Part shown: positions 1 through 64,000 of the stretch, one piece after another
How positions within the stretch are numbered: the first letter of the stretch is position 1
Layout of the letters: the number at the start of each line of letters is the position of its first letter
From: Pseudoalteromonas sp. R3
GTDB taxonomy: Bacteria; Pseudomonadota; Gammaproteobacteria; Enterobacterales; Alteromonadaceae
DNA length: 64,000 bases
Assembly (NCBI RefSeq): GCF_004014715.1
Contig: NZ_CP034835.1
Span: 2,976,001 to 3,040,000, forward strand
Direction of reading: 5' to 3'
The notes under the pieces: model-generated
The model's input: only the letters and a program-made list of their open reading frames with translations
Told to the model about the DNA's origin: nothing
Database searches by the model: none
Made by a program: the position numbers and the translations under genes

Positions 1-130
1 CGGGATGACGGAAATGTCTGTAAGCGTTGTATCAACTTGATACTTCCGTATCGCGCATCAGTAGCTACCGACTCGCAAGCATCCAGGGTGGTGTCGGGGG
101 ATGTTGGTACCGAGTTTAGACGGAGTAAAC
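1..130. repeat. Partial copy of dispersed palindromic repeat; left-edge intergenic region
   Basis: The first bases (CGGGATGACGG) and the segment near 70-110 (CGACTCGCAAGCATCCAGGG) resemble the repeat units near 8.1, 12.7-12.9 and 50.6 kb, which share CCGGGATGAC and GGCTCGCAAGC-like pieces. The copy is cut by the window edge. From about 130 to 305 the DNA is AT-rich; a 75-codon frame starting at 166 lacks a ribosome site and family features and is not called. Confidence 0.45.
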
Positions 131-309
131 AGTGATGCTTGGCGTGCCTTACCCATTAAATACGTGTGAACGCAGGCTACCTAAACCAAGTGAAATTCGA
201 CCGGGTTTTTTCTCCCATTTCCAAAAATCGCAATTCCAATTCCACAAATTACCGCGCTGAACCCACATCAAAAAAACACAAAACTTATAAAATACAAAAA
301 CTTAAAAAT

Positions 310-325
310 TGGCATATGACTTGTA
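310..325 (+). promoter_or_regulatory. Candidate sigma-54 (-24/-12) promoter of the efflux operon
   Basis: TGGCATA-TGAC-TTGTA matches the RpoN consensus TGGCAYR-N4-TTGCW at all but one informative position (T for C at the -12 element). It lies 35 bases before the HlyD-type start codon, giving a short leader. The same operon ends in an NtrC-family regulator, the class of activator sigma-54 needs, which supports the match. No enhancer site was identified with confidence. Confidence 0.6.
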
Positions 326-359
326 ATGCCTATACCCAAATGCCCACAGAGGAAATGGT

Positions 360-1607
360 ATGGACATACAGGTCGAACAGAAAAACAACATAAAAGTAAA
401 CTGGTTGTGGCTGGGTGGTATTGCTTTGGCCATAGCGATTGTTGGCTGGTTGATATCGCAACCTACAGCACAAGCGTCTTTGCCCGCAGAGAATGCCTGG
501 ATTGGTAAAGTCAGACAAGGCGATTTGACCATTTCAGTGGCGGGGTTTGGTCAACTCAAGTCGCGCACGCCACGTCTGATCAGCGCCGCCAGTGAGGCCA
601 CGGTTGAGGAGATTATGCTGCGTCCCGGTGCTGAGGTCACGCCCAGCAGCGTGATTATGAAGCTAAAGGATGCCAACCTTTCCCAGTCACTTAAAGATGC
701 AAAACGAGCACTTCAACAGGCCAAAGATCAGTATTTACAATCCGATATTAATCAACAGCGGGAAATGCTGTCGCATCAAGCCAGCCTGGAGATCTTAAAG
801 TCTGAACTGGAAAGTGCTGAACTCGAGGTCTCAGCGCAGGCCGGGCTGGTTGAAGATGGTGCCGTGTCCAAGCTGGATTATCAGCGTACCGTACTGGAGC
901 ATCGCCAGCTTAAGCGGCGCATTGATATCGAACAGCGCCGTATCGCTCAGCTTAAAACCTTACATCAGGCCAATTTACAACTGGCCAACTCCGATATAGA
1001 AGCCGCCGAAGAGGCATATCAGTTAATTCAGCACCGGGTAGACCAACTGACTGTGCGTGCGGGGATCACTGGCGTTGTGCAACAACTCCATGTGGAACTG
1101 GGGCAAAGTGTGCCGCTGGGCGCGCAACTTGCACTGGTTGGCAGCACTAAAGATTTATATGCTCAGCTGCAAATCCCGCAGGCCTATGCTGAACAAATTA
1201 AACTTAAGCAGTCGGTACAAGTGAATACCCGCGCCGACCTTATCACCGGCACGGTCTCGCGGATCAACCCAATGGTGCAAAACGGCAATATTGAAGTCGA
1301 AGTGGCCCTGCCTGCCGTGCTGCCCGACAGCGCCCGGCCCGAGCTAAACATTGAAGGAACTATACATATCAGCACCCTTGAGGATGCGTTGTATATCGAC
1401 AAACCCATTGGTGCCAAGGCTTTCAGCACTGCCACTTTGTATCGTATCGAACCCAATACCCAACAAGCACACGCCATTGAGGTACACTATGGCGCCCAGA
1501 CCGCACAGTATATTCAGTTGCTATCCGGCGCACAGCCACAGCAGCGCTTTATTCTGTCGGATATGGCATCCTATCGGGATGAGCCGGTCGTGTACCTGAG
1601 TAAATAA
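360..1607 (+). CDS. HlyD/MacA-type periplasmic adaptor subunit of an efflux pump
   Basis: A protein of 415 residues with a short cytoplasmic N-terminus and one membrane anchor (about 15-34), then a periplasmic part: a split lipoyl-like domain (about 65-100 and 225-250), a helical hairpin rich in Q, L, E and A (about 105-215) and a beta-barrel domain (about 250-345). In such pumps the adaptor links an inner-membrane ABC transporter to an outer-membrane channel. GAGGAAATGGT precedes the ATG. The ATPase gene follows after 10 bases and the permease overlaps that, so the three form one export machine. No TolC-type channel is encoded nearby. Substrate unknown. Confidence 0.88.
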   Translation: MDIQVEQKNNIKVNWLWLGGIALAIAIVGWLISQPTAQASLPAENAWIGKVRQGDLTISVAGFGQLKSRTPRLISAASEATVEEIMLRPGAEVTPSSVIMKLKDANLSQSLKDAKRALQQAKDQYLQSDINQQREMLSHQASLEILKSELESAELEVSAQAGLVEDGAVSKLDYQRTVLEHRQLKRRIDIEQRRIAQLKTLHQANLQLANSDIEAAEEAYQLIQHRVDQLTVRAGITGVVQQLHVELGQSVPLGAQLALVGSTKDLYAQLQIPQAYAEQIKLKQSVQVNTRADLITGTVSRINPMVQNGNIEVEVALPAVLPDSARPELNIEGTIHISTLEDALYIDKPIGAKAFSTATLYRIEPNTQQAHAIEVHYGAQTAQYIQLLSGAQPQQRFILSDMASYRDEPVVYLSK

Positions 1608-1617
1608 GGAAACAACA

Positions 1618-2325
1618 ATGAACAACCAATGCGTTATTGAACTCACCGATATCACCAAACACTTCCTGCTCAGTGGCTTAGAGACACAAGCCTTACGGGG
1701 CGTAAACCTGCGCATTAACGAGGGGGAGTATGTCTCTATCTCAGGCCCGTCGGGATGTGGCAAGTCCACACTGCTCAATATTCTGGGTCTGCTGGACACG
1801 CCGACTGGCGGTCGCTATAAGATTGCCGGTAACGATGTCAGCCGGCTCAGTGTCAACCAGCGTGCTACTTTAAGAAACAAGCACATAGGCTTTGTCTTTC
1901 AGTCATTCAACCTGATTGATGAACTAAATGTATTCGACAATCTGGCACTGCCCGTTAAATACAGTGAACAGCCTTTAAGCGGCCCACAACTTAAAGAACG
2001 CGTTATGCAGTGCCTGGAACTGGTGCAAATGAGCCACCGGGTGGATCATCAACCCAATCAACTTTCCGGTGGTCAGCAGCAACGCATTGCCATTGCCCGT
2101 GCGCTGGTTAACAAGCCCGACATTCTGCTCATCGACGAACCCACCGGAAACCTGGACTCCAAAAATGGCGATGCCGTTATGCAGATGCTGCACGATTTAA
2201 ATGCACAAGGCACCACCATGTGTATGGTAACGCACGACCCCAGATATGCTGATATGGCTGGTCGTAAACTGTTTCTGCTTGATGGGGTGATGGTCGACGA
2301 GGTCAACCTGGAGATGGCGGGATGA
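1618..2325 (+). CDS. ABC transporter ATP-binding protein (MacB/LolD type)
   Basis: An ATPase of 235 residues. Walker A GPSGCGKS is at 43-50, the Q-loop at FQSFN near 94-98, the signature LSGGQ at 149-153 and Walker B ILLIDEP at 169-175, with an H-loop histidine in VTHDPRY. The helical insert and overall length fit the LolD/MacB group that energises FtsX-type permeases rather than substrate importers. GGAAACAAC precedes the ATG. The stop overlaps the permease start (ATGA-type overlap), indicating translational coupling. Confidence 0.93.
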   Translation: MNNQCVIELTDITKHFLLSGLETQALRGVNLRINEGEYVSISGPSGCGKSTLLNILGLLDTPTGGRYKIAGNDVSRLSVNQRATLRNKHIGFVFQSFNLIDELNVFDNLALPVKYSEQPLSGPQLKERVMQCLELVQMSHRVDHQPNQLSGGQQQRIAIARALVNKPDILLIDEPTGNLDSKNGDAVMQMLHDLNAQGTTMCMVTHDPRYADMAGRKLFLLDGVMVDEVNLEMAG

Positions 2326-4709
2326 TCAAAGAAGAACTTAAACTGGCCGCCTCCAACCTGAAAAAGTTGCCCGGCTTTAGTCTTACGGTGATCCTCACAC
2401 TTGCGCTCACGCTTGCAGCGCTGTGTGTGGTGATCAATATCAATCACAGGCTACTAACCAAACCTCTGCCCTACCCCAACGCCGACACCTTATGGGTCAC
2501 CGACCAAAGTGAAACCATTAATGGCGAAACCCAGTATGGCTTTCAGATGTTACCCACCCAGTTTCTGATCCATCAGGATCAGCAGTTTATTGACGAAATG
2601 GCGATGCTACATCTGACATCACCGCGTCTGATGGATGTGGACCAACGCCCCACGGTTGATATTCTCCGTGTCTCTCCGGAGTTCTTCTCTTTGCTGGGTG
2701 TCCCTATGCACCTGGGTCGCGCGCTGAACAGCAATGAAAGCGTAAGCGATGAACAAAAGGTACTGGTGCTGAGCTATCAGGCCTGGCAGGACAACTTTAA
2801 CGCCGATCCTGAGGTTATTGGGTCCTTCACTCAACTCAACCGGGTTGCCTACAAAATCGTCGGGGTGACTGCCGCTGACTTTGAAGTGCCTGAAATTTTC
2901 AGAAGCTTTGCCATCAGCGGATTTAGCAGTTTTCCTGAGGCGCTTAGCACCACTAGTCACTGGAACAGTATCAGCAGTCAGTTTAATGGGATTGCTCGTT
3001 TTAAGCCGGGCGTAAACCCTGAACAGGCGAACCATTCACTTGGCGAACAAATCGATGCCTTATATCAGTCTCGTGACAATGTGGCACCCGACACTGCCAT
3101 TGGTGCCCGCTTTACACCGCTACGCAGCAGGATCATCGCAGAAAGCGACACTCTGGCACTGAGCTTGTTATTTTCAGCCGCGGTGCTGGTGTTGATCGCC
3201 CTGACCAATGTAACTAACCTGTTTTTGTCTCGTGGTGCCCAGAAACAAAGAACGATGGCCATTCAGGCAGCGCTGGGTGCCAAACCACAACATATTTTTA
3301 TCAGTATGTTTTGTGAAAGTATCTTGTTGATTAGCGCAGCAACGGTTTTAGGATTGCTGGCCGCGGAGTGGCTTAATGTGCTACTGGCCGACGACCTGAG
3401 TTACCTGTTTACTCGCATGCAATCCTTATCGCTTGATGCGCCAACCGTGATTGTTGCAGTCTTGCTGGCACTGATCATAGCCCTGGTAATAGCAGCCATC
3501 ACCAGTCGCCAGGTCAACTACCAGGCCCTGACCAACGCCCTGCACGCCAGCGGTAAAGGCACCGGTGCACAGATCTCAGCCCGCACTCGCCATATTCTGG
3601 TTGCACTACAGGTGATGTTCGCCAGTCTGTTGTTATTTTTGGCTGCCAATAAACTATTGCCTGCTTATCAGGAAATGACACACCCAACCGGGTTTAACAC
3701 CGAGCACCTTTATTACGTCCGTGTCGATGGCAGCGCTACCGAAATTGATCCGTTTGAGTTATCCAGACAGGTTAAAAACACCCTGGGCACACAGGCCAAT
3801 ATTGAAACGGTTGCGGCCAGCGCCACCTCACCACTGGCCATGGGCTGGAAAAACTATCTATACGACGAAAAGGTTGAGCTGATCGGGATCATGAGTCTGG
3901 CATTTTTTGATCAGGATGCCTTCACCGCCCTGTCATTGCCAATCACGCAAGGCCGCAGCTTCACGCCTATCGCAGCATCCGGTGAAGATAATAATGAGAT
4001 TGTGCTCTCCGACTCTCTGGCCAGGCGCCTGTATGGCGAGACCAATCCTCTGGGTCAGACACTGTATATCGACCAGGAAACGCCCAGACAGGTGGTTGGC
4101 ATTGTTGATGACGTGTACGTGCCAACAGGCCCTTTAGGGTACGAGCTGGAACGCTATTATGTGCCTCTTACTGAAGGCAGCAATGCGTTTATTATTAAAG
4201 CCAGTGGGCCGCTGTCGCACTCGCAACTGGGCAACGTATTAAAGGACATCCATCCGACCTTAAACTTCTCGGATTTCAGGAAAGTGGATGATATGCTCAG
4301 TCAGCGACTCAGACAAACCTGGCTTCAGGCCATGTTGACAGTAGCACTGCTTGTACTGACACTTAGCCTGGCTGGCGCAGGCATTTATGGTGTACTCACA
4401 TACAGTGTCCAGATGCGTCGCTACGAACTGGGCATTCACCTGTCTTTGGGTGCGCATACACATAAGCTGGTTGCTATGATTGTAAAACAGAGTTTTGTGC
4501 CTATATTCACCGGCCTGGCTCTGAGCCTGTTGTTTGCCAGTCTTGGATATCTGCTGTGGTCGCGTATTGGCAATGGACCTGTCGACGTAAACTGGCTGGC
4601 TGTTGTTAGCAGCATTCCGGTTATGCTATTGGTTGCGCTAATTGCAAGCTATCTGCCGGTGCAAAAGGTGGTCCGTCAGGATCCTATCCGGGCACTGAGA
4701 AATGAATAA
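2322..4709 (+). CDS. FtsX/MacB-family ABC permease with two FtsX cores
   Basis: A membrane protein of 795 residues. The N-terminal membrane helix (about 20-41) is followed by a large periplasmic MacB_PCD-type domain, three helices (about 275-395), a second helix-plus-periplasmic unit (from about 425) and three C-terminal helices (about 665-785). Two tandem FtsX cores make it about twice the length of LolC/E. It ends in PVQKVVRQDPIRALRNE, the typical C-terminus of these permeases. Together with the adaptor and ATPase it probably expels a lipid, peptide or drug-like compound; the substrate cannot be read from the sequence. Confidence 0.88.
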   Translation: MIKEELKLAASNLKKLPGFSLTVILTLALTLAALCVVININHRLLTKPLPYPNADTLWVTDQSETINGETQYGFQMLPTQFLIHQDQQFIDEMAMLHLTSPRLMDVDQRPTVDILRVSPEFFSLLGVPMHLGRALNSNESVSDEQKVLVLSYQAWQDNFNADPEVIGSFTQLNRVAYKIVGVTAADFEVPEIFRSFAISGFSSFPEALSTTSHWNSISSQFNGIARFKPGVNPEQANHSLGEQIDALYQSRDNVAPDTAIGARFTPLRSRIIAESDTLALSLLFSAAVLVLIALTNVTNLFLSRGAQKQRTMAIQAALGAKPQHIFISMFCESILLISAATVLGLLAAEWLNVLLADDLSYLFTRMQSLSLDAPTVIVAVLLALIIALVIAAITSRQVNYQALTNALHASGKGTGAQISARTRHILVALQVMFASLLLFLAANKLLPAYQEMTHPTGFNTEHLYYVRVDGSATEIDPFELSRQVKNTLGTQANIETVAASATSPLAMGWKNYLYDEKVELIGIMSLAFFDQDAFTALSLPITQGRSFTPIAASGEDNNEIVLSDSLARRLYGETNPLGQTLYIDQETPRQVVGIVDDVYVPTGPLGYELERYYVPLTEGSNAFIIKASGPLSHSQLGNVLKDIHPTLNFSDFRKVDDMLSQRLRQTWLQAMLTVALLVLTLSLAGAGIYGVLTYSVQMRRYELGIHLSLGAHTHKLVAMIVKQSFVPIFTGLALSLLFASLGYLLWSRIGNGPVDVNWLAVVSSIPVMLLVALIASYLPVQKVVRQDPIRALRNE

Positions 4710-4738
4710 CCATTCTAATAAAAAGTAAATGAGGAAAA

Positions 4739-4760
4739 GCAGGCGCCGAGCGGCGTCTGC
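4739..4760 (+). terminator. GC-rich hairpin between permease and regulator genes
   Basis: GCAGGCGCC / GGCGTCTGC form a 9-bp stem (one G-U pair) around a GAGC loop, preceded by an A-rich tract and followed by CTGTTTAATC. It could be a weak attenuator lowering expression of the regulator genes relative to the pump. It also lies between an AGGAAAA ribosome-site-like sequence at 4731-4738 and the preferred ATG at 4771; folding would bring the two closer. Confidence 0.5.
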
Positions 4761-4770
4761 CTGTTTAATC

Positions 4771-6138
4771 ATGCAAGGCACCTTACTTATCGTTGATGAC
4801 AAGGCTGATATTCGCCTGAGTCTTCATATACTGCTGAAAAACAGCGGTTTTAACACAATTCAATGTGACACCCTGAGTGCTGCGGCACAGGCTCTGGCGC
4901 AGCACACAATCGACCTGGTGCTGCTCGACATGAATTATGAGCTGGATACAACCTCTGGTCAGGAAGGGCTTAATTTCCTGTCAGAACATGCTGCGCAGAC
5001 ACCATCCAGCCCGGCATTTATTGCCATGACCGCCTGGTCCAGTGTTAATCTGGCCGTCGAAGCCATGCAGCGAGGTGCAGTAGATTTTTTTGCCAAGCCC
5101 TGGGACAACCACACTGTGCTGATGATGATAAAAAAGCATCTGGGGCTACGGCACATGACCCAGGCCAGACAAAGCGCTGATCCGGTCTTGCTAAAGGCGC
5201 CCGCCGAAAGCCCCCTGCTGTGGATCAGCCCGCAAATGCAGGCACTTAAAAAGCAGCTTGATCGGGTCGCCCCGACCGGCGCCAATATTCTGTTGCGAGG
5301 CGAAAACGGCACGGGTAAATCCCAGGTTGCGCAATACCTCCACCAGCAAAGCCTGCAAACGGGAAAACTCATCAGCGTTAACATGGCGGCAATCCCGGAT
5401 ACCTTGTTCGAAAGCGAGCTGTTTGGTCATGTTAAAGGGGCATTCACCGATGCCCGTCAGAACCGCGAAGGCCGCTTCAGTCAGGCAAGCAGCGGCACTT
5501 TATTTTTAGATGAAATCGCGACGCTAAACGAATCTCAGCAGGCTAAGTTGCTACGGGTACTGGAAAATGGTGAATACGAGCCGCTCGGCTCCGACGCAAC
5601 TTGTCACGCAGATTGCCGACTTATCAGCGCTACGAATGCAGATCTCGATACTCTGCAAACGCAAGGGGCATTTCGTCAGGATCTGTATTTCAGGCTCAAT
5701 ACCATAGAGCTGACACTGCCACCACTTAGACAGCGCAGTAACGAAGTTATACCACTCGCCGAGCACTTTATATCGGCTCATGCGAAACGCTATGAACTGC
5801 CCGAAGCGCCTTTATCAGAGTGTGCCCGTAAAGTACTGCAGGCCTATCACTGGCCGGGCAATGTGCGAGAATTAAGCCACATTATGGAGCGGGCAGTACT
5901 AATGTGTGACGAGGCCGAGATCACAGCCAGTCAGCTCAACATCAAACCAGCCAGCAGCGAGCTGAACAGCCCGGTAAAGGAACTGGTCACGCTGGAGCAG
6001 GCGGAGCAGAAACTGATCAAAATGGCACTCTCTCAGTGTCAGGACAACGTCGAAGAGGCATCGGCATTGCTGGGGATCAGCAAAAGTGCGCTGTACCGCC
6101 GCATGGACAAATTCAGCATCAAAACCCGGCAGCCTTAA
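4771..6138 (+). CDS. NtrC-family sigma-54-dependent response regulator
   Basis: Read from ATG 4771 (455 residues) because the receiver domain begins at once with GTLLIVDDKAD; the in-frame ATG at 4729 would add 14 residues translated through a hairpin. Receiver domain about 1-125 with acceptor Asp53 and the conserved Lys in FFAKPWD. AAA+ domain about 145-380 with Walker A GENGTGKS, the sigma-54 contact loop as GAFTDA rather than GAFTGA, Walker B GTLFLDEI and the arginine region FRQDLYFRLN. A Fis-type helix-turn-helix lies at the C-terminus (ASALLGISKSALYRRM). The GTG of the partner kinase follows 2 bases after the stop. Confidence 0.92.
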   Translation: MQGTLLIVDDKADIRLSLHILLKNSGFNTIQCDTLSAAAQALAQHTIDLVLLDMNYELDTTSGQEGLNFLSEHAAQTPSSPAFIAMTAWSSVNLAVEAMQRGAVDFFAKPWDNHTVLMMIKKHLGLRHMTQARQSADPVLLKAPAESPLLWISPQMQALKKQLDRVAPTGANILLRGENGTGKSQVAQYLHQQSLQTGKLISVNMAAIPDTLFESELFGHVKGAFTDARQNREGRFSQASSGTLFLDEIATLNESQQAKLLRVLENGEYEPLGSDATCHADCRLISATNADLDTLQTQGAFRQDLYFRLNTIELTLPPLRQRSNEVIPLAEHFISAHAKRYELPEAPLSECARKVLQAYHWPGNVRELSHIMERAVLMCDEAEITASQLNIKPASSELNSPVKELVTLEQAEQKLIKMALSQCQDNVEEASALLGISKSALYRRMDKFSIKTRQP

Positions 6139-6140
6139 CC

Positions 6141-7430
6141 GTGATTAAATTAAATTACGAACGCCTTGTTTCTGGGTTTTTCCTGATAGTCTGGCTGCTG
6201 TTTGCCTTGCTCAGCACCGCGCTACTGCTCAGCCTTAGCAGTGGCTGGCTGGGCATCCTTACCAACTGTGTTGTGGTACTTTGCCCGGCTGCACTGCTGC
6301 TACACAGCATTAAAACCCGCGTTGTTCAGCCCTTTTATCATCTGACTAACACGGTCGAAGCCATGCGCCTTGAGGATTATGGGCAACGGTTTTATACGCA
6401 CGATCAAAGCGGTATCCTGGCTCAGCTGCAAACAGAAACCAGCCAGCTGTGTGAGCATTTGCAGGCATATAAATCGGCACGGGATCATCAGGCCATCTTA
6501 CTGTTTCAGCTGATTGAGCAGCTGCCTAGTCCCATTGTAGTGTTTGATGAAAGTAATGCTCTGGTTCATGCCAATGAGGCCTTCTCAAACTGGACAGGCA
6601 AACCCTGGCAAACGCAACGACTGACCAAAGCACACCATTTTAGCCTGGTGCAGTCTAATGGTCAGTGGCAATTCAGTCACCCCTCTCTTGCTCAGCAATG
6701 GCAGATCCGCCAAAGCCAGCTCCCCATCAATGACAGTCATGCTCATTTATTGATCCTCACCGATGTACAGTCGGTGGTAAGTCAGGCGCAGCGTGACGCC
6801 TGGCAAAAGATGATCCGTATTCTGAGTCATGAGATCCACAACTCGCTCTCCCCCATTAAGTCACTGGCACAGACATTACAAACCCTGGAGCCAGGTAAAG
6901 ACACTCAGGCCGATTTCGAGCAGGCCTTAGCGGTGATTGTACAACGCAGTGATGGGCTAATGTCGTTCGTGAATCGCTATGCCAGTGTTGCAAGACAGCA
7001 CCAGCTGCACCCCAAAGAGATCACCATAAACGCCCTGCTGACCCCAATGCAGGCATTATATGAGCCACGGGTTCGCTGTATAGTTGAACAAGAATTTACG
7101 CTACAAATAGACGTCAGCCTGATGGAACAAGTGCTGGTTAATTTGATCACCAATGCACTGGAGGCCGGTACACAAATGACTGCTATTAACATTACTGCCA
7201 GTAAAACAGCACAGTACGTCTTTATTGATGTGCTGGATGAGGGTCAGGGCATTAGTAACCCCGACAACTTGTTTGTGCCTTTTTATACCACCAAAGAAAA
7301 CGGCAAAGGCATTGGGCTGGTACTGTGTAAAAACATCATTGAGCAACACAACGGCCGCCTGACACTGGTTAATCGCACTGACAAACCCGGTGCCAGAGCC
7401 CGCATTCAGCTGCCACTCGCTCAGGGCTGA
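6141..7430 (+). CDS. Sensor histidine kinase of the efflux-linked two-component system
   Basis: GTG start 2 bases after the regulator stop; 429 residues. Two N-terminal membrane helices (about 9-31 and 34-52) with almost no periplasmic loop suggest sensing within or near the membrane. A HAMP-like linker and a PAS-like domain (about 130-210) follow. The H-box is HEIHNSLSPIKSL (about 230-245), the N-box NLITNALEA, and G-boxes DEGQGI and GKGIGLVLCK complete the ATP-binding domain. It resembles NtrB/NtrY-type kinases and should phosphorylate the preceding regulator. Confidence 0.9.
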   Translation: MIKLNYERLVSGFFLIVWLLFALLSTALLLSLSSGWLGILTNCVVVLCPAALLLHSIKTRVVQPFYHLTNTVEAMRLEDYGQRFYTHDQSGILAQLQTETSQLCEHLQAYKSARDHQAILLFQLIEQLPSPIVVFDESNALVHANEAFSNWTGKPWQTQRLTKAHHFSLVQSNGQWQFSHPSLAQQWQIRQSQLPINDSHAHLLILTDVQSVVSQAQRDAWQKMIRILSHEIHNSLSPIKSLAQTLQTLEPGKDTQADFEQALAVIVQRSDGLMSFVNRYASVARQHQLHPKEITINALLTPMQALYEPRVRCIVEQEFTLQIDVSLMEQVLVNLITNALEAGTQMTAINITASKTAQYVFIDVLDEGQGISNPDNLFVPFYTTKENGKGIGLVLCKNIIEQHNGRLTLVNRTDKPGARARIQLPLAQG

Positions 7431-7438
7431 GCAAGATT

Positions 7439-7951
7439 CTACTGCTCAACAAAAATCAGTGAGTTGGTATCAAAGCCACGCGCGGAGGCCATGCGAACGA
7501 ACTTGTCGATAATGGCCTGGTCTACTTCTGGTGTTCTTGAGAGCAGCCACAAATAGTCGGTATCGGGGCCAGACACAAATGCATATTGATAGTTTTGATG
7601 GTCCAGCTCAAACACCACATAGGCACCGTAAAACGGACCAAAAAACGAGACTTTCAGATAGGCTTCATCGTCCTGGTCGACAAAAAACGCTTTGCCCTCA
7701 GCTTCGCGCCACTGATTTTCTTCGGCGTTAAAGCCACGATTAATCACTTTTACGCCGCCATCTTCGCGCATACTGTATTGCGCCGTTACGCGAGAAAGTC
7801 CGCGTTCGAAGGAATGATCCAGTCTGGCAATCTCATACCACTTACCAAGGTAACGGTTCAGCTCAAAATTATTAACGGGCTGCACGCCCTGTGGCATACC
7901 CAGACAACTGCTGAGAATAAGCGCCATCATGATGATTAACAGTGTTTTCAA
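7439..7951 (-). CDS. blc: Lipocalin family outer-membrane lipoprotein (Blc-like)
   Basis: Chosen start is TTG at 7951 because AAGGA lies 7 bases upstream and translation then opens with a clean lipoprotein signal (LKTLLIIMMALILSSC); longer in-frame versions add 17 unlikely residues. 170 residues. The lipocalin hallmark GKWYEIARLD follows shortly after the lipidated Cys, and the strand motifs and C-terminal region fit bacterial Blc, which binds fatty acids or lysophospholipids at the outer membrane. Convergent with the kinase gene 8 bases away. Confidence 0.88.
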   Translation of the reverse strand: MKTLLIIMMALILSSCLGMPQGVQPVNNFELNRYLGKWYEIARLDHSFERGLSRVTAQYSMREDGGVKVINRGFNAEENQWREAEGKAFFVDQDDEAYLKVSFFGPFYGAYVVFELDHQNYQYAFVSGPDTDYLWLLSRTPEVDQAIIDKFVRMASARGFDTNSLIFVEQ

Positions 7952-8006
7952 TGTGTATTCCTTGTAAAACCCAATGCTGGTAGTACGCTCAGGAAACAGC
8001 ACAGGT

Positions 8007-8140
8007 TCACTGTTTTGTGCGCTTTTCCCGACGCTCCACTATCCAGTAATACACATTGTAGCAGGCACCTGCAATGCAGAGCAGAGAGAGCAGTAATGCC
8101 GGCACGAATAAGCCAAGTTGAACTAAGACGTTGTTGGTGA
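8007..8140 (-). pseudogene. Remnant of a small membrane protein cut by a repeat
   Basis: An open frame without an obvious start ends at 8007-8009 and encodes a hydrophobic stretch PALLLSLLCIAGACYN followed by VYYWIVERREKRTKQ, typical of a small single-span membrane protein with a basic tail. Its upstream part merges into the dispersed repeat at 8105-8260, so the true N-terminus may have been replaced. It could also be chance. Confidence 0.25.
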
Positions 8141-8260
8141 GTAGATCCCGTGTCGATGCACGGGATGACTAAGAGAGTGTTGGGATTGCCAAGGATATGC
8201 CGGGATAACTGAGAAGATGCTGAGATCCGCCATACCGGCGCCCGAAGCCGGGATGAAACA
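8105..8260. repeat. Dispersed palindromic repeat, copy 2
   Basis: Contains GAATAAGCCAAGTTGAACTA, GTGTCGATGCACGGGATGAC, and ATACCGGCGCCCGAAGCCGG in the same order as the tandem units at 12.65-12.9 kb. Each unit includes a CCGGC-GCCGG-type palindrome. The copy occupies the gap between the lipocalin region and yjdM. Confidence 0.6.
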
Positions 8261-8261
8261 A

Positions 8262-8597
8262 TCAGGCTTTTTTGACGAACTTGGCAGTCACCATCATTTC
8301 TCCCACGCCGTCGACTTTACAATCCAGTTCGTGGTCTTTTTTGTCCAGTACTCGGCGAACAAGCGCTTTAGTACCAATTTTGATGACCTGAGAACTCCCT
8401 TTGATTTTCAGATCTTTAATCACGGTCACTTTATCGCCGTCGGCCAGCAAAGCACCGTTCGCATCTTTCACTTTTACCAGGTCGTCATCATTGACTTCGT
8501 TTGGGTTCCACTCATAGGCGCACTCTGGGCACACCAGGTTGCTTTGATCCTGATAAACATATTCAGAATTACATTTTGGGCAAGGAGGTAAAGACAT
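8262..8597 (-). CDS. yjdM: Zinc-ribbon protein YjdM (PhnA-like)
   Basis: 111 residues. The N-terminal zinc ribbon has CPKC (Cys6, Cys9) and CPEC (Cys23, Cys26), followed by the SH3-like YjdM/PhnA domain ([14 protein letters not shown]). Length and motif spacing match the family, found as a single gene in many proteobacteria and historically named after the phn operon although its role there is doubtful. AAGGAGGT is placed just before the ATG. Isolated gene. Confidence 0.92.
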
Positions 8598-8713
8598 GCT
8601 TACTTACTACATTTTGATTCATTTGGTCTGCATAGTAATGGCTCAGTCACAGATGTGCCAGTCCCAAGTCAATATTTATTGATTTAGTGCAGCAATGAAT
8701 AATATAACTGCCC

Positions 8714-9583
8714 TTAAAAACTAGTTTTTGCATGTTTAATTACAGTGTCTACTCTGGCAGGTAAGATGCCACGTTTGGTCGTACACAAAAATATTGTTTC
8801 GCTCACCGGGTAGCCCAGTGTATGTACCTTTATCTGCTCTTGCCTTGCAAATGCCTCAACAGCGTAGGCAGGCAAAACAGTAAACCCCAAACCCCGGCTC
8901 ACAGGCTCCAAAATCAGGCTAATCTGATTAGAAAACCCTTTGCGCTCAAATTCACTGCAGTTCTGAAACTGCGTGTAGTTAGCGCTGAGCAATAGTTGGG
9001 CATGATGTGCACCATCAGGATGATCAATAAAACCCAAAGATAACAACGTTTCCCAGCTCGGCTGACTTACCTCCGCGGGTGTCACCAGTAATAAAGGTTC
9101 CGTGGCGACCACCTCGCTGATGACATCGGCCGACTTTGCCTGCACGGTTGTGAAACCCATATCTGCATCGCCATCGGCTACAGCTTTTTCAATGGCCTGA
9201 TTAGGTGCAAATCTGTGATCGATTATCAGCTTGGGATAACGCGCCTGAAGTGTCAGCAAATGCGGATATAACCGCAGCCCCACACTGCCCGGAGACATCA
9301 CTTTGACCTCCCCCTCAAAAGCCGGATCTTCTCCTATACTAACCTCAAGATCCGATAAGCTTTGCAGTATGTGTTGTGCCTGTATACGCAGTCGTTTGCC
9401 CGCTTCCGTCAGCACCACTTGTTTGCTGTCACGCAGCAGCAAAGCAACACCAAAATGCGCTTCCAGTTTTTGAACATGCTGACTCACACCCGATTGCGTC
9501 ATATGCAGCTGTTCAGCCGTCCGTGTGAAGTGTTCGACTTCGGCAAGGGTACAAAATGTTCGCAGCCAGCTGTTATTTACCAT
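8714..9583 (-). CDS. LysR-family transcriptional regulator
   Basis: 289 residues. The N-terminal winged helix-turn-helix spans about 1-62 (FTRTAEQLHMTQSGVSQHV is the recognition region), followed by a linker helix and the periplasmic-binding-protein-like effector domain (about 90-285). Transcribed divergently from the VOC gene with 94 bases between them, the usual layout for a LysR protein controlling its neighbour. Confidence 0.92.
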   Translation of the reverse strand: MVNNSWLRTFCTLAEVEHFTRTAEQLHMTQSGVSQHVQKLEAHFGVALLLRDSKQVVLTEAGKRLRIQAQHILQSLSDLEVSIGEDPAFEGEVKVMSPGSVGLRLYPHLLTLQARYPKLIIDHRFAPNQAIEKAVADGDADMGFTTVQAKSADVISEVVATEPLLLVTPAEVSQPSWETLLSLGFIDHPDGAHHAQLLLSANYTQFQNCSEFERKGFSNQISLILEPVSRGLGFTVLPAYAVEAFARQEQIKVHTLGYPVSETIFLCTTKRGILPARVDTVIKHAKTSF

Positions 9584-9625
9584 TACAAAATATACTTATT
9601 TAGATAACTTTTAATAATTTTACTT

Positions 9626-9654
9626 GATGAATAAGTGTTTGTAACCTGTTCATC
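9626..9654. promoter_or_regulatory. Inverted repeat in the LysR-VOC intergenic region
   Basis: GATGAA (9626-9631) and TTCATC (9649-9654) are inverted copies 17 bases apart, between the two divergent starts and near the VOC ribosome site. It may be part of a LysR operator; the half-sites are short, so the call is tentative. Confidence 0.25.
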
Positions 9655-9677
9655 ATTCAAACAGAGGAGAGTATTCT

Positions 9678-10184
9678 ATGAGCCAGGTTTACCCACGTAA
9701 TTTTTCGCATATCGGTATTTCGGTCCCTGACCTGGAGAAAGCCGTCGAGTTTTATACTCAGGTAATGGGCTGGTATGTCATTATGGCACCGACTGAAATT
9801 ATTGAAGATGACAGCGCCATAGGTGAAATGTGCACCGACGTATTTGGTCCGGGCTGGAAACGCTTTCGCATAGCGCACCTGTCTACTGGCGATCGTATTG
9901 GCGTCGAATTATTTCAGTTCGACAATCAAACCAACCCCGACAACAATTTTGAATACTGGAAAACCGGCGTTTTTCATTTCTGCGTACAAGACCCCGATGT
10001 AGAAGGTCTGGCGGATAAAATAGTGGCCGCAGGTGGTAAAAAGCGCATGGAAAAACCCCGCTATTATTACCCGGGCGAAAAGCCTTATCGCATGATTTAT
10101 ATGGAAGACCCGTTTGGTAACATAGTCGAGATATACAGCCACAGCTATGAGTTGATTTACAGCGCAGGCGCCTATCAGGAATAA
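9678..10184 (+). CDS. VOC (glyoxalase/dioxygenase superfamily) protein
   Basis: 168 residues forming two beta-alpha-beta-beta-beta modules. Likely metal ligands are His in SHIGIS, Glu in GVELF, His in VFHFCV and Glu in IVEIYS, so an active metalloenzyme is plausible. GAGGAGAG precedes the ATG. The family covers lactoylglutathione lyases, extradiol dioxygenases and resistance proteins; the substrate cannot be told. The divergent LysR gene is its probable regulator. Confidence 0.85.
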   Translation: MSQVYPRNFSHIGISVPDLEKAVEFYTQVMGWYVIMAPTEIIEDDSAIGEMCTDVFGPGWKRFRIAHLSTGDRIGVELFQFDNQTNPDNNFEYWKTGVFHFCVQDPDVEGLADKIVAAGGKKRMEKPRYYYPGEKPYRMIYMEDPFGNIVEIYSHSYELIYSAGAYQE

Positions 10185-10190
10185 CAATTT

Positions 10191-10215
10191 GCAGGGCTGA
10201 ACCTGTCGGCCCTGC
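10191..10215 (+). terminator. Stem-loop after the VOC gene
   Basis: GCAGGGC / GCCCTGC pair across an 11-base loop, followed by TTACTTACC. The U-tract is weak, but the position directly after the VOC stop and before a convergent gene fits a terminator. Confidence 0.55.
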
Positions 10216-10227
10216 TTACTTACCGGC

Positions 10228-10422
10228 TTATTTATCAGCTTGCTTGTTGGCGCCCCAAAACGCAACGCCCAGCGCTATGCCAGCCCCGGCGCACGGAGCA
10301 ATAGTGAAAGCCAGAATGTCAAAAGCGACCCCAAAAGTCACCCCCATTGCCGCACCGATCCCTGCACCAACCGCAATATACAGGCCCGGGTTAGGTCCTG
10401 ATTCGGCTTGCTTGTGTGCCAT
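10228..10422 (-). CDS. Small glycine-rich membrane protein
   Basis: 64 residues: a polar N-terminus, then two hydrophobic Gly/Ala-rich helices (about 14-33 and 35-56) and a polar NKQADK tail. AAGGAAATA precedes the ATG. No family recognised. It is transcribed divergently from the OmpR-type regulator, and the 134-base spacer contains the candidate regulator site, so it may belong to that regulon. Confidence 0.6.
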   Translation of the reverse strand: MAHKQAESGPNPGLYIAVGAGIGAAMGVTFGVAFDILAFTIAPCAGAGIALGVAFWGANKQADK

Positions 10423-10484
10423 ATTTATTTCCTTATTCTATACCTGAATTGATTTAATTTTATACACATGCAGGCACAGTACAA

Positions 10485-10498
10485 TACAAAATTGTATG
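10485..10498. promoter_or_regulatory. Candidate response-regulator site, copy 1
   Basis: TACAAAATTGTATG occurs here, 59 bases before the response regulator start, and exactly, in inverted orientation, at 12911-12924 upstream of the DUF1800 gene. The element is partly palindromic. The identical 14-mer in two regulatory gaps around one two-component system suggests a shared binding site, probably autoregulation here. Confidence 0.5.
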
Positions 10499-10556
10499 CC
10501 AACCCAACACAAAAATACGATATGCTTTAACTGAGTGACGATAACCTCAGGTTTGT

Positions 10557-11240
10557 ATGCACATTTTATTAGTAGAAGACGACCCGGATACCGCCGATTT
10601 TATCTGTGCAGGACTGACACAGCACAATGCCCGTGTACAGCATTGCAGTAACGCAGAACAAGCCATGCTGAGTGCGTCTGCGACCCATTTTGATGTCATC
10701 ATTTTCGACCGCCTGCTACCTAATATGGATGGTCTGGACGCGGTCAGGATTTTACGCGCCAGCAAAGTTAAAACTCCTATAATTATGCTTACAGCGCTGA
10801 GCGATACGGCCGATCGGGTGGCCGGGCTCGAGGCCGGGGCCGATGATTATTTAGTTAAACCCTTTGCGTTTGCTGAACTGTATGCTCGTTTAAAAGCTCT
10901 GGCCAGACGCCAACCATTACGCACGGACACACAAGAATTATCTTTGGGCGAGCTCAGGCTTAACCGCACTTCCCGTCAAGTGTTCAGAGCTGGACAAGAA
11001 ATAGAACTGATGCCAAAAGAGTACCAGATACTGGAATATATGATGCAAAACCCGGAACAGTTGATCACCAAAACTATGCTGCTGGAACAGGTCTGGGGGT
11101 TTAGTTTCGATCCCAAAACCAGCCTGGTGCAAACTCATGTCAGTCGTTTGCGCAACAAACTGGATAAACCTTTTGCCTTCGACATGATCAAAACCATCCG
11201 CGGCAGCGGATACCTGCTGACAGGTCACTCTGATGATTAG
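10557..11240 (+). CDS. OmpR/PhoB-family response regulator
   Basis: 227 residues. Receiver domain 1-115 with acidic residues in LVEDDPD, phospho-acceptor Asp in IIFDRLLP (about residue 50) and Lys in YLVKPFAF. A winged helix DNA-binding domain (about 125-225) ends with SLVQTHVSRLRNKLD and TIRGSGYLL. It resembles the QseB/PmrA group. The kinase gene begins 8 bases before its stop, so both are translated together. Confidence 0.93.
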   Translation: MHILLVEDDPDTADFICAGLTQHNARVQHCSNAEQAMLSASATHFDVIIFDRLLPNMDGLDAVRILRASKVKTPIIMLTALSDTADRVAGLEAGADDYLVKPFAFAELYARLKALARRQPLRTDTQELSLGELRLNRTSRQVFRAGQEIELMPKEYQILEYMMQNPEQLITKTMLLEQVWGFSFDPKTSLVQTHVSRLRNKLDKPFAFDMIKTIRGSGYLLTGHSDD

Positions 11241-12615
11241 CCGTTATCACCTGACACAAACCGCTGCGGTGGGTGGCACACTTTGGGTGGGTATGCTGTT
11301 ATTGTTGTGGCTCATCAGTCAGTTACTTCTCTGGCAGGACAAACAAGAGCAGCAGAGCGAATTTAGCGAGTTTCTGGCTGAGGTCAAGATAATGCTGGAT
11401 GAGCATGGCTTTGAGCACGTGTTGCAAGAGTTCGAACTGGATGAGGACGAGATCTGGTCCGACACCGAGGCACGGGCACATCTGCTTGATGACGGCTGGC
11501 TGGTTGCCATATATGAGCAGGACAAGCTGCTTTTTGGCGCCAACACTGTTCTGAGCGTTGCAAGTTCTGCACAGTGGCAAAGTGTTTCCTTTGGCGAAGA
11601 GGGCAACATAGAGCTGCTTTCTGCCAGGCTCGATTTACCCGACAGCTTACATATTCATTACTGGCAAAAACGTGACGACATGCACGCTCATAAAGCCGAG
11701 TTTTATGACCAGCTCTTAGGGCGGTTTGCTCTGTTGAGCCTGCCGTTCATTTTGGCTGTGATCGTATGGCTGCAACTCAAACGAACCCGCCCATTACGAG
11801 ACTTATCGGCTCAGTTAGAAAAAGTGGCACACTCACCCGACTCAAAACGCACTGAAGTTTCAACCTCTCACCCCGATATTGTGGCGCTCAGCCTTGCTAT
11901 TAACCAGATGCTGGACGAAATAACCCGCCTGCACGGCAATATGAAAACCATGTCAGTGGGCATTGCTCATGACCTGAAAACCCCTCTATCGCGAATTTCC
12001 AACCGCCTTCAGAGTATGTATCAGGACCTAGACGACACGGCTGCACTTGAAGGCCATATTGATAAAGCAAGTAGTGAGCTGGCTCAGGTCATCAATACAT
12101 TTAACAATCTGGTGCGACTCAATGCCATTGAGTCCGGCAAACATATACAGGGCTTTAAAACGTTTGATTTGTCGGCATTACTCGATGAACTGGCACAAAG
12201 CTATCAGCCTGTCTTTGAAGACAGTGGCCGCCGTTTTGATGTATCCATTGTGCCGTCAGTACACTGCCACGGCGACAAAGATCTGTTGGGTCAGCTGATC
12301 TGTAATTTGTTGGAAAACGCGCTGGAGCATAGTCATGAACAGTCGCATGTCTGGCTGAGGCTGCAAAGTCATACCGACAGCGCCTTGCTGCAAATTGGTG
12401 ACGATGGTCCCGGGATCCCGCAGGGTGACCAGCACAAAGTCTTTGACAAGTTCTATCGTGCTGATATCAGCCGTGGCCGCCCTGGCAATGGCCTTGGGCT
12501 CAGTATAGTGCGGGCCATTTGCGACGTACATAAAGCACAGCTCTGCCTGCTTGAACAACAGCCCGGTGCCGTATTTAATATTGAGATCCCCACACGCTCT
12601 GCACGGAGTGATTAG
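11233..12615 (+). CDS. Sensor histidine kinase partner of the OmpR-type regulator
   Basis: 460 residues. First membrane helix about 14-34, an acidic periplasmic domain (about 35-160, many D and E residues, as in sensors of cations or cationic peptides), second helix about 163-181, HAMP domain, then H-box GIAHDLKTPLSRI (about 245), N-box NLLENALEH, and G-boxes DDGPGI and GNGLGLSIV. ATG overlaps the regulator gene. What it senses is not known; the acidic sensor is only suggestive. Confidence 0.92.
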   Translation: MISRYHLTQTAAVGGTLWVGMLLLLWLISQLLLWQDKQEQQSEFSEFLAEVKIMLDEHGFEHVLQEFELDEDEIWSDTEARAHLLDDGWLVAIYEQDKLLFGANTVLSVASSAQWQSVSFGEEGNIELLSARLDLPDSLHIHYWQKRDDMHAHKAEFYDQLLGRFALLSLPFILAVIVWLQLKRTRPLRDLSAQLEKVAHSPDSKRTEVSTSHPDIVALSLAINQMLDEITRLHGNMKTMSVGIAHDLKTPLSRISNRLQSMYQDLDDTAALEGHIDKASSELAQVINTFNNLVRLNAIESGKHIQGFKTFDLSALLDELAQSYQPVFEDSGRRFDVSIVPSVHCHGDKDLLGQLICNLLENALEHSHEQSHVWLRLQSHTDSALLQIGDDGPGIPQGDQHKVFDKFYRADISRGRPGNGLGLSIVRAICDVHKAQLCLLEQQPGAVFNIEIPTRSARSD

Positions 12616-12649
12616 TTATAGCTGATGTGAGTCACTTATTTACCGCCAA

Positions 12650-12905
12650 AGCATACTTATCTATTCCGTTACCCCGTGCCGGTGCACGGAATGACCGAGA
12701 CTGTATTGAGATCCGTCATCCCGGCCTCCGAGTCGGGAACCCCCAAGCGTTGCGAACAAGCTAAGTAGAACTAAAACGCTGTCGATAAGCAGCTCCCGTG
12801 TCAATGCACGGAATGACCGAGACGGTATTGAGATCCGTCATCCCGGCCCCCGAGCCGGGAACCACCAAGCGTAGCGAACAAGCCAAATTGAACTGAGGCG
12901 TTGAC
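12650..12905. repeat. Two tandem units of the dispersed palindromic repeat
   Basis: Two units of about 120 bases repeat the order TGCACGGAATGACCGAGAC, TATTGAGATCCGTCATCCCG, a CCGGCCYCCGAGYCGGG palindrome and AAGCGTWGCGAACAAGC. They differ at scattered bases. They fill most of the 391-base gap between the kinase and the DUF1800 gene; the remainder carries the candidate regulator sites. Confidence 0.7.
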
Positions 12906-12910
12906 GGTAG

Positions 12911-12950
12911 CATACAATTTTGTAAACAACCCGTATGACAACTGTATGAC
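12911..12950. promoter_or_regulatory. Candidate regulator sites upstream of the DUF1800 operon
   Basis: CATACAATTTTGTA (12911-12924) is the exact reverse complement of the 14-mer at 10485. Two copies of GTATGAC follow at 12933 and 12944, spaced 11 bases apart, the one-helical-turn direct repeat typical of OmpR-family binding. The cluster ends about 57 bases before the DUF1800 start, a good place for an activator. Confidence 0.5.
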
Positions 12951-12962
12951 CGTTTCGGTGCG

Positions 12963-13004
12963 TTTCACTCTAGACTTAATCTATCCCTAAGTAAGAGAGT
13001 GAAA
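12963..13004 (+). promoter_or_regulatory. Inverted repeat in the DUF1800 leader
   Basis: TTTCACTCT (12963-12971) and AGAGTGAAA (12996-13004) are perfect inverted copies flanking 24 bases. The right arm covers the ribosome site, 2 bases before the ATG, so in RNA the pairing could hide it; in DNA it could be an operator. Confidence 0.35.
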
Positions 13005-13006
13005 TC

Positions 13007-14872
13007 ATGTTTAGATTAACCCCGCTTAACATACTGCTGCTCTGCCTGTGTATGAGCCTGACTGGGTGTGGAGGCAGTGACGGCAGCCAGAACACCGCCA
13101 ATAACCCCGTCCCTTCCTCACCAGACTCAGGTAATTCAAACAATGGTGGTACGGATAACGATGCTCAAAACAACAACGGTGGCAGCATCGGCGACACACC
13201 GGACGACAATACTCCATTGGCAGATCAAACCTTTGCAACGCCCATCAGTACATCCCGGTTTTTGCAGCAAGCCACTTTTGGCACTCGACCAGAAGACCTG
13301 GCGTCGCTCACAGGCAAAAGTGCATCAGACTGGTTCACGGCACAGCTTAAGTTGCCACCCAGTCTGATCATGCCCGTTGTGTCCGAGTTTACTCCGCCGC
13401 CCACCGCAGAAGATGATTTTAACGCTCTGTATATCGAGTCGACCAGTGTGGCTTTCTGGCGTAATGCCATAGCCGGCGAAGATCAGTTGCGTCAGAGAAT
13501 GGCATTTGCCCTGTCGGAAATACTGGTAGTATCGAATGCAGGCGGCGAAGAGCTCACGGATATTCCAGAAGCGGTCGCCTCGTATCAGGATATTCTGATC
13601 CAGCATGCCTTTGGCAACTACAGGGAGCTACTTGAAGCTGTAACCTACTCTCCTGCAATGGGGTTTTACCTGACCTATATGGGCAACCTCAAAGGAGATG
13701 AAGTCACAGGCCGGATGCCAGATGAAAATTATGCCCGGGAATTACTGCAACTGTTTACCGTTGGTGTTGTTGCACTGAACCCAGATGGTACACCCAAACG
13801 TGATCAGAGCGGCGCAGTTAAAGAGCTCTACACCAATCAGGACATCACCGGACTGGCACGGGTATTTACAGGCTTAGACATGGACTACGAGACATCGGAA
13901 GAAACTGAAGTAAATGAATTTGCCCTGCCCATGGCCGTGTACCCACAAAACCACAGTGAGCAAAGTAAACGCTTTTTGGGCACCACCATTGCCGCAGGCA
14001 CTGGGCCTAAAGCCTCCGTAACCCAGGCGCTGGACCATATTTTTGCCCACCCGAATGTCCCCCCATTTGTCTCTAAACAGCTCATCCAGCGATTGGTCAT
14101 GTCAAACCCTTCACCTGACTATGTCGCCCGTGTTGCCAGCGCCTTTAGCAGTGGTCACGCCACTTTGCCCGATGGCACAACTGTCGGTGATGGAAGTCGT
14201 GGCGACTTAACTGCAACACTGGCAGCCATTTTATTTGATTCAGAAGCCCGAGCGAGTGCAGGTGTTCGTGGCGGTAAAATTCGTGAACCCATTTTGCGCT
14301 TTACTCAATGGGCACGGGCATTTGCGATAAAAAACATCACCCCCGAATATCAGGAAATGCTTTGGGATACCAGAGGTGCCGGCATGCTGGGCCAGCACCC
14401 CTACCGCTCACCCAGTGTTTTTAACTTCTTCCGTCCGGGCTATACCGCCCCCGGCAGCGTAAGTGCGTCAAATGACCTGGTGGCACCTGAGTTACAGATC
14501 ACCAATGCCAGCACCATCACTGGCTATGCAAACTTCATGACTTACTACATCACCGGCCTGCAGCAGGAAGTAGATGTGGAAGATCTACAAGCCGTTTACG
14601 ACGAAGAAAATATTCCGCTGAATGCCGAAAACGCCGTGGAAAGCTTTCTAGCAAGCTATGACGCCGAACAGGCGCTGGCAGGCGACTCGGATGCCTTAAT
14701 CAACCGCCTTGATCTGCTGCTGTGTGCCGGGCAACTCAGTGCCACCAGCAAACAACAGATTAAACAGATATTGCAAACAGTAGCCCAAAACGACGAAGCA
14801 GAGCCCCTGAGGCTCGTACACCTGGCCATTTTACTGGTGATGACTTCACCCGATTATTTAGTTCAAAAATAG
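13007..14872 (+). CDS. DUF1800 family lipoprotein
   Basis: 621 residues. Lipobox LTGC places the lipidated Cys at 21, followed by a low-complexity linker rich in N, G, D and S (about 24-72), then the DUF1800 domain, with typical features such as RFLQQATFG near its start, RMAFALSEILV, NYARELLQLFTVG and the C-terminal SPSVFNFFRPGY. DUF1800 proteins are usually paired with a DUF1501 partner, as here 10 bases downstream. Function unknown; exported, envelope-located. The upstream gap carries sites probably bound by the adjacent response regulator. Confidence 0.9.
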   Translation: MFRLTPLNILLLCLCMSLTGCGGSDGSQNTANNPVPSSPDSGNSNNGGTDNDAQNNNGGSIGDTPDDNTPLADQTFATPISTSRFLQQATFGTRPEDLASLTGKSASDWFTAQLKLPPSLIMPVVSEFTPPPTAEDDFNALYIESTSVAFWRNAIAGEDQLRQRMAFALSEILVVSNAGGEELTDIPEAVASYQDILIQHAFGNYRELLEAVTYSPAMGFYLTYMGNLKGDEVTGRMPDENYARELLQLFTVGVVALNPDGTPKRDQSGAVKELYTNQDITGLARVFTGLDMDYETSEETEVNEFALPMAVYPQNHSEQSKRFLGTTIAAGTGPKASVTQALDHIFAHPNVPPFVSKQLIQRLVMSNPSPDYVARVASAFSSGHATLPDGTTVGDGSRGDLTATLAAILFDSEARASAGVRGGKIREPILRFTQWARAFAIKNITPEYQEMLWDTRGAGMLGQHPYRSPSVFNFFRPGYTAPGSVSASNDLVAPELQITNASTITGYANFMTYYITGLQQEVDVEDLQAVYDEENIPLNAENAVESFLASYDAEQALAGDSDALINRLDLLLCAGQLSATSKQQIKQILQTVAQNDEAEPLRLVHLAILLVMTSPDYLVQK

Positions 14873-14882
14873 GAGCACAGCT

Positions 14883-16235
14883 ATGAACAGACGCGACTTT
14901 ATCAAACTCAGCGGTGCCTCTTTAATGGCGTCATCGATGTTTCAGTTGGGCCAGGCTCTGGCGAATAGTCCGCCTCAAAGTGGTGATTATAAAGCACTGG
15001 TCTGCGTATTTTTGTACGGTGGTATGGACAATCACGATACCATTATTCCCTTTGATGAACCAAGCTATGCGCAGTGGGCTACTCATCGTCAAAGTCTGCT
15101 GGGCAAGTATACAACGCCACGTACTTTGGCTAACCTGTTGCCTATTACCACACCCGGGCGTTTTGGCTCGCGCCGCTTTGCCCTGCCTGCAGAATTAGCT
15201 GGGCTGGCCAGTTTATATCAGCAAAATAAGCTGGCTGTCATTGGCAATGTGGGGCCCTTACTCAGCCCCGTCACGGCATCTATGATGGCGCAAGACACCG
15301 CAAGACTGCCGCCACGGCTGTTTTCGCATAACGACCAGCAATCAACCTGGATGTCTGGCGCTGCAGAAGGTGCGCAATTTGGATGGGGTGGCTTAATGAA
15401 TGATGCGCTCATGGCTCAGGGCCTGACCAGCAATACCCCGTTTAATGCCATTACCACGGCAGATGGCGCATTATGGCTGACCGGTAAACAAACCGCCCCC
15501 TACCATGTCAGTGATGGCCAGGCAGCCACCATAGAAGCCCTCGAAGAATTTGACAACCACCCAGAGCTGGTCGCTCATTTCAGCAGTCAGCCTCAAAATG
15601 CACAAAACTTTCTGCAGCAAGACGTCACCAATGCCATTAACAACGGCTATCAGGCAAATAGTCAGTTTAACGCTGCACAGGCCAATACCACAGTGACACT
15701 GCCCGACTTTCCGACAACATCGTTGGGCAGACAATTGCAAACGGTCAGTAAAAGCATTGCCGCTCGCCAGCAGCTTGGGGCATCAAGACAGGTCTATGTC
15801 GTGGCTATGGGCGGATTTGACACTCACTCAGGGCAAGCGCAAAACCTGCCCAAATTGCACAGTGCTCTGGATGGCGCATTGGTGGCCTTTAATACCGCGA
15901 TGGAAAGCCTTAATCTGAGTGAGCAGGTCACAGTGTTCACGGCCTCTGATTTTGGACGTACGCTGGCCATAAACGGAGACGGTACAGATCATGGCTGGGC
16001 CGGCCATCACTTTGTCATGGGCGGAGCGGTCAACGGGGGGACTATTTATGGTGATATCCCGCAAGCGACGCTTAATCACGAGCTGGACGCAGGGGGTGGC
16101 CGCCTGATCCCAACTACGTCTGTCGATCAGTATGCCGCCAGCCTCGGACAGTGGATGGGTTTAGATACAAGCCTACTAAATACCCTGTTCCCCAACCTGA
16201 ATAACTTCAGTGGCCCACTTTCTTTGTTTAAATGA
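14883..16235 (+). CDS. DUF1501 family protein with Tat signal
   Basis: 450 residues. The N-terminus NRRDFIKLSGASL is a twin-arginine signal, so it is exported folded, possibly with a metal cofactor. DUF1501 belongs to the alkaline phosphatase/sulfatase-like fold; GGMDNHDTIIPF, GGFDTHSGQ and TASDFGRTLAINGDGTDHGW are the characteristic metal-site motifs. AGGAGCACAGCT precedes the ATG. It is co-transcribed with the DUF1800 lipoprotein and probably acts with it in the periplasm or at the cell surface. Substrate unknown. Confidence 0.92.
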   Translation: MNRRDFIKLSGASLMASSMFQLGQALANSPPQSGDYKALVCVFLYGGMDNHDTIIPFDEPSYAQWATHRQSLLGKYTTPRTLANLLPITTPGRFGSRRFALPAELAGLASLYQQNKLAVIGNVGPLLSPVTASMMAQDTARLPPRLFSHNDQQSTWMSGAAEGAQFGWGGLMNDALMAQGLTSNTPFNAITTADGALWLTGKQTAPYHVSDGQAATIEALEEFDNHPELVAHFSSQPQNAQNFLQQDVTNAINNGYQANSQFNAAQANTTVTLPDFPTTSLGRQLQTVSKSIAARQQLGASRQVYVVAMGGFDTHSGQAQNLPKLHSALDGALVAFNTAMESLNLSEQVTVFTASDFGRTLAINGDGTDHGWAGHHFVMGGAVNGGTIYGDIPQATLNHELDAGGGRLIPTTSVDQYAASLGQWMGLDTSLLNTLFPNLNNFSGPLSLFK

Positions 16236-16287
16236 CAGCGACGCCAGCTGTGCTGCGCGCTTGCTGTTCAGTAAGTTCTTTTAAACA

Positions 16288-16321
16288 CAAAAAAGCCGCA
16301 GCTCAGACTCGAAGCTGCGGC
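16288..16321 (-). terminator. Rho-independent terminator of the GDPD gene
   Basis: GCCGCAGCT / AGCTGCGGC form a perfect 9-bp stem (16295-16321). On the minus strand it is followed by TTTTTT, directly downstream of the GDPD stop. It may also stop transcripts from the DUF1501 side. Confidence 0.85.
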
Positions 16322-16345
16322 CTGTATTGTAGATCAAGAGCCGGA

Positions 16346-17776
16346 TCAGATGCTCGCAGGCATGCCCATACAGCTTGCGTAGTAAGTTGTTGTTGCAGGC
16401 CAGTCAGAGAATACACCCATTACGCCCACGTCTTTAGCCAGTACGTCGAGTAACTTAAAGGTGTCGCCATCATTGTCTATCATGCTTTCACCACGGTGCG
16501 CACCGTTGACGCTTTGGTAGTACCAACCACCGCCGGTGGCAAGGTGGCCAGAACGCTCCAGCGTCCAGGTAATGATCCCAAGTCCAGCTTCACGAGCAGC
16601 CTTAGCATAGGCTGAAGGCACCATCTCACCATTTTCTTCGGTAACCAGCACCCACATAGGAGGTGCGATGATTTTCACACCATCAGCCGCCAGTTCAGCC
16701 ATGGTTGGAACAAGCAACTCAGGATTATTAACCAGCTGCTGTGGTGTAACCCCCTGTTCATTGGCTGCGGTTTGTGCGTCATAACGGTCATCCAGGTACA
16801 CTGCCTGTGCACCAAACTCTGGGTTTTGCGCAATCCAGTAGTTAATGTCATCACGATTAAACGACTGTGCCCAGACATGCTTAGGCTCAACACCCGCAGC
16901 TTTATATTCGTCGATCATCTTCTGCGCATAATCCTGCTGAGAAAAACCATCGAAAGGCATAGTCACTGATGGTGACTTAAGTTCGGGTGTCATTTTTACA
17001 CCCAGCTCTTTGAACAGGGCAATACTTTCAGCATGGGTCATAAGTGTACCGCGGCTAGAGTACAGGTCGGTGCGCCACTTAGATGTGCCATTCATGTACT
17101 CAGCAACGGTGGTCCCATTTGGGTTAGACGCGTCCATTTTACCTTCCAACGTTCTAAACTCCGCCAGAGTAATGTCACTGGTACAGCACTTAGCCCTTGC
17201 CACAACCCCATTTTCAGGATCTGCAGGTTCAAACGGCGTAGAGCAGTTCTGCGCTAAGTCAGTTTCCAGAATATTCGTCGTGGTATGTAAGTCGCACTGA
17301 GAGTGACGACATACCAGCTCTTTGTCTTTGGTAAAGGTAACGTCACACTCAAGAATACCAGCGCCCATTTTAGCCGCCGCAAGGTAAGACTCTTTAGTGT
17401 GCTCAGGGAATTGCATTGGTGCACCGCGGTGACCAATAGAAAAGTCAGTTTTATAGAATGGACCGTTCGAGCATTGCGCCAGTTTGTCTTTTAACTCACC
17501 TTCATCCATGTCCTGGATCAAAAAGTCCGGGCGCGTGCCAACTTGCATATTATTGGCACCACCCGCTGGCACTTCAACCACAACCGGCACTTCAATTGTT
17601 TTGATTTCAGTGACCGTGTCGGTAACTACCACCGTTTTTTCGACTTCTACCACCTGAGTTTTAGTATCTGTGGTAACAACCGCTTTTTCTACCTCAACCA
17701 CTTCGGTTTTGTCATCATCACAGCCAGCCAAAAACAAAGCCGCGATAACAGCAGAGAGTGAAGTTATTTTTTTCAT
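16346..17776 (-). CDS. Glycerophosphodiester phosphodiesterase family lipoprotein
   Basis: Start ATG 17776, chosen for AGGAATAAC upstream and the lipoprotein signal MKKITSL...LAGC (Cys19). 476 residues. After the Cys comes a stalk (about 22-70) of repeated E-V-E-K and TDT units rich in V, T and E. The GDPD-type TIM barrel follows, with GHRGAP, the EHT region, the ECDVTFTKD metal site and the CRHSQCDLH histidine. Such enzymes release glycerol-3-phosphate from glycerophosphodiesters outside the cytoplasm. Longer than cytoplasmic UgpQ because of the stalk and insertions. Confidence 0.88.
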
Positions 17777-18016
17777 TGTTATTCCTAAGTTTACGTCAAA
17801 AGAAAGCGTTATTATTCTTAAGGGAAATAACAATAGAGGTGCTCTATTACCGAAGTGGGAACACTCAATGACTATTTTGTGACGCTCTATCTCAAAATAT
17901 AACTGAACATCACTACATTACGACAGCATTACACTATCTTTAACTTACGCTCCCGGAACGAGATACTGCGAATGAGCCTGGAGCTCTTATCAGCAAATAA
18001 ATTAAGGTAACGTCAA

Positions 18017-19785
18017 ATGGATACTGCTCAAAATAATAGCGCTGTCGATAACTTCTCTTTCTATATGTATGTGTCGAATTACAACAAGCCAAAGAATGAC
18101 GGGTATAGTGACGGCCCCAGTCAGTACGCTGAATTTTTGTTCGAGTCTTTTCCTGAAGTGGCTAAAACAATTGCCAATGCTGGCGGATTTGTTACTTCAG
18201 TACTCAATGTTCAGTCCGATATTGATGACCAGCACGTGCTTTTCCTAGGTCTATCGTCTAACTTGGTGGTAAAAATAGTCTACGCCGACAGTGGCTTTGG
18301 CAGAGTCGAACAGGCAAAGCTGTTGCAAGATAATCCGACCGCCCCCGGCTTTTCTGGCGGCATTTTGTCACTGGCCTATGTCAATGGTTTTTTGTTTGTC
18401 GGAATGGGTGATCGCAAAATTGTGACTAAAAATCAGTTCGAATGGAAAGCGTTCTTTAACTCCTTGTGGGAGCTCAGCCCAAGCTTCGACTGGACCCATC
18501 AAGAAGACCATCTTGGTGGCGCTGTTGCCATCTATAATGATAAGCAAAAAAAATGGCAACATGGTATAGATGCCTCTGAGGCTAAGGGCGCAGTTAAATC
18601 ACTCCATGCCTTTACGCTTGGCGGAAAAACCTTTGCAATCTCTTATGCTAGTCAGGGGAGTTACCACAAACCGTCTCTAAAGGATTTGAGATAAAACACA
18701 AAAACATTGGCGATGCGCCTGTTTTCTATGCCCTGCCCACAGCCTCCAAAGTGCAAGTATCCCGACTCCATTATGTAAATGAAGGTGTGCAGCTGGCCAT
18801 GTATTGCGAAGAATTTGAATACTGGTCTCATGTTAATCTATTTCCCACGTTTTGGCCCGAGCTGCCCTTTAGTATCGTCGTTGGTGGCTCGGCAGAGCAA
18901 ATACTGTATGCGGCGTTTGCAGATGGTACGATAAAAAGTCTGAATTTAAATAACATAGGTGATGTCAACAAAGGCTGGACCGACTACTGTCAGTTTCAAA
19001 AAGGGGCCATTACCAGTATTCATTTCGACCCCTATTCAGGTGACCTACTCATCGCAGCCAATGATGCCAAGGTCTACACAAGAAACTCATATAGTATCCT
19101 CGGAGAATTTGACTCCGCGGTTCAGTTCATCTCTATCGACAAAATAAATGACGATGTGTATATGGTGTTTGTAACAGAACACAATGGCATCTATGTGGAA
19201 AAGAACTACAACTCAAGCCGCATTACCACCGTAGAGGTTCCACAAACAAAATGGCATTCACCTGCCATGTATAATGAAAAAGTGACAGCCGTCAAACCCA
19301 CGGCACTCAGTAATTTAATAGCACAAGACGATGGCACAGTGCTGTGCTTTGTAGGATTCAGTACGGCAGATCTGAAACAAATCAGCTTTAACAAAGAAGA
19401 CACTAATGTATGCCGTAGCACCTTTATCAATACCTACCAACATGGCACCATTGATGGCATAGCATCGACCGATCATGACTATATGACAGCGCACAACGGT
19501 ACCCTTATTTTCCACGACTATGACGGTAATGGCGCTAAACAAGACAATATCGCCGCTTATCCGGCTGATATTCAGGCCAGGTGGCATAATGGCAACATTG
19601 AATTGGTAGCGCAGGTCGCTCAGGTCGTGTTCCACTTATACAACGGCGACTATGGCAATCGTAACTATGATGGTCAGGGTAGCTTTACCACACAATTTAG
19701 TCCTGATTGGTCTGATGATGCCTTATTAAATGACGTTTACTGGAGTCTCTTTGCCCACAACACCCCAAGAACGGTAACTGATTAA
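18017..19785 (+). pseudogene. Propeller-like protein of unknown function, split by a one-base frameshift
   Basis: Frame 1 (from ATG 18017, preceded by AAGGTAACGTCAA) stops at 18694; the continuing sequence is one frame back and open from 18652 to 19785. Adding one G to the GGGG run at 18655-18658 joins them as YASQGELPQTVSKGFEIKH, giving one protein of about 590 residues. It has no signal peptide and shows repeated beta-strand patterns (hydrophobic strand, Gly turn) suggestive of a beta-propeller. No family recognised. The loss may be a sequencing error or a real mutation. A strong terminator follows. Confidence 0.65.
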
Positions 19786-19795
19786 CTACTCTGAA

Positions 19796-19821
19796 AGGCG
19801 CCACAATGGCGCCTCTTTTTT
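19796..19821 (+). terminator. Rho-independent terminator
   Basis: AGGCGCC / GGCGCCT stem with an ACAAT loop followed by CTTTTTT, 10 bases after the stop of the propeller-like gene; lies before the convergent DM13 gene. Confidence 0.88.
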
Positions 19822-19840
19822 CTGAATACAACGCTAAACA

Positions 19841-20314
19841 CTACTGGTACTGAGCCGCTGTAATAAACTCGCCAAAAGCCTCGCACCAGACAATCACAGT
19901 ATTGTAATCTGCCGGATTGATTTGCTTAGGTACATCGACCACAAAGTTGCTAAAAGTTTTGATATCACCGACTTCAACCATGCTAGTTTTGAGGCGATTA
20001 AAGTCAGCTTCAGTTTCCACAAACTGAGGAGACAGGTATAAGCGATAATCCGGCCCGGGCGCGAGCTCGCCAAGCAGGGTAATGTGCTCTTTACCGATAG
20101 ATACCATTCCTTCACCCCAATGCAGTGCATCGCTGTCTTGCAACGACTTTCGAAACTGCGCTGAATAGTCAGCGCCAAGGGATGCAGCGGTAACAGCCCC
20201 CTCATTAGGTGCAGGAGGGGCGGTTAGAATAGGTAACATATAAATACCAGCTGCAAAGCCAGCAAACCCAACCACACCATGTGTGATCAATAAAACCAGT
20301 GTACGTAAAGTCAT
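19841..20314 (-). CDS. DM13 domain membrane-anchored protein
   Basis: 157 residues. One N-terminal membrane anchor (about 6-28) and a periplasmic DM13 domain (about 48-157) with HWGEG near its start, LAPGPDYRLYLSP and the terminal VIVWCEAFGEFITAAQY, where the WC pair is the conserved, possibly redox-active cysteine. DM13 domains are proposed to handle electron transfer in the envelope. CAATG follows GGAG 6 bases upstream. It shares direction with the next membrane protein gene. Confidence 0.82.
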   Translation of the reverse strand: MTLRTLVLLITHGVVGFAGFAAGIYMLPILTAPPAPNEGAVTAASLGADYSAQFRKSLQDSDALHWGEGMVSIGKEHITLLGELAPGPDYRLYLSPQFVETEADFNRLKTSMVEVGDIKTFSNFVVDVPKQINPADYNTVIVWCEAFGEFITAAQYQ

Positions 20315-20375
20315 TCATTGCTCCTCAGGTCCTTTGACTGGGCTGCGACTTTATGAAGCATGGACCATTTATTCG

Positions 20376-20822
20376 TCACCCAGGAGATGCTTGTGTCTCT
20401 TTTGTAGTATAAATATAACGATTGAATACATAACGCCAGGGTATGGCCAGAATAGGCAGTATCACCAGTACAAAAGCAAATGTGGTTTCCTCAAGGCCGG
20501 AGCCAACTAACCTATCTGCCTGCCACAACGGATATGCGACCAGTACCAGCCATATCAATTTGTATACTATCTCCAGCAGCAGGACAGGGATCATGTGTAC
20601 CGGACGAAAAATCCCCACCACAGCGAGCACAGAAAACGCCGCCCACACACTCCAGGCCATTGCTTCATTTTCCTCCCAGACTCCTTCATAAGTTAATATG
20701 TGTCCCCAGACATCCAGCCCAAGTACAAAGGCCATCAGGATATAAATTAGACGCATAAAGTAGATATTGAAAGGTCGGATCCCATCATAGTGTGGGCTTT
20801 TGGCAAATAGCGTTTTCCACAT
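20376..20822 (-). CDS. Small integral membrane protein, unknown function
   Basis: Start ATG 20822 (MWKTLFAK), with AAGGA 9 bases upstream, preferred over an upstream in-frame start. 148 residues with four predicted helices (about 22-40, 60-80, 86-105, 112-135). The opening SPHYDGIRPFNIYFMRLIYILM resembles membrane proteins often found in marine gammaproteobacteria, but I cannot name the family. Upstream of and parallel to the DM13 gene. Confidence 0.65.
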   Translation of the reverse strand: MWKTLFAKSPHYDGIRPFNIYFMRLIYILMAFVLGLDVWGHILTYEGVWEENEAMAWSVWAAFSVLAVVGIFRPVHMIPVLLLEIVYKLIWLVLVAYPLWQADRLVGSGLEETTFAFVLVILPILAIPWRYVFNRYIYTTKETQASPG

Positions 20823-20969
20823 AGTATGCTTCCTTATATTATGATAATTGACGAGACAGAACCGCAAGCTCCATTACGCCATCAAAACAACGACTAATTT
20901 TTGAGCACACCATTTGTAATTACAAGTCTCAATTGTAAGATTTATTTGCCAAAAGCGGTTACACATTAA

Positions 20970-21410
20970 TTAAAATGCGTAACCCACGTTGAATGTAAGC
21001 GCAGCCCCACTCTCAAATCTGTCTCCTGAAGACCAGGAGTTCTCTGTACGCTCATAGTAGCCTACACCTATGCCAAAGTCCCACCCCCGGCTTGCAAAAC
21101 CATTGGCTCGATAATTAAGCGTCAGCCCCGCGATATCTGTATGTGAGCCAAAGATGCCAAAAAAGCGGCTAACGACGGCACCCACGGCGACCTTTTTATC
21201 GTCTGAAAACGCAGTGCTAAAGCCTAGCCCAGCGCCCAGTATCCCCGCGGACACATAGTATTTAGTATCACCCTCTATGGCATTTAACTGTGCTCCTAAA
21301 AAGCCATATTGAGTCCCAATTCCAGTTGCGACTTGAAATTCAACAGCCTGTGCGTTTAATGCACCGCACAGCAATAAAGGAGCAAAGAAGTGGTGTTTTG
21401 TTATTTTCAT
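20970..21410 (-). CDS. Exported beta-barrel-like protein
   Basis: 146 residues. Signal peptide ending AQA (about residue 23), then alternating short strands with Gly and aromatic residues (GIGTQYGFLGAQ, YYVSAGILGAG, GIGVGYYERT) and a terminal aromatic residue (TFNVGYAF), as in small outer-membrane beta-barrels. No specific family recognised. Single gene. Confidence 0.6.
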   Translation of the reverse strand: MKITKHHFFAPLLLCGALNAQAVEFQVATGIGTQYGFLGAQLNAIEGDTKYYVSAGILGAGLGFSTAFSDDKKVAVGAVVSRFFGIFGSHTDIAGLTLNYRANGFASRGWDFGIGVGYYERTENSWSSGDRFESGAALTFNVGYAF

Positions 21411-21544
21411 AGTTGTAGAATACTTAAGGTAAAACCTTATAATACAACAACTAAAAATTTCACCCCAGAGAAATCCCCCTTTTTGGGAACTCTTTGTTTT
21501 GCTATTTTTGCAATACTATATGGTGTATCACTGCGACCTAACAG

Positions 21545-22153
21545 TCACGCCTGATAATACGCCAGAAAGAAAGCCACTGTATCCTCTGTCAATTCCTCAA
21601 TTTGTACATTCGTTAATGCTGGCTGCTGGTGTAAGATCTGTGGCCAGAACGCCTGCCCCTTTAGCAAACTGATCAACTGAGCATGTGCTTTATGCGGTTC
21701 AACCTGACGCAGTCGACCAGTTAAAACGGCCTGCTTTATCCAGCGGATTAACGCAGTTTCCTGCTCGAAAAATTCGCTCATTTCAGCGGTAAAAATATCA
21801 GGGTTAAACAGACAATACCCAATCGCTACCCGGGTAAGCTCCTGCAAATTTTGGTTACTCAGAAAGTCCAGTTCATTTTTTAATAAGGCGGCTAACTGTA
21901 CATCCAGCGCAATATCTGCCTGATACTCAATATCACAGGTGAGGATATTCTGACGCCAAATCTCTTTGATTATGTGGGTAACTAACTGTTCCTTGCTCTC
22001 GAAGTGATTGTAAACGGTGCGTTTCGAAACCTGAGCTGTCTGTGCAATCTTGTCCATACTGGTGTCGCTGACACCATATTGCTGAAAGGCGCTCAGGGCT
22101 CCATCAATAATAGCCTGGCGTTTCAGCATGCTGCGGGTAACTTTAACGGTCAT
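21545..22153 (-). CDS. TetR/AcrR-family regulator
   Basis: 202 residues. N-terminal helix-turn-helix at about 13-58 (ALSAFQQYGVSDTSMDKIA, VSKRTVYNHFESKEQL), C-terminal helical ligand domain with the TetR_C pattern of the AefR group. The divergent or neighbouring target is unclear; the next gene, Lrp-type, runs in the same direction about 100 bases upstream. Confidence 0.92.
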   Translation of the reverse strand: MTVKVTRSMLKRQAIIDGALSAFQQYGVSDTSMDKIAQTAQVSKRTVYNHFESKEQLVTHIIKEIWRQNILTCDIEYQADIALDVQLAALLKNELDFLSNQNLQELTRVAIGYCLFNPDIFTAEMSEFFEQETALIRWIKQAVLTGRLRQVEPHKAHAQLISLLKGQAFWPQILHQQPALTNVQIEELTEDTVAFFLAYYQA

Positions 22154-22250
22154 AGTATTGAGTTATTTTCTATGGCTTATACTGAGGGTATTTTTACACT
22201 AGCTAGTTTACTTTTCAATAAAGTGCGTACTTAAGCGATCTAGGACGACA

Positions 22251-22715
22251 TCAAACTACCGGTAACTGTGAAGATCCCTTAACTTCTTTGAGTGAAATGC
22301 TCGATCGAATCGATGAAACCCCTTTGAGTTTTCTGAGCACAGAATCAACAAACTTACTGTAATCATCAAGGTCGCGTGCAACAACGTGTAGCAAAAAGTC
22401 CGCCTCCCCTGTTGTATTGTGGCATGACAGTACATAGTCACAATGTCGGATTACTTGCTCAAAGGCATAGGTTGTTTCCTCATCGTGTGCAATATAGGTT
22501 AGCTGAACGAATGCGACAACGCCAAAGCCCAGGCTCTGTCGATTCAGACGAGCCTGATATCCTTCGATCACGCCCGCTTCTTCCAGCTTTTTTACCCGAC
22601 GCCAACATGGTGTTTCACTCAGCGACAGCTCATCCGCCAGCTTGGCGTTGGTCAGTCGACCATCTTGCTGCAAACGCGCCAAAATTCGTTTATCTATCTT
22701 ATCTAAGGTGTACAT
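22251..22715 (-). CDS. Lrp/AsnC-family regulator
   Basis: 154 residues. N-terminal winged helix (about 4-62; RLTNAKLADELSLSETPCW) and a RAM/AsnC effector domain (about 68-145). Divergent from the zinc alcohol dehydrogenase gene with 145 bases between the starts, so that gene is the likely target. Most relatives respond to amino acids. Confidence 0.92.
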   Translation of the reverse strand: MYTLDKIDKRILARLQQDGRLTNAKLADELSLSETPCWRRVKKLEEAGVIEGYQARLNRQSLGFGVVAFVQLTYIAHDEETTYAFEQVIRHCDYVLSCHNTTGEADFLLHVVARDLDDYSKFVDSVLRKLKGVSSIRSSISLKEVKGSSQLPVV

Positions 22716-22860
22716 AGAAAGAACTCTCTAATTTAACCAATCTTAATAGAAGAGTATTTCACAACTGATGTCTTTTCCACTTTCAAAAGCAAGGTAATTT
22801 CACATCGCTGACGTATAGTTTTTTAAACACTCAATCAGCTTGTCCTTACAGGAGTCACAA

Positions 22861-23901
22861 ATGAAAGCCATTGTTTACGAGAGTTTTTCAGCTTTACCGA
22901 TACTCACTCAAGTGCCAGACCCTGAGCCAGCCTCACACGGTGTTGTAGTTAAAGTAAAAGCGACTGGGATTTGCCGGAGTGACTGGCACGGGTGGATGGG
23001 ACACGATCCAGGTATTGAATTACCCCATGTGCCTGGGCATGAATTTTCAGGTGTCATTGAAGCAGTGGGCAAAGAGGTAAGACATTTCAAGGTAGGTGAG
23101 CGCGTCACAGTTCCTTTTATCAATGCCTGTGGAACCTGTGTCGATTGTAACGCAGGTGACCATCAGGTCTGCCCAAATCAAACCCAGCCCGGATTTACTC
23201 ACTGGGGCTCTTTTGCAGAATATGTCACGGTAGACCACGCAGATACGAATCTAGTCCACCTGCCTCAACAGATAGACTTTGCAACAGCAGCCAGTTTGGG
23301 CTGCCGATTTGTTACTTCGTTCAGAGCGGTTGTAGATCAAGGTAAGGTTCAAGCCGGACAGTGGGTCGTTGTACATGGTTGCGGAGGGGTTGGGCTTTCA
23401 GCAATAATGATAGCCAATGCAGCAGGCGCTAATGTTATTGCTGTCGATATCTCAGACCAAGCTCTATCGCTTGCAAAACAGGTAGGTGCTGCGATTACAT
23501 TGAACGCAAGAACAACACAAAACCTACCGCAAGCTATCATTGAATTAACACAAGGTGGTGCGCATGTATCGCTCGACGCACTTGGACATTCAACCACCTG
23601 CATAAACTCAATCAACAGTCTGCGTAACCGTGGCAAACATATTCAGGTAGGATTATTAATGGCAGACCATGCGAAACCAAACCTGCCAATGGACAAAGTG
23701 ATCGCCCAAGAGCTTGAAATCATAGGCAGTCATGGTATGCAGGCATACCGCTATGAGGCAATGTTGCAAATGATCTTGTCAGGAAAATTACAGCCCGAAC
23801 AGCTGATTGGCCGTAAGGTTGATCTGGCCAGTTCAATTAATATCCTGACGACCATGGATGAAATAAGGCTACCTGGTGTCACCGTAATCACTGAGTTTTA
23901 A
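22861..23901 (+). CDS. Zinc-dependent alcohol dehydrogenase (MDR superfamily)
   Basis: Start ATG 22861 with AGGAGTCACAA upstream. 346 residues. The catalytic zinc site uses Cys in [10 protein letters not shown] and GHEFSG; the structural zinc site is [15 protein letters not shown]. The NAD(P) site is [13 protein letters not shown]. Family members oxidise alcohols or reduce aldehydes; the substrate is not evident. Lrp-type regulator lies divergently upstream. Confidence 0.9.
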
Positions 23902-24207
23902 ATACGAGTGTATTTCACTCAGCTCCTGCAAGATGCGCATAAATATGGTTGTTAGGGTAGTGTTAATGCCAACTCCCACAATCATATTTGTATTCGTCAT
24001 TAAGCTGAGTTTAACAAAGCCAAGCGCGTACGGGTGCTGAGCGACTTTTTATTGGCCCACAGTGGACGAGCGGCATGTTCGGAAACCCAGTAACAGAACG
24101 TCTGATTTTTTGATGAATTTAACGCAAATATTCTAACTTGTATCATCAAACAGCAATAATCTTGATACACTATAACACTATTGCAATTTTATGAATTTAG
24201 ACGCTTT
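23902..24207. other. Intergenic region with no recognised gene
   Basis: About 300 AT-rich bases between the dehydrogenase and the EEP hydrolase. Contains GAGTGTATTTCACTC just after the dehydrogenase stop (a short GAGT-ACTC stem), and a promoter-like TTGATACACTATAACACT near 24162-24180. No RNA or repeat recognised. Confidence 0.4.
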
Positions 24208-25152
24208 ATGACTCCCTCTATGCTAAAAAATGCAGCGGCGTTGTGTGCACTGCTATGTGCAGCACCCGTACTGTCACATTCTCATCAGGATCAGACAACA
24301 TCAAAGCAAACGCTGCGCGTTGCAACCTGGAATATTGAACACCTTTCTGCATCAGACAACACGGGCTGTAAGCCTCGAAGTGCAAAAGACATTCAGGCCC
24401 TTAAACAGTATGCTCAGTCGCTTAACGCAGATGTGATTGCGCTACAGGAAGTCGCTTCTGCTGCTGCCGTAAGTCAGGTTTTTTCGGATAAGTACTGGCA
24501 TATCGTCATGTCGGACAGAGCCGACAGTAAAACCTATGCCTGCCGTAAAAGTGGTAACGACTCAACGCAACAAAAAGTGGCCTTCGTGGTGAAAAAGTCC
24601 CTGACCATCGATAAAGTCGTCCAGCATAGTACTTTCTCAGCTGTTAAACCGGGCCTCAGAAATGGCCTTGAGATCCAGCTCAATTATCAGGGCGAAGCAC
24701 TTCACCTATTGAACGTGCACCTGAAAAGTGGCTGCTTTGTAGATGACTACAAGCGCTCCGACAAAGAAGCTTGTAAGATACTTTCGCAACAAGCGCCTAT
24801 TTTAGATAACTGGGTCGAGAAAAAAGCCAAAGCGCAAGCCAACTTCATCGTGCTGGGTGACTTTAACCACAGGTTAACTGCGCCTTACAACCGTTTGAGC
24901 AGAGATCTGTATTACCCTCAGGGTGCTGCAAATGCCCATCCGAATAATATGGATAAAGCCCCCGTGTTCAACGCAAATCAAATGCTAACCGGTTGCCACC
25001 CCTACTATCCGGCACCGATTGATCATATTCTTGTGGCTAAGTCCATGAAAGAAAACTATCAGGCAGGCAGTGCTCAGTTTCACTACTTTGCTGACATGAC
25101 CCCAGACAATATGCTTGCAGATCATTGCGCTTTAAGTATCGACCTGAAGTAA
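24208..25152 (+). CDS. Secreted endonuclease/exonuclease/phosphatase family protein
   Basis: Read from ATG 24208 (314 residues); a TTG at 24181 would extend it by nine residues before the signal. Signal peptide about 1-25 (ends VLSHS). EEP fold: RVATWNIEHL (Asn metal ligand region), ALQEV (Glu), LNVHLKSGC, GDFNHRL and C-terminal DHCALSIDL with the catalytic His. Several cysteines suggest disulfides. Likely an extracellular nuclease or phosphoesterase. Confidence 0.85.
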   Translation: MTPSMLKNAAALCALLCAAPVLSHSHQDQTTSKQTLRVATWNIEHLSASDNTGCKPRSAKDIQALKQYAQSLNADVIALQEVASAAAVSQVFSDKYWHIVMSDRADSKTYACRKSGNDSTQQKVAFVVKKSLTIDKVVQHSTFSAVKPGLRNGLEIQLNYQGEALHLLNVHLKSGCFVDDYKRSDKEACKILSQQAPILDNWVEKKAKAQANFIVLGDFNHRLTAPYNRLSRDLYYPQGAANAHPNNMDKAPVFNANQMLTGCHPYYPAPIDHILVAKSMKENYQAGSAQFHYFADMTPDNMLADHCALSIDLK

Positions 25153-25165
25153 CACCGTTCGGTTA

Positions 25166-25189
25166 CAGGGCCTGACTTATCAGGCCCTG
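25166..25189. terminator. Bidirectional stem-loop between convergent genes
   Basis: CAGGGCCTG / CAGGCCCTG 9-bp stem with an ACTTAT loop, between the stops of the EEP gene and the MATE gene. Neither side has a long U-tract. Confidence 0.6.
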
Positions 25190-25198
25190 CGTATCTTA

Positions 25199-26626
25199 TC
25201 AGCCTGTGGCTACTCTTGGCTGCATACTGCGTGAATGCATGGTCCCATACAACAACCACGCTCCAACCAAAAAGTTTGCCAATGCCAGTGCCCAGACAAT
25301 ACCCTGAAAGCCGTTGAGCTGAGCGCCAATAAACGCCCCCGGCAGCGACAACACAAACAAGCGCACCAGCGTGACATTCAACGCTAACCCACTGCGACCT
25401 ATGGCATTACAACAACTCACATACAGCATCACACCTGCCAGTGCCGCATAAGATATCGGCAGGATACACATCGCCAGCTCAATTGACTGGCTAACAAAAG
25501 ACTGTTTACAGAAGCCAACACCCAGCATATCGGCCCCCCAGAATAAGGCAATTGCTATGGCGCCCTGCCAGACAATACAAACGGCCAGCGCCTGTTTTAT
25601 TCCTCTGCGCACCCGCAATGATTTGTTCGCTGCCCAGTTTTGGCCGACGAAGATAGGCAGTGAAGTGGTCAGCACCATAGGCAACAGCAGCGCAAGCGGC
25701 TCTATACGCATCACCACGCCAAAGGCTGCAACGGCGTCACTGCCCTGAGAGGCCACGATCATCATTAATAACGACTGGGCCAGCGGTGTTAGTAGTTGCA
25801 TAGCGACAACCGGAATGAAGAGTCTGAACAAACGACGGAACGCCTGGCGACTTTGCTGTGACAACAGATGAACTTTCAGCGCTATATTTTCTTTAACACG
25901 CAGCAAGTAAAGAGCGTACAAACTTGCACTCATTGCCGCTACAAAATGGGCAACCCCAAGACGCTCCAGCCCACTTAAGGGTAAAGCTGATTGCGCCCAG
26001 GGCGTATATAGCGCAGCGCTCATCACTATCTGTAACCCGGCAAATAACACCAATAACTGTGCGGCGCCACGCATATTACCAAAGGCACGAAGTACCCCAA
26101 ATACAACCATCACGATGAAGAAAAACACCACAGCACCAAGGCGATACTGCATGTAGCGCTCAAGCGTAGGCCAAACCTGCTCTCGCGCAGCAAACTCAGT
26201 AAACCCCAGCATCGTCAACAGCGGCTGCAACCCCAGCCATATGACAATCGCCAGAGCAGCACCAACGAGTACCGTGAATATCAGGCTCACAGCGGCCAGC
26301 TGCTCCACTTCTTTTGCCTGTGTCAGTCGGGTGGCCACCACAATGCCAAGACCAATGGCAAAAGCGAACAAGGTCGCCTGAACAGGCAAGGTAAAGCTCA
26401 TCGCGGTCAGCTCTTCAACACCCAGACGCGAGGCAAAATAGAGTTCAATCAAGTCTGCGCTGAATAAGGCCAGAATCGCCCACAACATAGGTAGGGTTAG
26501 CTGTTTTAGAACCGCGCTGGTGGAACCAGTTAAGATCCAGCGCTTGCGCACCGCCCGCTTTCTTTGCTTATCACATACCTGGAGCGGCTCGCCCAGGCTC
26601 AATGCCGGTGAATTGTCAGAACCCAT
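25199..26626 (-). CDS. MATE family efflux transporter
   Basis: 475 residues with twelve predicted membrane helices arranged as two six-helix halves. LTLPMLWAILALFSADLIELYFASRLG and the equivalent VVAMQLLTPLAQSLLMM region are typical of the MatE domain. Exports drugs or metabolites using Na+ or H+. An extended polar N-terminus (about 35 residues) precedes the first helix. Confidence 0.88.
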   Translation of the reverse strand: MGSDNSPALSLGEPLQVCDKQRKRAVRKRWILTGSTSAVLKQLTLPMLWAILALFSADLIELYFASRLGVEELTAMSFTLPVQATLFAFAIGLGIVVATRLTQAKEVEQLAAVSLIFTVLVGAALAIVIWLGLQPLLTMLGFTEFAAREQVWPTLERYMQYRLGAVVFFFIVMVVFGVLRAFGNMRGAAQLLVLFAGLQIVMSAALYTPWAQSALPLSGLERLGVAHFVAAMSASLYALYLLRVKENIALKVHLLSQQSRQAFRRLFRLFIPVVAMQLLTPLAQSLLMMIVASQGSDAVAAFGVVMRIEPLALLLPMVLTTSLPIFVGQNWAANKSLRVRRGIKQALAVCIVWQGAIAIALFWGADMLGVGFCKQSFVSQSIELAMCILPISYAALAGVMLYVSCCNAIGRSGLALNVTLVRLFVLSLPGAFIGAQLNGFQGIVWALALANFLVGAWLLYGTMHSRSMQPRVATG

Positions 26627-26865
26627 AATTGAGAAGTTACTCCCTGAATAACGCAGTGTATTACCTAAAATTCGGTGCTTCGCCAGCAGTTAACCTGACA
26701 GTCACTGGCTACCAATAAACCTGACCCGGATCCAGGGCAATAGTTCACGCAGTGTGAGAGGGAATTCGATTAACGAACAAGATTGGGGGGTGAATAACTT
26801 ATGGGTGTCACAACCGTCTATTCTTGCTGGCAACAAATTGGACAGAATTAACGAACAGATGGAGC

Positions 26866-26900
26866 TGAGCGAAACTGGTAACACAGACCAGTTTCGCTCA
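26866..26900. terminator. Long stem-loop downstream of the giant lipoprotein gene
   Basis: TGAGCGAAACTGGT / ACCAGTTTCGCTCA give a near-perfect 14-bp stem, 10 bases beyond the stop on the minus strand. No U-tract on that strand, so it may be a processing or Rho-assisted end, or a repeat. The remaining bases to 26627 show nothing clear. Confidence 0.5.
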
Positions 26901-26909
26901 ACCTGGTTT

Positions 26910-29900
26910 TTACCGGCCTAAAATTGAGATTGATTCTATCGATTCAAGCCGTGTCAGTAGGTCTTCATCCACCTGAGTGTCATACAGATATAGAGCTAAT
27001 GGCCTGCCACTTTCGATGAAAGCATCAAGTCCATGAATCGCATTGAGCGTATTGTGCTGAAAAACCACATAATCTAACTGTGAATTATCAGGAATAGTGA
27101 ACTCTGTCATTGGGACACGGGATGCACTCAAACTACTCAGGCCAGAAGGCAAGGTTACTTGCGTAATATTAGTCTCAGATATAATTAGCTTGTCAACACG
27201 CTTCACTGTTGTCAAATCGAGCGAGGTTAATCTGGTACCGCGCAGAACTAAACTATCGGTATCAAGCTTATTGGCAATAAACTCCGTCAGGGGATTGTTC
27301 AGCAAATCCACGGTTGAAATATTGCCCCCCTCTTCAGGCATGATAACGCTCGTTAATTGAGCGTCTGCTAGCCAGATTGTCGACAACTCAGAGTTGAGTG
27401 ATAAGTCGAGACTCGAGAGCATAGAACGCGTCGCAACAAGTTTGCGTAATTTTTTCATGAACGGGGTATTTAGTTGTGTCACAGGGACATTTCTAATTTC
27501 CAAAAGAGTGATATTTGACTCTCGACTGAGTGTCAGAACACTCAGTGGCGTATCTGACGCTTTCAGCTCAACCAGGTTTTGTGCAAAAGTGATATCCAGT
27601 GCTGCAACCTGCGTCCTTCGAATATCCAATTTTTCAAGGTGCGTGAATTGACCTAAATCCAGGTAATTTAACTGGGAGTTCATAGCCGAGAGGGATTCAA
27701 GCATGTGCGCTTGCGTCACACCAACCACTTCGAGTACTTGAGAATAAGATATGTCCAATTCAGTTAACTGCGTATTATGACTGATATCCAAACTGGTCGC
27801 GTTTATACCCGATGCAGAGAGAGTTTGTAGTCCCGTAGCTTCTGCTATATCAAGCTCGCTAACGTCAGACCCGGAGATATTTAGCTTTGTCAGTGAGTGT
27901 GCATTGTGCAACGTAACCGAACCAAAGCTCCCAAGACTTAAGTCAATTGTTCGAAGAGACGGTAGGTTAGCTAAATCCATCTCAATCACGCCATCGTCCT
28001 TTTCACCATTTCGGATGGTCAGCTCTTTTAAGTTTGTCAGTTTTTCAATTGTGCGCAGCCCATCCGAACTCAATACGGTATTTTCTAAACGGAGCCATTG
28101 CAGGTACCGCAGCTTCTCTAAGCCAGTTAAATCTGTTGGTTGATTTTCTCGGTTATAATAGCAAGACAACTCAGAACTATATTCAATATAGTTGCCTGAT
28201 TGAGCATCAATACAACCACGCAGGTAGTCATCTGTAATACCTAACCTGTCAGCGTGCGACTCAGGCTCTTGCTCCACGGTTATCCTGAAATCGCAGGACT
28301 CGGTGACCGAATCGACTCTGAAAGATAACCCGTTGCCAAAAATATACTTGGGCTTTTCGATACCACAGCCTTCGAAAGACGACACAAACAAACCACTGTC
28401 CCAATCAAGAGAAACAGAGACCTCCAAATGACTACCATATTGGATATAAGGTAAAGTGAGGTTACTTGATATGTTTACACTTTGTGGTGCAGTAATAGCC
28501 ACTTCAACCATGGCTGGCTGATAGTACAAAATAACGTGCTCAGCAGGATTGCATTGACCATCAGTTAATCGACACAAGGTAATAGAGTCAACGTCGTTAT
28601 CGATTACTTTATACTGGTCAACTAACTCGCCACTCAGATCCAATAACTCAATAAGACCATTTTGCTCGTCGACGAGATATTTGGTCTGCGGGAATTTATC
28701 ATCGATCAACAAAGTGCCATGTGAATAACCACTTTGGTGATAGAAAGACCACTTACGAAGTGAGGACCCTGTTTTCTGATAATACTGGTTGTTTGACCTC
28801 ATGGAGTAGTCAATTCCATTGAGCTTGCCATCCGGGTCAATATCCACTTTTACCAGAGTCCCGGCTGACCCCGATTCGTTATGCTCATACACATAAAGGC
28901 GACCTGAGATAAAGGATAAAACAGTATACGAACCAACTGTTTGCTGTTGGCATTCATCTCTTCCAGCACTACATAACGCATCATGTCTTCTCAAAACACG
29001 ATTGTAAAAAGCAGTCACTGTGAGTTGATGGTTGTCCAACTTGGCTGTCGCGGCGCCGCTAAAGCGACCCGAGCGAACCTCACCGCCCTGATACAATTCA
29101 AAACCATAATATGAATCATTGAGATTGAAACGCCAGCTCCCAGCCAAATCATCCATAGTCATGCCTTTAAGTGGAACCAGCAAACCTGCCCCGTAACTCA
29201 ACCAGGTTGGCTTAGCACCACTTGACATGCCACCTAATTCAACCTGCTCGACGGCAAAGGCATAGCCCCCTTCCCTTTGTTCATATAGCTTCACTGTGGC
29301 TGAATCACCAGACTGTTCGCCATACAAGCGGATTTCACCCTGCGCGGTCAACTCCCAGGTAAGCTGTGACGGTACACCCACTCCCGGCTCAATTCTCGAT
29401 AACACTCCGGTATGGTCATCATTGAGAGTCAGCCGAACTGTTTTTCCGTGCTCAATAGAAGTGACTGACCATTCACCGATCAAATTATCTCTGCCTATGT
29501 CAAGCGGCGCCAGATAGTGACTGGGTTGTACAGAGCGCACTTCCGTCATACTGACCTTCCCCCATTGCCAGTCAGACGCACTCCAGCGAATATCCACATC
29601 CTGGCCCTGATGAGTGAGTGTGAACCCATTCACCCACTTTAACTCGCCATAATTAAGCTGTACTGCTACTTTCTTTTGATCATCGAAGGTAAAGACAGAA
29701 GTACCTTCACTCTGTGTCACTGAGAAACTAGCACTAGTGTCTGTACCATAAAATACCCCACGGTTATCACCCGTCATTTCATAGTACCAACCCGTCGGGA
29801 TAGCCTCCGCGCTTGTATCGACGAGTAAGGATGACTCTGTCGGCACAAAATCCTCAATAAAGCTGGCGTTGATTTCACAATCTGCAACCGGGTTATTTAC

Positions 29901-32900
29901 CCGATAATAGGCTTGTCCCTGAAGTTCAGTAAGATAACCATTACACCCTTCAATATTTGCCAGGCGTGAACCTTCCTGCACGTTCACAGCAACTAAGAAC
30001 GCTTCACCATAATAATAGTCAGAGGTACTTGGCGATAACTCCCCTAGGCCTTCAATAGCAAAGCTAATGCTTAATGCCGGCTTGGTGTAGCTAAAGCGGA
30101 ACGTATTATTGGCATGACAGGATTCTCCCTCCGTAACATGACACAACACCAGTTCAGACTCAGATTCATCTTGGATCAACAAATACGAACGAGCTTCAGT
30201 TACAAGATGCTCAAGCTCGATTCGAGCGCCATCCAGTCGTGCTTTGTACTCAACGCCATTTATAATTAAGGTGTCGGAACACAATTGAGCTGGTGACGGG
30301 CTAGTCGGACAATGAGAGTCTCGTTCAATATGCGACACACCATCATCACTAACATAATAAAGACCCAGACCATGATCTAGTGCTTGTCCAAAGCGATCAG
30401 TCTTGAAGAGCGACTTGTCAAACTGCCCCAGTTTCCAGTCTCTGTCAGACAGGCGATAAAAATGTATACTTCTTGAGATATCATAGGATATGCCGAAATC
30501 ACCTCTGTTATATTCATCTGTGGCAAGCTCCACGGCAATGTGATCACCATGAACAGCAAGCAGTGTGTGACGGAATACTTTGCTAATCTCACATTCTGGT
30601 TGACTGGTGTCACAGTACGCCACGGTCTGATTGGCGAACTCATAATGATACTGATGCAAAGACCCATTCTCCTTAACCCCTTCAATATCTCTGTGCCACC
30701 GATAATGGTAGTTGTCTTTGCTATCAACCTTAAATTGGTTTTGCGCTCCCTTGTTAGCTATCTGGCGCCACATTTTCTGGTAATCAATGTCGTCGAAGCT
30801 AATGTCCTGATACTTAATTAGATTTGCCTGAACGACCCGCCTGTGTTCATCGAACCCCGACAACATCAGGCCCTGATAACCAAATTCAGTCTCCCTGACC
30901 GGCACAAATCCGAAGTTAAAAAAGGGAGCATTGATCCTGACCTCTTCCCAGGGCCGGGTGTAATACCAAGTACCTATGAGTTTAAAGCCTCCGTCATCGG
31001 AGAGCATTGGTTCATCAGCGAACACCTCACTTTGATTACCGGCATTCATGTCAAAACGAATACGCCTTTGTCCACTATAGTCATCACTGAAAAGCAGCGA
31101 CCATTTACCAATAAACTCATCGTCTGCTAGCTGAGTGATCTGGCGGCTATCAAACAATTGGGCATTGACAGAGATTCTGCCATCAGGTGCCTGGGGCAAT
31201 TCCTGAGTTGGCACAAAATCAAGAGTGACAGCCTGAGCGTGCTCCGCACTGTCGAAAATAGTCAGAGTAAGCTGGGTCGTCTTAAAGCCCGCGCGGGTGC
31301 TAAATTGGCTGGTATTGACATCAAGTTCATTCTCCAGGGTGATTTGGATTTGCTGCCCTTGTTTTTCCCATGTGAAGTTAGACAGAGATCTGCCTGCCAG
31401 AGAACCTGTGTGGTCTTCTTTAAACTCTATGCTGGCGCCAAAACCGTCAACCACGGAGGTTTCAAGTAAGTAATAAGTGCCTGACGGCGAAAAACTGGAA
31501 ACATCAACTAAGGTATTATCCTGTTTAATTTCCTCTTCAATTTGCGCCAGTAACGCGGGCTGCTCTGTGTCCAGGGAGTCCGTCAGCTGAGCGAGCAACT
31601 CGGCATTTTGTGCAAGCGCCAGTGTCGAAGCAGCTCCTTCTGGTAGAGCAACCCCGTGGTCAATCACTGCTTTTAATAGTGACGCAATCGAGAGTTTTTC
31701 GCCCGCGGCAATGTGTTTGCGCGCTTCTTTGAGCTCGTTCGCATCATTGAACCCGGCCGAATGCATACGCCGCAGTAAGGCGTACTCAGCTGTAGTCACG
31801 TTAGTGACGTTCACATCGAATAGCTCATCACTGTTGAGTGTACTGTCTTCTCCGGCAGCCTCCTGAAGCTCAGACACGGCGCCCAACTGCGATACAAGCT
31901 CTACACGCCCTTGCGTTTGGGCGTCGGTTGCGCGCAAAGTACCCAGCGCATTTACTTCACTCTCATCGACACTGAAGGTCAGTTGGTAATCGCCCTGTTC
32001 ATCAGCCTGCGCAGTAAAGCTTCTCTGTGCGACCTCCAGGACAACATCGGCAAATGGGATCGGGGCATCCGTTACCCTACCCTGTATGGTAAGTTCTACT
32101 ATGTTAGGTGCAATGGTTACCAGGTGAGTATAACTGGATTGCGCTTGCTGATTATCTGTTACAGTCAAGGTAAATGTGACATCTTGCGCCTGCTGAATAT
32201 CCGGGCTGGTCACCGACAGGCTGGCATGCTCACTACCGTCTAATATCAGAGCCAGATTTGAATCGTGATGCCACTGATAAGCGACAATTTCGCCATCAGA
32301 GTCTTTCGCATCACCAACCAGAGAGAAAACCGTGCGTTCGCTGGCCTGTACAGGGCCACTTATGTTCACTTGCGGTACAACATTTGGCAGCGCTTTTATC
32401 TCAATATTATGTGCAACTTTGGTAACCGCGCCTTGATTATCGATGACTTCAAGATACACGATGGCAGTACTGTCAAGCATAATATCGGGGGTTGAAAGGC
32501 TAAGCTGCCCCTCCACTGAGGTGTCTAATACCAGGTCAACAGATGCGGTATGACTCCAGCTATAACGCTCAATTTCGCCATCACTATCACTGGCCTGTGC
32601 TGTAAGTATTAGCTGTTGCCCTTCAAGCAGAGTTGACTCTCCCTGAATGGCTGCCGTTGGCGCGACGTTAGGCAGCGCGCGAACCACGACAGAATGCGAA
32701 GCCGTCGCCGTTGCCCCCTGATTGTCTTCAACTGTCACACTAAAGTGAGCTGTCTTGTCTGCGATTATATCGGGTGCTGTCACCTGCAAGGTTCGTTCTG
32801 TCACATCTGACACTACCAGTTGCAGCTCAGAGCTATATGACCAGAAGTAGCGCACTATCTGACCATCGCCATCAGAGGCATCCGCAGCCAGAGTGAAGGT

Positions 32901-33677
32901 AACGCCCTCTGCCACTTCTCCATCCGCGGACACAATAACCGTCGGTGAGACATTCGGTAACGCCAGGATCTGTACCCAATGTGACTCAGATTGTACCCGA
33001 CCATCAATGTGCTCAACATTGACCGTGAAATTCACCCCCAGATTATCCGTCAGATCCGGGGTGCTAACGGTGAGCTCAGGCTTATCTGTATCACTGAGCA
33101 GCAACTCAATTGCTGCATCATGTGTCCAGGTGATCTGCGAGATTTGGCTGACGTCTACAGAAGGCACAACGGTGAGGATAAAATCGGTTTGTTCTGTATA
33201 TGCACTTTCCCCGGTTATCTCAATCGAGAATGGGGCTAATACATTCTTGATAGTCACCGGATAAGTGGCTGTTGCCTGTGAGCCCAGGTTGTCAGTGACG
33301 GTCAGAGATACTGTAATCTGGGTATCTTCATTGACATCTTTAGTTATAATATCGAGCGTCGGGCTGTCTTCACCGCCTAGCTGCAATTCAGAATCAGACT
33401 GATATGACCACGCATAGCGACTAATATGACCATCAGGATCATCAGCAACGGCTGTTAGAGTCAACGTTTCATTTTCGTTGACACTTTGCGCTCCGGCGAT
33501 AGACACTGTCGGTACTCTGTTGCCAGGAGAAACAGTAGACCCGCCGTTGCCTGTTTGAGTGTTTGTTTGGGACCCAGCTGGTGTATCACCACCCCCTCCT
33601 CCACAAGCACTTAGTCCCAAACCCAGCAGCGTGATCACCAAGGACCTTCTCACTACACCAACGATCTTATTTACCAC
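26910..33677 (-). CDS. Giant surface lipoprotein with Ig/PKD-like repeats and C-terminal leucine-rich repeats
   Basis: GTG 33677 is preferred (GTGAGG 9 bases upstream; gives MVNKIVGVVRRSLVITLLGLG-LSAC, Cys25); a TTG at 33716 is the alternative. About 2255 residues. Poly-Gly after the Cys, then five PKD/cadherin-like repeats of about 90 residues (about 55-520), each with a DSDGEI-type turn and YxWSHxS strand. A carboxypeptidase-regulatory-like segment (about 525-600) and a helical region follow, then repeated beta units in which FTWEKQGQQIQITL and LTWELTAQGEIRLY match. Residues about 1790-2255 form irregular leucine-rich repeats of 20-21 residues (L-x-x-L-D-I). Likely adhesion or binding at the cell surface; role unknown. 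Confidence 0.82.
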   Translation of the reverse strand: MVNKIVGVVRRSLVITLLGLGLSACGGGGGDTPAGSQTNTQTGNGGSTVSPGNRVPTVSIAGAQSVNENETLTLTAVADDPDGHISRYAWSYQSDSELQLGGEDSPTLDIITKDVNEDTQITVSLTVTDNLGSQATATYPVTIKNVLAPFSIEITGESAYTEQTDFILTVVPSVDVSQISQITWTHDAAIELLLSDTDKPELTVSTPDLTDNLGVNFTVNVEHIDGRVQSESHWVQILALPNVSPTVIVSADGEVAEGVTFTLAADASDGDGQIVRYFWSYSSELQLVVSDVTERTLQVTAPDIIADKTAHFSVTVEDNQGATATASHSVVVRALPNVAPTAAIQGESTLLEGQQLILTAQASDSDGEIERYSWSHTASVDLVLDTSVEGQLSLSTPDIMLDSTAIVYLEVIDNQGAVTKVAHNIEIKALPNVVPQVNISGPVQASERTVFSLVGDAKDSDGEIVAYQWHHDSNLALILDGSEHASLSVTSPDIQQAQDVTFTLTVTDNQQAQSSYTHLVTIAPNIVELTIQGRVTDAPIPFADVVLEVAQRSFTAQADEQGDYQLTFSVDESEVNALGTLRATDAQTQGRVELVSQLGAVSELQEAAGEDSTLNSDELFDVNVTNVTTAEYALLRRMHSAGFNDANELKEARKHIAAGEKLSIASLLKAVIDHGVALPEGAASTLALAQNAELLAQLTDSLDTEQPALLAQIEEEIKQDNTLVDVSSFSPSGTYYLLETSVVDGFGASIEFKEDHTGSLAGRSLSNFTWEKQGQQIQITLENELDVNTSQFSTRAGFKTTQLTLTIFDSAEHAQAVTLDFVPTQELPQAPDGRISVNAQLFDSRQITQLADDEFIGKWSLLFSDDYSGQRRIRFDMNAGNQSEVFADEPMLSDDGGFKLIGTWYYTRPWEEVRINAPFFNFGFVPVRETEFGYQGLMLSGFDEHRRVVQANLIKYQDISFDDIDYQKMWRQIANKGAQNQFKVDSKDNYHYRWHRDIEGVKENGSLHQYHYEFANQTVAYCDTSQPECEISKVFRHTLLAVHGDHIAVELATDEYNRGDFGISYDISRSIHFYRLSDRDWKLGQFDKSLFKTDRFGQALDHGLGLYYVSDDGVSHIERDSHCPTSPSPAQLCSDTLIINGVEYKARLDGARIELEHLVTEARSYLLIQDESESELVLCHVTEGESCHANNTFRFSYTKPALSISFAIEGLGELSPSTSDYYYGEAFLVAVNVQEGSRLANIEGCNGYLTELQGQAYYRVNNPVADCEINASFIEDFVPTESSLLVDTSAEAIPTGWYYEMTGDNRGVFYGTDTSASFSVTQSEGTSVFTFDDQKKVAVQLNYGELKWVNGFTLTHQGQDVDIRWSASDWQWGKVSMTEVRSVQPSHYLAPLDIGRDNLIGEWSVTSIEHGKTVRLTLNDDHTGVLSRIEPGVGVPSQLTWELTAQGEIRLYGEQSGDSATVKLYEQREGGYAFAVEQVELGGMSSGAKPTWLSYGAGLLVPLKGMTMDDLAGSWRFNLNDSYYGFELYQGGEVRSGRFSGAATAKLDNHQLTVTAFYNRVLRRHDALCSAGRDECQQQTVGSYTVLSFISGRLYVYEHNESGSAGTLVKVDIDPDGKLNGIDYSMRSNNQYYQKTGSSLRKWSFYHQSGYSHGTLLIDDKFPQTKYLVDEQNGLIELLDLSGELVDQYKVIDNDVDSITLCRLTDGQCNPAEHVILYYQPAMVEVAITAPQSVNISSNLTLPYIQYGSHLEVSVSLDWDSGLFVSSFEGCGIEKPKYIFGNGLSFRVDSVTESCDFRITVEQEPESHADRLGITDDYLRGCIDAQSGNYIEYSSELSCYYNRENQPTDLTGLEKLRYLQWLRLENTVLSSDGLRTIEKLTNLKELTIRNGEKDDGVIEMDLANLPSLRTIDLSLGSFGSVTLHNAHSLTKLNISGSDVSELDIAEATGLQTLSASGINATSLDISHNTQLTELDISYSQVLEVVGVTQAHMLESLSAMNSQLNYLDLGQFTHLEKLDIRRTQVAALDITFAQNLVELKASDTPLSVLTLSRESNITLLEIRNVPVTQLNTPFMKKLRKLVATRSMLSSLDLSLNSELSTIWLADAQLTSVIMPEEGGNISTVDLLNNPLTEFIANKLDTDSLVLRGTRLTSLDLTTVKRVDKLIISETNITQVTLPSGLSSLSASRVPMTEFTIPDNSQLDYVVFQHNTLNAIHGLDAFIESGRPLALYLYDTQVDEDLLTRLESIESISILGR

Positions 33678-33713
33678 TATGCAATGCCTCACTTTCAACA
33701 ACAGATATTTGAA

Positions 33714-33743
33714 CAAAAAAGAGGCGATTTTAATTAAATCGCC
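33714..33743 (-). terminator. Rho-independent terminator of the acyltransferase gene
   Basis: GGCGATTT / AAATCGCC stem followed, on the minus strand, by TCTTTTTTG. It lies after the acyltransferase stop and ends just before the giant lipoprotein start, separating the two transcripts. Confidence 0.8.
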
Positions 33744-33942
33744 GTGCAGGTCAAATAAAAACTATGCTATTTTTCGCAATATTTTGTTGAGAAAACTCAC
33801 CAAGCTTCACAATAGTGTCCATTTTTACAATAGATACAAGAGGGTGCGTTTAAGAAATACAAAAAGCTGGTTTGTGCTCGACCTGCGATGAATTTATGTC
33901 GCAGTATTTTGCGATGTTTCAAGACATACCCAGTTACAGACT

Positions 33943-34989
33943 TCATGCATTACAGCGTCCTCTAGCGGGTCGTTTTGAATTGCCCACATAAACCGAACGC
34001 CTGACTAAACCAGCAACTGGCTTTTCAATACAAACAAAAGACACAAACGCAATCGCGGTGCTCAATGCAAATGAAACAATAAGTTTAAACTCAATAGCCC
34101 AGTCAAACTGATGAATAAAAGTGATCACTGGCATATGTAACAAGTACAGGGAGTATGAGATTTTGCCAAAAAAGTCTCCAACCTTGTTAGCCAGCAGGAC
34201 ATTGTTATCGGGTACCAGAAAAACGACACAGAAAAACACACAGCTCATGACCAGCAGTACCTCATAACTGAGCCACATGCGGTTTTTGGCGTCCGATGTT
34301 ATGGGCGACAACTCTGGGTACATCAGGGGAATTAGACACAGTACAAACACAAATCGATGTTTTTTCAGGTACGCAGGAATAATCAGGGTTTTGTAATGTA
34401 ATCCGAATACCACGCCAATAAAGAAATAAGGCAGGCTGCGCAGTACAGTGAACTGATTATAAGGCACACCGTAAAAGTCGCCATGGATACGAGGAAAGTT
34501 TGTAAAAAATAACAGCAACAAACACCCGACAATCAGCAGATAAATATAACCACGCCGGTTCGTGGCGAGCGACCATAGCAGCACAAACAAAAAATAAAAC
34601 TGAACTTCTGGTGGAATAGACCAGAGCACACTGTCGCCGTAAAGGAACAAAAGGTGCCCCAGCAAAGCCTGATGATCGGGAATATGATAGAGCAGATCGC
34701 TGCCAACCTTTGTCAATGCATACGAGGCGAAGACCACCAGCACATAAAGCGGCACAACACGGGCAAAGCGCGCAACCAGGTAGCGTTTTATACTGTTTGC
34801 ACCAAAGTCTTTATCCAGATAAAGGTAAGACATCAAAAAACCACTCAGCAGGAAAAACAACATCACTCCATATGCACCTGCCCCGCCTCCCAGCGCGCCG
34901 TCCAGCCAATGTGTAATATCACTGAAGTGGGTTACAAAAACGATTAATGCTGCCATCCCTCTCAGGGAATTGAGCTTTCTGATCTCCAT
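33943..34989 (-). CDS. Acyltransferase family 3 (OafA/YrhL-like) membrane protein
   Basis: 348 residues with about ten membrane helices. N-terminal RKLNSLRGMAALIVFVTHF carries the conserved Arg and His of the AT3 family; SIPPEVQFYFLF and SYSLYLLHMP are further family motifs. Such proteins O-acylate polysaccharides or other envelope sugars. No polysaccharide gene cluster is nearby, so it acts on an unknown substrate. The 198-base gap downstream holds only the terminator. Confidence 0.9.
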   Translation of the reverse strand: MEIRKLNSLRGMAALIVFVTHFSDITHWLDGALGGGAGAYGVMLFFLLSGFLMSYLYLDKDFGANSIKRYLVARFARVVPLYVLVVFASYALTKVGSDLLYHIPDHQALLGHLLFLYGDSVLWSIPPEVQFYFLFVLLWSLATNRRGYIYLLIVGCLLLLFFTNFPRIHGDFYGVPYNQFTVLRSLPYFFIGVVFGLHYKTLIIPAYLKKHRFVFVLCLIPLMYPELSPITSDAKNRMWLSYEVLLVMSCVFFCVVFLVPDNNVLLANKVGDFFGKISYSLYLLHMPVITFIHQFDWAIEFKLIVSFALSTAIAFVSFVCIEKPVAGLVRRSVYVGNSKRPARGRCNA

Positions 34990-35353
34990 GATGAGGTCCT
35001 GTTATTATTGTTATTGTCCTTAGGGGGCACTTTATGCCCAACTGACGCATTGTATTGGATCTACAGGATTAAACAACTCAGACGCTTTATACACAAATAC
35101 GCATCAGTCTGTTTAACTAACAAGCCGAGGATTTTTATCAGTTTCAAAGTTGCGAAACACTTTTTTCCAGGCACCTGAGGTCGCTCACTTCTTATTTCAC
35201 CTTTGACTCACGCCGAACCAGAAAAAACACAAATAAGGTACAAACTCAAAGAAAAGTAGAGACAAATTAGTATAAAAGAACTAGAATAGGCGAATTTTTG
35301 ACAAGGGCAGCTGCACTCAAGCATAAGTGCAGGCCTAACTCGTGGAGAACTTA
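34990..35353. other. Intergenic region, divergent promoters
   Basis: About 360 bases between divergent acyltransferase and choice-of-anchor A genes; both promoters should lie here. No repeat, RNA or clear operator seen. Confidence 0.4.
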
Positions 35354-36892
35354 ATGAAGAAAAAGCTGTTCGCAGGCGTACTGGCTGCCTGTGCATTTTC
35401 GGTAAGCGCATTAACTGAGCATGATCTCAATAAAGGCTATGCCGCGCTGGTATTTGATGATTTTTATTCAACATCGGGAAATGCATTGGGTGCTGTATTT
35501 GCAGGCGATGACGTCAACCTCAATGGCTATTCTATCGGGTATGGTCATAGCAGTGCCCTTAACGCACACTATCTGGTTGCAGGTGGCGACATTCAGTACA
35601 TCAATGGCAGACAATATGTCGGTCATATCATTGCCGGTGGCCAGACAGATAAAATCAGCGAAGCAGTGCGTTTAGGTTTGGAAACCGGTGCTCAGGTGAC
35701 TGCCAACGCCACGACTCTACCAGTTGACTTTGCTGATGCTCAGTCTGATATGTTGGCACTCTCAGCCAGCCTGGCAGCCCTGCCGCAAACTGGTGACATC
35801 CTGAAACAATGGGGTGGTTTATATCTGACAGGTGATAACAGCAGCGACGTACAGGTGTTTAATTTATCTGGTAAGGACGTCCAGGCCAGCCATACCTTTG
35901 ATGTATCAGGTGTTCCAGACAATGCCACGATTATTTTCAATATTTCAGGTGATGGACATAACTTCGCGCCACTTAATAACAAGAGCTACGCGACGCTGAC
36001 CCAGCATAGACACCGCACTATTTTTAACTTTACGAATGCAACCACACTTAATCTGGCGGGTTTGCAAACGGAAGGCGTAATTTTGGCACCTCAAGCAGAT
36101 ATTACGGCTCCCCATGGCACGGCGACTATGCCCATTGTTGCGAACAGCTTCAGCGGCTCTATGGAATTACGCGGCGGAGCCTTCATTGGTCAGCTACCAA
36201 GTGACAACGCTGTCTGTAAGGGCGGGTTATATGCCATTAACTATTACGGTGATGCTGAACAGGGTTATGTCCACCAGATAGATCTAAGCTCAGGTCAGTC
36301 TGACAAAGTGATCAACCTGAACAATACAGCGTCGAATATCGCTTCACACAACGGCAAACTGTATTTTATTGATCAGCAGAGCAGTAAAACACGCGCTTCT
36401 CATATTTACAGCTATGACCTCAGCACGCAGACACAAGCACTGGAGTCTGTCACCGACGGCTATAAAGTGATCCGACTGGCTTATGATGTATCCGGTGACG
36501 TGCTAAAAGCCACCAGCCGTACTTACGCCTACGATTATGACGTAACAACGGGTGAAAAGCGTGTACTGGGCAAAATGAAAGCCTCAGATGAAGACTTTAA
36601 AAATGGTGATATTGCCTACTCAGCAGACGGCAACACACTGTATGTTCTGACCGGTACTGCACTGTATAGCGCAGATGCAAACCTTGAGCTGACATTGATA
36701 GGCAAGCATGGCGTAAACTGGGCTTCCGGACTGGCTATTTCACCTGAAGGGACACTGTATGTTTCTGGCCGGGAGCGCAATGCCGATGCAGCAATCTACG
36801 AGATTGATCCTCAAACAGCTGCCGCAACCAAACTATTCCATGTTCCGCATCGAGTGAATGATCTAACCTGGGTTAAAAATTTCTGTAACTAA
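35354..36892 (+). CDS. Choice-of-anchor A domain secreted protein
   Basis: Start ATG 35354 (GGAG 7 bases upstream); 512 residues. Signal peptide about 1-20 (FSVSA). Residues about 22-270 match the choice-of-anchor A domain (LNKGYAALVFDDF, AGDDVNLNGYSIG, VVAGGDIQ-like pattern, EGVILAPQADITAP). The second half (about 285-510) is a beta-propeller-like region with repeats such as GLYAINYYG, KLYFIDQQ, TLYVLTGTAL and TLYVSGRE. No PEP-CTERM or LPXTG anchor is visible at the C-terminus. Probably an extracellular matrix or surface protein. Confidence 0.8.
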   Translation: MKKKLFAGVLAACAFSVSALTEHDLNKGYAALVFDDFYSTSGNALGAVFAGDDVNLNGYSIGYGHSSALNAHYLVAGGDIQYINGRQYVGHIIAGGQTDKISEAVRLGLETGAQVTANATTLPVDFADAQSDMLALSASLAALPQTGDILKQWGGLYLTGDNSSDVQVFNLSGKDVQASHTFDVSGVPDNATIIFNISGDGHNFAPLNNKSYATLTQHRHRTIFNFTNATTLNLAGLQTEGVILAPQADITAPHGTATMPIVANSFSGSMELRGGAFIGQLPSDNAVCKGGLYAINYYGDAEQGYVHQIDLSSGQSDKVINLNNTASNIASHNGKLYFIDQQSSKTRASHIYSYDLSTQTQALESVTDGYKVIRLAYDVSGDVLKATSRTYAYDYDVTTGEKRVLGKMKASDEDFKNGDIAYSADGNTLYVLTGTALYSADANLELTLIGKHGVNWASGLAISPEGTLYVSGRERNADAAIYEIDPQTAAATKLFHVPHRVNDLTWVKNFCN

Positions 36893-36924
36893 CTCTGTAA
36901 CTAGCCCATCATTCATCCATTGTA

Positions 36925-36956
36925 AAGAAGCTGCTGTATGCGGCTTCTTTGTTTTT
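36925..36956 (+). terminator. Rho-independent terminator
   Basis: AAGAAGC (with internal GC pair) and GGCTTCTT form a stem around TGTAT, followed by TTTGTTTTT, shortly after the choice-of-anchor A stop. Confidence 0.85.
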
Positions 36957-37047
36957 GCCAGCCATTCACCCTACGCCTAAAGTTGCCCTTTTGCCCCGCT
37001 TTGCCGTACACTCAGGCCATTCGTTGTTTAGATCTACAGGGGACAAA

Positions 37048-37746
37048 GTGTCGTCGTCCAATAAGAAACAAAGTGGCTTTTTCAGCCAAATGATTTTTAA
37101 CATTATTATTCCAGTGGTTATCCTGACTAAATTTTCAGGCGAGCAACATCTGGGTCCGGCGCTTGGCGTGATCATCGCTCTGCTTTTTCCTCTCGGGTTT
37201 GGTCTCTGGGAGCGCAAGAATACCGGTAAGTTTAGTTTTATTTCCGGACTGGGGATCGTCTCTGTACTGCTCACCGGTGGGATCAGCCTGCTGGAGTTGG
37301 ATGCTAAGTACATCGCCATTAAAGAAGCGCTGATCCCAGGCCTTATCGGTATCGGCATTATTGTCAGCCAGTATACTAAGTATCCTTTGCTGAAAACTCT
37401 GATGTTTAACGACACGGTTATGGACATTGAAGGAATAGAAAAGGCACTGGCAGAAAAGGGCAACAGCGACAAGTTGATAAAGGTCCAAATGGGTGCATCA
37501 AAAATTCTCGCCAGCGCGTTTTTCCTGTCTTCTGCCCTGAACTATATCCTGGCCAAAATGATAGTAGTCAGCCCGGCGGGCACAGAAGCATACAATAATG
37601 AGCTGGGCCGAATGACCGCACTAAGCTATCCGGTGATCATGGTGCCGACGATGATCGTCTTTTTTATCGCACTCTATTACCTGCTCAATTCATTGAAAAA
37701 ATTGACCGGGCTTAAGCTAGAAGACATGTTTCACGATCAGGAGTGA
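37048..37746 (+). CDS. Inner membrane protein, VC0807 family-like
   Basis: Start GTG 37048, preceded by AGGGGACAAA; the longer frame to 36949 runs into the upstream terminator and is rejected. 232 residues with about six helices. MIFNIIIPVVILTKF, an intracellular FGLWERKNTGKFSFISG loop and SYPVIMVPTMIVFFIALYY resemble the VC0807/septation-protein-like family. Role unknown. Confidence 0.72.
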   Translation: MSSSNKKQSGFFSQMIFNIIIPVVILTKFSGEQHLGPALGVIIALLFPLGFGLWERKNTGKFSFISGLGIVSVLLTGGISLLELDAKYIAIKEALIPGLIGIGIIVSQYTKYPLLKTLMFNDTVMDIEGIEKALAEKGNSDKLIKVQMGASKILASAFFLSSALNYILAKMIVVSPAGTEAYNNELGRMTALSYPVIMVPTMIVFFIALYYLLNSLKKLTGLKLEDMFHDQE

Positions 37747-37839
37747 TTGCATGCTTAGTGCTATACCGAGCATATATGCTCTGTATAGCACTTCATATTG
37801 CCAGCTGTAGAAAACACTCCTGACACACTGAGTATTAAC

Positions 37840-38730
37840 TTATTTCTTTGACAAGTCAGGCGTGATCCTTATCCACTCTCCCCCCTGATAAACGTAGCCA
37901 TGAGGTGAGATTGTATAGCTATACTCTGAGTAGACGCCCACGGCTATCATATGTGCTTTTTGTACAGCAGCGAGCTCCGTTATATCGGCAATAATGACTA
38001 TATTTCTTGCGGGGACGAAGATGATTGGCTCGCCTTTCAGATTCAATTTACTTTGCAAATGATCGAAGACAGTTAGCACTGAGGCTTCATAGTTATCATC
38101 AGCCACAAAGACGTAGACGTCTCCCTCACCTTCGGTATCCAGCTTCTGTACCCCAGTATCAAAACTCTCAAAGTAACGACGCATATTTTGACCGGCAATA
38201 TCCGAGATAGTGGCTTCAATATCGTGCTGCTTAACATCATCCGGCGATACAAATCGCATGCTATCCTCGGAGTCAAATGCAAACAGCCTGATTAGGTCCT
38301 CGTTGAGTTGCTGGTAGAAAAATGGCAGCGCCTCTCCCTCATAGCCAGCTTCCTTGAGCTGTCTTTTAACGCCTTCAAGATAATCAATTGGCTTAATGAC
38401 AGGCATGATGGTCTGAACTTCTGTATTTTTCAGTGCAGTTAGTTGATTGTTTAACGCCGCAGAATAGCTCGTATAGACCTGCTCTAAGGTTTTGTGCCCA
38501 GAGCGGTAAGTATCGTAAGCATTCCCCATATAAATAATATGCTCACCACCATTATCATCTTTTGCTCTGATTTTTAGTTCACTTTCAAATTCATAGTCCC
38601 TTTTACTCCCGTTCTTCTTAATATGTTTTATGAAATTTTCAGTGAACGCTCGCTCACTTAAGAGCGACTCTGTTGAAAATACACTCGCCGACAAGAAAAA
38701 TGCCACCAGCATTATCAATATTTTATTCAT
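37840..38730 (-). CDS. Exported DUF1444-like protein
   Basis: 296 residues. Signal peptide about 1-19. The segment VMPVIKPIDYLEGVK-like (here IMPVIKPIDYL), LPFFYQQLNEDLIRLFAFDS and MRFVSPDD resembles the DUF1444/YtpQ family, which is usually cytoplasmic; here it carries an export signal. AGGAGAGGTAATG precedes the start. Function unknown. Confidence 0.6.
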   Translation of the reverse strand: MNKILIMLVAFFLSASVFSTESLLSERAFTENFIKHIKKNGSKRDYEFESELKIRAKDDNGGEHIIYMGNAYDTYRSGHKTLEQVYTSYSAALNNQLTALKNTEVQTIMPVIKPIDYLEGVKRQLKEAGYEGEALPFFYQQLNEDLIRLFAFDSEDSMRFVSPDDVKQHDIEATISDIAGQNMRRYFESFDTGVQKLDTEGEGDVYVFVADDNYEASVLTVFDHLQSKLNLKGEPIIFVPARNIVIIADITELAAVQKAHMIAVGVYSEYSYTISPHGYVYQGGEWIRITPDLSKK

Positions 38731-38770
38731 TACCTCTCCTGTTATAAATTAGCCTTATGCCGCACACCAC

Positions 38771-39253
38771 CTAACTCTGCTGCCACTCTTCCCATGAGAG
38801 TGTTCTGCCCGGGAACGCGGCTTTATCAAACGGCCAGCATTCCTTCAACCAGTTTTGAACTGTGGTGAACAGCAGCTCATCCTGCGCTTGGCTATCAGTG
38901 CGGATCCACAAATACACTTCACAGTCGTAATGTGGCGATCGACTTGGGTCAATGTATACAGAGCCCAGACACTTACTCTGCGTGGGATCAAACACGGAAT
39001 ACGCAAACGCCTGGCGCAATTCAAACTCACGCTCGTGCACTCTCAGGCTTTGCAGACTCTCATTAAAGGTCATGCCTGGCTTTGGCCAGTCAAAGTCTGG
39101 GCCAAATATACCCTTTAACCTGCTCAGACTCGACATAACCGCTTCGTAATCAGGTGCAGCGACGCTGCTATCTAAAGTACGAAAATAGAAATGCCGTGTC
39201 TCAAAACAAACAGGCGGGTCGAATGAATCAGGAATAAAAAGGCCGATAGCCAT
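38771..39253 (-). CDS. GNAT-like N-acetyltransferase domain protein
   Basis: 160 residues. ETRHFYFRTLD near the start, FAYSVFDPTQSKCLGSVYIDP as the central beta strands and DCEVYLWIRTDSQAQDELLF resemble the GNAT fold, but the acyl-CoA loop is not canonical. Substrate unknown. Confidence 0.6.
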   Translation of the reverse strand: MAIGLFIPDSFDPPVCFETRHFYFRTLDSSVAAPDYEAVMSSLSRLKGIFGPDFDWPKPGMTFNESLQSLRVHEREFELRQAFAYSVFDPTQSKCLGSVYIDPSRSPHYDCEVYLWIRTDSQAQDELLFTTVQNWLKECWPFDKAAFPGRTLSWEEWQQS

Positions 39254-39505
39254 TGTGTCTTTCCATAGTTACAGCGCCTTTTGCGCCTAGTTAGCTGGTG
39301 GCGATATCTTCACTCACCTAATTAAGTCGCCGGATTTTACATCAGATAGCTGGAAAAAACTTTCTCAACTTCACGCATCATAAAAAGTGATTGAATTTGA
39401 CAGCTTGAAAGTAGACAAGTGAATGAAAGACTTAAAAGGTGGGATGTAACATCAGCGTCGTACAGCAAGGTCATTAATGACCCTGCCAGATTTTTGGAAT
39501 ATGTA

Positions 39506-39913
39506 CTATCGCTGCACCAAGCTAAACCAGTTACCGGAGTTGTCCAGCGCCATCGCCTCGATACCGTATAGCTGCTCTGTTGGTGGCTGGATAAACTCCA
39601 CGCCTTTGGCCACCAGTTCTTCGTAGGTTGTTTGGCAATTTTCGGTTTCGAACACACCCGCCCCAAATGCGCCCTCTGCAATTAAACTGCGTATTTTTTC
39701 GGCTGCGTCTTTGCTGAACATTGGGCCTTCTTTGGGCTCAGCCAATACCAGCTGAAGCTGTGGCTTAGATTTCGGGTAAACAGTGAGCCATCGAAAATCC
39801 CCTTCCACTTTCATATCGTCACCCACCTCAAATCCGAGTTTATTTTTATAAAAATCAAGCGCTTCGTCCTGATTTAGTACATATACTGTGGCATGCGCTA
39901 TAGATGTGATCAT
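39506..39913 (-). CDS. VOC family protein
   Basis: Start ATG 39913 (AGGAAA upstream); 135 residues. Two beta-alpha-beta modules with IAHATVYVLNQDEALDFYKNKLG-type opening, first metal His in IAHATVY and a terminal YGIEAMALDNSGNWFSL. It lies directly downstream of the AraC gene in the same direction, a frequent AraC-VOC pair. Confidence 0.85.
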   Translation of the reverse strand: MITSIAHATVYVLNQDEALDFYKNKLGFEVGDDMKVEGDFRWLTVYPKSKPQLQLVLAEPKEGPMFSKDAAEKIRSLIAEGAFGAGVFETENCQTTYEELVAKGVEFIQPPTEQLYGIEAMALDNSGNWFSLVQR

Positions 39914-39984
39914 TTTCCTATTTCCTGTAGTTGATTTATCTTTATTGTATAGAAACAATCAAAAAGATATTTCTCCAAAATTGC

Positions 39985-40404
39985 TCACTTTGTCAGCTTA
40001 CCCAAAAAACGGTAGGCATAACATGCCGGTATAGCCTGCGCGGGGAAGCGATAAGCCTCTGAAGACAAAGCCCAAAGCTTACGGCGATAGGAAGTCGGTG
40101 CCATGCCCACTTGCTTTGCAAACAACGAAGAGAAGCTACCAAGACTTGCGTATCCTACCTGTTCACACACCTCGGAAACACTCAGGTTTTCGGTAATGAG
40201 CATTTTCTTGGCTTGTTCGATTCTCAGCCGGACCAGAAACTCATTGGGGGTTTCTCCATACATATCTTTAAACACACGCAAAAAGTGAAAAGGAGACATA
40301 TATGAACTCCTGGCGATATCGGATAGACAGAGCGGCCCCTGAAAATGATCTGCAATATAGTCCCTGCCAGCATTCAATCTTTTTATTTTGTTGTGTGTTG
40401 CCAT
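39985..40404 (-). CDS. AraC-family DNA-binding protein (short form)
   Basis: Start ATG 40404; 139 residues. The two helix-turn-helices of the AraC domain occupy about 8-105 (LCLSDIARSSYMSPFHFLRVF, SVSEVCEQVGYASLGSFSSLF); there is no N-terminal effector domain. The C-terminal 30 residues are unassigned. Paired with the VOC gene. Confidence 0.88.
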   Translation of the reverse strand: MATHNKIKRLNAGRDYIADHFQGPLCLSDIARSSYMSPFHFLRVFKDMYGETPNEFLVRLRIEQAKKMLITENLSVSEVCEQVGYASLGSFSSLFAKQVGMAPTSYRRKLWALSSEAYRFPAQAIPACYAYRFLGKLTK

Positions 40405-40495
40405 AAAATACACCTGTCAGTCCATGCAGATATGAAGCCAGACTACTCTATCGGTTCATCTCTGATCTTTGTGTCAAAATACCTTAAAACCTAAT

Positions 40496-40900
40496 CTATA
40501 TAATGCCCCTGTCAATGCAAAGCACGCCCCACATGGCCAACACCGCAACAAAGTTAATGGTAAATACAATGCCGCGCATCCTGACATTGGATGTAAAGAC
40601 TTGAACACAGCTATGAACACAGCGACCAAAGACGAAGCCCCACGCCAGATATACCTGAATTGGGTTAATGGCTTCACCTGTAAAAATCAAAACTAAACAA
40701 ACAACATAGAAAAATACAGGCCACTCAAACTGGTTGCTAAGGTTAGCACTGATCCTTGGCTGAATATCTTCGAAAGGGTTTGAGCCATCTTGCCTGGACC
40801 CCAAGCCCCAAACAGCAGGCGCTCTGGCAATCGTTAAGAGTACATAAAGTACTATACACAACAAAATGTGCAGGAGCATTGGTGTTAAAAGCGCATCCAT
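40496..40900 (-). CDS. MAPEG family membrane protein
   Basis: 134 residues, four helices. The AEGANRVQANQ-type region appears as ISANLSNQFEWPVFFYV, followed by the NPIQVYLAWGFVFGRCVHS helix, as in bacterial MAPEG proteins related to membrane glutathione transferases. It may be the last gene of, or lie just outside, the cassette array. Confidence 0.8.
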   Translation of the reverse strand: MDALLTPMLLHILLCIVLYVLLTIARAPAVWGLGSRQDGSNPFEDIQPRISANLSNQFEWPVFFYVVCLVLIFTGEAINPIQVYLAWGFVFGRCVHSCVQVFTSNVRMRGIVFTINFVAVLAMWGVLCIDRGII

Positions 40901-40916
40901 TTTTTAGTTCCCTTGG

Positions 40917-41311
40917 TCAGCTCACATTCAAGGTGAGTAATCGTTGTATACCTAACAGCTCACAGGCCATGCTCGTAAAAACGCCTGCCAGTACCACAAT
41001 CGCTATGTTCCAAACACATAGTACAACACACACAGTGCCAATAGCGGTAATAGAAACGCTAACACGCTTTGAGTTCTTGAACCTGAAAGTCGATTTAAAC
41101 ACAAAATACGAGTGCGGGAGAGAAAATTATAGATATGCTCTGCGCTAAAAAGCATAAAAACGGCACCTGTCACCCACGCCCAAGCAGGTTGCTTTGAGTT
41201 AATAAAAAATACAAAACCCACCAGCATCGAAACACTAATAACTAAAACTGCCGAGCGCAAAATTATGCTATCTACAAGATTCCCGGACCGTGGCATAAAC
41301 TTAACTCTCAT
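40917..41311 (-). pseudogene. Small membrane protein, probably frameshifted
   Basis: From ATG 41311 the frame stops at 41003, but the next frame continues a hydrophobic coding sequence to 40917. One additional base in the AAA run at 41012-41014 (TTT on the coding strand) joins them as LYYVFWNIAIVVLAG and gives about 131 residues with four helices, ending 16 bases before the MAPEG start. The joined protein resembles a small integral membrane protein of unknown family. Confidence 0.5.
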
Positions 41312-41324
41312 TACCTATGATAGA

Positions 41325-41675
41325 TTACGACTCATCCTTTAATAGTGGCAATCCAAGCTTATGTTCCAGATGGGAGAATTGCTGTTTGGTAAAAGGACCG
41401 AACACAAACTCGTTGTGCTCAGCAAACTTATGGTCATTGATCTTATCTATATAAAAGTACGAGCAAGTGCTTGTTGGACAAGCATACACCGAAATATATT
41501 TAGAGTTTGATGAAATAAGCTTTGGCTTATCCAACCGGCCGATAAAACCGCCACCACCGAGCGAGTAACCTAGCGTGTCAGTACCATCGATATAGTAAAC
41601 TTCATATGGCGTCTCTTTCCAACTTGGAGAACAACCGGCAATAGATAACAACGCCAACATTAAAATTACTTTCAA
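41325..41675 (-). CDS. Small lipoprotein of unknown function
   Basis: 116 residues. Lipobox SIAGC (Cys15) after a short signal. The mature part has paired Cys (YACPTSTCSYFY). The start of the next gene lies 13 bases beyond its stop. GGAGGGAGAT precedes the start. No family recognised. Confidence 0.65.
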   Translation of the reverse strand: MKVILMLALLSIAGCSPSWKETPYEVYYIDGTDTLGYSLGGGGFIGRLDKPKLISSNSKYISVYACPTSTCSYFYIDKINDHKFAEHNEFVFGPFTKQQFSHLEHKLGLPLLKDES

Positions 41676-41975
41676 ATATCTCCCTCCATGTTAGCCCCTG
41701 AGGGCTTACCAGATATGCCCGGAAACAACTGTCCTTACCGGCCATTCTTAATACTTTTAACTATGTCAGGCTCTCGCGAGCACTAAACCAACCTGAATCA
41801 CGTTGTGGGTTACAACCCACATTCTGGCATTCCCCGAAAGGTCCATTACAACGTCGCTGTTTATGGAGGAGTTACAAATGCGGGTAACCGAAACACTTTG
41901 CTCGATAGCAACTAAATAAGAGCAGACTAAACATTTATGGTGATCGGTTGACGACTTAGTCCTTTGCAGCGCACG
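41676..41975. other. Cassette junction with IS10-like fragment and palindrome
   Basis: Holds, in cassette direction, a possible attC end (CCTCAGGGGCTAAC just before the lipoprotein gene), a 18-base palindrome TGTGGGTT-AC-AACCCACA at 41804-41821, and a short fragment of the IS10-like transposase sequence (GAAACACTTTGCTCGATAGC at about 41889). A degraded attC plus insertion relic is the likely explanation. Confidence 0.4.
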
Positions 41976-42424
41976 CTACTTGATGATTTCTGCACGCCCA
42001 AATGTTAAACAAACCTCAGTTTCCCACATCACGGATACTTCTACGGAAAAGTTTTCTCGCTCTATAACCTCAAACACTCCTTCATATAGTGGTTTGCTTG
42101 ATATCCAGTCTATTGCTTTTTCCCAAGCGCTATTCAGAACTATTTCCTCGCGAATAACGCTTTGTGGTAAGCACGACAGCAGCGTCCCGTCACTAAGAGT
42201 TTCTTCTCTACAGTTTTTATCTGAATCATCAGAAGAGTAGATTAAAGTAACAGTTGGCCAGCCACTAGAATTTTTAACGAGCCGCGGAACTGAGAGTTTA
42301 TACGTATTTTCACCCTGCTGCTTTTCAATTTTAATTAACGCATCATATTCCTCTCCTTGTTCTGGAAACATGCAAGCGCAGGAAGAAACATGAATATCAA
42401 AGGCGCACTAGAAAATTTAATCAT
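41976..42424 (-). pseudogene. Exported protein of unknown function, frameshifted in its signal region
   Basis: The open frame from ATG 42371 encodes a soluble domain but no signal. In the adjacent frame, ATG 42424 opens a typical signal peptide (MIKFSSAPLIFMFLPALAC). One extra base in the AAA run at 42366-42368 joins them as ALACFPEQGEEYDALIKIE, giving about 149 residues with a possible lipidated Cys. Unknown family; a cassette gene. Confidence 0.6.
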
Positions 42425-42516
42425 ACAGAGATAACACCTTGGTAGGATTAATAAAATAGTAGATATGCCGAACGAGAACTAGGTACAGGCCTGTTTTTTC
42501 TCATTACTCAATGGCA

Positions 42517-42897
42517 TTACTTGGTGTTTTTTAACCAAAGTTCATCAGACTTAAATGCATACATAAAAACAGGGTAAAGCATGAACAGTAGTAAGGCGAA
42601 TGAGCCTGTTGAAAATACAAGCTGCACAACACTAAAATGCTGAATAGTAAAAGCAACACCGAAAATAAGAGTGAAGCCACCAGGCACTACTGCAGTGAAT
42701 ACAAATATGGCAATCGCTATGGCTTTACTCCCAATTGCCACATTGAAAGCATACCCATACAAGGGGATTAGTAAAATACCTGACACAATGAGGGATACGA
42801 AATTACTAAGATCAACATTCTCTTTAAATGGCAGGCCAATTAGCTCACTCACAGTAACAAATGCTGCAAAGCCGAAAAGAAGTTGCCATTTTTTCAT
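42517..42897 (-). CDS. Membrane protein of unknown function
   Basis: Start ATG 42897 (GAGAG 7 bases upstream); 126 residues with four helices (about 5-22, 32-52, 58-80, 90-115). Ends in polar SDELWLKNTK. No family recognised. Cassette-like position. Confidence 0.6.
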   Translation of the reverse strand: MKKWQLLFGFAAFVTVSELIGLPFKENVDLSNFVSLIVSGILLIPLYGYAFNVAIGSKAIAIAIFVFTAVVPGGFTLIFGVAFTIQHFSVVQLVFSTGSFALLLFMLYPVFMYAFKSDELWLKNTK

Positions 42898-42971
42898 AAA
42901 CATACTCTCAATTTTAAATACTGAAGCCTCGGGAATTCCAAGAAACTAGCTATAGACGCCATAGTCTATTG

Positions 42972-43295
42972 TTACAGTTGTATATTTGAAAAGGATTCGG
43001 GTCCCGACGACCATCTTAAACATACCAAGTCGTTTTCCTTAAATATTAGTTGATAGAAGCCACCCTCTCTTTTGTAAGCCCAAACTTCGATCTCTTGCAA
43101 AGAGTTTACAGAGCATGTCGCCGGGACAATCCCTCTAATTTGAAAGTTTGGCGCAGTAAACTCTTCACGTTCAGTGGGGTTACCCAATTGTTCTAAAATC
43201 AGACTCATTGAGCCGCTAGTCTCTCCGACCAGTTTGAATGTGCTTGCATGCAAGCTAACTGAGACTAAAAGATTCATTAAAACCAGAAAATTCAT
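42972..43295 (-). CDS. Small exported protein, unknown function
   Basis: 107 residues with a signal peptide ending near SLHAS (about 18). Mature part is beta-rich with two Cys (ATCSVN, DLVCLRW). Stop codon lies in TGTAACAATAGAC, similar to the start of an attC site. No family recognised. Confidence 0.58.
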   Translation of the reverse strand: MNFLVLMNLLVSVSLHASTFKLVGETSGSMSLILEQLGNPTEREEFTAPNFQIRGIVPATCSVNSLQEIEVWAYKREGGFYQLIFKENDLVCLRWSSGPESFSNIQL

Positions 43296-43314
43296 GCCTG
43301 ACCTCTCAATACAT

Positions 43315-43400
43315 TAATACTGGCAACCGAAACTTTGCTCGATACCTATCAGTTTGGCTTACCAAGCCGGGGCTAAATATGAAGAGCCCTACCGTTACTC
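43315..43400 (+). mobile_element. Fragment of IS10/IS4-like transposase sequence
   Basis: CTGGCAACCGAAACTTTGCTCGATACC and, further on, AAATATGAAGAGCCCT match the corresponding parts of the better copies at 46.7 and 49.5 kb (in those, LLD...LTELGRN-MKGP is encoded). No ends or coding capacity remain. Confidence 0.5.
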
Positions 43401-43470
43401 AACGCCCTATGTCATTCCAGCAACACCGACCATGCAAGTACTAAATTGGTATGTGAGGTGCGCTATTATT
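43400..43470 (-). other. Candidate attC site
   Basis: In cassette direction it starts AATAGCGCACC at the stop of the 43466 gene and ends CATAGGGCGTTGAG. About 70 bases, weakly palindromic. Followed directly by an insertion fragment. Confidence 0.4.
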
Positions 43471-43834
43471 GATGTATATATTTGCCATTATTATCAACGA
43501 AAACCACGCCTCTGACTGTATACCTTTCACTCTTTAACCAAGCCAGTGTTGTGAACTCAATCAGGTCGCCTTGATTAGTAGAGCTTATCCATTTTGATGG
43601 AAACGTAACGACTTTCTCGTAATGCGCTTTAGGTGTAATGCCCAACTTACCAATATTCTTACTTTCAATTGCACGCACCTGGGTGGTGGTTCCATTAATC
43701 ACTACAAAGCAAACAGTGTTTTTATCTTTGTTGCAATAAGCTTGAGCACCGTTATCGGCACGCCACAGCATGTTTTCAGCCACTCCTAGGGATGTCAAAG
43801 TCCCAAGTAACAGTGTAATTAACGGATTATTCAT
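43466..43834 (-). CDS. Small exported protein, unknown function
   Basis: 122 residues with signal peptide about 1-19 (ends GVAEN). Two Cys (AYCNKD, VCFVV) may form a disulfide. Stop overlaps the start of a candidate attC. No family recognised. Confidence 0.6.
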   Translation of the reverse strand: MNNPLITLLLGTLTSLGVAENMLWRADNGAQAYCNKDKNTVCFVVINGTTTQVRAIESKNIGKLGITPKAHYEKVVTFPSKWISSTNQGDLIEFTTLAWLKSERYTVRGVVFVDNNGKYIHQ

Positions 43835-43839
43835 AGCTC

Positions 43840-43935
43840 CAAACGCATTACTACTGGGTGTATAGGTGCCTGGCTAAAATTAACTACCCTGGAATGAAAG
43901 CCAAGCGTTTTGCATCCTTTTGAGCCCTTGTCAGC
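43840..43935 (-). other. Candidate attC site
   Basis: In cassette direction it begins GGCTGACAAGGGCTCAAAAG (the TGA is the stop of the 43931 gene) and ends AATGCGTTTGG. The internal part GGATGCAAAACGC...TTAATTTTAGCCAGGCACC resembles the site at 47708-47813 (GGACGCAAAACAGC...CTAATTTTAGCCTGCC). Confidence 0.5.
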
Positions 43936-44463
43936 CGTCCTGTCCAAGTTCGACCTCGGCTTCATCAATGAGTGTAAAATACCCTTCCTTATCATCGAGT
44001 TGAAGCGAAATTGAAATATGAACAGTTTGCCTTTCTTGTGGTTCTTCGTTGAAACCAGCACCGATAGAGAAAGAAATTTTTTGTTGTGTTTCTTGTGACA
44101 ATAAATTTTGCGTTTTCAGGAAATTGTTGACTGCGAGCTCCGACAGCCTGAATGTGTATTCAGTTTTTGCAGGTTCAGATGAAAAGAAGCCTTCTTGCGC
44201 ATCTATCCTATCCTGTTTTTCGAGAATGAGTGGAAACGTAAAATGACTAACCCCTTTTTCATTCTCTAAACTGAGACTTAGATTCATTTTTTCCATGTTT
44301 AAGGTAAAAGGTTTGGATACCTTAACTTTCGAGCGTATTTGCGAAGGGTTTAACGCAGTAAAACTCTGTTCGTCAAAGTTGCGATATTTAAGCATGGTCG
44401 AGATCGGAATGCTCGAGCAGCCAAATAGACATAGTGCTACAAAAACTAAAAAAGCTTTTTCAT
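43931..44463 (-). pseudogene. Lipoprotein of unknown function, start region frameshifted
   Basis: AAGGAGAGGTT stands before ATG 44463, but that frame stops after five codons. Adding one base to the five-A run (T run 44456-44460 on the plus strand) gives MKKAFLVFVALCLFGCSS, a perfect lipoprotein signal, in frame with the following 160 residues. Mature part is beta-rich with predicted SLSLENEKG and FRLSELAVNNFL segments. Unknown family; cassette gene. An upstream non-ATG start in the intact frame is the less likely alternative. Confidence 0.65.
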
Positions 44464-44494
44464 AACCTCTCCTTGATTTGCGATTAACGCTCTG

Positions 44495-44690
44495 CTTTGA
44501 AGAATCCCTCAAATATTTGTATTTATAGTCTATATGTTAGATACATACAGCCTTATTTAATCTAGTTTATGTAGCCAAAACTAGCCAGATAACACCCCAA
44601 GCGTGTGCTATCCTCCTACACGATATGCTCAGAAAAAACTGTCTTCAAATCAGCCTGGCGCCTTCGTTCATTCAAGCAGGCTTTGTTTTG
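44495..44690 (+). mobile_element. Truncated IS10-like element inside an attC site
   Basis: Begins with CTTTGAAGAATCCCTCAAAT, like the left end of the 49.3 kb copy, and retains the stretch ending ACACGATATGCTCAGAAAAAACTG (44618-44641). The bases just left, in cassette direction GCAGAGCGTTAATC, look like the 3' half of an attC, and the bases right (GGTAAGAGC) like its start. Confidence 0.55.
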
Positions 44691-44693
44691 CTC

Positions 44694-45073
44694 TTACCGA
44701 AGTGAGCGTAGTATTGATCTTTGACAGTTACTATCACCGTAGTACACCGCCACTTCAAAATTCTCAATTGCTTCTTTGTAACCACTGATAATAGAACTCG
44801 CAATGGCTCCTTTAACTTCATAAGCCAAAGGAACCCAGAAGTTTGCTACCTCTCCTTCAGTAAGCTCCATCCCTGATAAGTACATCCCTGCCAACTCAAT
44901 TGGTGCTTGAATAATGATTTTATCCATATGCTCGTGATTCCCCCAGCTGCAGTGCCAGCGGGAATATGTTTCACATCCAATTCAAGCGCTGCTGCCTGTT
45001 GTGAAGAAGAACACTGCGCCCAAACGGTTGAGTTAGCAAGTAGTAAAAGAGTAAAAGCAAATAACTTATTCAT
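44694..45073 (-). pseudogene. Exported protein of unknown function, frameshifted
   Basis: From ATG 45073 a signal peptide (MNKLFAFTLLLLANSTVWA) and mature N-terminus are read; the frame then breaks. Adding one base to the C5 run at 44940-44944 restores AGTAAGGNHEHMDKIIIQAP and a protein of about 126 residues ending at 44694. The C-terminus runs into an attC-like start. Unknown family; cassette gene. Confidence 0.6.
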
Positions 45074-45113
45074 AGTGCATAATGCGTGCATCAGTGTTGA
45101 CCGCACATGTTAG
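45074..45113 (-). other. Possible short attC remnant
   Basis: In cassette direction ATCTAACATGTGCGG...CACGCATTATGC; only about 40 bases, below the usual attC length, but its core-like ends and the stop codon inside TCTAACA fit the pattern of the array. Confidence 0.3.
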
Positions 45114-45835
45114 ATGCCTTTACTCGCATATTGTTGCACTATGCCTGCCCAGGTTTTCTCAATTTCTGGCAGCAGTTTTTGAAAAGCCGCTTTTTCTGTT
45201 GTGACTCGCATATCATCTACAGCATCAGATGTGCCCCAAATGCTTGCGTTTTTACTCTCTCGTGCTGTTGCTTCAGACAAACCGAATAAATACTCTGTAC
45301 GTACATCAAAAAATGCAGCGGATACCGTGGTTGTAACCGAAACTTCTTTGTTCTTAAGAAAGCCAAGTGAAATGACGTTTAACGGAGCAAATTTTTGCTC
45401 GCCTGCATGAAAGGAAGTATCAAAGGTATATATAAGCAGAATGTCCGTTTTTAAGCGCGCTGAAGCTTCGCGGAGTGATTTGATTGAATCCAGGTTTGTT
45501 GGCAGTAAAATTCTGTTTAACGGGGCAATGCCTTGAATTTGAGGAAGCTCGGAAAGCTTTCTGAAATCATCTTCGGACTCCACTTCACGTGTTGTAACCA
45601 CGCTATATCGACCATGACCAAAGCTATTTAATTTGTATGATTGATATCCGGGCGCCTGGACTCGTGCCACTGATAGTCTCGCAGGAAAAGAAGCCGCCGG
45701 TTCTTTTGACATTAACTCATTGATGTCTGCGTCTGCCAAATTGCTAAGCTGCACACCACCACCCGGAGTGGTATAGGACGCACAACCACCTAAGGCCAAC
45801 AACAGGAATAATATTGTCATTCTATTTTTTTTCAT
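45110..45835 (-). CDS. Lipoprotein of unknown function
   Basis: Start ATG 45835 (GGAG 6 bases upstream); 241 residues. Lipobox LGGC (Cys18). The mature part includes ADINELMSKEPAASFP, YSVVTTREVESEDDF and a helix-rich C-terminus (TTEKAAFQKLLPEIEKTW). Similar 230-250 residue lipoproteins occur in gammaproteobacteria, but I cannot assign a named family. Stop lies in the attC-like TCTAACA. Confidence 0.65.
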   Translation of the reverse strand: MKKNRMTILFLLLALGGCASYTTPGGGVQLSNLADADINELMSKEPAASFPARLSVARVQAPGYQSYKLNSFGHGRYSVVTTREVESEDDFRKLSELPQIQGIAPLNRILLPTNLDSIKSLREASARLKTDILLIYTFDTSFHAGEQKFAPLNVISLGFLKNKEVSVTTTVSAAFFDVRTEYLFGLSEATARESKNASIWGTSDAVDDMRVTTEKAAFQKLLPEIEKTWAGIVQQYASKGI

Positions 45836-45887
45836 GTGGACTCCAAAATATCCATTTTTGTGGTATTGGACGTCGGCATAAACATTC

Positions 45888-45960
45888 ATTAACAGCGGAC
45901 TTTAATGTCAAACGAAGTGGAACTAACCAGCTGTTACGAATCCGACTAAGTTTTGTTAAT
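45888..45960 (-). other. attC recombination site
   Basis: In cassette direction AATTAACAAAACTTAGTCGGATT...AAAGTCCGCTGTTAAT, about 73 bases. The TAA of the upstream cassette gene (45956) is in the first core, and the next gene follows shortly after the second. Ends are mutually complementary. Confidence 0.65.
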
Positions 45961-46546
45961 TGCCGCTTACACTGTAGCGCCAGTCTTCATTGATATTTTG
46001 TTCACCAATATCCAAATAGTGCTTTAAGTCAACCCCAAGAAAAAGGTACTCCATCGAGTGCGGCTTAAAAAATAGCTTGTCTTTATGAGAAATGCCACTT
46101 TCCTTTAGCTGACTATAACCCTTATGTTTTTTTACTCTCATATTAGTGATATTAAATATTGATTCGTTCCAGGATACTTTAAAACCTTCCCACTCCTCAA
46201 TTTTAGAGTCACCAAGTACAACTTTCTTATTTGCACTACCCTCTCCAAAATATTGGACAGTAATTTCAGGCGTTTTTGATTTTTTATTTACACCTAAGCC
46301 GAGCAATATTCCGGCCGTTTTTTCCTTATTCCAAAGTCGGTACATAGCCCCGGACTCAGCGCTACTATCCATATCAAATTTACTCACAACAAGGTGAAAA
46401 GAGAAAAAGCACTCATTTATACAATTAATGCTGAATGGAAGAATTTCTGCCTGCCCTGGCTTCAGGCTATGTTCAGATGGAATTAACATGGACTTAGAGT
46501 AGGCGTTTAGGGATAAAACAAACGCCAAAAACAGTATATATCGCAT
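45956..46546 (-). CDS. Exported protein of unknown function
   Basis: 196 residues with a signal peptide about 1-17 (NAYS). Two Cys (INCINECFF). The mature domain seems beta-rich (FHLVVSKFDMD, VTVQYFGEG-like). Stop is in the TTAACAAAAC core of the attC. GGAGAGAT precedes the start. No family recognised. Confidence 0.62.
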   Translation of the reverse strand: MRYILFLAFVLSLNAYSKSMLIPSEHSLKPGQAEILPFSINCINECFFSFHLVVSKFDMDSSAESGAMYRLWNKEKTAGILLGLGVNKKSKTPEITVQYFGEGSANKKVVLGDSKIEEWEGFKVSWNESIFNITNMRVKKHKGYSQLKESGISHKDKLFFKPHSMEYLFLGVDLKHYLDIGEQNINEDWRYSVSGN

Positions 46547-46578
46547 ATCTCTCCCTAGGCATTTACCACCGCAACCTC

Positions 46579-47072
46579 AAGCCGTCGGATACTTGTTTTT
46601 CAAGTTAACATGATGAACAAACGGACTTGTTTAGTCAAACTGATACAGAAAAAAACAAACCAGATAACAACACCATGCGTGATATCACTATCCTACACGA
46701 TATGCTCAGAAAAAACTGCCTCCAAATTCATGCTCAGTGCCTTGACTCATTAATCCCAACAACTGAAACTTTGCTCGATAGCAACCAACTCTTACTTACA
46801 GAGCTGGGTCGAAATATTAAGGGCCCTGTCGCAGCCAAGCGCAATTTCAGGCGTTTGGTTTAGCAACTTGGCAGCATCGCCATGTATAACGACCAACTTG
46901 CTATTTACCGCTTCCATACACGTGATATGTGGTGCTAATCTCAAACCGACCTTGCAGGTCGACTATCAGGCTTGGCAAAAAGGTTAGGTTCAAGCGATTA
47001 TGTTATGAAGGAAGGCAATTGCGCTAAATTAAATGCATACACCAATGTAATTTTATAACCACATGTTGTCAG
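46579..47072 (+). mobile_element. IS10/IS4-like deletion derivative, copy B, inserted in an attC
   Basis: About 494 bases. An intact short frame (46675-46863) encodes MRDITILHDMLRKNC, LLLTELGRN and GPVAAKRNFRRL, matching the N-terminus of the Tn10/IS10 transposase (DILHDSL, LTLTELGRN, KHNIKR); after a stop, QLGSIAMYNDQLAIYRFH continues the homology, and GLAKRLGSSDYVMKEGN is from farther downstream. The right end ACATGTTGTCAG aligns with that of copy A. The flanks look like attC halves. Non-functional. Confidence 0.7.
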
Positions 47073-47078
47073 AAAACG

Positions 47079-47699
47079 CTAAACTAAAGGCGTCTTTTTG
47101 AGCAACTTGTTGTTAGCCATTTTCTCGACCCAAGTGCCATCCTGATCTTTTGTAAATATACGCTCACCTTTACCTGTCTTAATGACAAAATTATTATTTC
47201 CTTGCCACTGTGCGCAATTTACTAAATCCAAGACTACGATCTTAGTTTCAATTTTTTGCTTAACAATAAAAGCCGCCTCTGCATCGCCATGAGCTTCCAA
47301 GATATTGAGACTCAGTGTTTTTTCTTTGTAATTGTTCCAATATGTGTGAATCACTTCTAGCCCATCAGGGGATAATTTTTTCAATGGGTTTACTTTTTCC
47401 CATGAACCATCGGGTTGATTTACGAAAAGTACTGGCCCTATATCGCTACTTCTTAATAGTAATTCTGAATTATTTAACCACTCGATAGACCAATGTTGGA
47501 AATCACTAGCCCCAGTATTAACCGTATATAAATTTTCGCCACCTGCATCCAGTATTGAAAGAACTAATATTCCTGAGTCACTCCGAACGGAGGCCTCACG
47601 ATTTTCATCTGGCGAAGTAATACGTGTTTCTCCAGAACAACCAATCAATTTAGTCGATGCTAATAAGACAAAAATTAACGTTAAAATTCTAAATTTCAT
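47079..47699 (-). CDS. Lipoprotein of unknown function
   Basis: Start ATG 47699 (the longer frame runs through the upstream attC); 206 residues. Lipobox LIGC (Cys20). Mature part contains TSPDENREASVRSDSG, WSIEWLNNSELLLRSSD and GERIFTKDQDGTWVEKM, resembling small strand-repeat domains. Its attC is interrupted by the insertion element beyond the stop. No family recognised. Confidence 0.65.
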   Translation of the reverse strand: MKFRILTLIFVLLASTKLIGCSGETRITSPDENREASVRSDSGILVLSILDAGGENLYTVNTGASDFQHWSIEWLNNSELLLRSSDIGPVLFVNQPDGSWEKVNPLKKLSPDGLEVIHTYWNNYKEKTLSLNILEAHGDAEAAFIVKQKIETKIVVLDLVNCAQWQGNNNFVIKTGKGERIFTKDQDGTWVEKMANNKLLKKTPLV

Positions 47700-47707
47700 A
47701 ACTAAAT

Positions 47708-47813
47708 GGTTAGCGCCTAGCTTAACCGGCGCAAAATGGCAGGCTAAAATTAGCGACGAAGGAGCGCAGCCTGCTGTTTTGCGTCCTTTGTGGTTAAAGC
47801 GTGTGCTATATGC
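47708..47813 (-). other. attC recombination site
   Basis: In cassette direction TATAGCACACGCTTTAACC...GGTTAAGCTAGGCGCTAAC, about 105 bases. GGTTAA/TTAACC and AGGACGCAAAA/TTTTGCGCC arms pair. Located between the stop of the 47818 gene and the start of the lipoprotein gene. Confidence 0.7.
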
Positions 47814-47817
47814 CGAT

Positions 47818-48120
47818 TTACTCAAATGCTAGTTTGTAAATAGCATACAGGGGTAAAACTACACCCCAGAGAAATACAACAAAGGGAACAATAAAACCCC
47901 ATATGCCTTTTACTTCTGTAGGTTCAGTTTGCTCCCAGTTTTGTTCGGTAAAAGCAACAACGCCGAAGTCACTTTTAAACCTGTCAGCTACCTCTACACA
48001 TTCAGTTTCTAGAGCATCATCGATGGCATGTTTTAAGGCAAGAAGTCCCTCTCGATTTCCAACAATAGCATCGTCCCATGCTTCATCGTCGTATATTTTT
48101 ACCCATGGCTGGTTATTCAC
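47818..48120 (-). CDS. Small protein with C-terminal membrane helix
   Basis: 100 residues. DEAWDDAIVGNREGLLALKHAIDDAL begins a soluble domain of about 65 residues; a single membrane helix (about 72-95) ends in YAIYKLAFE. The N-terminal part resembles the Imm-like or DUF-type acidic helix-rich small proteins found in cassettes, but I recognise no family. AAGGAAAACTGA precedes the start. Confidence 0.58.
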   Translation of the reverse strand: MNNQPWVKIYDDEAWDDAIVGNREGLLALKHAIDDALETECVEVADRFKSDFGVVAFTEQNWEQTEPTEVKGIWGFIVPFVVFLWGVVLPLYAIYKLAFE

Positions 48121-48138
48121 TCAGTTTTCCTTAAACAT

Positions 48139-48198
48139 ATAACGCCTTAAGTGGAGACGCGCGTTTTTTGCGCGTCCTGCAGGTTTAACTTGTTATAA
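48139..48198 (-). other. attC recombination site (best example)
   Basis: In cassette direction TTATAACAAGTTAAACC, then GGACGCGC-AAAAAA-CGCGCGTCT, then CACTTAAGGCGTTAT; about 60 bases. The start TAACAAG and end GGCGTTA match the Vibrio-type attC ends, and the GACGCGC/GCGCGTC arms pair perfectly. The C-terminus of the upstream cassette gene is encoded inside it. Confidence 0.82.
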
Positions 48199-48725
48199 CG
48201 TAGCTTGCAAATAACTAGATAAGCAATGCCCGACAGTAAGCCTGTTAAGCCACCTAAATAACTGGCATTGTGCATAAAACCTACACGAACAAATTGTACG
48301 GGATCAGATACGCCTGGCCTTATCCATTGTATGTATTGTGATACTGTTTGTTCGTTGACCTGATAGTAACCTAATGCAAGACCAGCAAAACCAGTTAAAA
48401 GCGCTACAACTATTACAACTAAAAATGATTTGCTTAGACTTCTTACCATTTGCCTCGGTGAATTGAACATGAAGCCGAAAAAGCCTAAGACAATAAAAAC
48501 TAAAATACCCATCCACCATGTGGCTAAGGCGCCCACATAAGCAGCCCCCAAACGTGGAGCTTCATACGCCCAGGGGATGCCGAATTGCTTAAACTTGAAT
48601 TGGGTAAAGTACTCTTCTGAAAATGTATAACTTATTTGGTCGTGCAGCATGCCATAAATGCCAGCTACAACAGCTGCCAAAATAAGCATTAGAAAGTAAA
48701 CACCTATTTTTTGGATTTTTCTCAT
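48147..48725 (-). CDS. Four-helix membrane protein, unknown function
   Basis: 192 residues with helices at about 8-27, 53-80, 87-115 and 150-172. MYGMLHDQISYTFSEEYFTQFKFKQF is an exposed loop after the first helix (this motif type is seen in membrane proteins of unknown function in gammaproteobacteria). Residues about 178-192 (NLQDAQKTRVST) are encoded by the attC site, so the C-terminus was set by cassette formation. Confidence 0.65.
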   Translation of the reverse strand: MRKIQKIGVYFLMLILAAVVAGIYGMLHDQISYTFSEEYFTQFKFKQFGIPWAYEAPRLGAAYVGALATWWMGILVFIVLGFFGFMFNSPRQMVRSLSKSFLVVIVVALLTGFAGLALGYYQVNEQTVSQYIQWIRPGVSDPVQFVRVGFMHNASYLGGLTGLLSGIAYLVICKLRYNKLNLQDAQKTRVST

Positions 48726-48739
48726 ACATTCTCTACTTT

Positions 48740-48841
48740 ATAGCGCCCCAATAAGCGGCTAATAATAGCTTGCTAAAATTGTAATGCGAAGCGAAGCCGA
48801 ACAAGCTGTTAGCTGCCCCATAGCCTTAATGGCTTGTTATA
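48740..48841 (-). other. attC recombination site
   Basis: In cassette direction TATAACAAGCCATTAAGGC...GCCGCTTATTGGGGCGCTATA, about 100 bases. Internal arms GCTAACAGCTTG / CAAGCTATTATTAGC pair around a GCTTCGCTTCGC loop. The stop of the 48837 gene is the TAA of the first core. Confidence 0.78.
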
Positions 48842-49265
48842 CGCCAATTACATAATGCACCTGAAATTTTATATTTTCTTTTTTTGTATTGATAGAACTT
48901 ATCTGAGCAACATTATCATAAATTTTTTGAAGGAATTCAGAGGGAAAATTACCTTGATACTTTAATGTTGTAGCGAAACGCTCTGAACTTTTTATTTCAA
49001 CTTGCAGAAGTAATTCACCTTGCGCAGGTGACTTATAACTGTTTTTTACTGCGGTCTCCAGTTCTTTGATAAAGCCACTTAATGCTTTAATCGTTAGGTT
49101 TTTACCTATCACACTTTCATGTGTTAGTAATTCTATACTTTTAACTATAACTGGGCCTGTTTGTGGCAGTACACCGCCTTTAGGTGTATGAATATGAGTT
49201 GATGTATTTTGAGCTAACGAATAAAAGGGAAACAATAAAATTATTAGAACTAAAAGTTTACGCAT
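48837..49265 (-). CDS. Exported protein of unknown function
   Basis: 142 residues with a signal peptide about 1-18 (FYSLAQ). The mature part (KSPAQGELLLQVEIKSSERFATTLKYQG) has alternating strands reminiscent of a small TonB-C-like alpha/beta fold; this is only a resemblance. Stop within an attC core; AAGGAAAATTC precedes the ATG. Confidence 0.62.
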   Translation of the reverse strand: MRKLLVLIILLFPFYSLAQNTSTHIHTPKGGVLPQTGPVIVKSIELLTHESVIGKNLTIKALSGFIKELETAVKNSYKSPAQGELLLQVEIKSSERFATTLKYQGNFPSEFLQKIYDNVAQISSINTKKENIKFQVHYVIGV

Positions 49266-49280
49266 GAATTTTCCTTGGCG

Positions 49281-49294
49281 TATAACGCCCGCAT
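49281..49294 (-). other. 3' half of the attC split by the insertion
   Basis: In cassette direction ATGCGGGCGTTATA, the second core of the attC whose first part lies at 49777-49866. The insertion element separates the halves. Confidence 0.6.
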
Positions 49295-49776
49295 CTGAGG
49301 AATCCCCAGATAATCATATTTAAAATCAATGTGATGGACACGCACAGCATTGTTTTATCTAATTTATTTCGCCAAAAACCAAATAGATAACAACACCATG
49401 CGTGATATCACTATCCTACACGATATGCTCAGAAAAAACTGCCCCAAATTCATGCTCGGCGCCTTGATCCGTTAATGCTGGCAACTGAGACTTTGCTCGA
49501 TTGCGATCTACATCCACCTGCAGAGCTGGACCGAAATATGAAGGGCCCTGTCGCAGCCAAGCACAACATTAAACGTATGGGCCGACTGCTTGGCAACGAA
49601 AGTTCAAAGTACATACAATCAAGGCTCGTGCATTGCTGTCTACTGCCAGACTTGGTAAAGAGGTTAGGTGACGAAACGATTATGCTATGACGGGAAAACA
49701 ATTATACTGGGCTATACTCGAATACGTACGCTTGATTCATCAGCTTGGAGAGTTCAATTATGAGGAAGTCCCTCAG
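49295..49776 (+). mobile_element. IS10/IS4-like deletion derivative, copy A, inserted in an attC
   Basis: 482 bases. Left end CTGAGGAATCCCCAGATAAT is very close to the IS10 outside end as remembered (CTGATGAATCCCC...); the right end is its inverted partner, CTGAGGGACTTCCTCATAAT on the minus strand. Inside: MRDITILHDMLRKNC frameshifted, then LLATETLLDC, AELDRNMKGPVAAKHNIKRMGRLLGN and KRLGDETIML. Most of the transposase is deleted, so it is MITE-like. It splits the attC of the 49861 cassette; the 9-base flanks are similar only in part. Confidence 0.75.
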
Positions 49777-49866
49777 CGCCGTGCTAAGGGGAAAGTTTGG
49801 CGAAAATTACTAAGGTTCGAACGACAAACCAAACTTTTGTGTGCTCTCTTGAGCATCTTGTTAGTA
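49777..49866 (-). other. 5' part of attC interrupted by the insertion
   Basis: In cassette direction CTAACAAGATGCTCAAGAGAGC...CCCTTAGCACGGCG, then the insertion, then ATGCGGGCGTTA. The start is strikingly like Vibrio repeats (TAACAAACGCCTCAAGAGGG). The TAA of the 49861 gene is in the first core. Confidence 0.75.
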
Positions 49867-50241
49867 TGGCAACCCACAGAGTTTTATTACAATTACATTT
49901 GCCACTCTATATTTGCCTTGAACCCAATACCCCTTTGTACCAACCTTTAAACGATTGCGATGAAATTCTCGCATTTCATCAGACAAAATCCACATATTTG
50001 CTGTACCTTTGAGTGGTGCACTTCCCGGGGTTGTATCTTCTATAACTTGCCCGTTTTCATCGAGTAACTCTGGCCAAATCATGTAAATTCCATCTACTTC
50101 TGGATCATCACCATGATATAAGAAATCTGTTCTCATATCTTGATGAGGTTTAGCATTTTTTATATCGTCACAAAGATCAATTTCATATCTGACAATAAAA
50201 TCGGGTTGTCTATTTTGAATATCTTCGTACGGTGAATGCAT
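49861..50241 (-). CDS. Soluble cassette protein of unknown function
   Basis: 126 residues, no signal or membrane helix, acidic N-terminus (YEDIQNRQPDFIVRYEIDLCDD). Contains FLYHGDDPEVDGIYMIWPELLDENG and a basic C-terminal half (MREFHRNRLKVGTKGYWVQG). Probably the most recently acquired or upstream-most cassette seen. AAGGAATAGT precedes the ATG. No family recognised. Confidence 0.62.
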   Translation of the reverse strand: MHSPYEDIQNRQPDFIVRYEIDLCDDIKNAKPHQDMRTDFLYHGDDPEVDGIYMIWPELLDENGQVIEDTTPGSAPLKGTANMWILSDEMREFHRNRLKVGTKGYWVQGKYRVANVIVIKLCGLPY

Positions 50242-50257
50242 ACTATTCCTTACTCAT

Positions 50258-50332
50258 GCTAACGCTTTAGCATTAATGCGTACGCAGTACACATAACCGC
50301 TTGTTGAACTGGGCCGTTACCTACAGGCCGTA
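50258..50332 (-). other. Candidate attC or array boundary site
   Basis: In cassette direction GGTAACGGCCCAGTTCAACAAGCGG...ATGCTAAAGCGTTAGC. The last core AGCGTTAGC is good; the start is less clear (TAACGGCC at 50315 or CAACAAGC at 50308). No cassette gene is visible upstream of it, so it may be an orphan attC. Confidence 0.5.
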
Positions 50333-50848
50333 TTACGCTATAGGAATTTGCTTTTGAGGAGTAACTTTTGTTTTCAACCATTTGTGACTTAAACCGTTAC
50401 AACGTGACTCATTCCCTGCCCGAACAACGTTATTTATACGTATTATTAAACCACTTTTTTCCTATTTGGCAAGGTGTTATGATTTCGACATAGCATGACT
50501 TACTCCCCCTTGCATCTTGCATCTTGCATTGGCAAAGTCGTCTCACCGCTATATTCATTTGTCAAGAAACACTTATACGGCCAGATTAGTAGTGGCTATA
50601 ACGAAACACAACTGAGTGGTGCTAAGGTAGACCCCCGGCTCGCAAGCGTCCGGGATAACATACGACTCGTCTATATAAGGAAAAATAAGGAAAAAACGCG
50701 CGGTGTATAGGTAGAGCGCGACTCACGAGCCGTCTGGGATGAAGGAGCTATTTGTTTGGTTTGCTTTTAACGAGGCACTACGGTGTAGTCAGTTGGCTTG
50801 CCCTGCCCTACTCAATAAAACGTTGAGTAGGGCAGTTTCTAACATGCA
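50333..50848. other. Gene-free gap beside the array: no integrase; dispersed repeat and stem-loop
   Basis: This is where an integron integrase would be expected for minus-strand cassettes, but no such coding sequence is present. Bases about 50625-50750 carry two pieces of the dispersed palindromic repeat (GACCCCCGGCTCGCAAGCGTCCGGGAT; GACTCACGAGCCGTCTGGGATGA). CTGCCCTACTCAA / TTGAGTAGGGCAG at 50801-50834 is a strong stem-loop just after the stop of the sphingomyelinase-like gene. Confidence 0.55.
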
Positions 50849-51847
50849 TTAAAACTCAAAGTTAACTTGTACCGGGTAGTGATCTGATAATTCGTTATAG
50901 TAGCCATTGTGATAGTAACGGCCGTCGCTTAAACGCCAGTTGCCACGCAGGTAGCTCCAGTACCAGTTTTGTTGTGCTTTTGGATAACGTACTGTCATGC
51001 TTGGCGCATTGCTGGGTTGTTTGTGGTCACTATGCCAGAAAACGTAATCCAGTGTGTCGTTATAATCCAGACTGTAGTCAAAGTAATATGCATTGGCCTT
51101 GGTGAACCAGTTATGTTTTGCCGGGAATGATCCTACCTCTGGCGTCTGAAAGTTTAATTGCGCACGCGCTGTTGCAAGCATATCCGCTACTTCCAGCTGC
51201 TTACTCCACTCCACGTTCATATCACCACCAATGATAACAGGCTCGCTGGCAGGAATATTTTCTGCCTCAATAAATGACTGAATTTCATTTAGCTGGCCCA
51301 TACGTACGCGGTGCTCTTGTGCCGTATCGCCGTCATGTGTGGCTTGTAAATGCGTGCCTATCAGGTGATAGCGTTGGTTGCCTTTTTCTATTTCTACGTA
51401 GGCAAATCCTTTATTTGCCAGATAATCCCAGCTACCACTCAGACTGCTGTGAAATACGTGTGCTTTTTGCTTGAGGATTGGATACTTAGACAAGATCACC
51501 ACACCACCACGGATCACAAACGGGCTGTTTGAACAATTACCCGTTAAACCATCCCAGCCGCTGCCGCTACAATCCAGTCCGACGTTAGGTGTCTGGTAGG
51601 GGTAAATCGCAGACAATGCAGCAAGCGCCTGCTCTGCATCACTGTTAAAGGCCTCGCTTATCAGGATCACATCCGGGCTGTCACTCAACGAGGTCAGCAC
51701 ACTGGGCAAACGCTCTGCCCGGTTTTGCTGGTCCCAGTCTTGTACATTGAGTTGCATAATGTTGTAGGCCATGACTTTGAGTGAATCGGCCATACTGTGT
51801 GTACTCAACAGCATCAGTGCACAAAGCACCAGGTGCTTAACTTTCAT
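50849..51847 (-). CDS. Secreted sphingomyelinase C-like phosphodiesterase (EEP superfamily)
   Basis: 332 residues; signal peptide about 1-20 (HSMA). Key motifs: KVMAYNIMQL (Asn metal site), ISEAF (Glu metal ligand), LIGTHLQA, GGDMNVEW and the terminal SDHYPVQVNFEF with catalytic His. Cys pair in VGLDCSGSGWDGLTGNCSNS. The organisation and the YWSYLRGNWRLSDGRYYHNG aromatic strand resemble bacterial neutral sphingomyelinases (beta-haemolysin group). Likely a secreted enzyme that attacks host or detrital sphingomyelin. Confidence 0.8.
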   Translation of the reverse strand: MKVKHLVLCALMLLSTHSMADSLKVMAYNIMQLNVQDWDQQNRAERLPSVLTSLSDSPDVILISEAFNSDAEQALAALSAIYPYQTPNVGLDCSGSGWDGLTGNCSNSPFVIRGGVVILSKYPILKQKAHVFHSSLSGSWDYLANKGFAYVEIEKGNQRYHLIGTHLQATHDGDTAQEHRVRMGQLNEIQSFIEAENIPASEPVIIGGDMNVEWSKQLEVADMLATARAQLNFQTPEVGSFPAKHNWFTKANAYYFDYSLDYNDTLDYVFWHSDHKQPSNAPSMTVRYPKAQQNWYWSYLRGNWRLSDGRYYHNGYYNELSDHYPVQVNFEF

Positions 51848-52373
51848 CTTATTCTCCGGTAGTTCGTTGTTATTTTTGTCTTTATTAAGGCATTACCCAG
51901 ACAGGTCCACAGCATAAGTAACCCGGATGAGTAAAAAATTTCGCTGCACACCTTAGTGACAAAAAGTGACGCTTCCATTGCACTAACCCGCTATTCTGAT
52001 GAAGGTTTTTGAGATATACATTGCTGATTTAAGACTTACCAATGACACCTGTACTCGTTCACACGCTGTAATTGGCACTGTGAATATTCGGCATTCGTCA
52101 AAAGGTATTTTTTGATGTGGAGTATTTAAAAGCAAGTGAGGTCAACTGCAAGCCTGACAACCCTATAAACGAGAACAAAAGTAAGCACACACTTACAAAT
52201 TAAAAGTGTTCTCTGCCTGCAAACGCTTCAAAAACCAATCGCACTTAACAGCTCGCTCTTGTATCAATCAACAACCAAAGTTCAACCAGACTTAACATAA
52301 ACACTTACGTTGATCCCCACCATAAAAACGATTAGTATAATTATTCTCATTTGTATTTAAGGAAAATATAACC
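51848..52373. other. Divergent intergenic region with possible Fur box
   Basis: About 525 AT-rich bases between two divergent secreted-protein genes. ATAATTATTCTCATTTGT at 52338-52356 matches the 19-base Fur consensus at 12 positions, directly in front of the 52374 gene. No other repeat or RNA recognised. Confidence 0.35.
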
Positions 52374-53270
52374 ATGAAAATACTCTCTGTACTGCTGCTG
52401 TTGCTGTTCTCATTGCCGGCCCTGGCTAAAAAGCCAATCCGGGTTGTCGATATCGGTGTAATGGGACTCGCCTCTCATGATCTGTTTCAATGGAATGCAC
52501 AAGCGCGTGAAAATGAAGAAAACGGTCGCTTTGACCTGAGTACTATTTTTGACTATGCCGATGGCACCCGAATTCATCAGGGCGGTAACCCTAAAAACTC
52601 ATCGAATGCTGCGGTGTATTCCATCACCCAGAATCTGGTCAGCTTCTATGCAGGTAAAAAAGCCGCATTGTTGATGTCCAGAACGGTTACTGAAGAACAG
52701 GCACACATCATCGCCCGCCAGCAAACGGTTGCCTTCTTTATGGGTATGGTCAAAGAGTCATATGAGCGCTTTACCAATGCCAGGTTCCCTGACTATGCGC
52801 TGGCACAAGCCGTTACCGACGAAGAGCAAGCTGTGATGCGTGCACTACACGATGTCTTACCCGGCAAAATTTACGTAAACCGCAACCTGACGCGCGAAGT
52901 GTTTGAAGTCACTGACTTCAGACTAGCCATGACTCAGCTGTCGCCAACAGAAATGATGAAAACAGTGAAGTTTTACGATGGTAAATATGATGAAGAATAC
53001 CTGCACGTCGTCGTTCCAGGCTTCCCGGATCCAACCATCATCAACCTGCAAGCCATTGATCAAAGCTTTATTGCAGAGCAAACAAATTACAATCTCGACG
53101 ACATGCTCGCCGAGCTACAATTCTATGGCCAGTTCCCCTTCTTCGGCAACCTGGTCCACTTCACCAGCTTTGGCTACCACCTGGAAAACCTGTTTGCCAA
53201 AGGCATTTGCAACAAATATGTCGACGGCAGCCCAAATACCTGGAATACCGTTGCGGTAGAGTGTTATTAA
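52374..53270 (+). CDS. Secreted protein of unknown function
   Basis: 298 residues with a signal peptide about 1-18 (PALA). Mature part contains RVVDIGVMGLASHDLFQWNAQ, SITQNLVSFYAGKKAALLMS and a C-terminal pair of Cys (GICNKYVDGS, VAVECY-end). I do not recognise the family. The ribosome site AAGGAAAATATAACC and a possible Fur box precede it, so iron limitation could induce it. Confidence 0.6.
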   Translation: MKILSVLLLLLFSLPALAKKPIRVVDIGVMGLASHDLFQWNAQARENEENGRFDLSTIFDYADGTRIHQGGNPKNSSNAAVYSITQNLVSFYAGKKAALLMSRTVTEEQAHIIARQQTVAFFMGMVKESYERFTNARFPDYALAQAVTDEEQAVMRALHDVLPGKIYVNRNLTREVFEVTDFRLAMTQLSPTEMMKTVKFYDGKYDEEYLHVVVPGFPDPTIINLQAIDQSFIAEQTNYNLDDMLAELQFYGQFPFFGNLVHFTSFGYHLENLFAKGICNKYVDGSPNTWNTVAVECY

Positions 53271-53458
53271 CCGACACGCCTGTCATGGTTAGCAACTAGC
53301 TAACCAATTAACCTATGATAAGGCGCACTTCTGATGCATGAGAATTGCGCCTTAATTACTCCCTTGAAAATAAGTCTATCTGTCAATGCATACCCTGCTG
53401 TCATTTTTTCTAGCTAAACTCGCACCGTGAATTAGCGTTAATTTAAAGCAAAATCAGT

Positions 53459-53622
53459 AATACCAATTTGTTTAATTAAGTGTTCTATTTTGAGGCGAGA
53501 AAATAGGGTCGATAACAAGGCAAAAATTTTGCTATTTAGTTGTTCTAAATGAGAAATTTTTAACGCCGTTAGCGTCATATTTGCTCCTTCAAATAGCACA
53601 GGTATTAAGTGAAATTGGTATA
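53459..53622. mobile_element. MITE-like element, copy 1
   Basis: Bounded by ATACCAATTTG and GAAATTGGTAT inverted ends. Shares long stretches with the element at 59896-60071 in opposite orientation (TTAATTAAGTGTTCTATTTT, GAGGCGAGAAAAT, TGAGAAATTTTTAAC, CATATTTGCTCCTTCAAAT). No coding capacity. The bases to the flanking genes (53271-53458; 53623-53830) hold nothing else recognised. Confidence 0.75.
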
Positions 53623-53830
53623 ATTCATTGGTCCGAACATTGTGGGTAAGCGTCCTAATCAGGAGTAGCCAATCAGATATGAGTCAGCTAATAGCGATGT
53701 TTTGGAGAGTACTGATTTATCTGAAAAATACAACTGACAGAGATTCAGAAAAGTTCTGTGTGCATTCAAAAGATAACGTTTTGGAGTAAAATTGAGAGAT
53801 TTTAAGACTGAGAAACAAACCTGAGAGTTT

Positions 53831-53944
53831 GGGTGGCAGTCTTACCAGCCACATCCCGGCACACGAGTCATTCGCTGTGGCTGCTTCCTTCCGGACCTGA
53901 CCAGGTTCACGAACTATCGTTGCGAGAGGACCAATAAGACTACC
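53831..53944 (-). ncRNA. ffs: 4.5S RNA, signal recognition particle RNA
   Basis: On the minus strand the apical region GGTCAGGTCCGGAAGGAAGC and the 3' side CGTGTGCCGGGATGTGGCTGG are almost the same as in Escherichia coli 4.5S RNA; the 5' GGTAGTCTTA pairs with TAAGACTGCC at the 3' end. Length about 114. A weak terminator (CAAAC-GTTTG then TTTCTC) follows. Works with Ffh in membrane targeting. Confidence 0.95.
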
Positions 53945-53972
53945 ATTGAGGGCCTTGTTTGGCGCGGAAAGG

Positions 53973-54001
53973 ATTATCGCGAGTTTCGCGTCTGGTTGCA
54001 A
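53973..54001 (-). promoter_or_regulatory. Sigma-70 promoter of the 4.5S RNA gene
   Basis: TTGCAA (-35), 17-base spacer, GATAAT (-10) on the minus strand. The expected start is about 22 bases before the mature RNA, which fits a 5' leader removed by RNase P. GC-rich GCGCC near the start site resembles a stringent discriminator. Confidence 0.8.
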
Positions 54002-54013
54002 GGGGAAATGTTA

Positions 54014-54058
54014 AAAAGCCCGGCTAACTGCATAGTGAGTATACAATTAGACGAGCTT
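54014..54058 (-). terminator. Terminator of the DUF3014 gene
   Basis: On the minus strand AGCTCGTCTAA and TTAGCCGGGCT pair (with one mismatch) across a long loop, followed by TTTTTAAC; lies between the DUF3014 stop and the ffs promoter. Confidence 0.5.
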
Positions 54059-54094
54059 TGTTGGTTTGGTTGGGTTTTTTCTTGGGTTTTTAGC

Positions 54095-54994
54095 TTATTT
54101 GGCCAGCTCGGCTTTTAGGTCTTGCAGGCGTTTTTTCATTTTTTTCATGTTTTCCGGGCCCATGCGCAGGAATAGCTTTTGTGCATCAGACAGTTGCTCC
54201 CATTCTGCATAGGCATATTTGTAGGTAACTGACTCTTGTAGCAGCGGCAGGCTGGTTTCCGGAATTGGGGTTTCCAGCAGCTCGCCTATGGCTTCTTGCA
54301 AAGTCAGGTCGAACTCGCCCCCGTCGTAGCCAATTTCTTCGTACGCTTCACCGATCAGAGGCCTGAACTTGTTGTAAGTACGCACCAGCTGAGCAGTGCT
54401 CATGGCATTGAGCATGTTGACATAAGGTGTATAACGCTCAAAGCTGTTTGGATCTGTGATGATGATGTCGTCTTCAATCACCATAAAGCTATCTGTTGGC
54501 TTGCTCACCGGAAAGTGATTTTTTGCCACTTTGCCCTTTGCGAGGTTGTCCACAAATACCACGCTGCGGCGGATCATGTCTTCAGTTACAACCAAGTCCA
54601 TCGCGGTATCATTGAGATAGTTGGCGATTTGTTCACTCAGCGCTGTGTCGCTGTCATCCAGTGAAGGCAGCGGTGGTGCAACAGGTTGCTCTGGTTCGCG
54701 CTGTGGCAGAGGCTCAGGCTCTGGGATTGGATCAGGTTCCACAACTGGTACTGGCTCAACAGGCTCTTCAACCTGAGGCTGTGGTTCAGGGCGTGCGGTG
54801 TTAACGACTTCCATTGGTGTTTTCTCTGGCACCACAACATCCTGTTTAAACTTTGTGTTTTCCTGTTGACTGTCCCGGTTTGAAAGCACAAAAATGGCCA
54901 CTATCACTAGGACCACGACCACGCTTACGGCAAGCAATAAGTGGCTATTAGAAGGCTTGCTGTTCCTTGATTCTGCTGAGTTGTGCTCTGACAT
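54095..54994 (-). CDS. DUF3014 domain membrane-anchored protein
   Basis: Start ATG 54994 (GGAG 5 bases upstream) rejects a 30-residue longer frame. 299 residues: cytoplasmic tail, one membrane helix (about 18-38), a Pro/Glu-rich linker (about 65-115, repeated PEP, PVP and EP units) and the DUF3014 domain (about 120-280; RRSVVFVDNLAKGKVA, RYTPYVNMLNAM, YDGGEFDLTLQEA). A helical tail rich in K and R follows. The family is periplasmic and of unknown role. Confidence 0.85.
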   Translation of the reverse strand: MSEHNSAESRNSKPSNSHLLLAVSVVVVLVIVAIFVLSNRDSQQENTKFKQDVVVPEKTPMEVVNTARPEPQPQVEEPVEPVPVVEPDPIPEPEPLPQREPEQPVAPPLPSLDDSDTALSEQIANYLNDTAMDLVVTEDMIRRSVVFVDNLAKGKVAKNHFPVSKPTDSFMVIEDDIIITDPNSFERYTPYVNMLNAMSTAQLVRTYNKFRPLIGEAYEEIGYDGGEFDLTLQEAIGELLETPIPETSLPLLQESVTYKYAYAEWEQLSDAQKLFLRMGPENMKKMKKRLQDLKAELAK

Positions 54995-55596
54995 GGAAAC
55001 TCCATTAATTTTGCTAAACGAATTTGTTGCACTTAGGGTGCTTAAAGTACCAGGCATAGCGGCCTGCCACTCACCAGACAACAAAAATAATCTATAATAT
55101 ACAAAAGATTATAGCTTATTGATGGCCGTTTTGACGACCTTTGCACCTGCAACCTGTGGCTTTTTTGGTATCTTTAAACGCGTCTACTCACCTATGCTTC
55201 CTGTATTGGTGAGTATTCAATACTAATCCAGATGAGCAGGTCACCATGAGGTGGATAAAATCAACCGCTCGCGGTATCGGGCCACCCATTTGCACTACAC
55301 CAGGCCCGTGTCATTTTTGCCTCGGTATCGCTCAGCACCGCTTGCCATCAGGCTCGCTACTCAATTGAGTGGATCAGTATAGTAAAAGATATCGCATCCC
55401 TGATAAGGTGCAATACCAATTACAAGTTAGTGAGCATATGGGCTCAATATGAATCGTCAATGAATTTGCTTTGGTTAAGCGATGTATTACTGTTTTACTA
55501 AGTTAAACATACCGTTATAGTAATAGTGTCGGCCCACTGATGGCTGATATTGCAATCTCAATTCAGCCTAATAAATTTGAGTGGTTAAGGAAGCAT
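54995..55596. other. Intergenic region, no gene recognised
   Basis: About 600 bases between divergent DUF3014 and patatin genes. Contains AATACCAATTACAAGTTAGTGAGC near 55419, which shares ATACCAATT with the MITE ends, and an AT-rich stretch before the patatin start. No RNA or strong ORF seen. Confidence 0.4.
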
Positions 55597-56742
55597 ATGA
55601 GTCAACATCACACTTCGCGTTCACGACCTCAGGCAGCCCTGCTGTTAACCGGTGGCGGCGCGCGTGCGGCCTATCAGATTGGTGTACTTAAGGCACTGGC
55701 ACATAGCCTGCCCAGAACCGCACCGCTACCATTTCGTATTATTAATGGTACATCTGCTGGGGCTATCAACTCCGCGGGTCTCGCCTGCTATGCCTCGAAT
55801 ATGCATCTGGCCATTCGAAAAGTAGAGTCTATCTGGAAAAACTTTCATACCGATATGGTTTATGAGAGCGGGTTTATCGGTGCCTTTGGCCATATCCTGG
55901 GTAATATGATGCGAAGCTTTCAGGCGGAGTATATTAACCAGCCACCCGCGAGTTTGCTCGACAACACCCCCCTTCGCCATTTATTGCGCGATGTGCTGGA
56001 TCTCTCTCGGATCGACCGCCACATTCAGCGCGGTTTTCTGGATGCCTTGTCTGTTACGGTATCCAGTTACTCGACTGGTCGCTCTGTGTCATTTTATCAG
56101 GCCAAAGATGCACAGCCCTGGCAGCGCGCCAAACGTATTGGCGTACCCGATCACATCACGCTTGATCATCTGATGGCGTCCAGTGCAATTCCTATGGTGT
56201 TTCCCAGCGTGCGAGTAAGACATCATTACTATGGCGACGGTTCCATCCACCAGCTGTCGCCACTTAGTCCGTCGATTCACCTAGGGGCAGAAAAAATCTT
56301 TATCATTGGTGTGGAGCAACCCAAAATACCCACACCAATTGGTTACGAACCACATTTTCCGGGCATGTCGGTGGTGGCAGGTCACTTACTTGATAGTGTA
56401 TTCAGCGACACGCTGCAGTCTGATCTTGAGCGGCTGGAGCGAGTTAATCGCACTGTGGGCCTGTTGCCAGCCAGAGACAAGCACAAGGAGCTCAAACAAA
56501 TTAATACTCTGGTGGTCAATCCTACCCACAACTTTAATGAGCTGGCACTGCACTATTACGATGAACTGCCAATGGCTATCAAGCTGTTGCTGCGTTCTAT
56601 CGGGGTGAAACGGCACTCTCCGTCGAGTTTAACCAGCTACCTGCTTTTCGAAAAAGCCTACACCCGGCAGTTAATTGAATATGGCTATCAGGACGGCATG
56701 GACAGACTAGACGAGATACGCGCTTTTCTGGAACTGGATTAG
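55597..56742 (+). CDS. Patatin-like phospholipase
   Basis: Start ATG 55597 (AAGGAAGCAT upstream) rather than the in-frame ATG at 55540; 381 residues. Oxyanion motif GGGARAAYQIGVLKAL, nucleophile GTSAGA and the catalytic Asp in GDGSIHQL (a DG-S variant of DGG/A). Cytoplasmic or membrane-associated acyl hydrolase. Its stop lies 4 bases from that of the convergent antiporter gene. Confidence 0.92.
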   Translation: MSQHHTSRSRPQAALLLTGGGARAAYQIGVLKALAHSLPRTAPLPFRIINGTSAGAINSAGLACYASNMHLAIRKVESIWKNFHTDMVYESGFIGAFGHILGNMMRSFQAEYINQPPASLLDNTPLRHLLRDVLDLSRIDRHIQRGFLDALSVTVSSYSTGRSVSFYQAKDAQPWQRAKRIGVPDHITLDHLMASSAIPMVFPSVRVRHHYYGDGSIHQLSPLSPSIHLGAEKIFIIGVEQPKIPTPIGYEPHFPGMSVVAGHLLDSVFSDTLQSDLERLERVNRTVGLLPARDKHKELKQINTLVVNPTHNFNELALHYYDELPMAIKLLLRSIGVKRHSPSSLTSYLLFEKAYTRQLIEYGYQDGMDRLDEIRAFLELD

Positions 56743-56746
56743 CAGC

Positions 56747-58807
56747 CTAAGGCAGGCCGTCTAGCAGGAACTGCTCTGCTCGCTCTACCCGGCGCGGCTT
56801 GCCTTTGAGCAACAATACATCACTGGCGCACAAGGTGGTGTCCTCATCGGGGATGGAAATTTCCTCTCCGTTGCGGCGCAGCGCCTTAACCACCACTTTA
56901 TGGCGCGCCAAATCCAGCTCTGCGATAGACTTGTCTACGGCATAGGCGTCATCTGGCAATGCGATTGCATGTAAGTATTCAAGCCTGTCTGAGCTGTAGC
57001 TTGCACCCTCCGGACCCGCGTATTCTTTCATTTCCTGGCTGTCGCCGGTAAAAAAACCATGCAAATATTCGTAGCGATTTTGTCGCTCAATACTCACCCG
57101 TTTGAGGATCCGCCGCATCGGCACACCCGACATATATAAAACATGCGACACCATCATCAGACTGGCTTCCAGCGATTCGGGCACCACTTCTGTCGCTCCC
57201 AGCTCCTTAAGGGCCTCAAGGTGGGTGTCATCTTTCATTCTGACGAGAATTTTTACCTCTGGCGCAAAACGTTTCACTGCATCAATAACTGCCTGAGCTT
57301 TATCAAAGTCATTCAGTGAGATGATCACCAGGCGGGCCTCACTGACATTGGCAGACTTGAGCACCTCTTGCTGGGTTGGGTCACCAAACACCACAGGCTC
57401 ACCGGCGGTCAGGGCTTCCTGCACAATCGCCGGGTTGCGCTCTACCGCAATATACGGAATGGCCTCCGGACGCAAGAACCGGGCAATGGTCTGACCGACA
57501 CGGGCATATCCAAATATCACCACATGATTTTTCACTTTACTGGAGGTAATAAACCCCTGCTCGTGCGGTCCAGGTCGGCCTTCACTGTCAATGCGCAGCA
57601 GCTTTACAAGGCGGTCTGTTTCACTGATCAAATATGGCGTAAGTGCCATAGACAACACCCCCAGTGCAATCAGGAAAGACGCAGCTTCTGTGCTGAGCAG
57701 CTGATGTTTGCCGGCCAGCGCAACCAGTACAAAGCCAAACTCCCCCATTTGCCAGAGTAAGATGCCCGCTGCAAAAGCATCTTTGCGGCGCTCTCCCATC
57801 AACTGCGCGAGCAGGAAAATAATGCTAAGTTTCAGCACTATGAGCAACGTGAGCACCAGAATAATGTAAAAGAATGACTGAATCACATAAGAAACATCTA
57901 GCTGAGTGCCCACAGTAACGAAGAACAGCCCCATCAGAATATCGCGAAATGGTCGTATCTCAGCTTCGAGCTGATGCCGGTACTGACTCTCACCAAGCAT
58001 CATCCCGGCCAAAAAAGCCCCCAGCGCCATAGACAGACCAAACGCATAGGTCAGCGCCCCGGCACACAGCGCCACCACCAATGTAGTCAGTACGAATAAC
58101 TCGTCGGTGCGCGCCATTGCAACTTCATTGAATACTTTAGGCAATACCCATTTCCCGATGGCCCAGAGCAACATGCAGACGAACGCCCCTTTGGCGAGCG
58201 CGAGGATCAAAGCGCCCACCAGCACTTGATTGTCTGACTGGCTTAGTAAAGGAATGGTGATAAGCAGAGGAACAACGGCGATATCCTGGAAAAGTAATAC
58301 GCCTACGGCAAGCTGGCCACGGCGAATGTTTAATATTCCCCGCTCTTTAAGCTCTTTGACCACAACGGCAGTAGAAGACAGAGCAATCAGGCTGGCAATG
58401 ATCAGCGCCTCTATCCAGTTAAAACCGAGATACTTTAAGATCACCGCCAGCACCACGGTGGTTACCAGAACCTGCAAACTTCCCAGACCAAATACCACAC
58501 TGCGCATTGCCATAAGTTTAGGAATTGAAAATTCCAAACCAAGACTAAATAGCAAAAACACTATTCCAAGCTCAGCTATTAATTGGATCTCATGGCTGTT
58601 ATCTATCCAGCCGAATCCATAACTGCCTGCCAGTAAGCCGGTCAGCAAATACGCCAGGATCGGCGGCAGCCCAACACGCTTGAACGACCACACCAGCGCA
58701 ACGGCACAGAGTAATAACGCTATCAACCCGGCAAACTGACCCTCCAGGGCGGCAACTAATGTACTGGTGACATCCTCACCTAAAAACCCGGCAAAATTTT
58801 GCTGCAA
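56747..58807 (-). CDS. CPA2-family cation/proton antiporter with TrkA-N and TrkA-C domains
   Basis: TTG 58807 is preferred (GGGAGGCGG upstream), giving 686 residues; a TTG at 58819 is possible. Twelve to thirteen membrane helices (about 20-390), including GIVFLLFSLGLEFSIPKL and the SSTAVVVKEL helix crossing. Rossmann nucleotide-binding domain (about 415-530; VVIFGYARVGQTIA) and a TrkA-C domain (about 590-680). Closest in layout to YbaL/KefB: K+ or Na+ exchange controlled by nucleotide or thiol ligands. Confidence 0.9.
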   Translation of the reverse strand: MQQNFAGFLGEDVTSTLVAALEGQFAGLIALLLCAVALVWSFKRVGLPPILAYLLTGLLAGSYGFGWIDNSHEIQLIAELGIVFLLFSLGLEFSIPKLMAMRSVVFGLGSLQVLVTTVVLAVILKYLGFNWIEALIIASLIALSSTAVVVKELKERGILNIRRGQLAVGVLLFQDIAVVPLLITIPLLSQSDNQVLVGALILALAKGAFVCMLLWAIGKWVLPKVFNEVAMARTDELFVLTTLVVALCAGALTYAFGLSMALGAFLAGMMLGESQYRHQLEAEIRPFRDILMGLFFVTVGTQLDVSYVIQSFFYIILVLTLLIVLKLSIIFLLAQLMGERRKDAFAAGILLWQMGEFGFVLVALAGKHQLLSTEAASFLIALGVLSMALTPYLISETDRLVKLLRIDSEGRPGPHEQGFITSSKVKNHVVIFGYARVGQTIARFLRPEAIPYIAVERNPAIVQEALTAGEPVVFGDPTQQEVLKSANVSEARLVIISLNDFDKAQAVIDAVKRFAPEVKILVRMKDDTHLEALKELGATEVVPESLEASLMMVSHVLYMSGVPMRRILKRVSIERQNRYEYLHGFFTGDSQEMKEYAGPEGASYSSDRLEYLHAIALPDDAYAVDKSIAELDLARHKVVVKALRRNGEEISIPDEDTTLCASDVLLLKGKPRRVERAEQFLLDGLP

Positions 58808-58953
58808 ACCGCCTCCCAAGCGTCAATAAAATAGTGTTGAGCAATTTTTATTCACTACTAAATATAGCAAGCAGCTGTTTTTCAGCCAGTTTAAATTTTT
58901 GGCATGAAACTCGCTTAGAACATAGCGAATGTTGTACTTTAGGGGAATATTAG

Positions 58954-59850
58954 ATGGAAAATGTCCATATTTTGACTCAACGGGCGCCGACGCGCGGGGA
59001 TTTTTTGCCGTTTAACGCGCAAATGCAAATGTCGCATATCCCCGAAAACCCGATGAGCCTGACTGAAAAATTGCAAACAACTCTGGATGTAAATGGACTA
59101 CTCGACATCTTTGCCGGTTATATTAAGCGCATCATAAATCTGGCCGGACTCCAGTTTCACTCTAGTGAAGGCGTGTTTCAGATGCAGCAGAGCAACAACC
59201 AGCTCAGCCCTTATACCTTTGATCTGGAGTTAAACAACCAGCATCTGGGTCAGATTGTGTATTTTAGTAAATATCGCCTGAGTGAGGCACTGCAAGCCAG
59301 ACTGGTTCAGCTCCACACTTGCTTGCTGTATCCACTGAGAAATGCATTAATGTATCAACGCGTGTTGAAGCTGGCAACCAAGGACTCGCTGACCGGATTA
59401 TCAAACCGTAGCCAGTTCAATGAGTTTTTAGCGAAGAAGCTTGAACGCAGTCGTCGTCACCACTGCAATTTTAGCCTGATGCTGCTGGACTTGGATAACT
59501 TCAAGCAAGTGAACGACCTCTACGGCCATAAAATGGGTGACAATGTATTGATTGAGTTTGCGCGCATTCTGGAATCATCAGTGCGGGCCACAGACACCGT
59601 GTTTCGTTTTGGCGGCGATGAGTTTGCGATCCTCATTGACGATCCGGCCTTTACTACCAATAAAGTGATTGCAGAGCGTATTATGGCATCGGTCAGATGC
59701 TGCACTGTCATGAAGAATCATGATGTCACAACCAGTATTGGCTTTACACTAGCCACCAGTCAGGATTGTCCGAATGAGATTTTCTCGCGGGCGGATAAAG
59801 GGCTGTATCGCGCTAAGGATGCTGGCCGAAACTGCGCCCGTACAATTTAA
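58954..59850 (+). CDS. Diguanylate cyclase (GGDEF) with inhibitory site
   Basis: 298 residues. N-terminal 130 residues form a GAF-like or coiled region of unknown ligand; the GGDEF domain follows (about 135-298) with the active site FGGDEFAIL. RATD is five residues upstream, the product-inhibition I-site. Makes cyclic di-GMP from two GTP. No signal or membrane segment. AGGGGAATATTAG precedes the ATG. Confidence 0.9.
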   Translation: MENVHILTQRAPTRGDFLPFNAQMQMSHIPENPMSLTEKLQTTLDVNGLLDIFAGYIKRIINLAGLQFHSSEGVFQMQQSNNQLSPYTFDLELNNQHLGQIVYFSKYRLSEALQARLVQLHTCLLYPLRNALMYQRVLKLATKDSLTGLSNRSQFNEFLAKKLERSRRHHCNFSLMLLDLDNFKQVNDLYGHKMGDNVLIEFARILESSVRATDTVFRFGGDEFAILIDDPAFTTNKVIAERIMASVRCCTVMKNHDVTTSIGFTLATSQDCPNEIFSRADKGLYRAKDAGRNCARTI

Positions 59851-59895
59851 CCTGCAACAGCTCGACCATATTGCGTCCCCTAACGCGATATGGTC

Positions 59896-60071
59896 TTTAT
59901 ACCAATTTCACTTAATACCTGTTCAATTTGAAGGAGCAAATATGCCGCTAACGGTGTTAAAAATTTCTCATTTAGAACCTTTACCTAAGGTATGAGTTCG
60001 CAAATTTTTGCCTGGTTATCGACGATATTTTCTCGCCTCAAAATAGAACACTTAATTAAGCAAATTGGTAT
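59896..60071. mobile_element. MITE-like element, copy 2 (inverted)
   Basis: ATACCAATTTC to AAATTGGTAT; about 176 bases. Reverse complement matches the 53459 copy over both ends, with a differing centre (CATACCTTAGGTAAAGG). Its right end overlaps the stop codon of the neighbouring membrane protein. Confidence 0.75.
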
Positions 60072-60412
60072 TACTTACGCAGCACTGCCAGTTTGTATAA
60101 CAACAGCAGTAAGGCAAAGCCGCCAAAGAAACTGTTGATCACCCAAGCCAGTGACAAAAAGTCAGGCAGATCACTGAATATGATGGCCAGCATAGGCGCC
60201 CCCAGGCCAAAGATAAAAAAGCTGCCGCCTTTACCGTGCCAGTAAGCCAGCAACAGTGCTGCACTGAGCCCGCCCACGCTCAAGCCGAGCACAACATTGG
60301 CAATATTCAGCCCACCATTTACCGCCAGGATTGCAAACAATGCAACGCAGCCAAATACTGCCCAGATAGCTTTGTTCGCCAGCGATTCACCGATCTTTTT
60401 TGTTTCTTGCAT
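60071..60412 (-). CDS. Small membrane protein of unknown function
   Basis: 113 residues with four short helices (about 15-32, 36-55, 62-82, 90-110). The ATG lies inside the 3' end of tilS (26-base overlap), so it is translated with it. Its stop codon lies in the end of the MITE-like element, so the original C-terminus may have been longer. No family recognised. Confidence 0.62.
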   Translation of the reverse strand: MQETKKIGESLANKAIWAVFGCVALFAILAVNGGLNIANVVLGLSVGGLSAALLLAYWHGKGGSFFIFGLGAPMLAIIFSDLPDFLSLAWVINSFFGGFALLLLLYKLAVLRK

Positions 60413-61742
60413 CTTCTAACTTCCAGTTGAGTCCCTGAGACGACGCATACGCCTCATTGACGAAAAAACCCACCACCTGCACCAGCTCGTCGTTGTAATA
60501 AATCAGAGGCACACGGCTGCGCTCCCAGGTGGGGACACCATAATCTTTAAGCCAGTGTTTCAGGGTATTACGGCCACTTCGCCCGAGAGGTTTAATTTTT
60601 TCGCTCAGACAATTAAAGCGCACCGATATGTGTTCGTCTGGCGCAGGTAAGCGTACTCCTTTGCCCTGCTGCACCTGTAAAACATGAGTATCATCAAGCA
60701 CCACTGCCGTCTGACCTATATCATGGCTTTCACGCCATTTTGGTTGTTCAATCACCCAGTAGAGTGCACCTCTGAAGCGTCGAACCTGCCCCTGGGGTAA
60801 AGTCACTGCCATTTGTGCGTCTGCTCTGGCGTTAAGTGCCTGTTCGAGGATCTGCTCAAGCTGCTTGTGCGAGGGCATCTGAACGTCCTGCTCCGCCAGC
60901 CAGGCTCGCACCAGATTTTGCTGACGTAACAGTGAAAATTCGCCAAGGCGCTCAATACACAAGCTGTTTTCGTTCAAACAATAGGCCAAATCCGCCTGAG
61001 TGATTTCATCCAGCAGCGCCTGTTGCCCCTGTAACAGCTCAACGGAGCGCATCACGCTGGGAACAAACCCAGAAAAGCGGGACTTTAACAGGGGTAACAC
61101 CTGGTTACGCAAAAAATTGCGGTCAAACCGGTCACTGAGGTTTGATTCATCCTCAATATGTGAGATCCCAAATGTTTGCGCAAACGCTTCGATGTCAGCG
61201 CGCTGGGAGGTTAGCAAAGGTCTCAGGCACACCCGGCCGGATGGTAGCGCAGTGCGTGCGTGCATCGCCCCCAGCCCTTTGAGGCCTGAACCCCGTTTCA
61301 GGCGTAGCAAAAAGGTCTCAACCTGATCATCCGCATGCTGCCCGAGCACTAATGCATGATGCGGATAGGCGTGTTCATCCAGTGCCTGATAACGTGCCGT
61401 GCGGGCTTGTGCTTCAAGGCTTTGACGGTTTTGTGCCACCACTGTGACCGAGGCCGGAGTAAAGTCAACGGTCAGTGCATCGCACTGTGCCTGGCAAAAT
61501 GCCCGCCACTGCGCAGAATTAGGCGACAAACCATGATCCACGTAAATCGCCTGTAAAGCCAGATGAGTATGAGCTTGTACATAGTGACGACACAAATGCA
61601 GCAGCACGACAGAGTCTACCCCACCGGAGAGCGCCACTGTGAGGCCATGCATTACCGCCTGCGTTGTAGCGTGCATACCCTCATCGACCAGTAATTTATC
61701 CAGGCTGGCAGCAAAACGTTTATAAAGCGGGGTCTGAATCAT
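60387..61742 (-). CDS. tilS: tRNA(Ile)-lysidine synthetase
   Basis: 451 residues. PP-loop ATP pyrophosphatase motif LSGGVDSVVLLHL (about 36), GQHADDQVETFLLRLKRGSG and FDRNFLRNQVLPLL are characteristic; the C-terminal substrate-recognition domain follows. Converts C34 of tRNA-Ile(CAU) to lysidine, allowing AUA decoding. Downstream of accA as in many gammaproteobacteria. Confidence 0.96.
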   Translation of the reverse strand: MIQTPLYKRFAASLDKLLVDEGMHATTQAVMHGLTVALSGGVDSVVLLHLCRHYVQAHTHLALQAIYVDHGLSPNSAQWRAFCQAQCDALTVDFTPASVTVVAQNRQSLEAQARTARYQALDEHAYPHHALVLGQHADDQVETFLLRLKRGSGLKGLGAMHARTALPSGRVCLRPLLTSQRADIEAFAQTFGISHIEDESNLSDRFDRNFLRNQVLPLLKSRFSGFVPSVMRSVELLQGQQALLDEITQADLAYCLNENSLCIERLGEFSLLRQQNLVRAWLAEQDVQMPSHKQLEQILEQALNARADAQMAVTLPQGQVRRFRGALYWVIEQPKWRESHDIGQTAVVLDDTHVLQVQQGKGVRLPAPDEHISVRFNCLSEKIKPLGRSGRNTLKHWLKDYGVPTWERSRVPLIYYNDELVQVVGFFVNEAYASSQGLNWKLEDARNKKDR

Positions 61743-61793
61743 AATTAGGGACGTTGTCGGTACTTAGGTCGTATTATCCCGATTTCTCAGGTA

Positions 61794-61820
61794 CAAAAAA
61801 AGCCGCGATGCGGCTTTTTT
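61794..61820. terminator. Bidirectional rho-independent terminator
   Basis: AAAAAAAGCCGC-GAT-GCGGCTTTTTT; perfect stem with A and U tracts at both sides, between accA and tilS. Confidence 0.9.
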
Positions 61821-61843
61821 CAATCTTGTGGTGTCAATGTGGC

Positions 61844-62800
61844 TTAGCAATAACCAAATGACATCAGACGCTGGTAACGTTGCTCCAGCATTTCTTCTGT
61901 GCTCAGTGCTTCCAGTTCACCCAGATCGCGCTTAAGCTGTGCTTTCAGGTTTTTCGCCATCGCATCATAGTTACGATGTGCGCCACCCATTGGCTCATCA
62001 ATGATAGTATTAATAAGATCCAACTCTTTGACACGTGCTGCTGATACACCCATGGCCTCTGCGGCCAGTGGTGCCTTTTCAGCACTCTTCCACAGGATAG
62101 AGGCACAGCCTTCAGGTGAGATTACAGAGTATGTGCTGTACTGCAGCATGTTAACGCGGTCGCCCACACCAATCGCCAGTGCGCCACCAGAACCACCTTC
62201 GCCAATAACAGTACAAATTGTAGGTACTTTCAGAGCCGCCATGACTTTCAGGTTACGTGCGATTGCTTCACTCTGACCACGTTCTTCTGCGCCAACACCC
62301 GGATACGCACCCGGTGTGTCGATGAAGGTGATGATTGGCATCTTGAAACGCTCGGCCATCTCCATCAGGCGCAAGGCTTTACGATAGCCTTCAGGCTTTG
62401 GCATACCAAAGTTGCGCTTGATTTTTTCCGCTGTGTCACGGCCTTTTTGCTGACCGATAACCATGACTGGTTTATCGTCTAATCGTGCAACACCACCCAG
62501 AATAGCCGGATCGTTTGCAAACGTACGGTCACCCGCAAATTCGTCAAACTCAGTGAAAATACGCTCGATATAATCGCGTGTATAAGGACGAAGCGGATGA
62601 CGCGCAAGCTGAGATACCTGCCAGGCACCCAGGTTGTCGAAGATCTTTTTCGTCTGTTCTACGCTTTTTTCCTTGAGGCGGCTGATCTCTTCTTCAAGGC
62701 TAAGATCAAGACTGCCAGAGCGGCTTACGTTTTGTAATTCATTGATTTTTGCTTCTAACTCTGCGATTGGAAGCTCAAATTCAAGATAATTGAGGCTCAT
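61844..62800 (-). CDS. accA: Acetyl-CoA carboxylase carboxyltransferase subunit alpha
   Basis: 318 residues, full length for Acc[19 protein letters not shown] at the N-terminus, [18 protein letters not shown] and [20 protein letters not shown] are the conserved core; [12 protein letters not shown] is also typical. Transfers CO2 from carboxybiotin to acetyl-CoA with AccD. Starts 16 bases after dnaE, an operon. Confidence 0.97.
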
Positions 62801-62816
62801 GCTCTAAACTACCTGT

Positions 62817-64000
62817 TTAATTAAATTCTAGTTCTATTTCCTGCGCCGCCATCTTGGATAACCGTCTGAGGAGATCATCACTGGGCGTCACACACCATTG
62901 CATACCTAATGTCACTTCCGCTATCGCGTCCGGGCGCTGATATTGGATTTTTACCGGACACGTACCGAATTTATACGGTTCCAGTACTTTTTTCAGATTA
63001 TCGATGAAATTCGCGTCAATTTGCACCATATTCAATGTCATTTTTATCGCACTGATCCGCTTTTCACGGGCCTGAGCTATGGTGCAGACTTCTCTGGCGG
63101 TCATTGTAATGCCGCCGGAGAAGTTATCAAAGCTGACCTGTCCGGATATTACCAAGATTTGGTTCATTTGCAGCATATCTTGGTACATTTCAAACTGTTC
63201 AGGGAATAAGCGTACATCAATTCGTGCGCTCTTGTCATCTAAAGTTATCAGACCCCAGCGTTTGCCCTTTTTATTGATCAGCACCCTCGCATTGATAACC
63301 AAACCAGCAGCCGTCGATTGCACATCGCGATTCGTCGGCTGTAATTCTACTAGACGACCCGAGGTGTAATTTTTTAACTCTTTTCTGTACTGATTTATGG
63401 GGTGACCGGTCAGATACAAGCCTAACGTGTCTTTTTCGCCCTGCAACCACTCGTCATCCGATAGTGGAAGGGCTTTAACAAATGCCTGCTCAACGTCGTC
63501 TGGCTCCACAGCCAGCAAGCCAAACAAATCGCTTTGTCCCAATGACTCTGCCTTGTGGTGCTGCTCGGCAGACTTCATGGCGTCTTTCAGGCTGGCCAAT
63601 AAGGTAGCACGCCCTGGCTGGGTTTTCTCGGGGCCCAGCAGGTCTAGTGCACCCGCGTAGATCAGTTTTTCAATCACCCGGCGGTTGAGGCGTTTCAGGT
63701 CAACCCGGGCACAAAAATCGAATAAATCCTTGAACGGGCCGCCCTGCTCACGAGCCTCAAGGATAGCTTCAACCGGGCCTTCACCCACGCCTTTGATGGC
63801 ACCGATACCATAGACGATTTCGCCCTGGCGGTTTACCGCAAACTTGTACACGCCAGCGTTAACATCCGGTGGCAGCAGCGTCAACTTCATGTTTTCGCAT
63901 TCATCTACCAGGGTAACGATTTTATCGGTGTTATCCATATCCGCCGACATTACTGCTGCCATAAACTCGGCCGGATAATGGGTTTTCATCCACAGTGTCT
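62817..64000 (-). CDS. dnaE: DNA polymerase III subunit alpha, C-terminal part (cut by the window edge)
   Basis: About 394 codons are in the window; translation runs in from the edge as TLWMKTHYPAEFMAAVMSADM. Includes the end of the polymerase finger region (DVNAGVYKFAVN, GIGAIKGVG), tandem helix-hairpin-helix (LFDFCARVDLKRLNRRVIEKL), an OB fold (about 60-100 residues around AAGLVINARVLINKKGKRWG) and the tau-binding tail. The replicative polymerase. Followed by accA. Confidence 0.96.
   Translation of the reverse strand, partial: TLWMKTHYPAEFMAAVMSADMDNTDKIVTLVDECENMKLTLLPPDVNAGVYKFAVNRQGEIVYGIGAIKGVGEGPVEAILEAREQGGPFKDLFDFCARVDLKRLNRRVIEKLIYAGALDLLGPEKTQPGRATLLASLKDAMKSAEQHHKAESLGQSDLFGLLAVEPDDVEQAFVKALPLSDDEWLQGEKDTLGLYLTGHPINQYRKELKNYTSGRLVELQPTNRDVQSTAAGLVINARVLINKKGKRWGLITLDDKSARIDVRLFPEQFEMYQDMLQMNQILVISGQVSFDNFSGGITMTAREVCTIAQAREKRISAIKMTLNMVQIDANFIDNLKKVLEPYKFGTCPVKIQYQRPDAIAEVTLGMQWCVTPSDDLLRRLSKMAAQEIELEFN

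Follow-up and report, generated by a model that had tools for sequence, protein, structure and literature searches.

Evidence for a degraded, integrase-less cassette array in Pseudoalteromonas sp. R3 and for insertion sequences at its attC crossover points

Introduction

The chromosome of Pseudoalteromonas sp. R3 carries a row of small genes, all on the minus strand and separated by palindromic junctions. A sequence-only reading had described it as an attC-bearing cassette array without a visible integrase. Is this row part of an integron, and if so, what became of the machinery that built it? Arrays of at least two attC sites with small cassettes and no intI nearby are defined as CALINs in the IntegronFinder 2.0 description (PMC9024848). 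The window analysed here is a 64-kb stretch, C2:2976001-3040000 (contig NZ_CP034835.1), in a P. rubra-like genome of two replicons; feature coordinates refer to the window. In motifs, a slash marks the crossover or insertion junction.

Results

attC sites were sought with a covariance model (R1) built from 23 hand-chosen attC, all located beside intI in other Pseudoalteromonas genomes. Its consensus has 30 base pairs, of which 23 show a change in both partners in one or more of the sequences. At E<=10 the model gave seven matches in the window, every one at 43846-49865 and on the expected strand (65.7, 50.2, 32.8, 30.0, 20.3, 16.4 (partial) and 11.5 bits), and none outside the array. The weakest match (E 1.8) is not significant, and only four sites pass E 1e-4. 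These four, at E<=2.2e-6, lie within 2.2 kb, where at least two clustered attC define a CALIN. No match at E<=0.1 was obtained in five control stretches of this chromosome, each 20 kb long and mostly outside arrays (L044, L045, L047-L049).

The sites, all on the minus strand, are preserved to different degrees. The 60-base attC at 48138..48197 (32.8 bits, E 2.7e-7) has intact AAC/GTT cores, paired arms and loop region, with its GCGTTA core at 48143; the other sites are partly decayed. The strongest match, 47709..47810 (65.7 bits, E 8.3e-18), has decayed cores (right GCGCTA, left TATAGC), and the right core of 48739..48841 (50.2 bits, E 7.4e-13) is decayed to GCGCTA. The left part of a fourth attC, 49772..49865 (30.0 bits, E 2.2e-6), is cut from its right core by an insertion sequence (IS) relic with a junction at 49777; the core lies beyond the IS at 49281..49294 (ATGCGGGCG/TTATA). 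The cassette layout was thus recognised correctly, as was the joining of 49777-49866 and 49281-49294 into a single site, which are two halves of one attC with a 482-base relic between them. The GGCGTTA-like ends were only partly borne out: GCG/TTA is kept at cassette ends 48143, 49286, 44488 and 50263, but GCGCTA stands at 48744 and 47714. Likewise, 45888..45960, listed among the best sites, is a decayed attC with a recognisable centre and a weak, partial match (16.4 bits over 45890-45936, E 0.05). A further decayed attC is at 43846..43935 (20.3 bits, E 0.0027). Several cassette junctions in the window, including those around c10-c14, have no recognisable attC.

The whole array, as delimited by attC matches, ORFs and a relic at its head, spans 40917..50570 on the minus strand, the head being the high-coordinate end. 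About fifteen small minus-strand genes had been counted, in agreement with the fourteen or fifteen ORFs at 41003-50241. Beginning at the head, these are c1 (49861..50241, 126 aa, no Pfam match), c2 (48837..49265, 142 aa, its stop codon inside the attC left core), c3 (48147..48725, 192 aa, sub-threshold Pfam matches only) and c4 (47818..48120, 100 aa). They are followed by c5 (47079..47699, 206 aa), whose orthologue in the related genome G044 gives a dN/dS of 0.89, c6 (45956..46546, 196 aa, dN/dS 0.43), c7 (45110..45835, 241 aa, dN/dS 0.05), c8 (43931..44512, dN/dS 0.59), c9 (43466..43834, dN/dS 1.02) and c10 (42972..43295, dN/dS 0.09). The ORFs c11 (42517..42897, approximately half matched in G044) and c12 (41976..42371, dN/dS 0.34) are cassette-like, whereas c13 and c14 (41003..41660), beside which no attC was found, could be cassette or flank. 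Ten cassette proteins compared with Pfam and PADLOC, and four further array ORFs compared with Pfam, matched no family above cut-off; no cassette function is therefore claimed. Rfam at gathering scores identified only the SRP RNA at 53840 in the window. The upstream flank is an endonuclease/exonuclease/phosphatase gene (50849..51847, minus strand) that adjoins arrays in the P. rubra clade.

No match to TIGR02249 or PF00589 was found in the window; as had been stated, there is no integron integrase beside the array. A search of the rest of the genome, which the sequence-only reading had proposed, revealed only fragments once Xer-type recombinases were set aside. The best match, in two pieces at C2:1150353-1151019, scores 213 bits (cut-off 265) and is a genuine intI relic, not an intact gene, located 1.87 Mb from the array. 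An integron-integrase match over the cut-off is present in 59 of 80 genomes of the genus. The genome contains at least six attC clusters, a lower bound because scoring covered 150 of the 1439 candidates from a first look. No attI block was found in the window, so the array lacks the attI at the head of a complete integron; two other clusters of the genome, C2:2500512 and C2:2700774, start at an attI block.

The same locus in relatives indicates that the array is old. Order is kept in G044 for c6-c10, c12 and part of c11; c1-c4 were not detected in that genome. Absence of attC matches together with full synteny had been named as grounds for abandoning the integron interpretation; attC matches are present, while synteny largely holds. 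The locus is old and its cassette order largely frozen, which is more in keeping with an old CALIN than with a distal integron that is still active. Four sister genomes (G059, G033, G041 and G078) have an attI block at the same endonuclease locus, resembling the intI-side block up to approximately 312 bases from the crossover. A search with 15 query proteins, 11 intI and four neighbouring genes (L052, L054, L062, L067), found no intI at the three attI-bearing loci checked (all but that of G041). Since attI occurs in the sisters without detected intI, it is likely that IntI acted in trans or was lost early from the locus.

Alternatively, a chromosome rearrangement could have separated the array from the intI end of a single large superintegron, of which it would be the distal portion, without an attI of its own at any time. 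All five C2 clusters with at least two matches lie on one strand, save one match of the 2.06-Mb cluster. Moreover, the region upstream of the endonuclease locus in G059 is similar (75% over 727 bases) to the attI block at C2:2503802, which suggests exchange between loci. However, an attI block is kept at the same endonuclease locus in all four sisters and also starts two clusters within the genome itself. In addition, G059 and G078 come close to an attI-headed array at the exact locus without a rearrangement boundary. A superintegron origin is thus considered unlikely.

The IS relic that splits the attC (49295..49776, minus strand, 482 bases) belongs to the IS10 group of the IS4 family and is inserted at the crossover; by blastn it matches the two ends of a 1347-base copy at 80% and 87%. 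Other IS10-group relics on the same strand are located at 46588..47025, at 44498..44681 (a right end, with junction AGCAGAGCG/TTAATC) and at 43288..43343, with a faint, probable relic at 41640..41740 (direct-repeat families D3 and D6). The transposase of the G059 copy is of the DDE_Tnp_1 type (374.6 bits to the IS4 model NF033591, cut-off 152). The copy at C2:2062672 has inverted terminal repeats agreeing in 15 of 20 end bases and a target duplication of 9/9. Imperfect duplications at some copies may result from recombination between copies. These elements form a new group, one side of a branch with a support of 100/100.

In the clade, GCG/TTA follows nine target bases at 27 of 36 distinct right junctions, although these are not 36 independent events because some copies are common to genomes by descent; eight of the other nine are one or two letters off. 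Of 13 left ends, 11 terminate in GCG. Among 15 relatives from other genera the target ends in GCG or GTG in 14, and TTA continues 9 of their 13 placed right ends. These results suggest that the element tends to insert exactly at the integron crossover point, and the transposase itself, rather than survival in a neutral array, probably selects attC. Among the papers listed in a literature search, whose scope left out most subscription journals, no title or abstract opening concerned an attC-targeting IS4/IS10 element; one may already be described in print.

Alternatively, the element may prefer GCG-like target ends, as the wider group does, rather than attC as such, with copies surviving mainly in dispensable arrays. 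The target consensus of IS10 ends in GCN, and two of seven IS10R-side loci (L191 and L194 of L191-L197) have a target ending in GCG. Two relatives (L179, L181) are at GCG with no TTA next, a Glaciecola plasmid copy is at CCCTAGGCG/TCC with no attC match within 3 kb, and one copy in the genome itself is at TTTTGAACT/TAA. Yet outside the array a strand carries GCGTTA approximately once in 3-4 kb, whereas 16 of 18 end-matches in the genome are no more than about 2 kb from an attC match, in stretches estimated at about 1% of the genome. Furthermore, the TTA seen after the target in 9 of 13 relatives of the new group is absent from all 10 loci, IS10R-side or more distant, whose right end could be placed. 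This alternative is considered unlikely.

A second mobile element marks the array head. The segment 50260..50570 (minus strand), ending AAAGCG/TTAGC, is what remains of the 3' end of an IS91 element that carries a tyrosine recombinase; it is 81% identical over 50262-50560. The element, with its IntI-like recombinase, was found repeatedly at attI or attC crossovers. The G059 copy encodes an IS91 transposase (NF033538, 373.3 bits, cut-off 125) and a recombinase scoring 171.7 bits to TIGR02249, below the cut-off of 265; the window keeps the 3' end only. The recombinase is present in 14 of 80 genus genomes. Two candidates were rejected on this basis: the broken recombinase at C2:2549730-2550471 is that of the IS91 element, not a second intI, and the recurrent 320-base repeat is not an integrase-bearing cassette, its G059 copy being the IS91 element. 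It is conceivable, though quite improbable, that the element is a mobile replacement for intI, sitting in attI, with a 3' end forming an attC/attI-like hairpin ending G/TT and its own recombinase capturing cassettes. Some CALINs on chromosomes and plasmids of Pseudoalteromonas and Vibrio, including the present array in the past, would then be headed by a second integron platform.

Discussion

It is reasonable to conclude that the locus is a degraded, integrase-less cassette array (CALIN) of the chromosomal-integron type of Pseudoalteromonas (probability about 0.93). A cluster of short lineage-specific genes between unrelated palindromic (REP or terminator) repeats would also suit small ORFs that reach no Pfam cut-off. 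This is highly improbable, as the sites match in structure and sequence a model trained beside intI, and three attC from another cluster in this genome (L046) share 87-92% identity with all or part of 47712-47808.

As a CALIN, the array is ordinary and largely immobile. IntI acting on the present attC sites, perhaps in trans, would once have captured the cassettes at a locus that formerly had its own attI. In the present lineage attI has been lost, the integrase of the genome is broken, most right cores are mutated or split, and the order is largely frozen. Part of the splitting is due to the IS10-group element inserting at the IntI cut point of attC and duplicating nine target bases. The IS91 element with its recombinase once stood at the array head, leaving its 3' end. 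Like other CALINs, the array has clustered attC and small cassettes without intI nearby; it differs in that its relatives keep attI at the head without detected intI and that point changes or IS insertions have removed most of its right cores.

Among the closest parallels are the IS1111-attC insertion sequences, on which Tetu and Holmes (in 2008) and Post and Hall have reportedly worked. Such elements (ISKpn4, ISPst6) are described as targeting cassette attC at one end with a DEDD transposase guided by a seekRNA (PMC11187229). The present IS is likewise at attC, but its transposase is not DEDD: it is an IS4-family element with DDE_Tnp_1, inverted terminal repeats and nine duplicated bases. IS10R and ISVsa5 (IS4 family, IS10 group) have transposases approximately 51% identical, like ends and nine duplicated bases; unlike in the new group, TTA follows the target in no IS10R-side locus with a placed right end. 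In Shewanella, ISShvi3 is described as an IS91-like element in an integron, and the same paper reports that no IS interrupts attC sites (PMC9229058). Unlike ISShvi3, the present IS91 element recurs and has a tyrosine recombinase.

Although CALINs are common, how they arose is usually a matter of guesswork. The history of this one is partly traceable through a fixed locus, attI without detected intI in sisters, attI loss, core decay and frozen order. The results also suggest that a DDE insertion sequence has become a specialist of the integron crossover point, as is known of group II introns and of IS1111 elements with their DEDD transposases. The element would allow a direct test between two modes of attC recognition by such a transposase, by sequence or by folded hairpin. 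Insertion of an IS at the crossover should hinder cassette excision, and would thus provide a reason for arrays to stop moving.

Results

The 5.82-Mb genome of strain R3 consists of two contigs, C1 and C2, with the window at C2:2976001-3040000. Among named organisms, the endonuclease gene adjoining the array is closest to its counterparts in Pseudoalteromonas sp. XMcav2-N and two strains of Pseudoalteromonas rubra, at 96-97% identity, and R3 is accordingly P. rubra-like. The minus strand of the window also carries a PKD-domain ORF of 2268 aa (26910-33716) and a Bacterial small SRP RNA (53840-53936; Rfam RF00169, 77.7 bits).

A covariance model of attC was trained on 23 sites picked by hand from a pattern-and-fold list, from 14 loci near intI matches of other genomes. 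Overlapping or doubtful candidates, one long site and one duplicate site were excluded, none of the sites came from R3, and the intI of two training loci (L064 and L067) carries an in-frame stop. The alignment of the 23 sites has 30 base pairs, and for 23 of these at least one sequence is changed at both paired positions. The window yielded seven matches at E<=10, on the minus strand at 47709-47810 (65.7 bits), 48739-48841 (50.2 bits), 48138-48197 (32.8 bits), 49772-49865 (30.0 bits), 43846-43935 (20.3 bits), 45890-45936 (partial, 16.4 bits) and 47072-47114 (11.5 bits, not significant). Every match lies inside the array and on the expected strand, which bears out the attC-bearing cassette array proposed in the sequence-only reading. 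Five 20-kb control stretches, mostly outside arrays, gave no match at E<=0.1. The attC sites in the window are real, and the array is confirmed as an integrase-less cassette array (CALIN), a known kind.

Genome-wide, the model gave at least 32 matches at E<=10, a lower bound because scoring covered 150 of the 1439 initial candidates. They form clusters on C2 at 2.06, 2.48-2.50, 2.54-2.56, 2.70 and 3.02 Mb, the last of which is the window array, and one on C1 at 1.00-1.01 Mb. Clusters without intI span C2:2059379-2065115, C2:2484884-2504100, C2:2542798-2558634, C2:2698807-2701073 and C1:1003581-1007331, and several of these carry attI blocks or IS91 3' ends. Away from the clusters, a single match at C2:3332473 adjoins IS copies. 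In another R3 locus (L018:3120-3424), a fragment similar to the REP-associated tyrosine transposase gene of locus L017 apparently interrupts an attC-like junction.

Xer-type recombinases aside, the genome matches the integron-integrase model at two sites, in both cases with fragments. A broken intI at C2:1150353-1151019, whose two pieces score 213 and 107 bits against a cut-off of 265, has its own first cassettes and adjoins a putative gcvH-gcvP, read from translation. In L017 (5339-6032, C2:1150338-1151031), this intI is followed by cassettes, and its fragments are about 97% and 88% identical to intI of the compared genome G033. An attC beside it scores 37 bits alone and is absent from the genome-wide match list. 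C2:2549730-2550471 was rejected as an intI fragment; it is the recombinase of an IS91 element. The genome thus has no working integrase. An intI is usual in the genus: of 80 genomes sampled, 66 match at E<=1e-40 (59 of the 80 over the cut-off), and the other 14 have none at that threshold.

The cassette order is largely shared with genome G044. Numbering the ORFs c1-c14 from the head of the array, c6-c10 and c12, with parts of c11, occur there in the same order on one contig with c13, c14 and MAPEG; c5 lies beside the endonuclease on a different contig, and c1-c4 were not found in the two stretches compared. Values of dN/dS against G044, each cassette resting on few changes (11 to 23), are 0.05 (c7), 0.09 (c10), 0.34 (c12), 0.43 (c6), 0.59 (c8), 0.89 (c5) and 1.02 (c9), with 0.35 for c13, which may be cassette or flank. 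Four flanking genes give 0.07-0.18, and therefore most compared cassettes look weakly constrained, with two exceptions.

In the two-contig genomes G059 and G078, an attC array follows the endonuclease, and the AraC gene, on the other flank of the window array, is on the other contig. An attI block of about 312 bases lies between endonuclease and array in G059, G033, G041 (there at a contig end) and G078. It shares 77-90% identity with the blocks that flank the type-2 intI of G059 and the broken intI of G078, the similarity ending slightly before the intI start. A search of three of these four endonuclease loci, those of G059, G033 and G078, found no intI. Neither the window nor the stretches of G036 and G044 yielded an attI block; elsewhere in R3, blocks occur at C2:2503802, C2:2500512, C2:2700774 (joined to about 90 bases from the start of intI) and C2:2441056 (decayed). 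Between endonuclease and attI in G059 (L075:6080-6900), intergenic palindromes are repeated (CATCCCGGACGCTTGCGAGCCGGGAT).

Insertion elements of the arrays

The repeats within the window array are relics of a single IS of the IS10 group. A copy of 1347 bases lies at C2:2553114-2554460 and has a DDE_Tnp_1 transposase of the IS4 family; the transposase of the open copy in G059 shares about 51% identity with that of ISVsa5/IS10R. Sixteen of the 18 IS end-matches in the genome fall within about 2 kb of an attC match. The one at C2:2437441 (locus L146) has a decayed attI block some 4 kb away and no attC match by the model in its surroundings, and that at C1:820203, 46 bases long, has the junction GCG|TTA, the bar marking the end of nine target bases. 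A survey of 73 loci, with eight clade genomes among the sources, gave 36 distinct right junctions. GCG|TTA follows the nine bases in 27, eight are off by one or two letters, and the remaining one, TTTTGAACT|TAA, is 16 bases beyond an attC core. Left flanks end in GCG in 11 of 13 cases, and exact nine-base duplications occur at C2:2062672 (TTTGCGGCG) and C2:2489103 (ATTGCGGCG).

GCG|TTA is the attC crossover, G|TT, and the many junctions support, at the level of sequence, a preference of the element for attC. The main alternative, plain sequence preference with survival of IS copies in neutral arrays, seems unlikely. The GCGTTA hexamer is common: outside the array it occurs 35 times per 108 kb of strand, and 200 kb of control strand hold 47. 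By itself it therefore does not explain where the IS lies.

This insertion pattern extends beyond the clade. Of 394 genomes of the order, R3 included, 42 have a match at E<=1e-60. In 15 loci with 51-68% identity (L176-L190), the target ends in GCG or GTG in all but L187 (GCA), and TTA follows in nine of 13 with a placed right end, the exceptions being L179, L181, L187 and L190 (right ends of L187 and L190 placed by eye). Five of the 15 have independent attC matches at E<=0.1. A Glaciecola plasmid copy (64% identity) has GCG at both sides, then TCC, with no attC match within 3 kb. On the IS10R side (L191-L197), targets end in GCG in two of seven, L191 and L194. L191, from genome G327, is an IS10R-like element within an attC by model match, off the crossover TTA. 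Farther out, four loci whose ends could be placed (L199, L201, L202 and L204) all lack a target ending in GCG; the left flank of L203 ends in GCG, its right end not being placed, and the junctions of L198 and L200 could not be placed. TTA follows the target in none of the ten placed right ends among the eleven IS10R-side and more distant loci. GCG is therefore in part shared across the wider group, and TTA, which makes the target attC, is the distinguishing part. In a tree for which 32 loci were offered, 11 of them dropped for want of a suitable ORF, 15 new-group rows form one side of a branch (100/100), with the IS10R rows on the other; its three label changes overstate scatter because L186, L187 and L190 were marked non-core before their junctions were read.

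The head of the array (window 50260-50570) matches an IS91-family element at its 3' end, with 81% identity. Two proteins are encoded by the G059 copy: a 279-aa tyrosine recombinase, which scores 172 bits against the integron-integrase model (cut-off 265), and an IS91 transposase, with 373 bits for a cut-off of 125. At E<=1e-40 the recombinase is present in 14 of the 80 genomes sampled in the genus. All 16 complete left junctions read G|TTGAAC. The right junctions comprise 20 distinct cases, with TTA next to the element in 16, TCA in two, TTG in one and none of these in the last. On the left, both G059 cases are flanked by an attI block, one of them lying about 0.3 kb from intI; one G064 copy (L169) is flanked by an intI-side block, and the other G064 copy and the R3 copy (L018) by attC. 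In L164, L165, L166, L170, L171 and L173 the left flank is similar to intI-side sequence along 36 to about 160 bases, and in L172 it matches no attI, intI-side or attC sequence. Among 13 loci examined at length, attC matches follow the element in nine and not in L167, L168, L170 and L173. Just left of the window, C2:2973200-2975931 (L149) holds two decayed IS91 3' ends and no attC match.

The same layout occurs on plasmids of P. arctica and Vibrio parahaemolyticus. In V. parahaemolyticus pVPS62 (L207; NZ_KX957971.1, 95948-104766), a plasmid that PLSDB types as conjugative, an annotated arr gene and an attC match come after the element. One case of an IS91-like element that forms a cassette, in Shewanella, has been published (PMC9229058). 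That the recombinase of the element replaces IntI is speculation, with which the data are compatible. The unusual value of this locus lies in its parasites, the IS10-group and IS91 elements.
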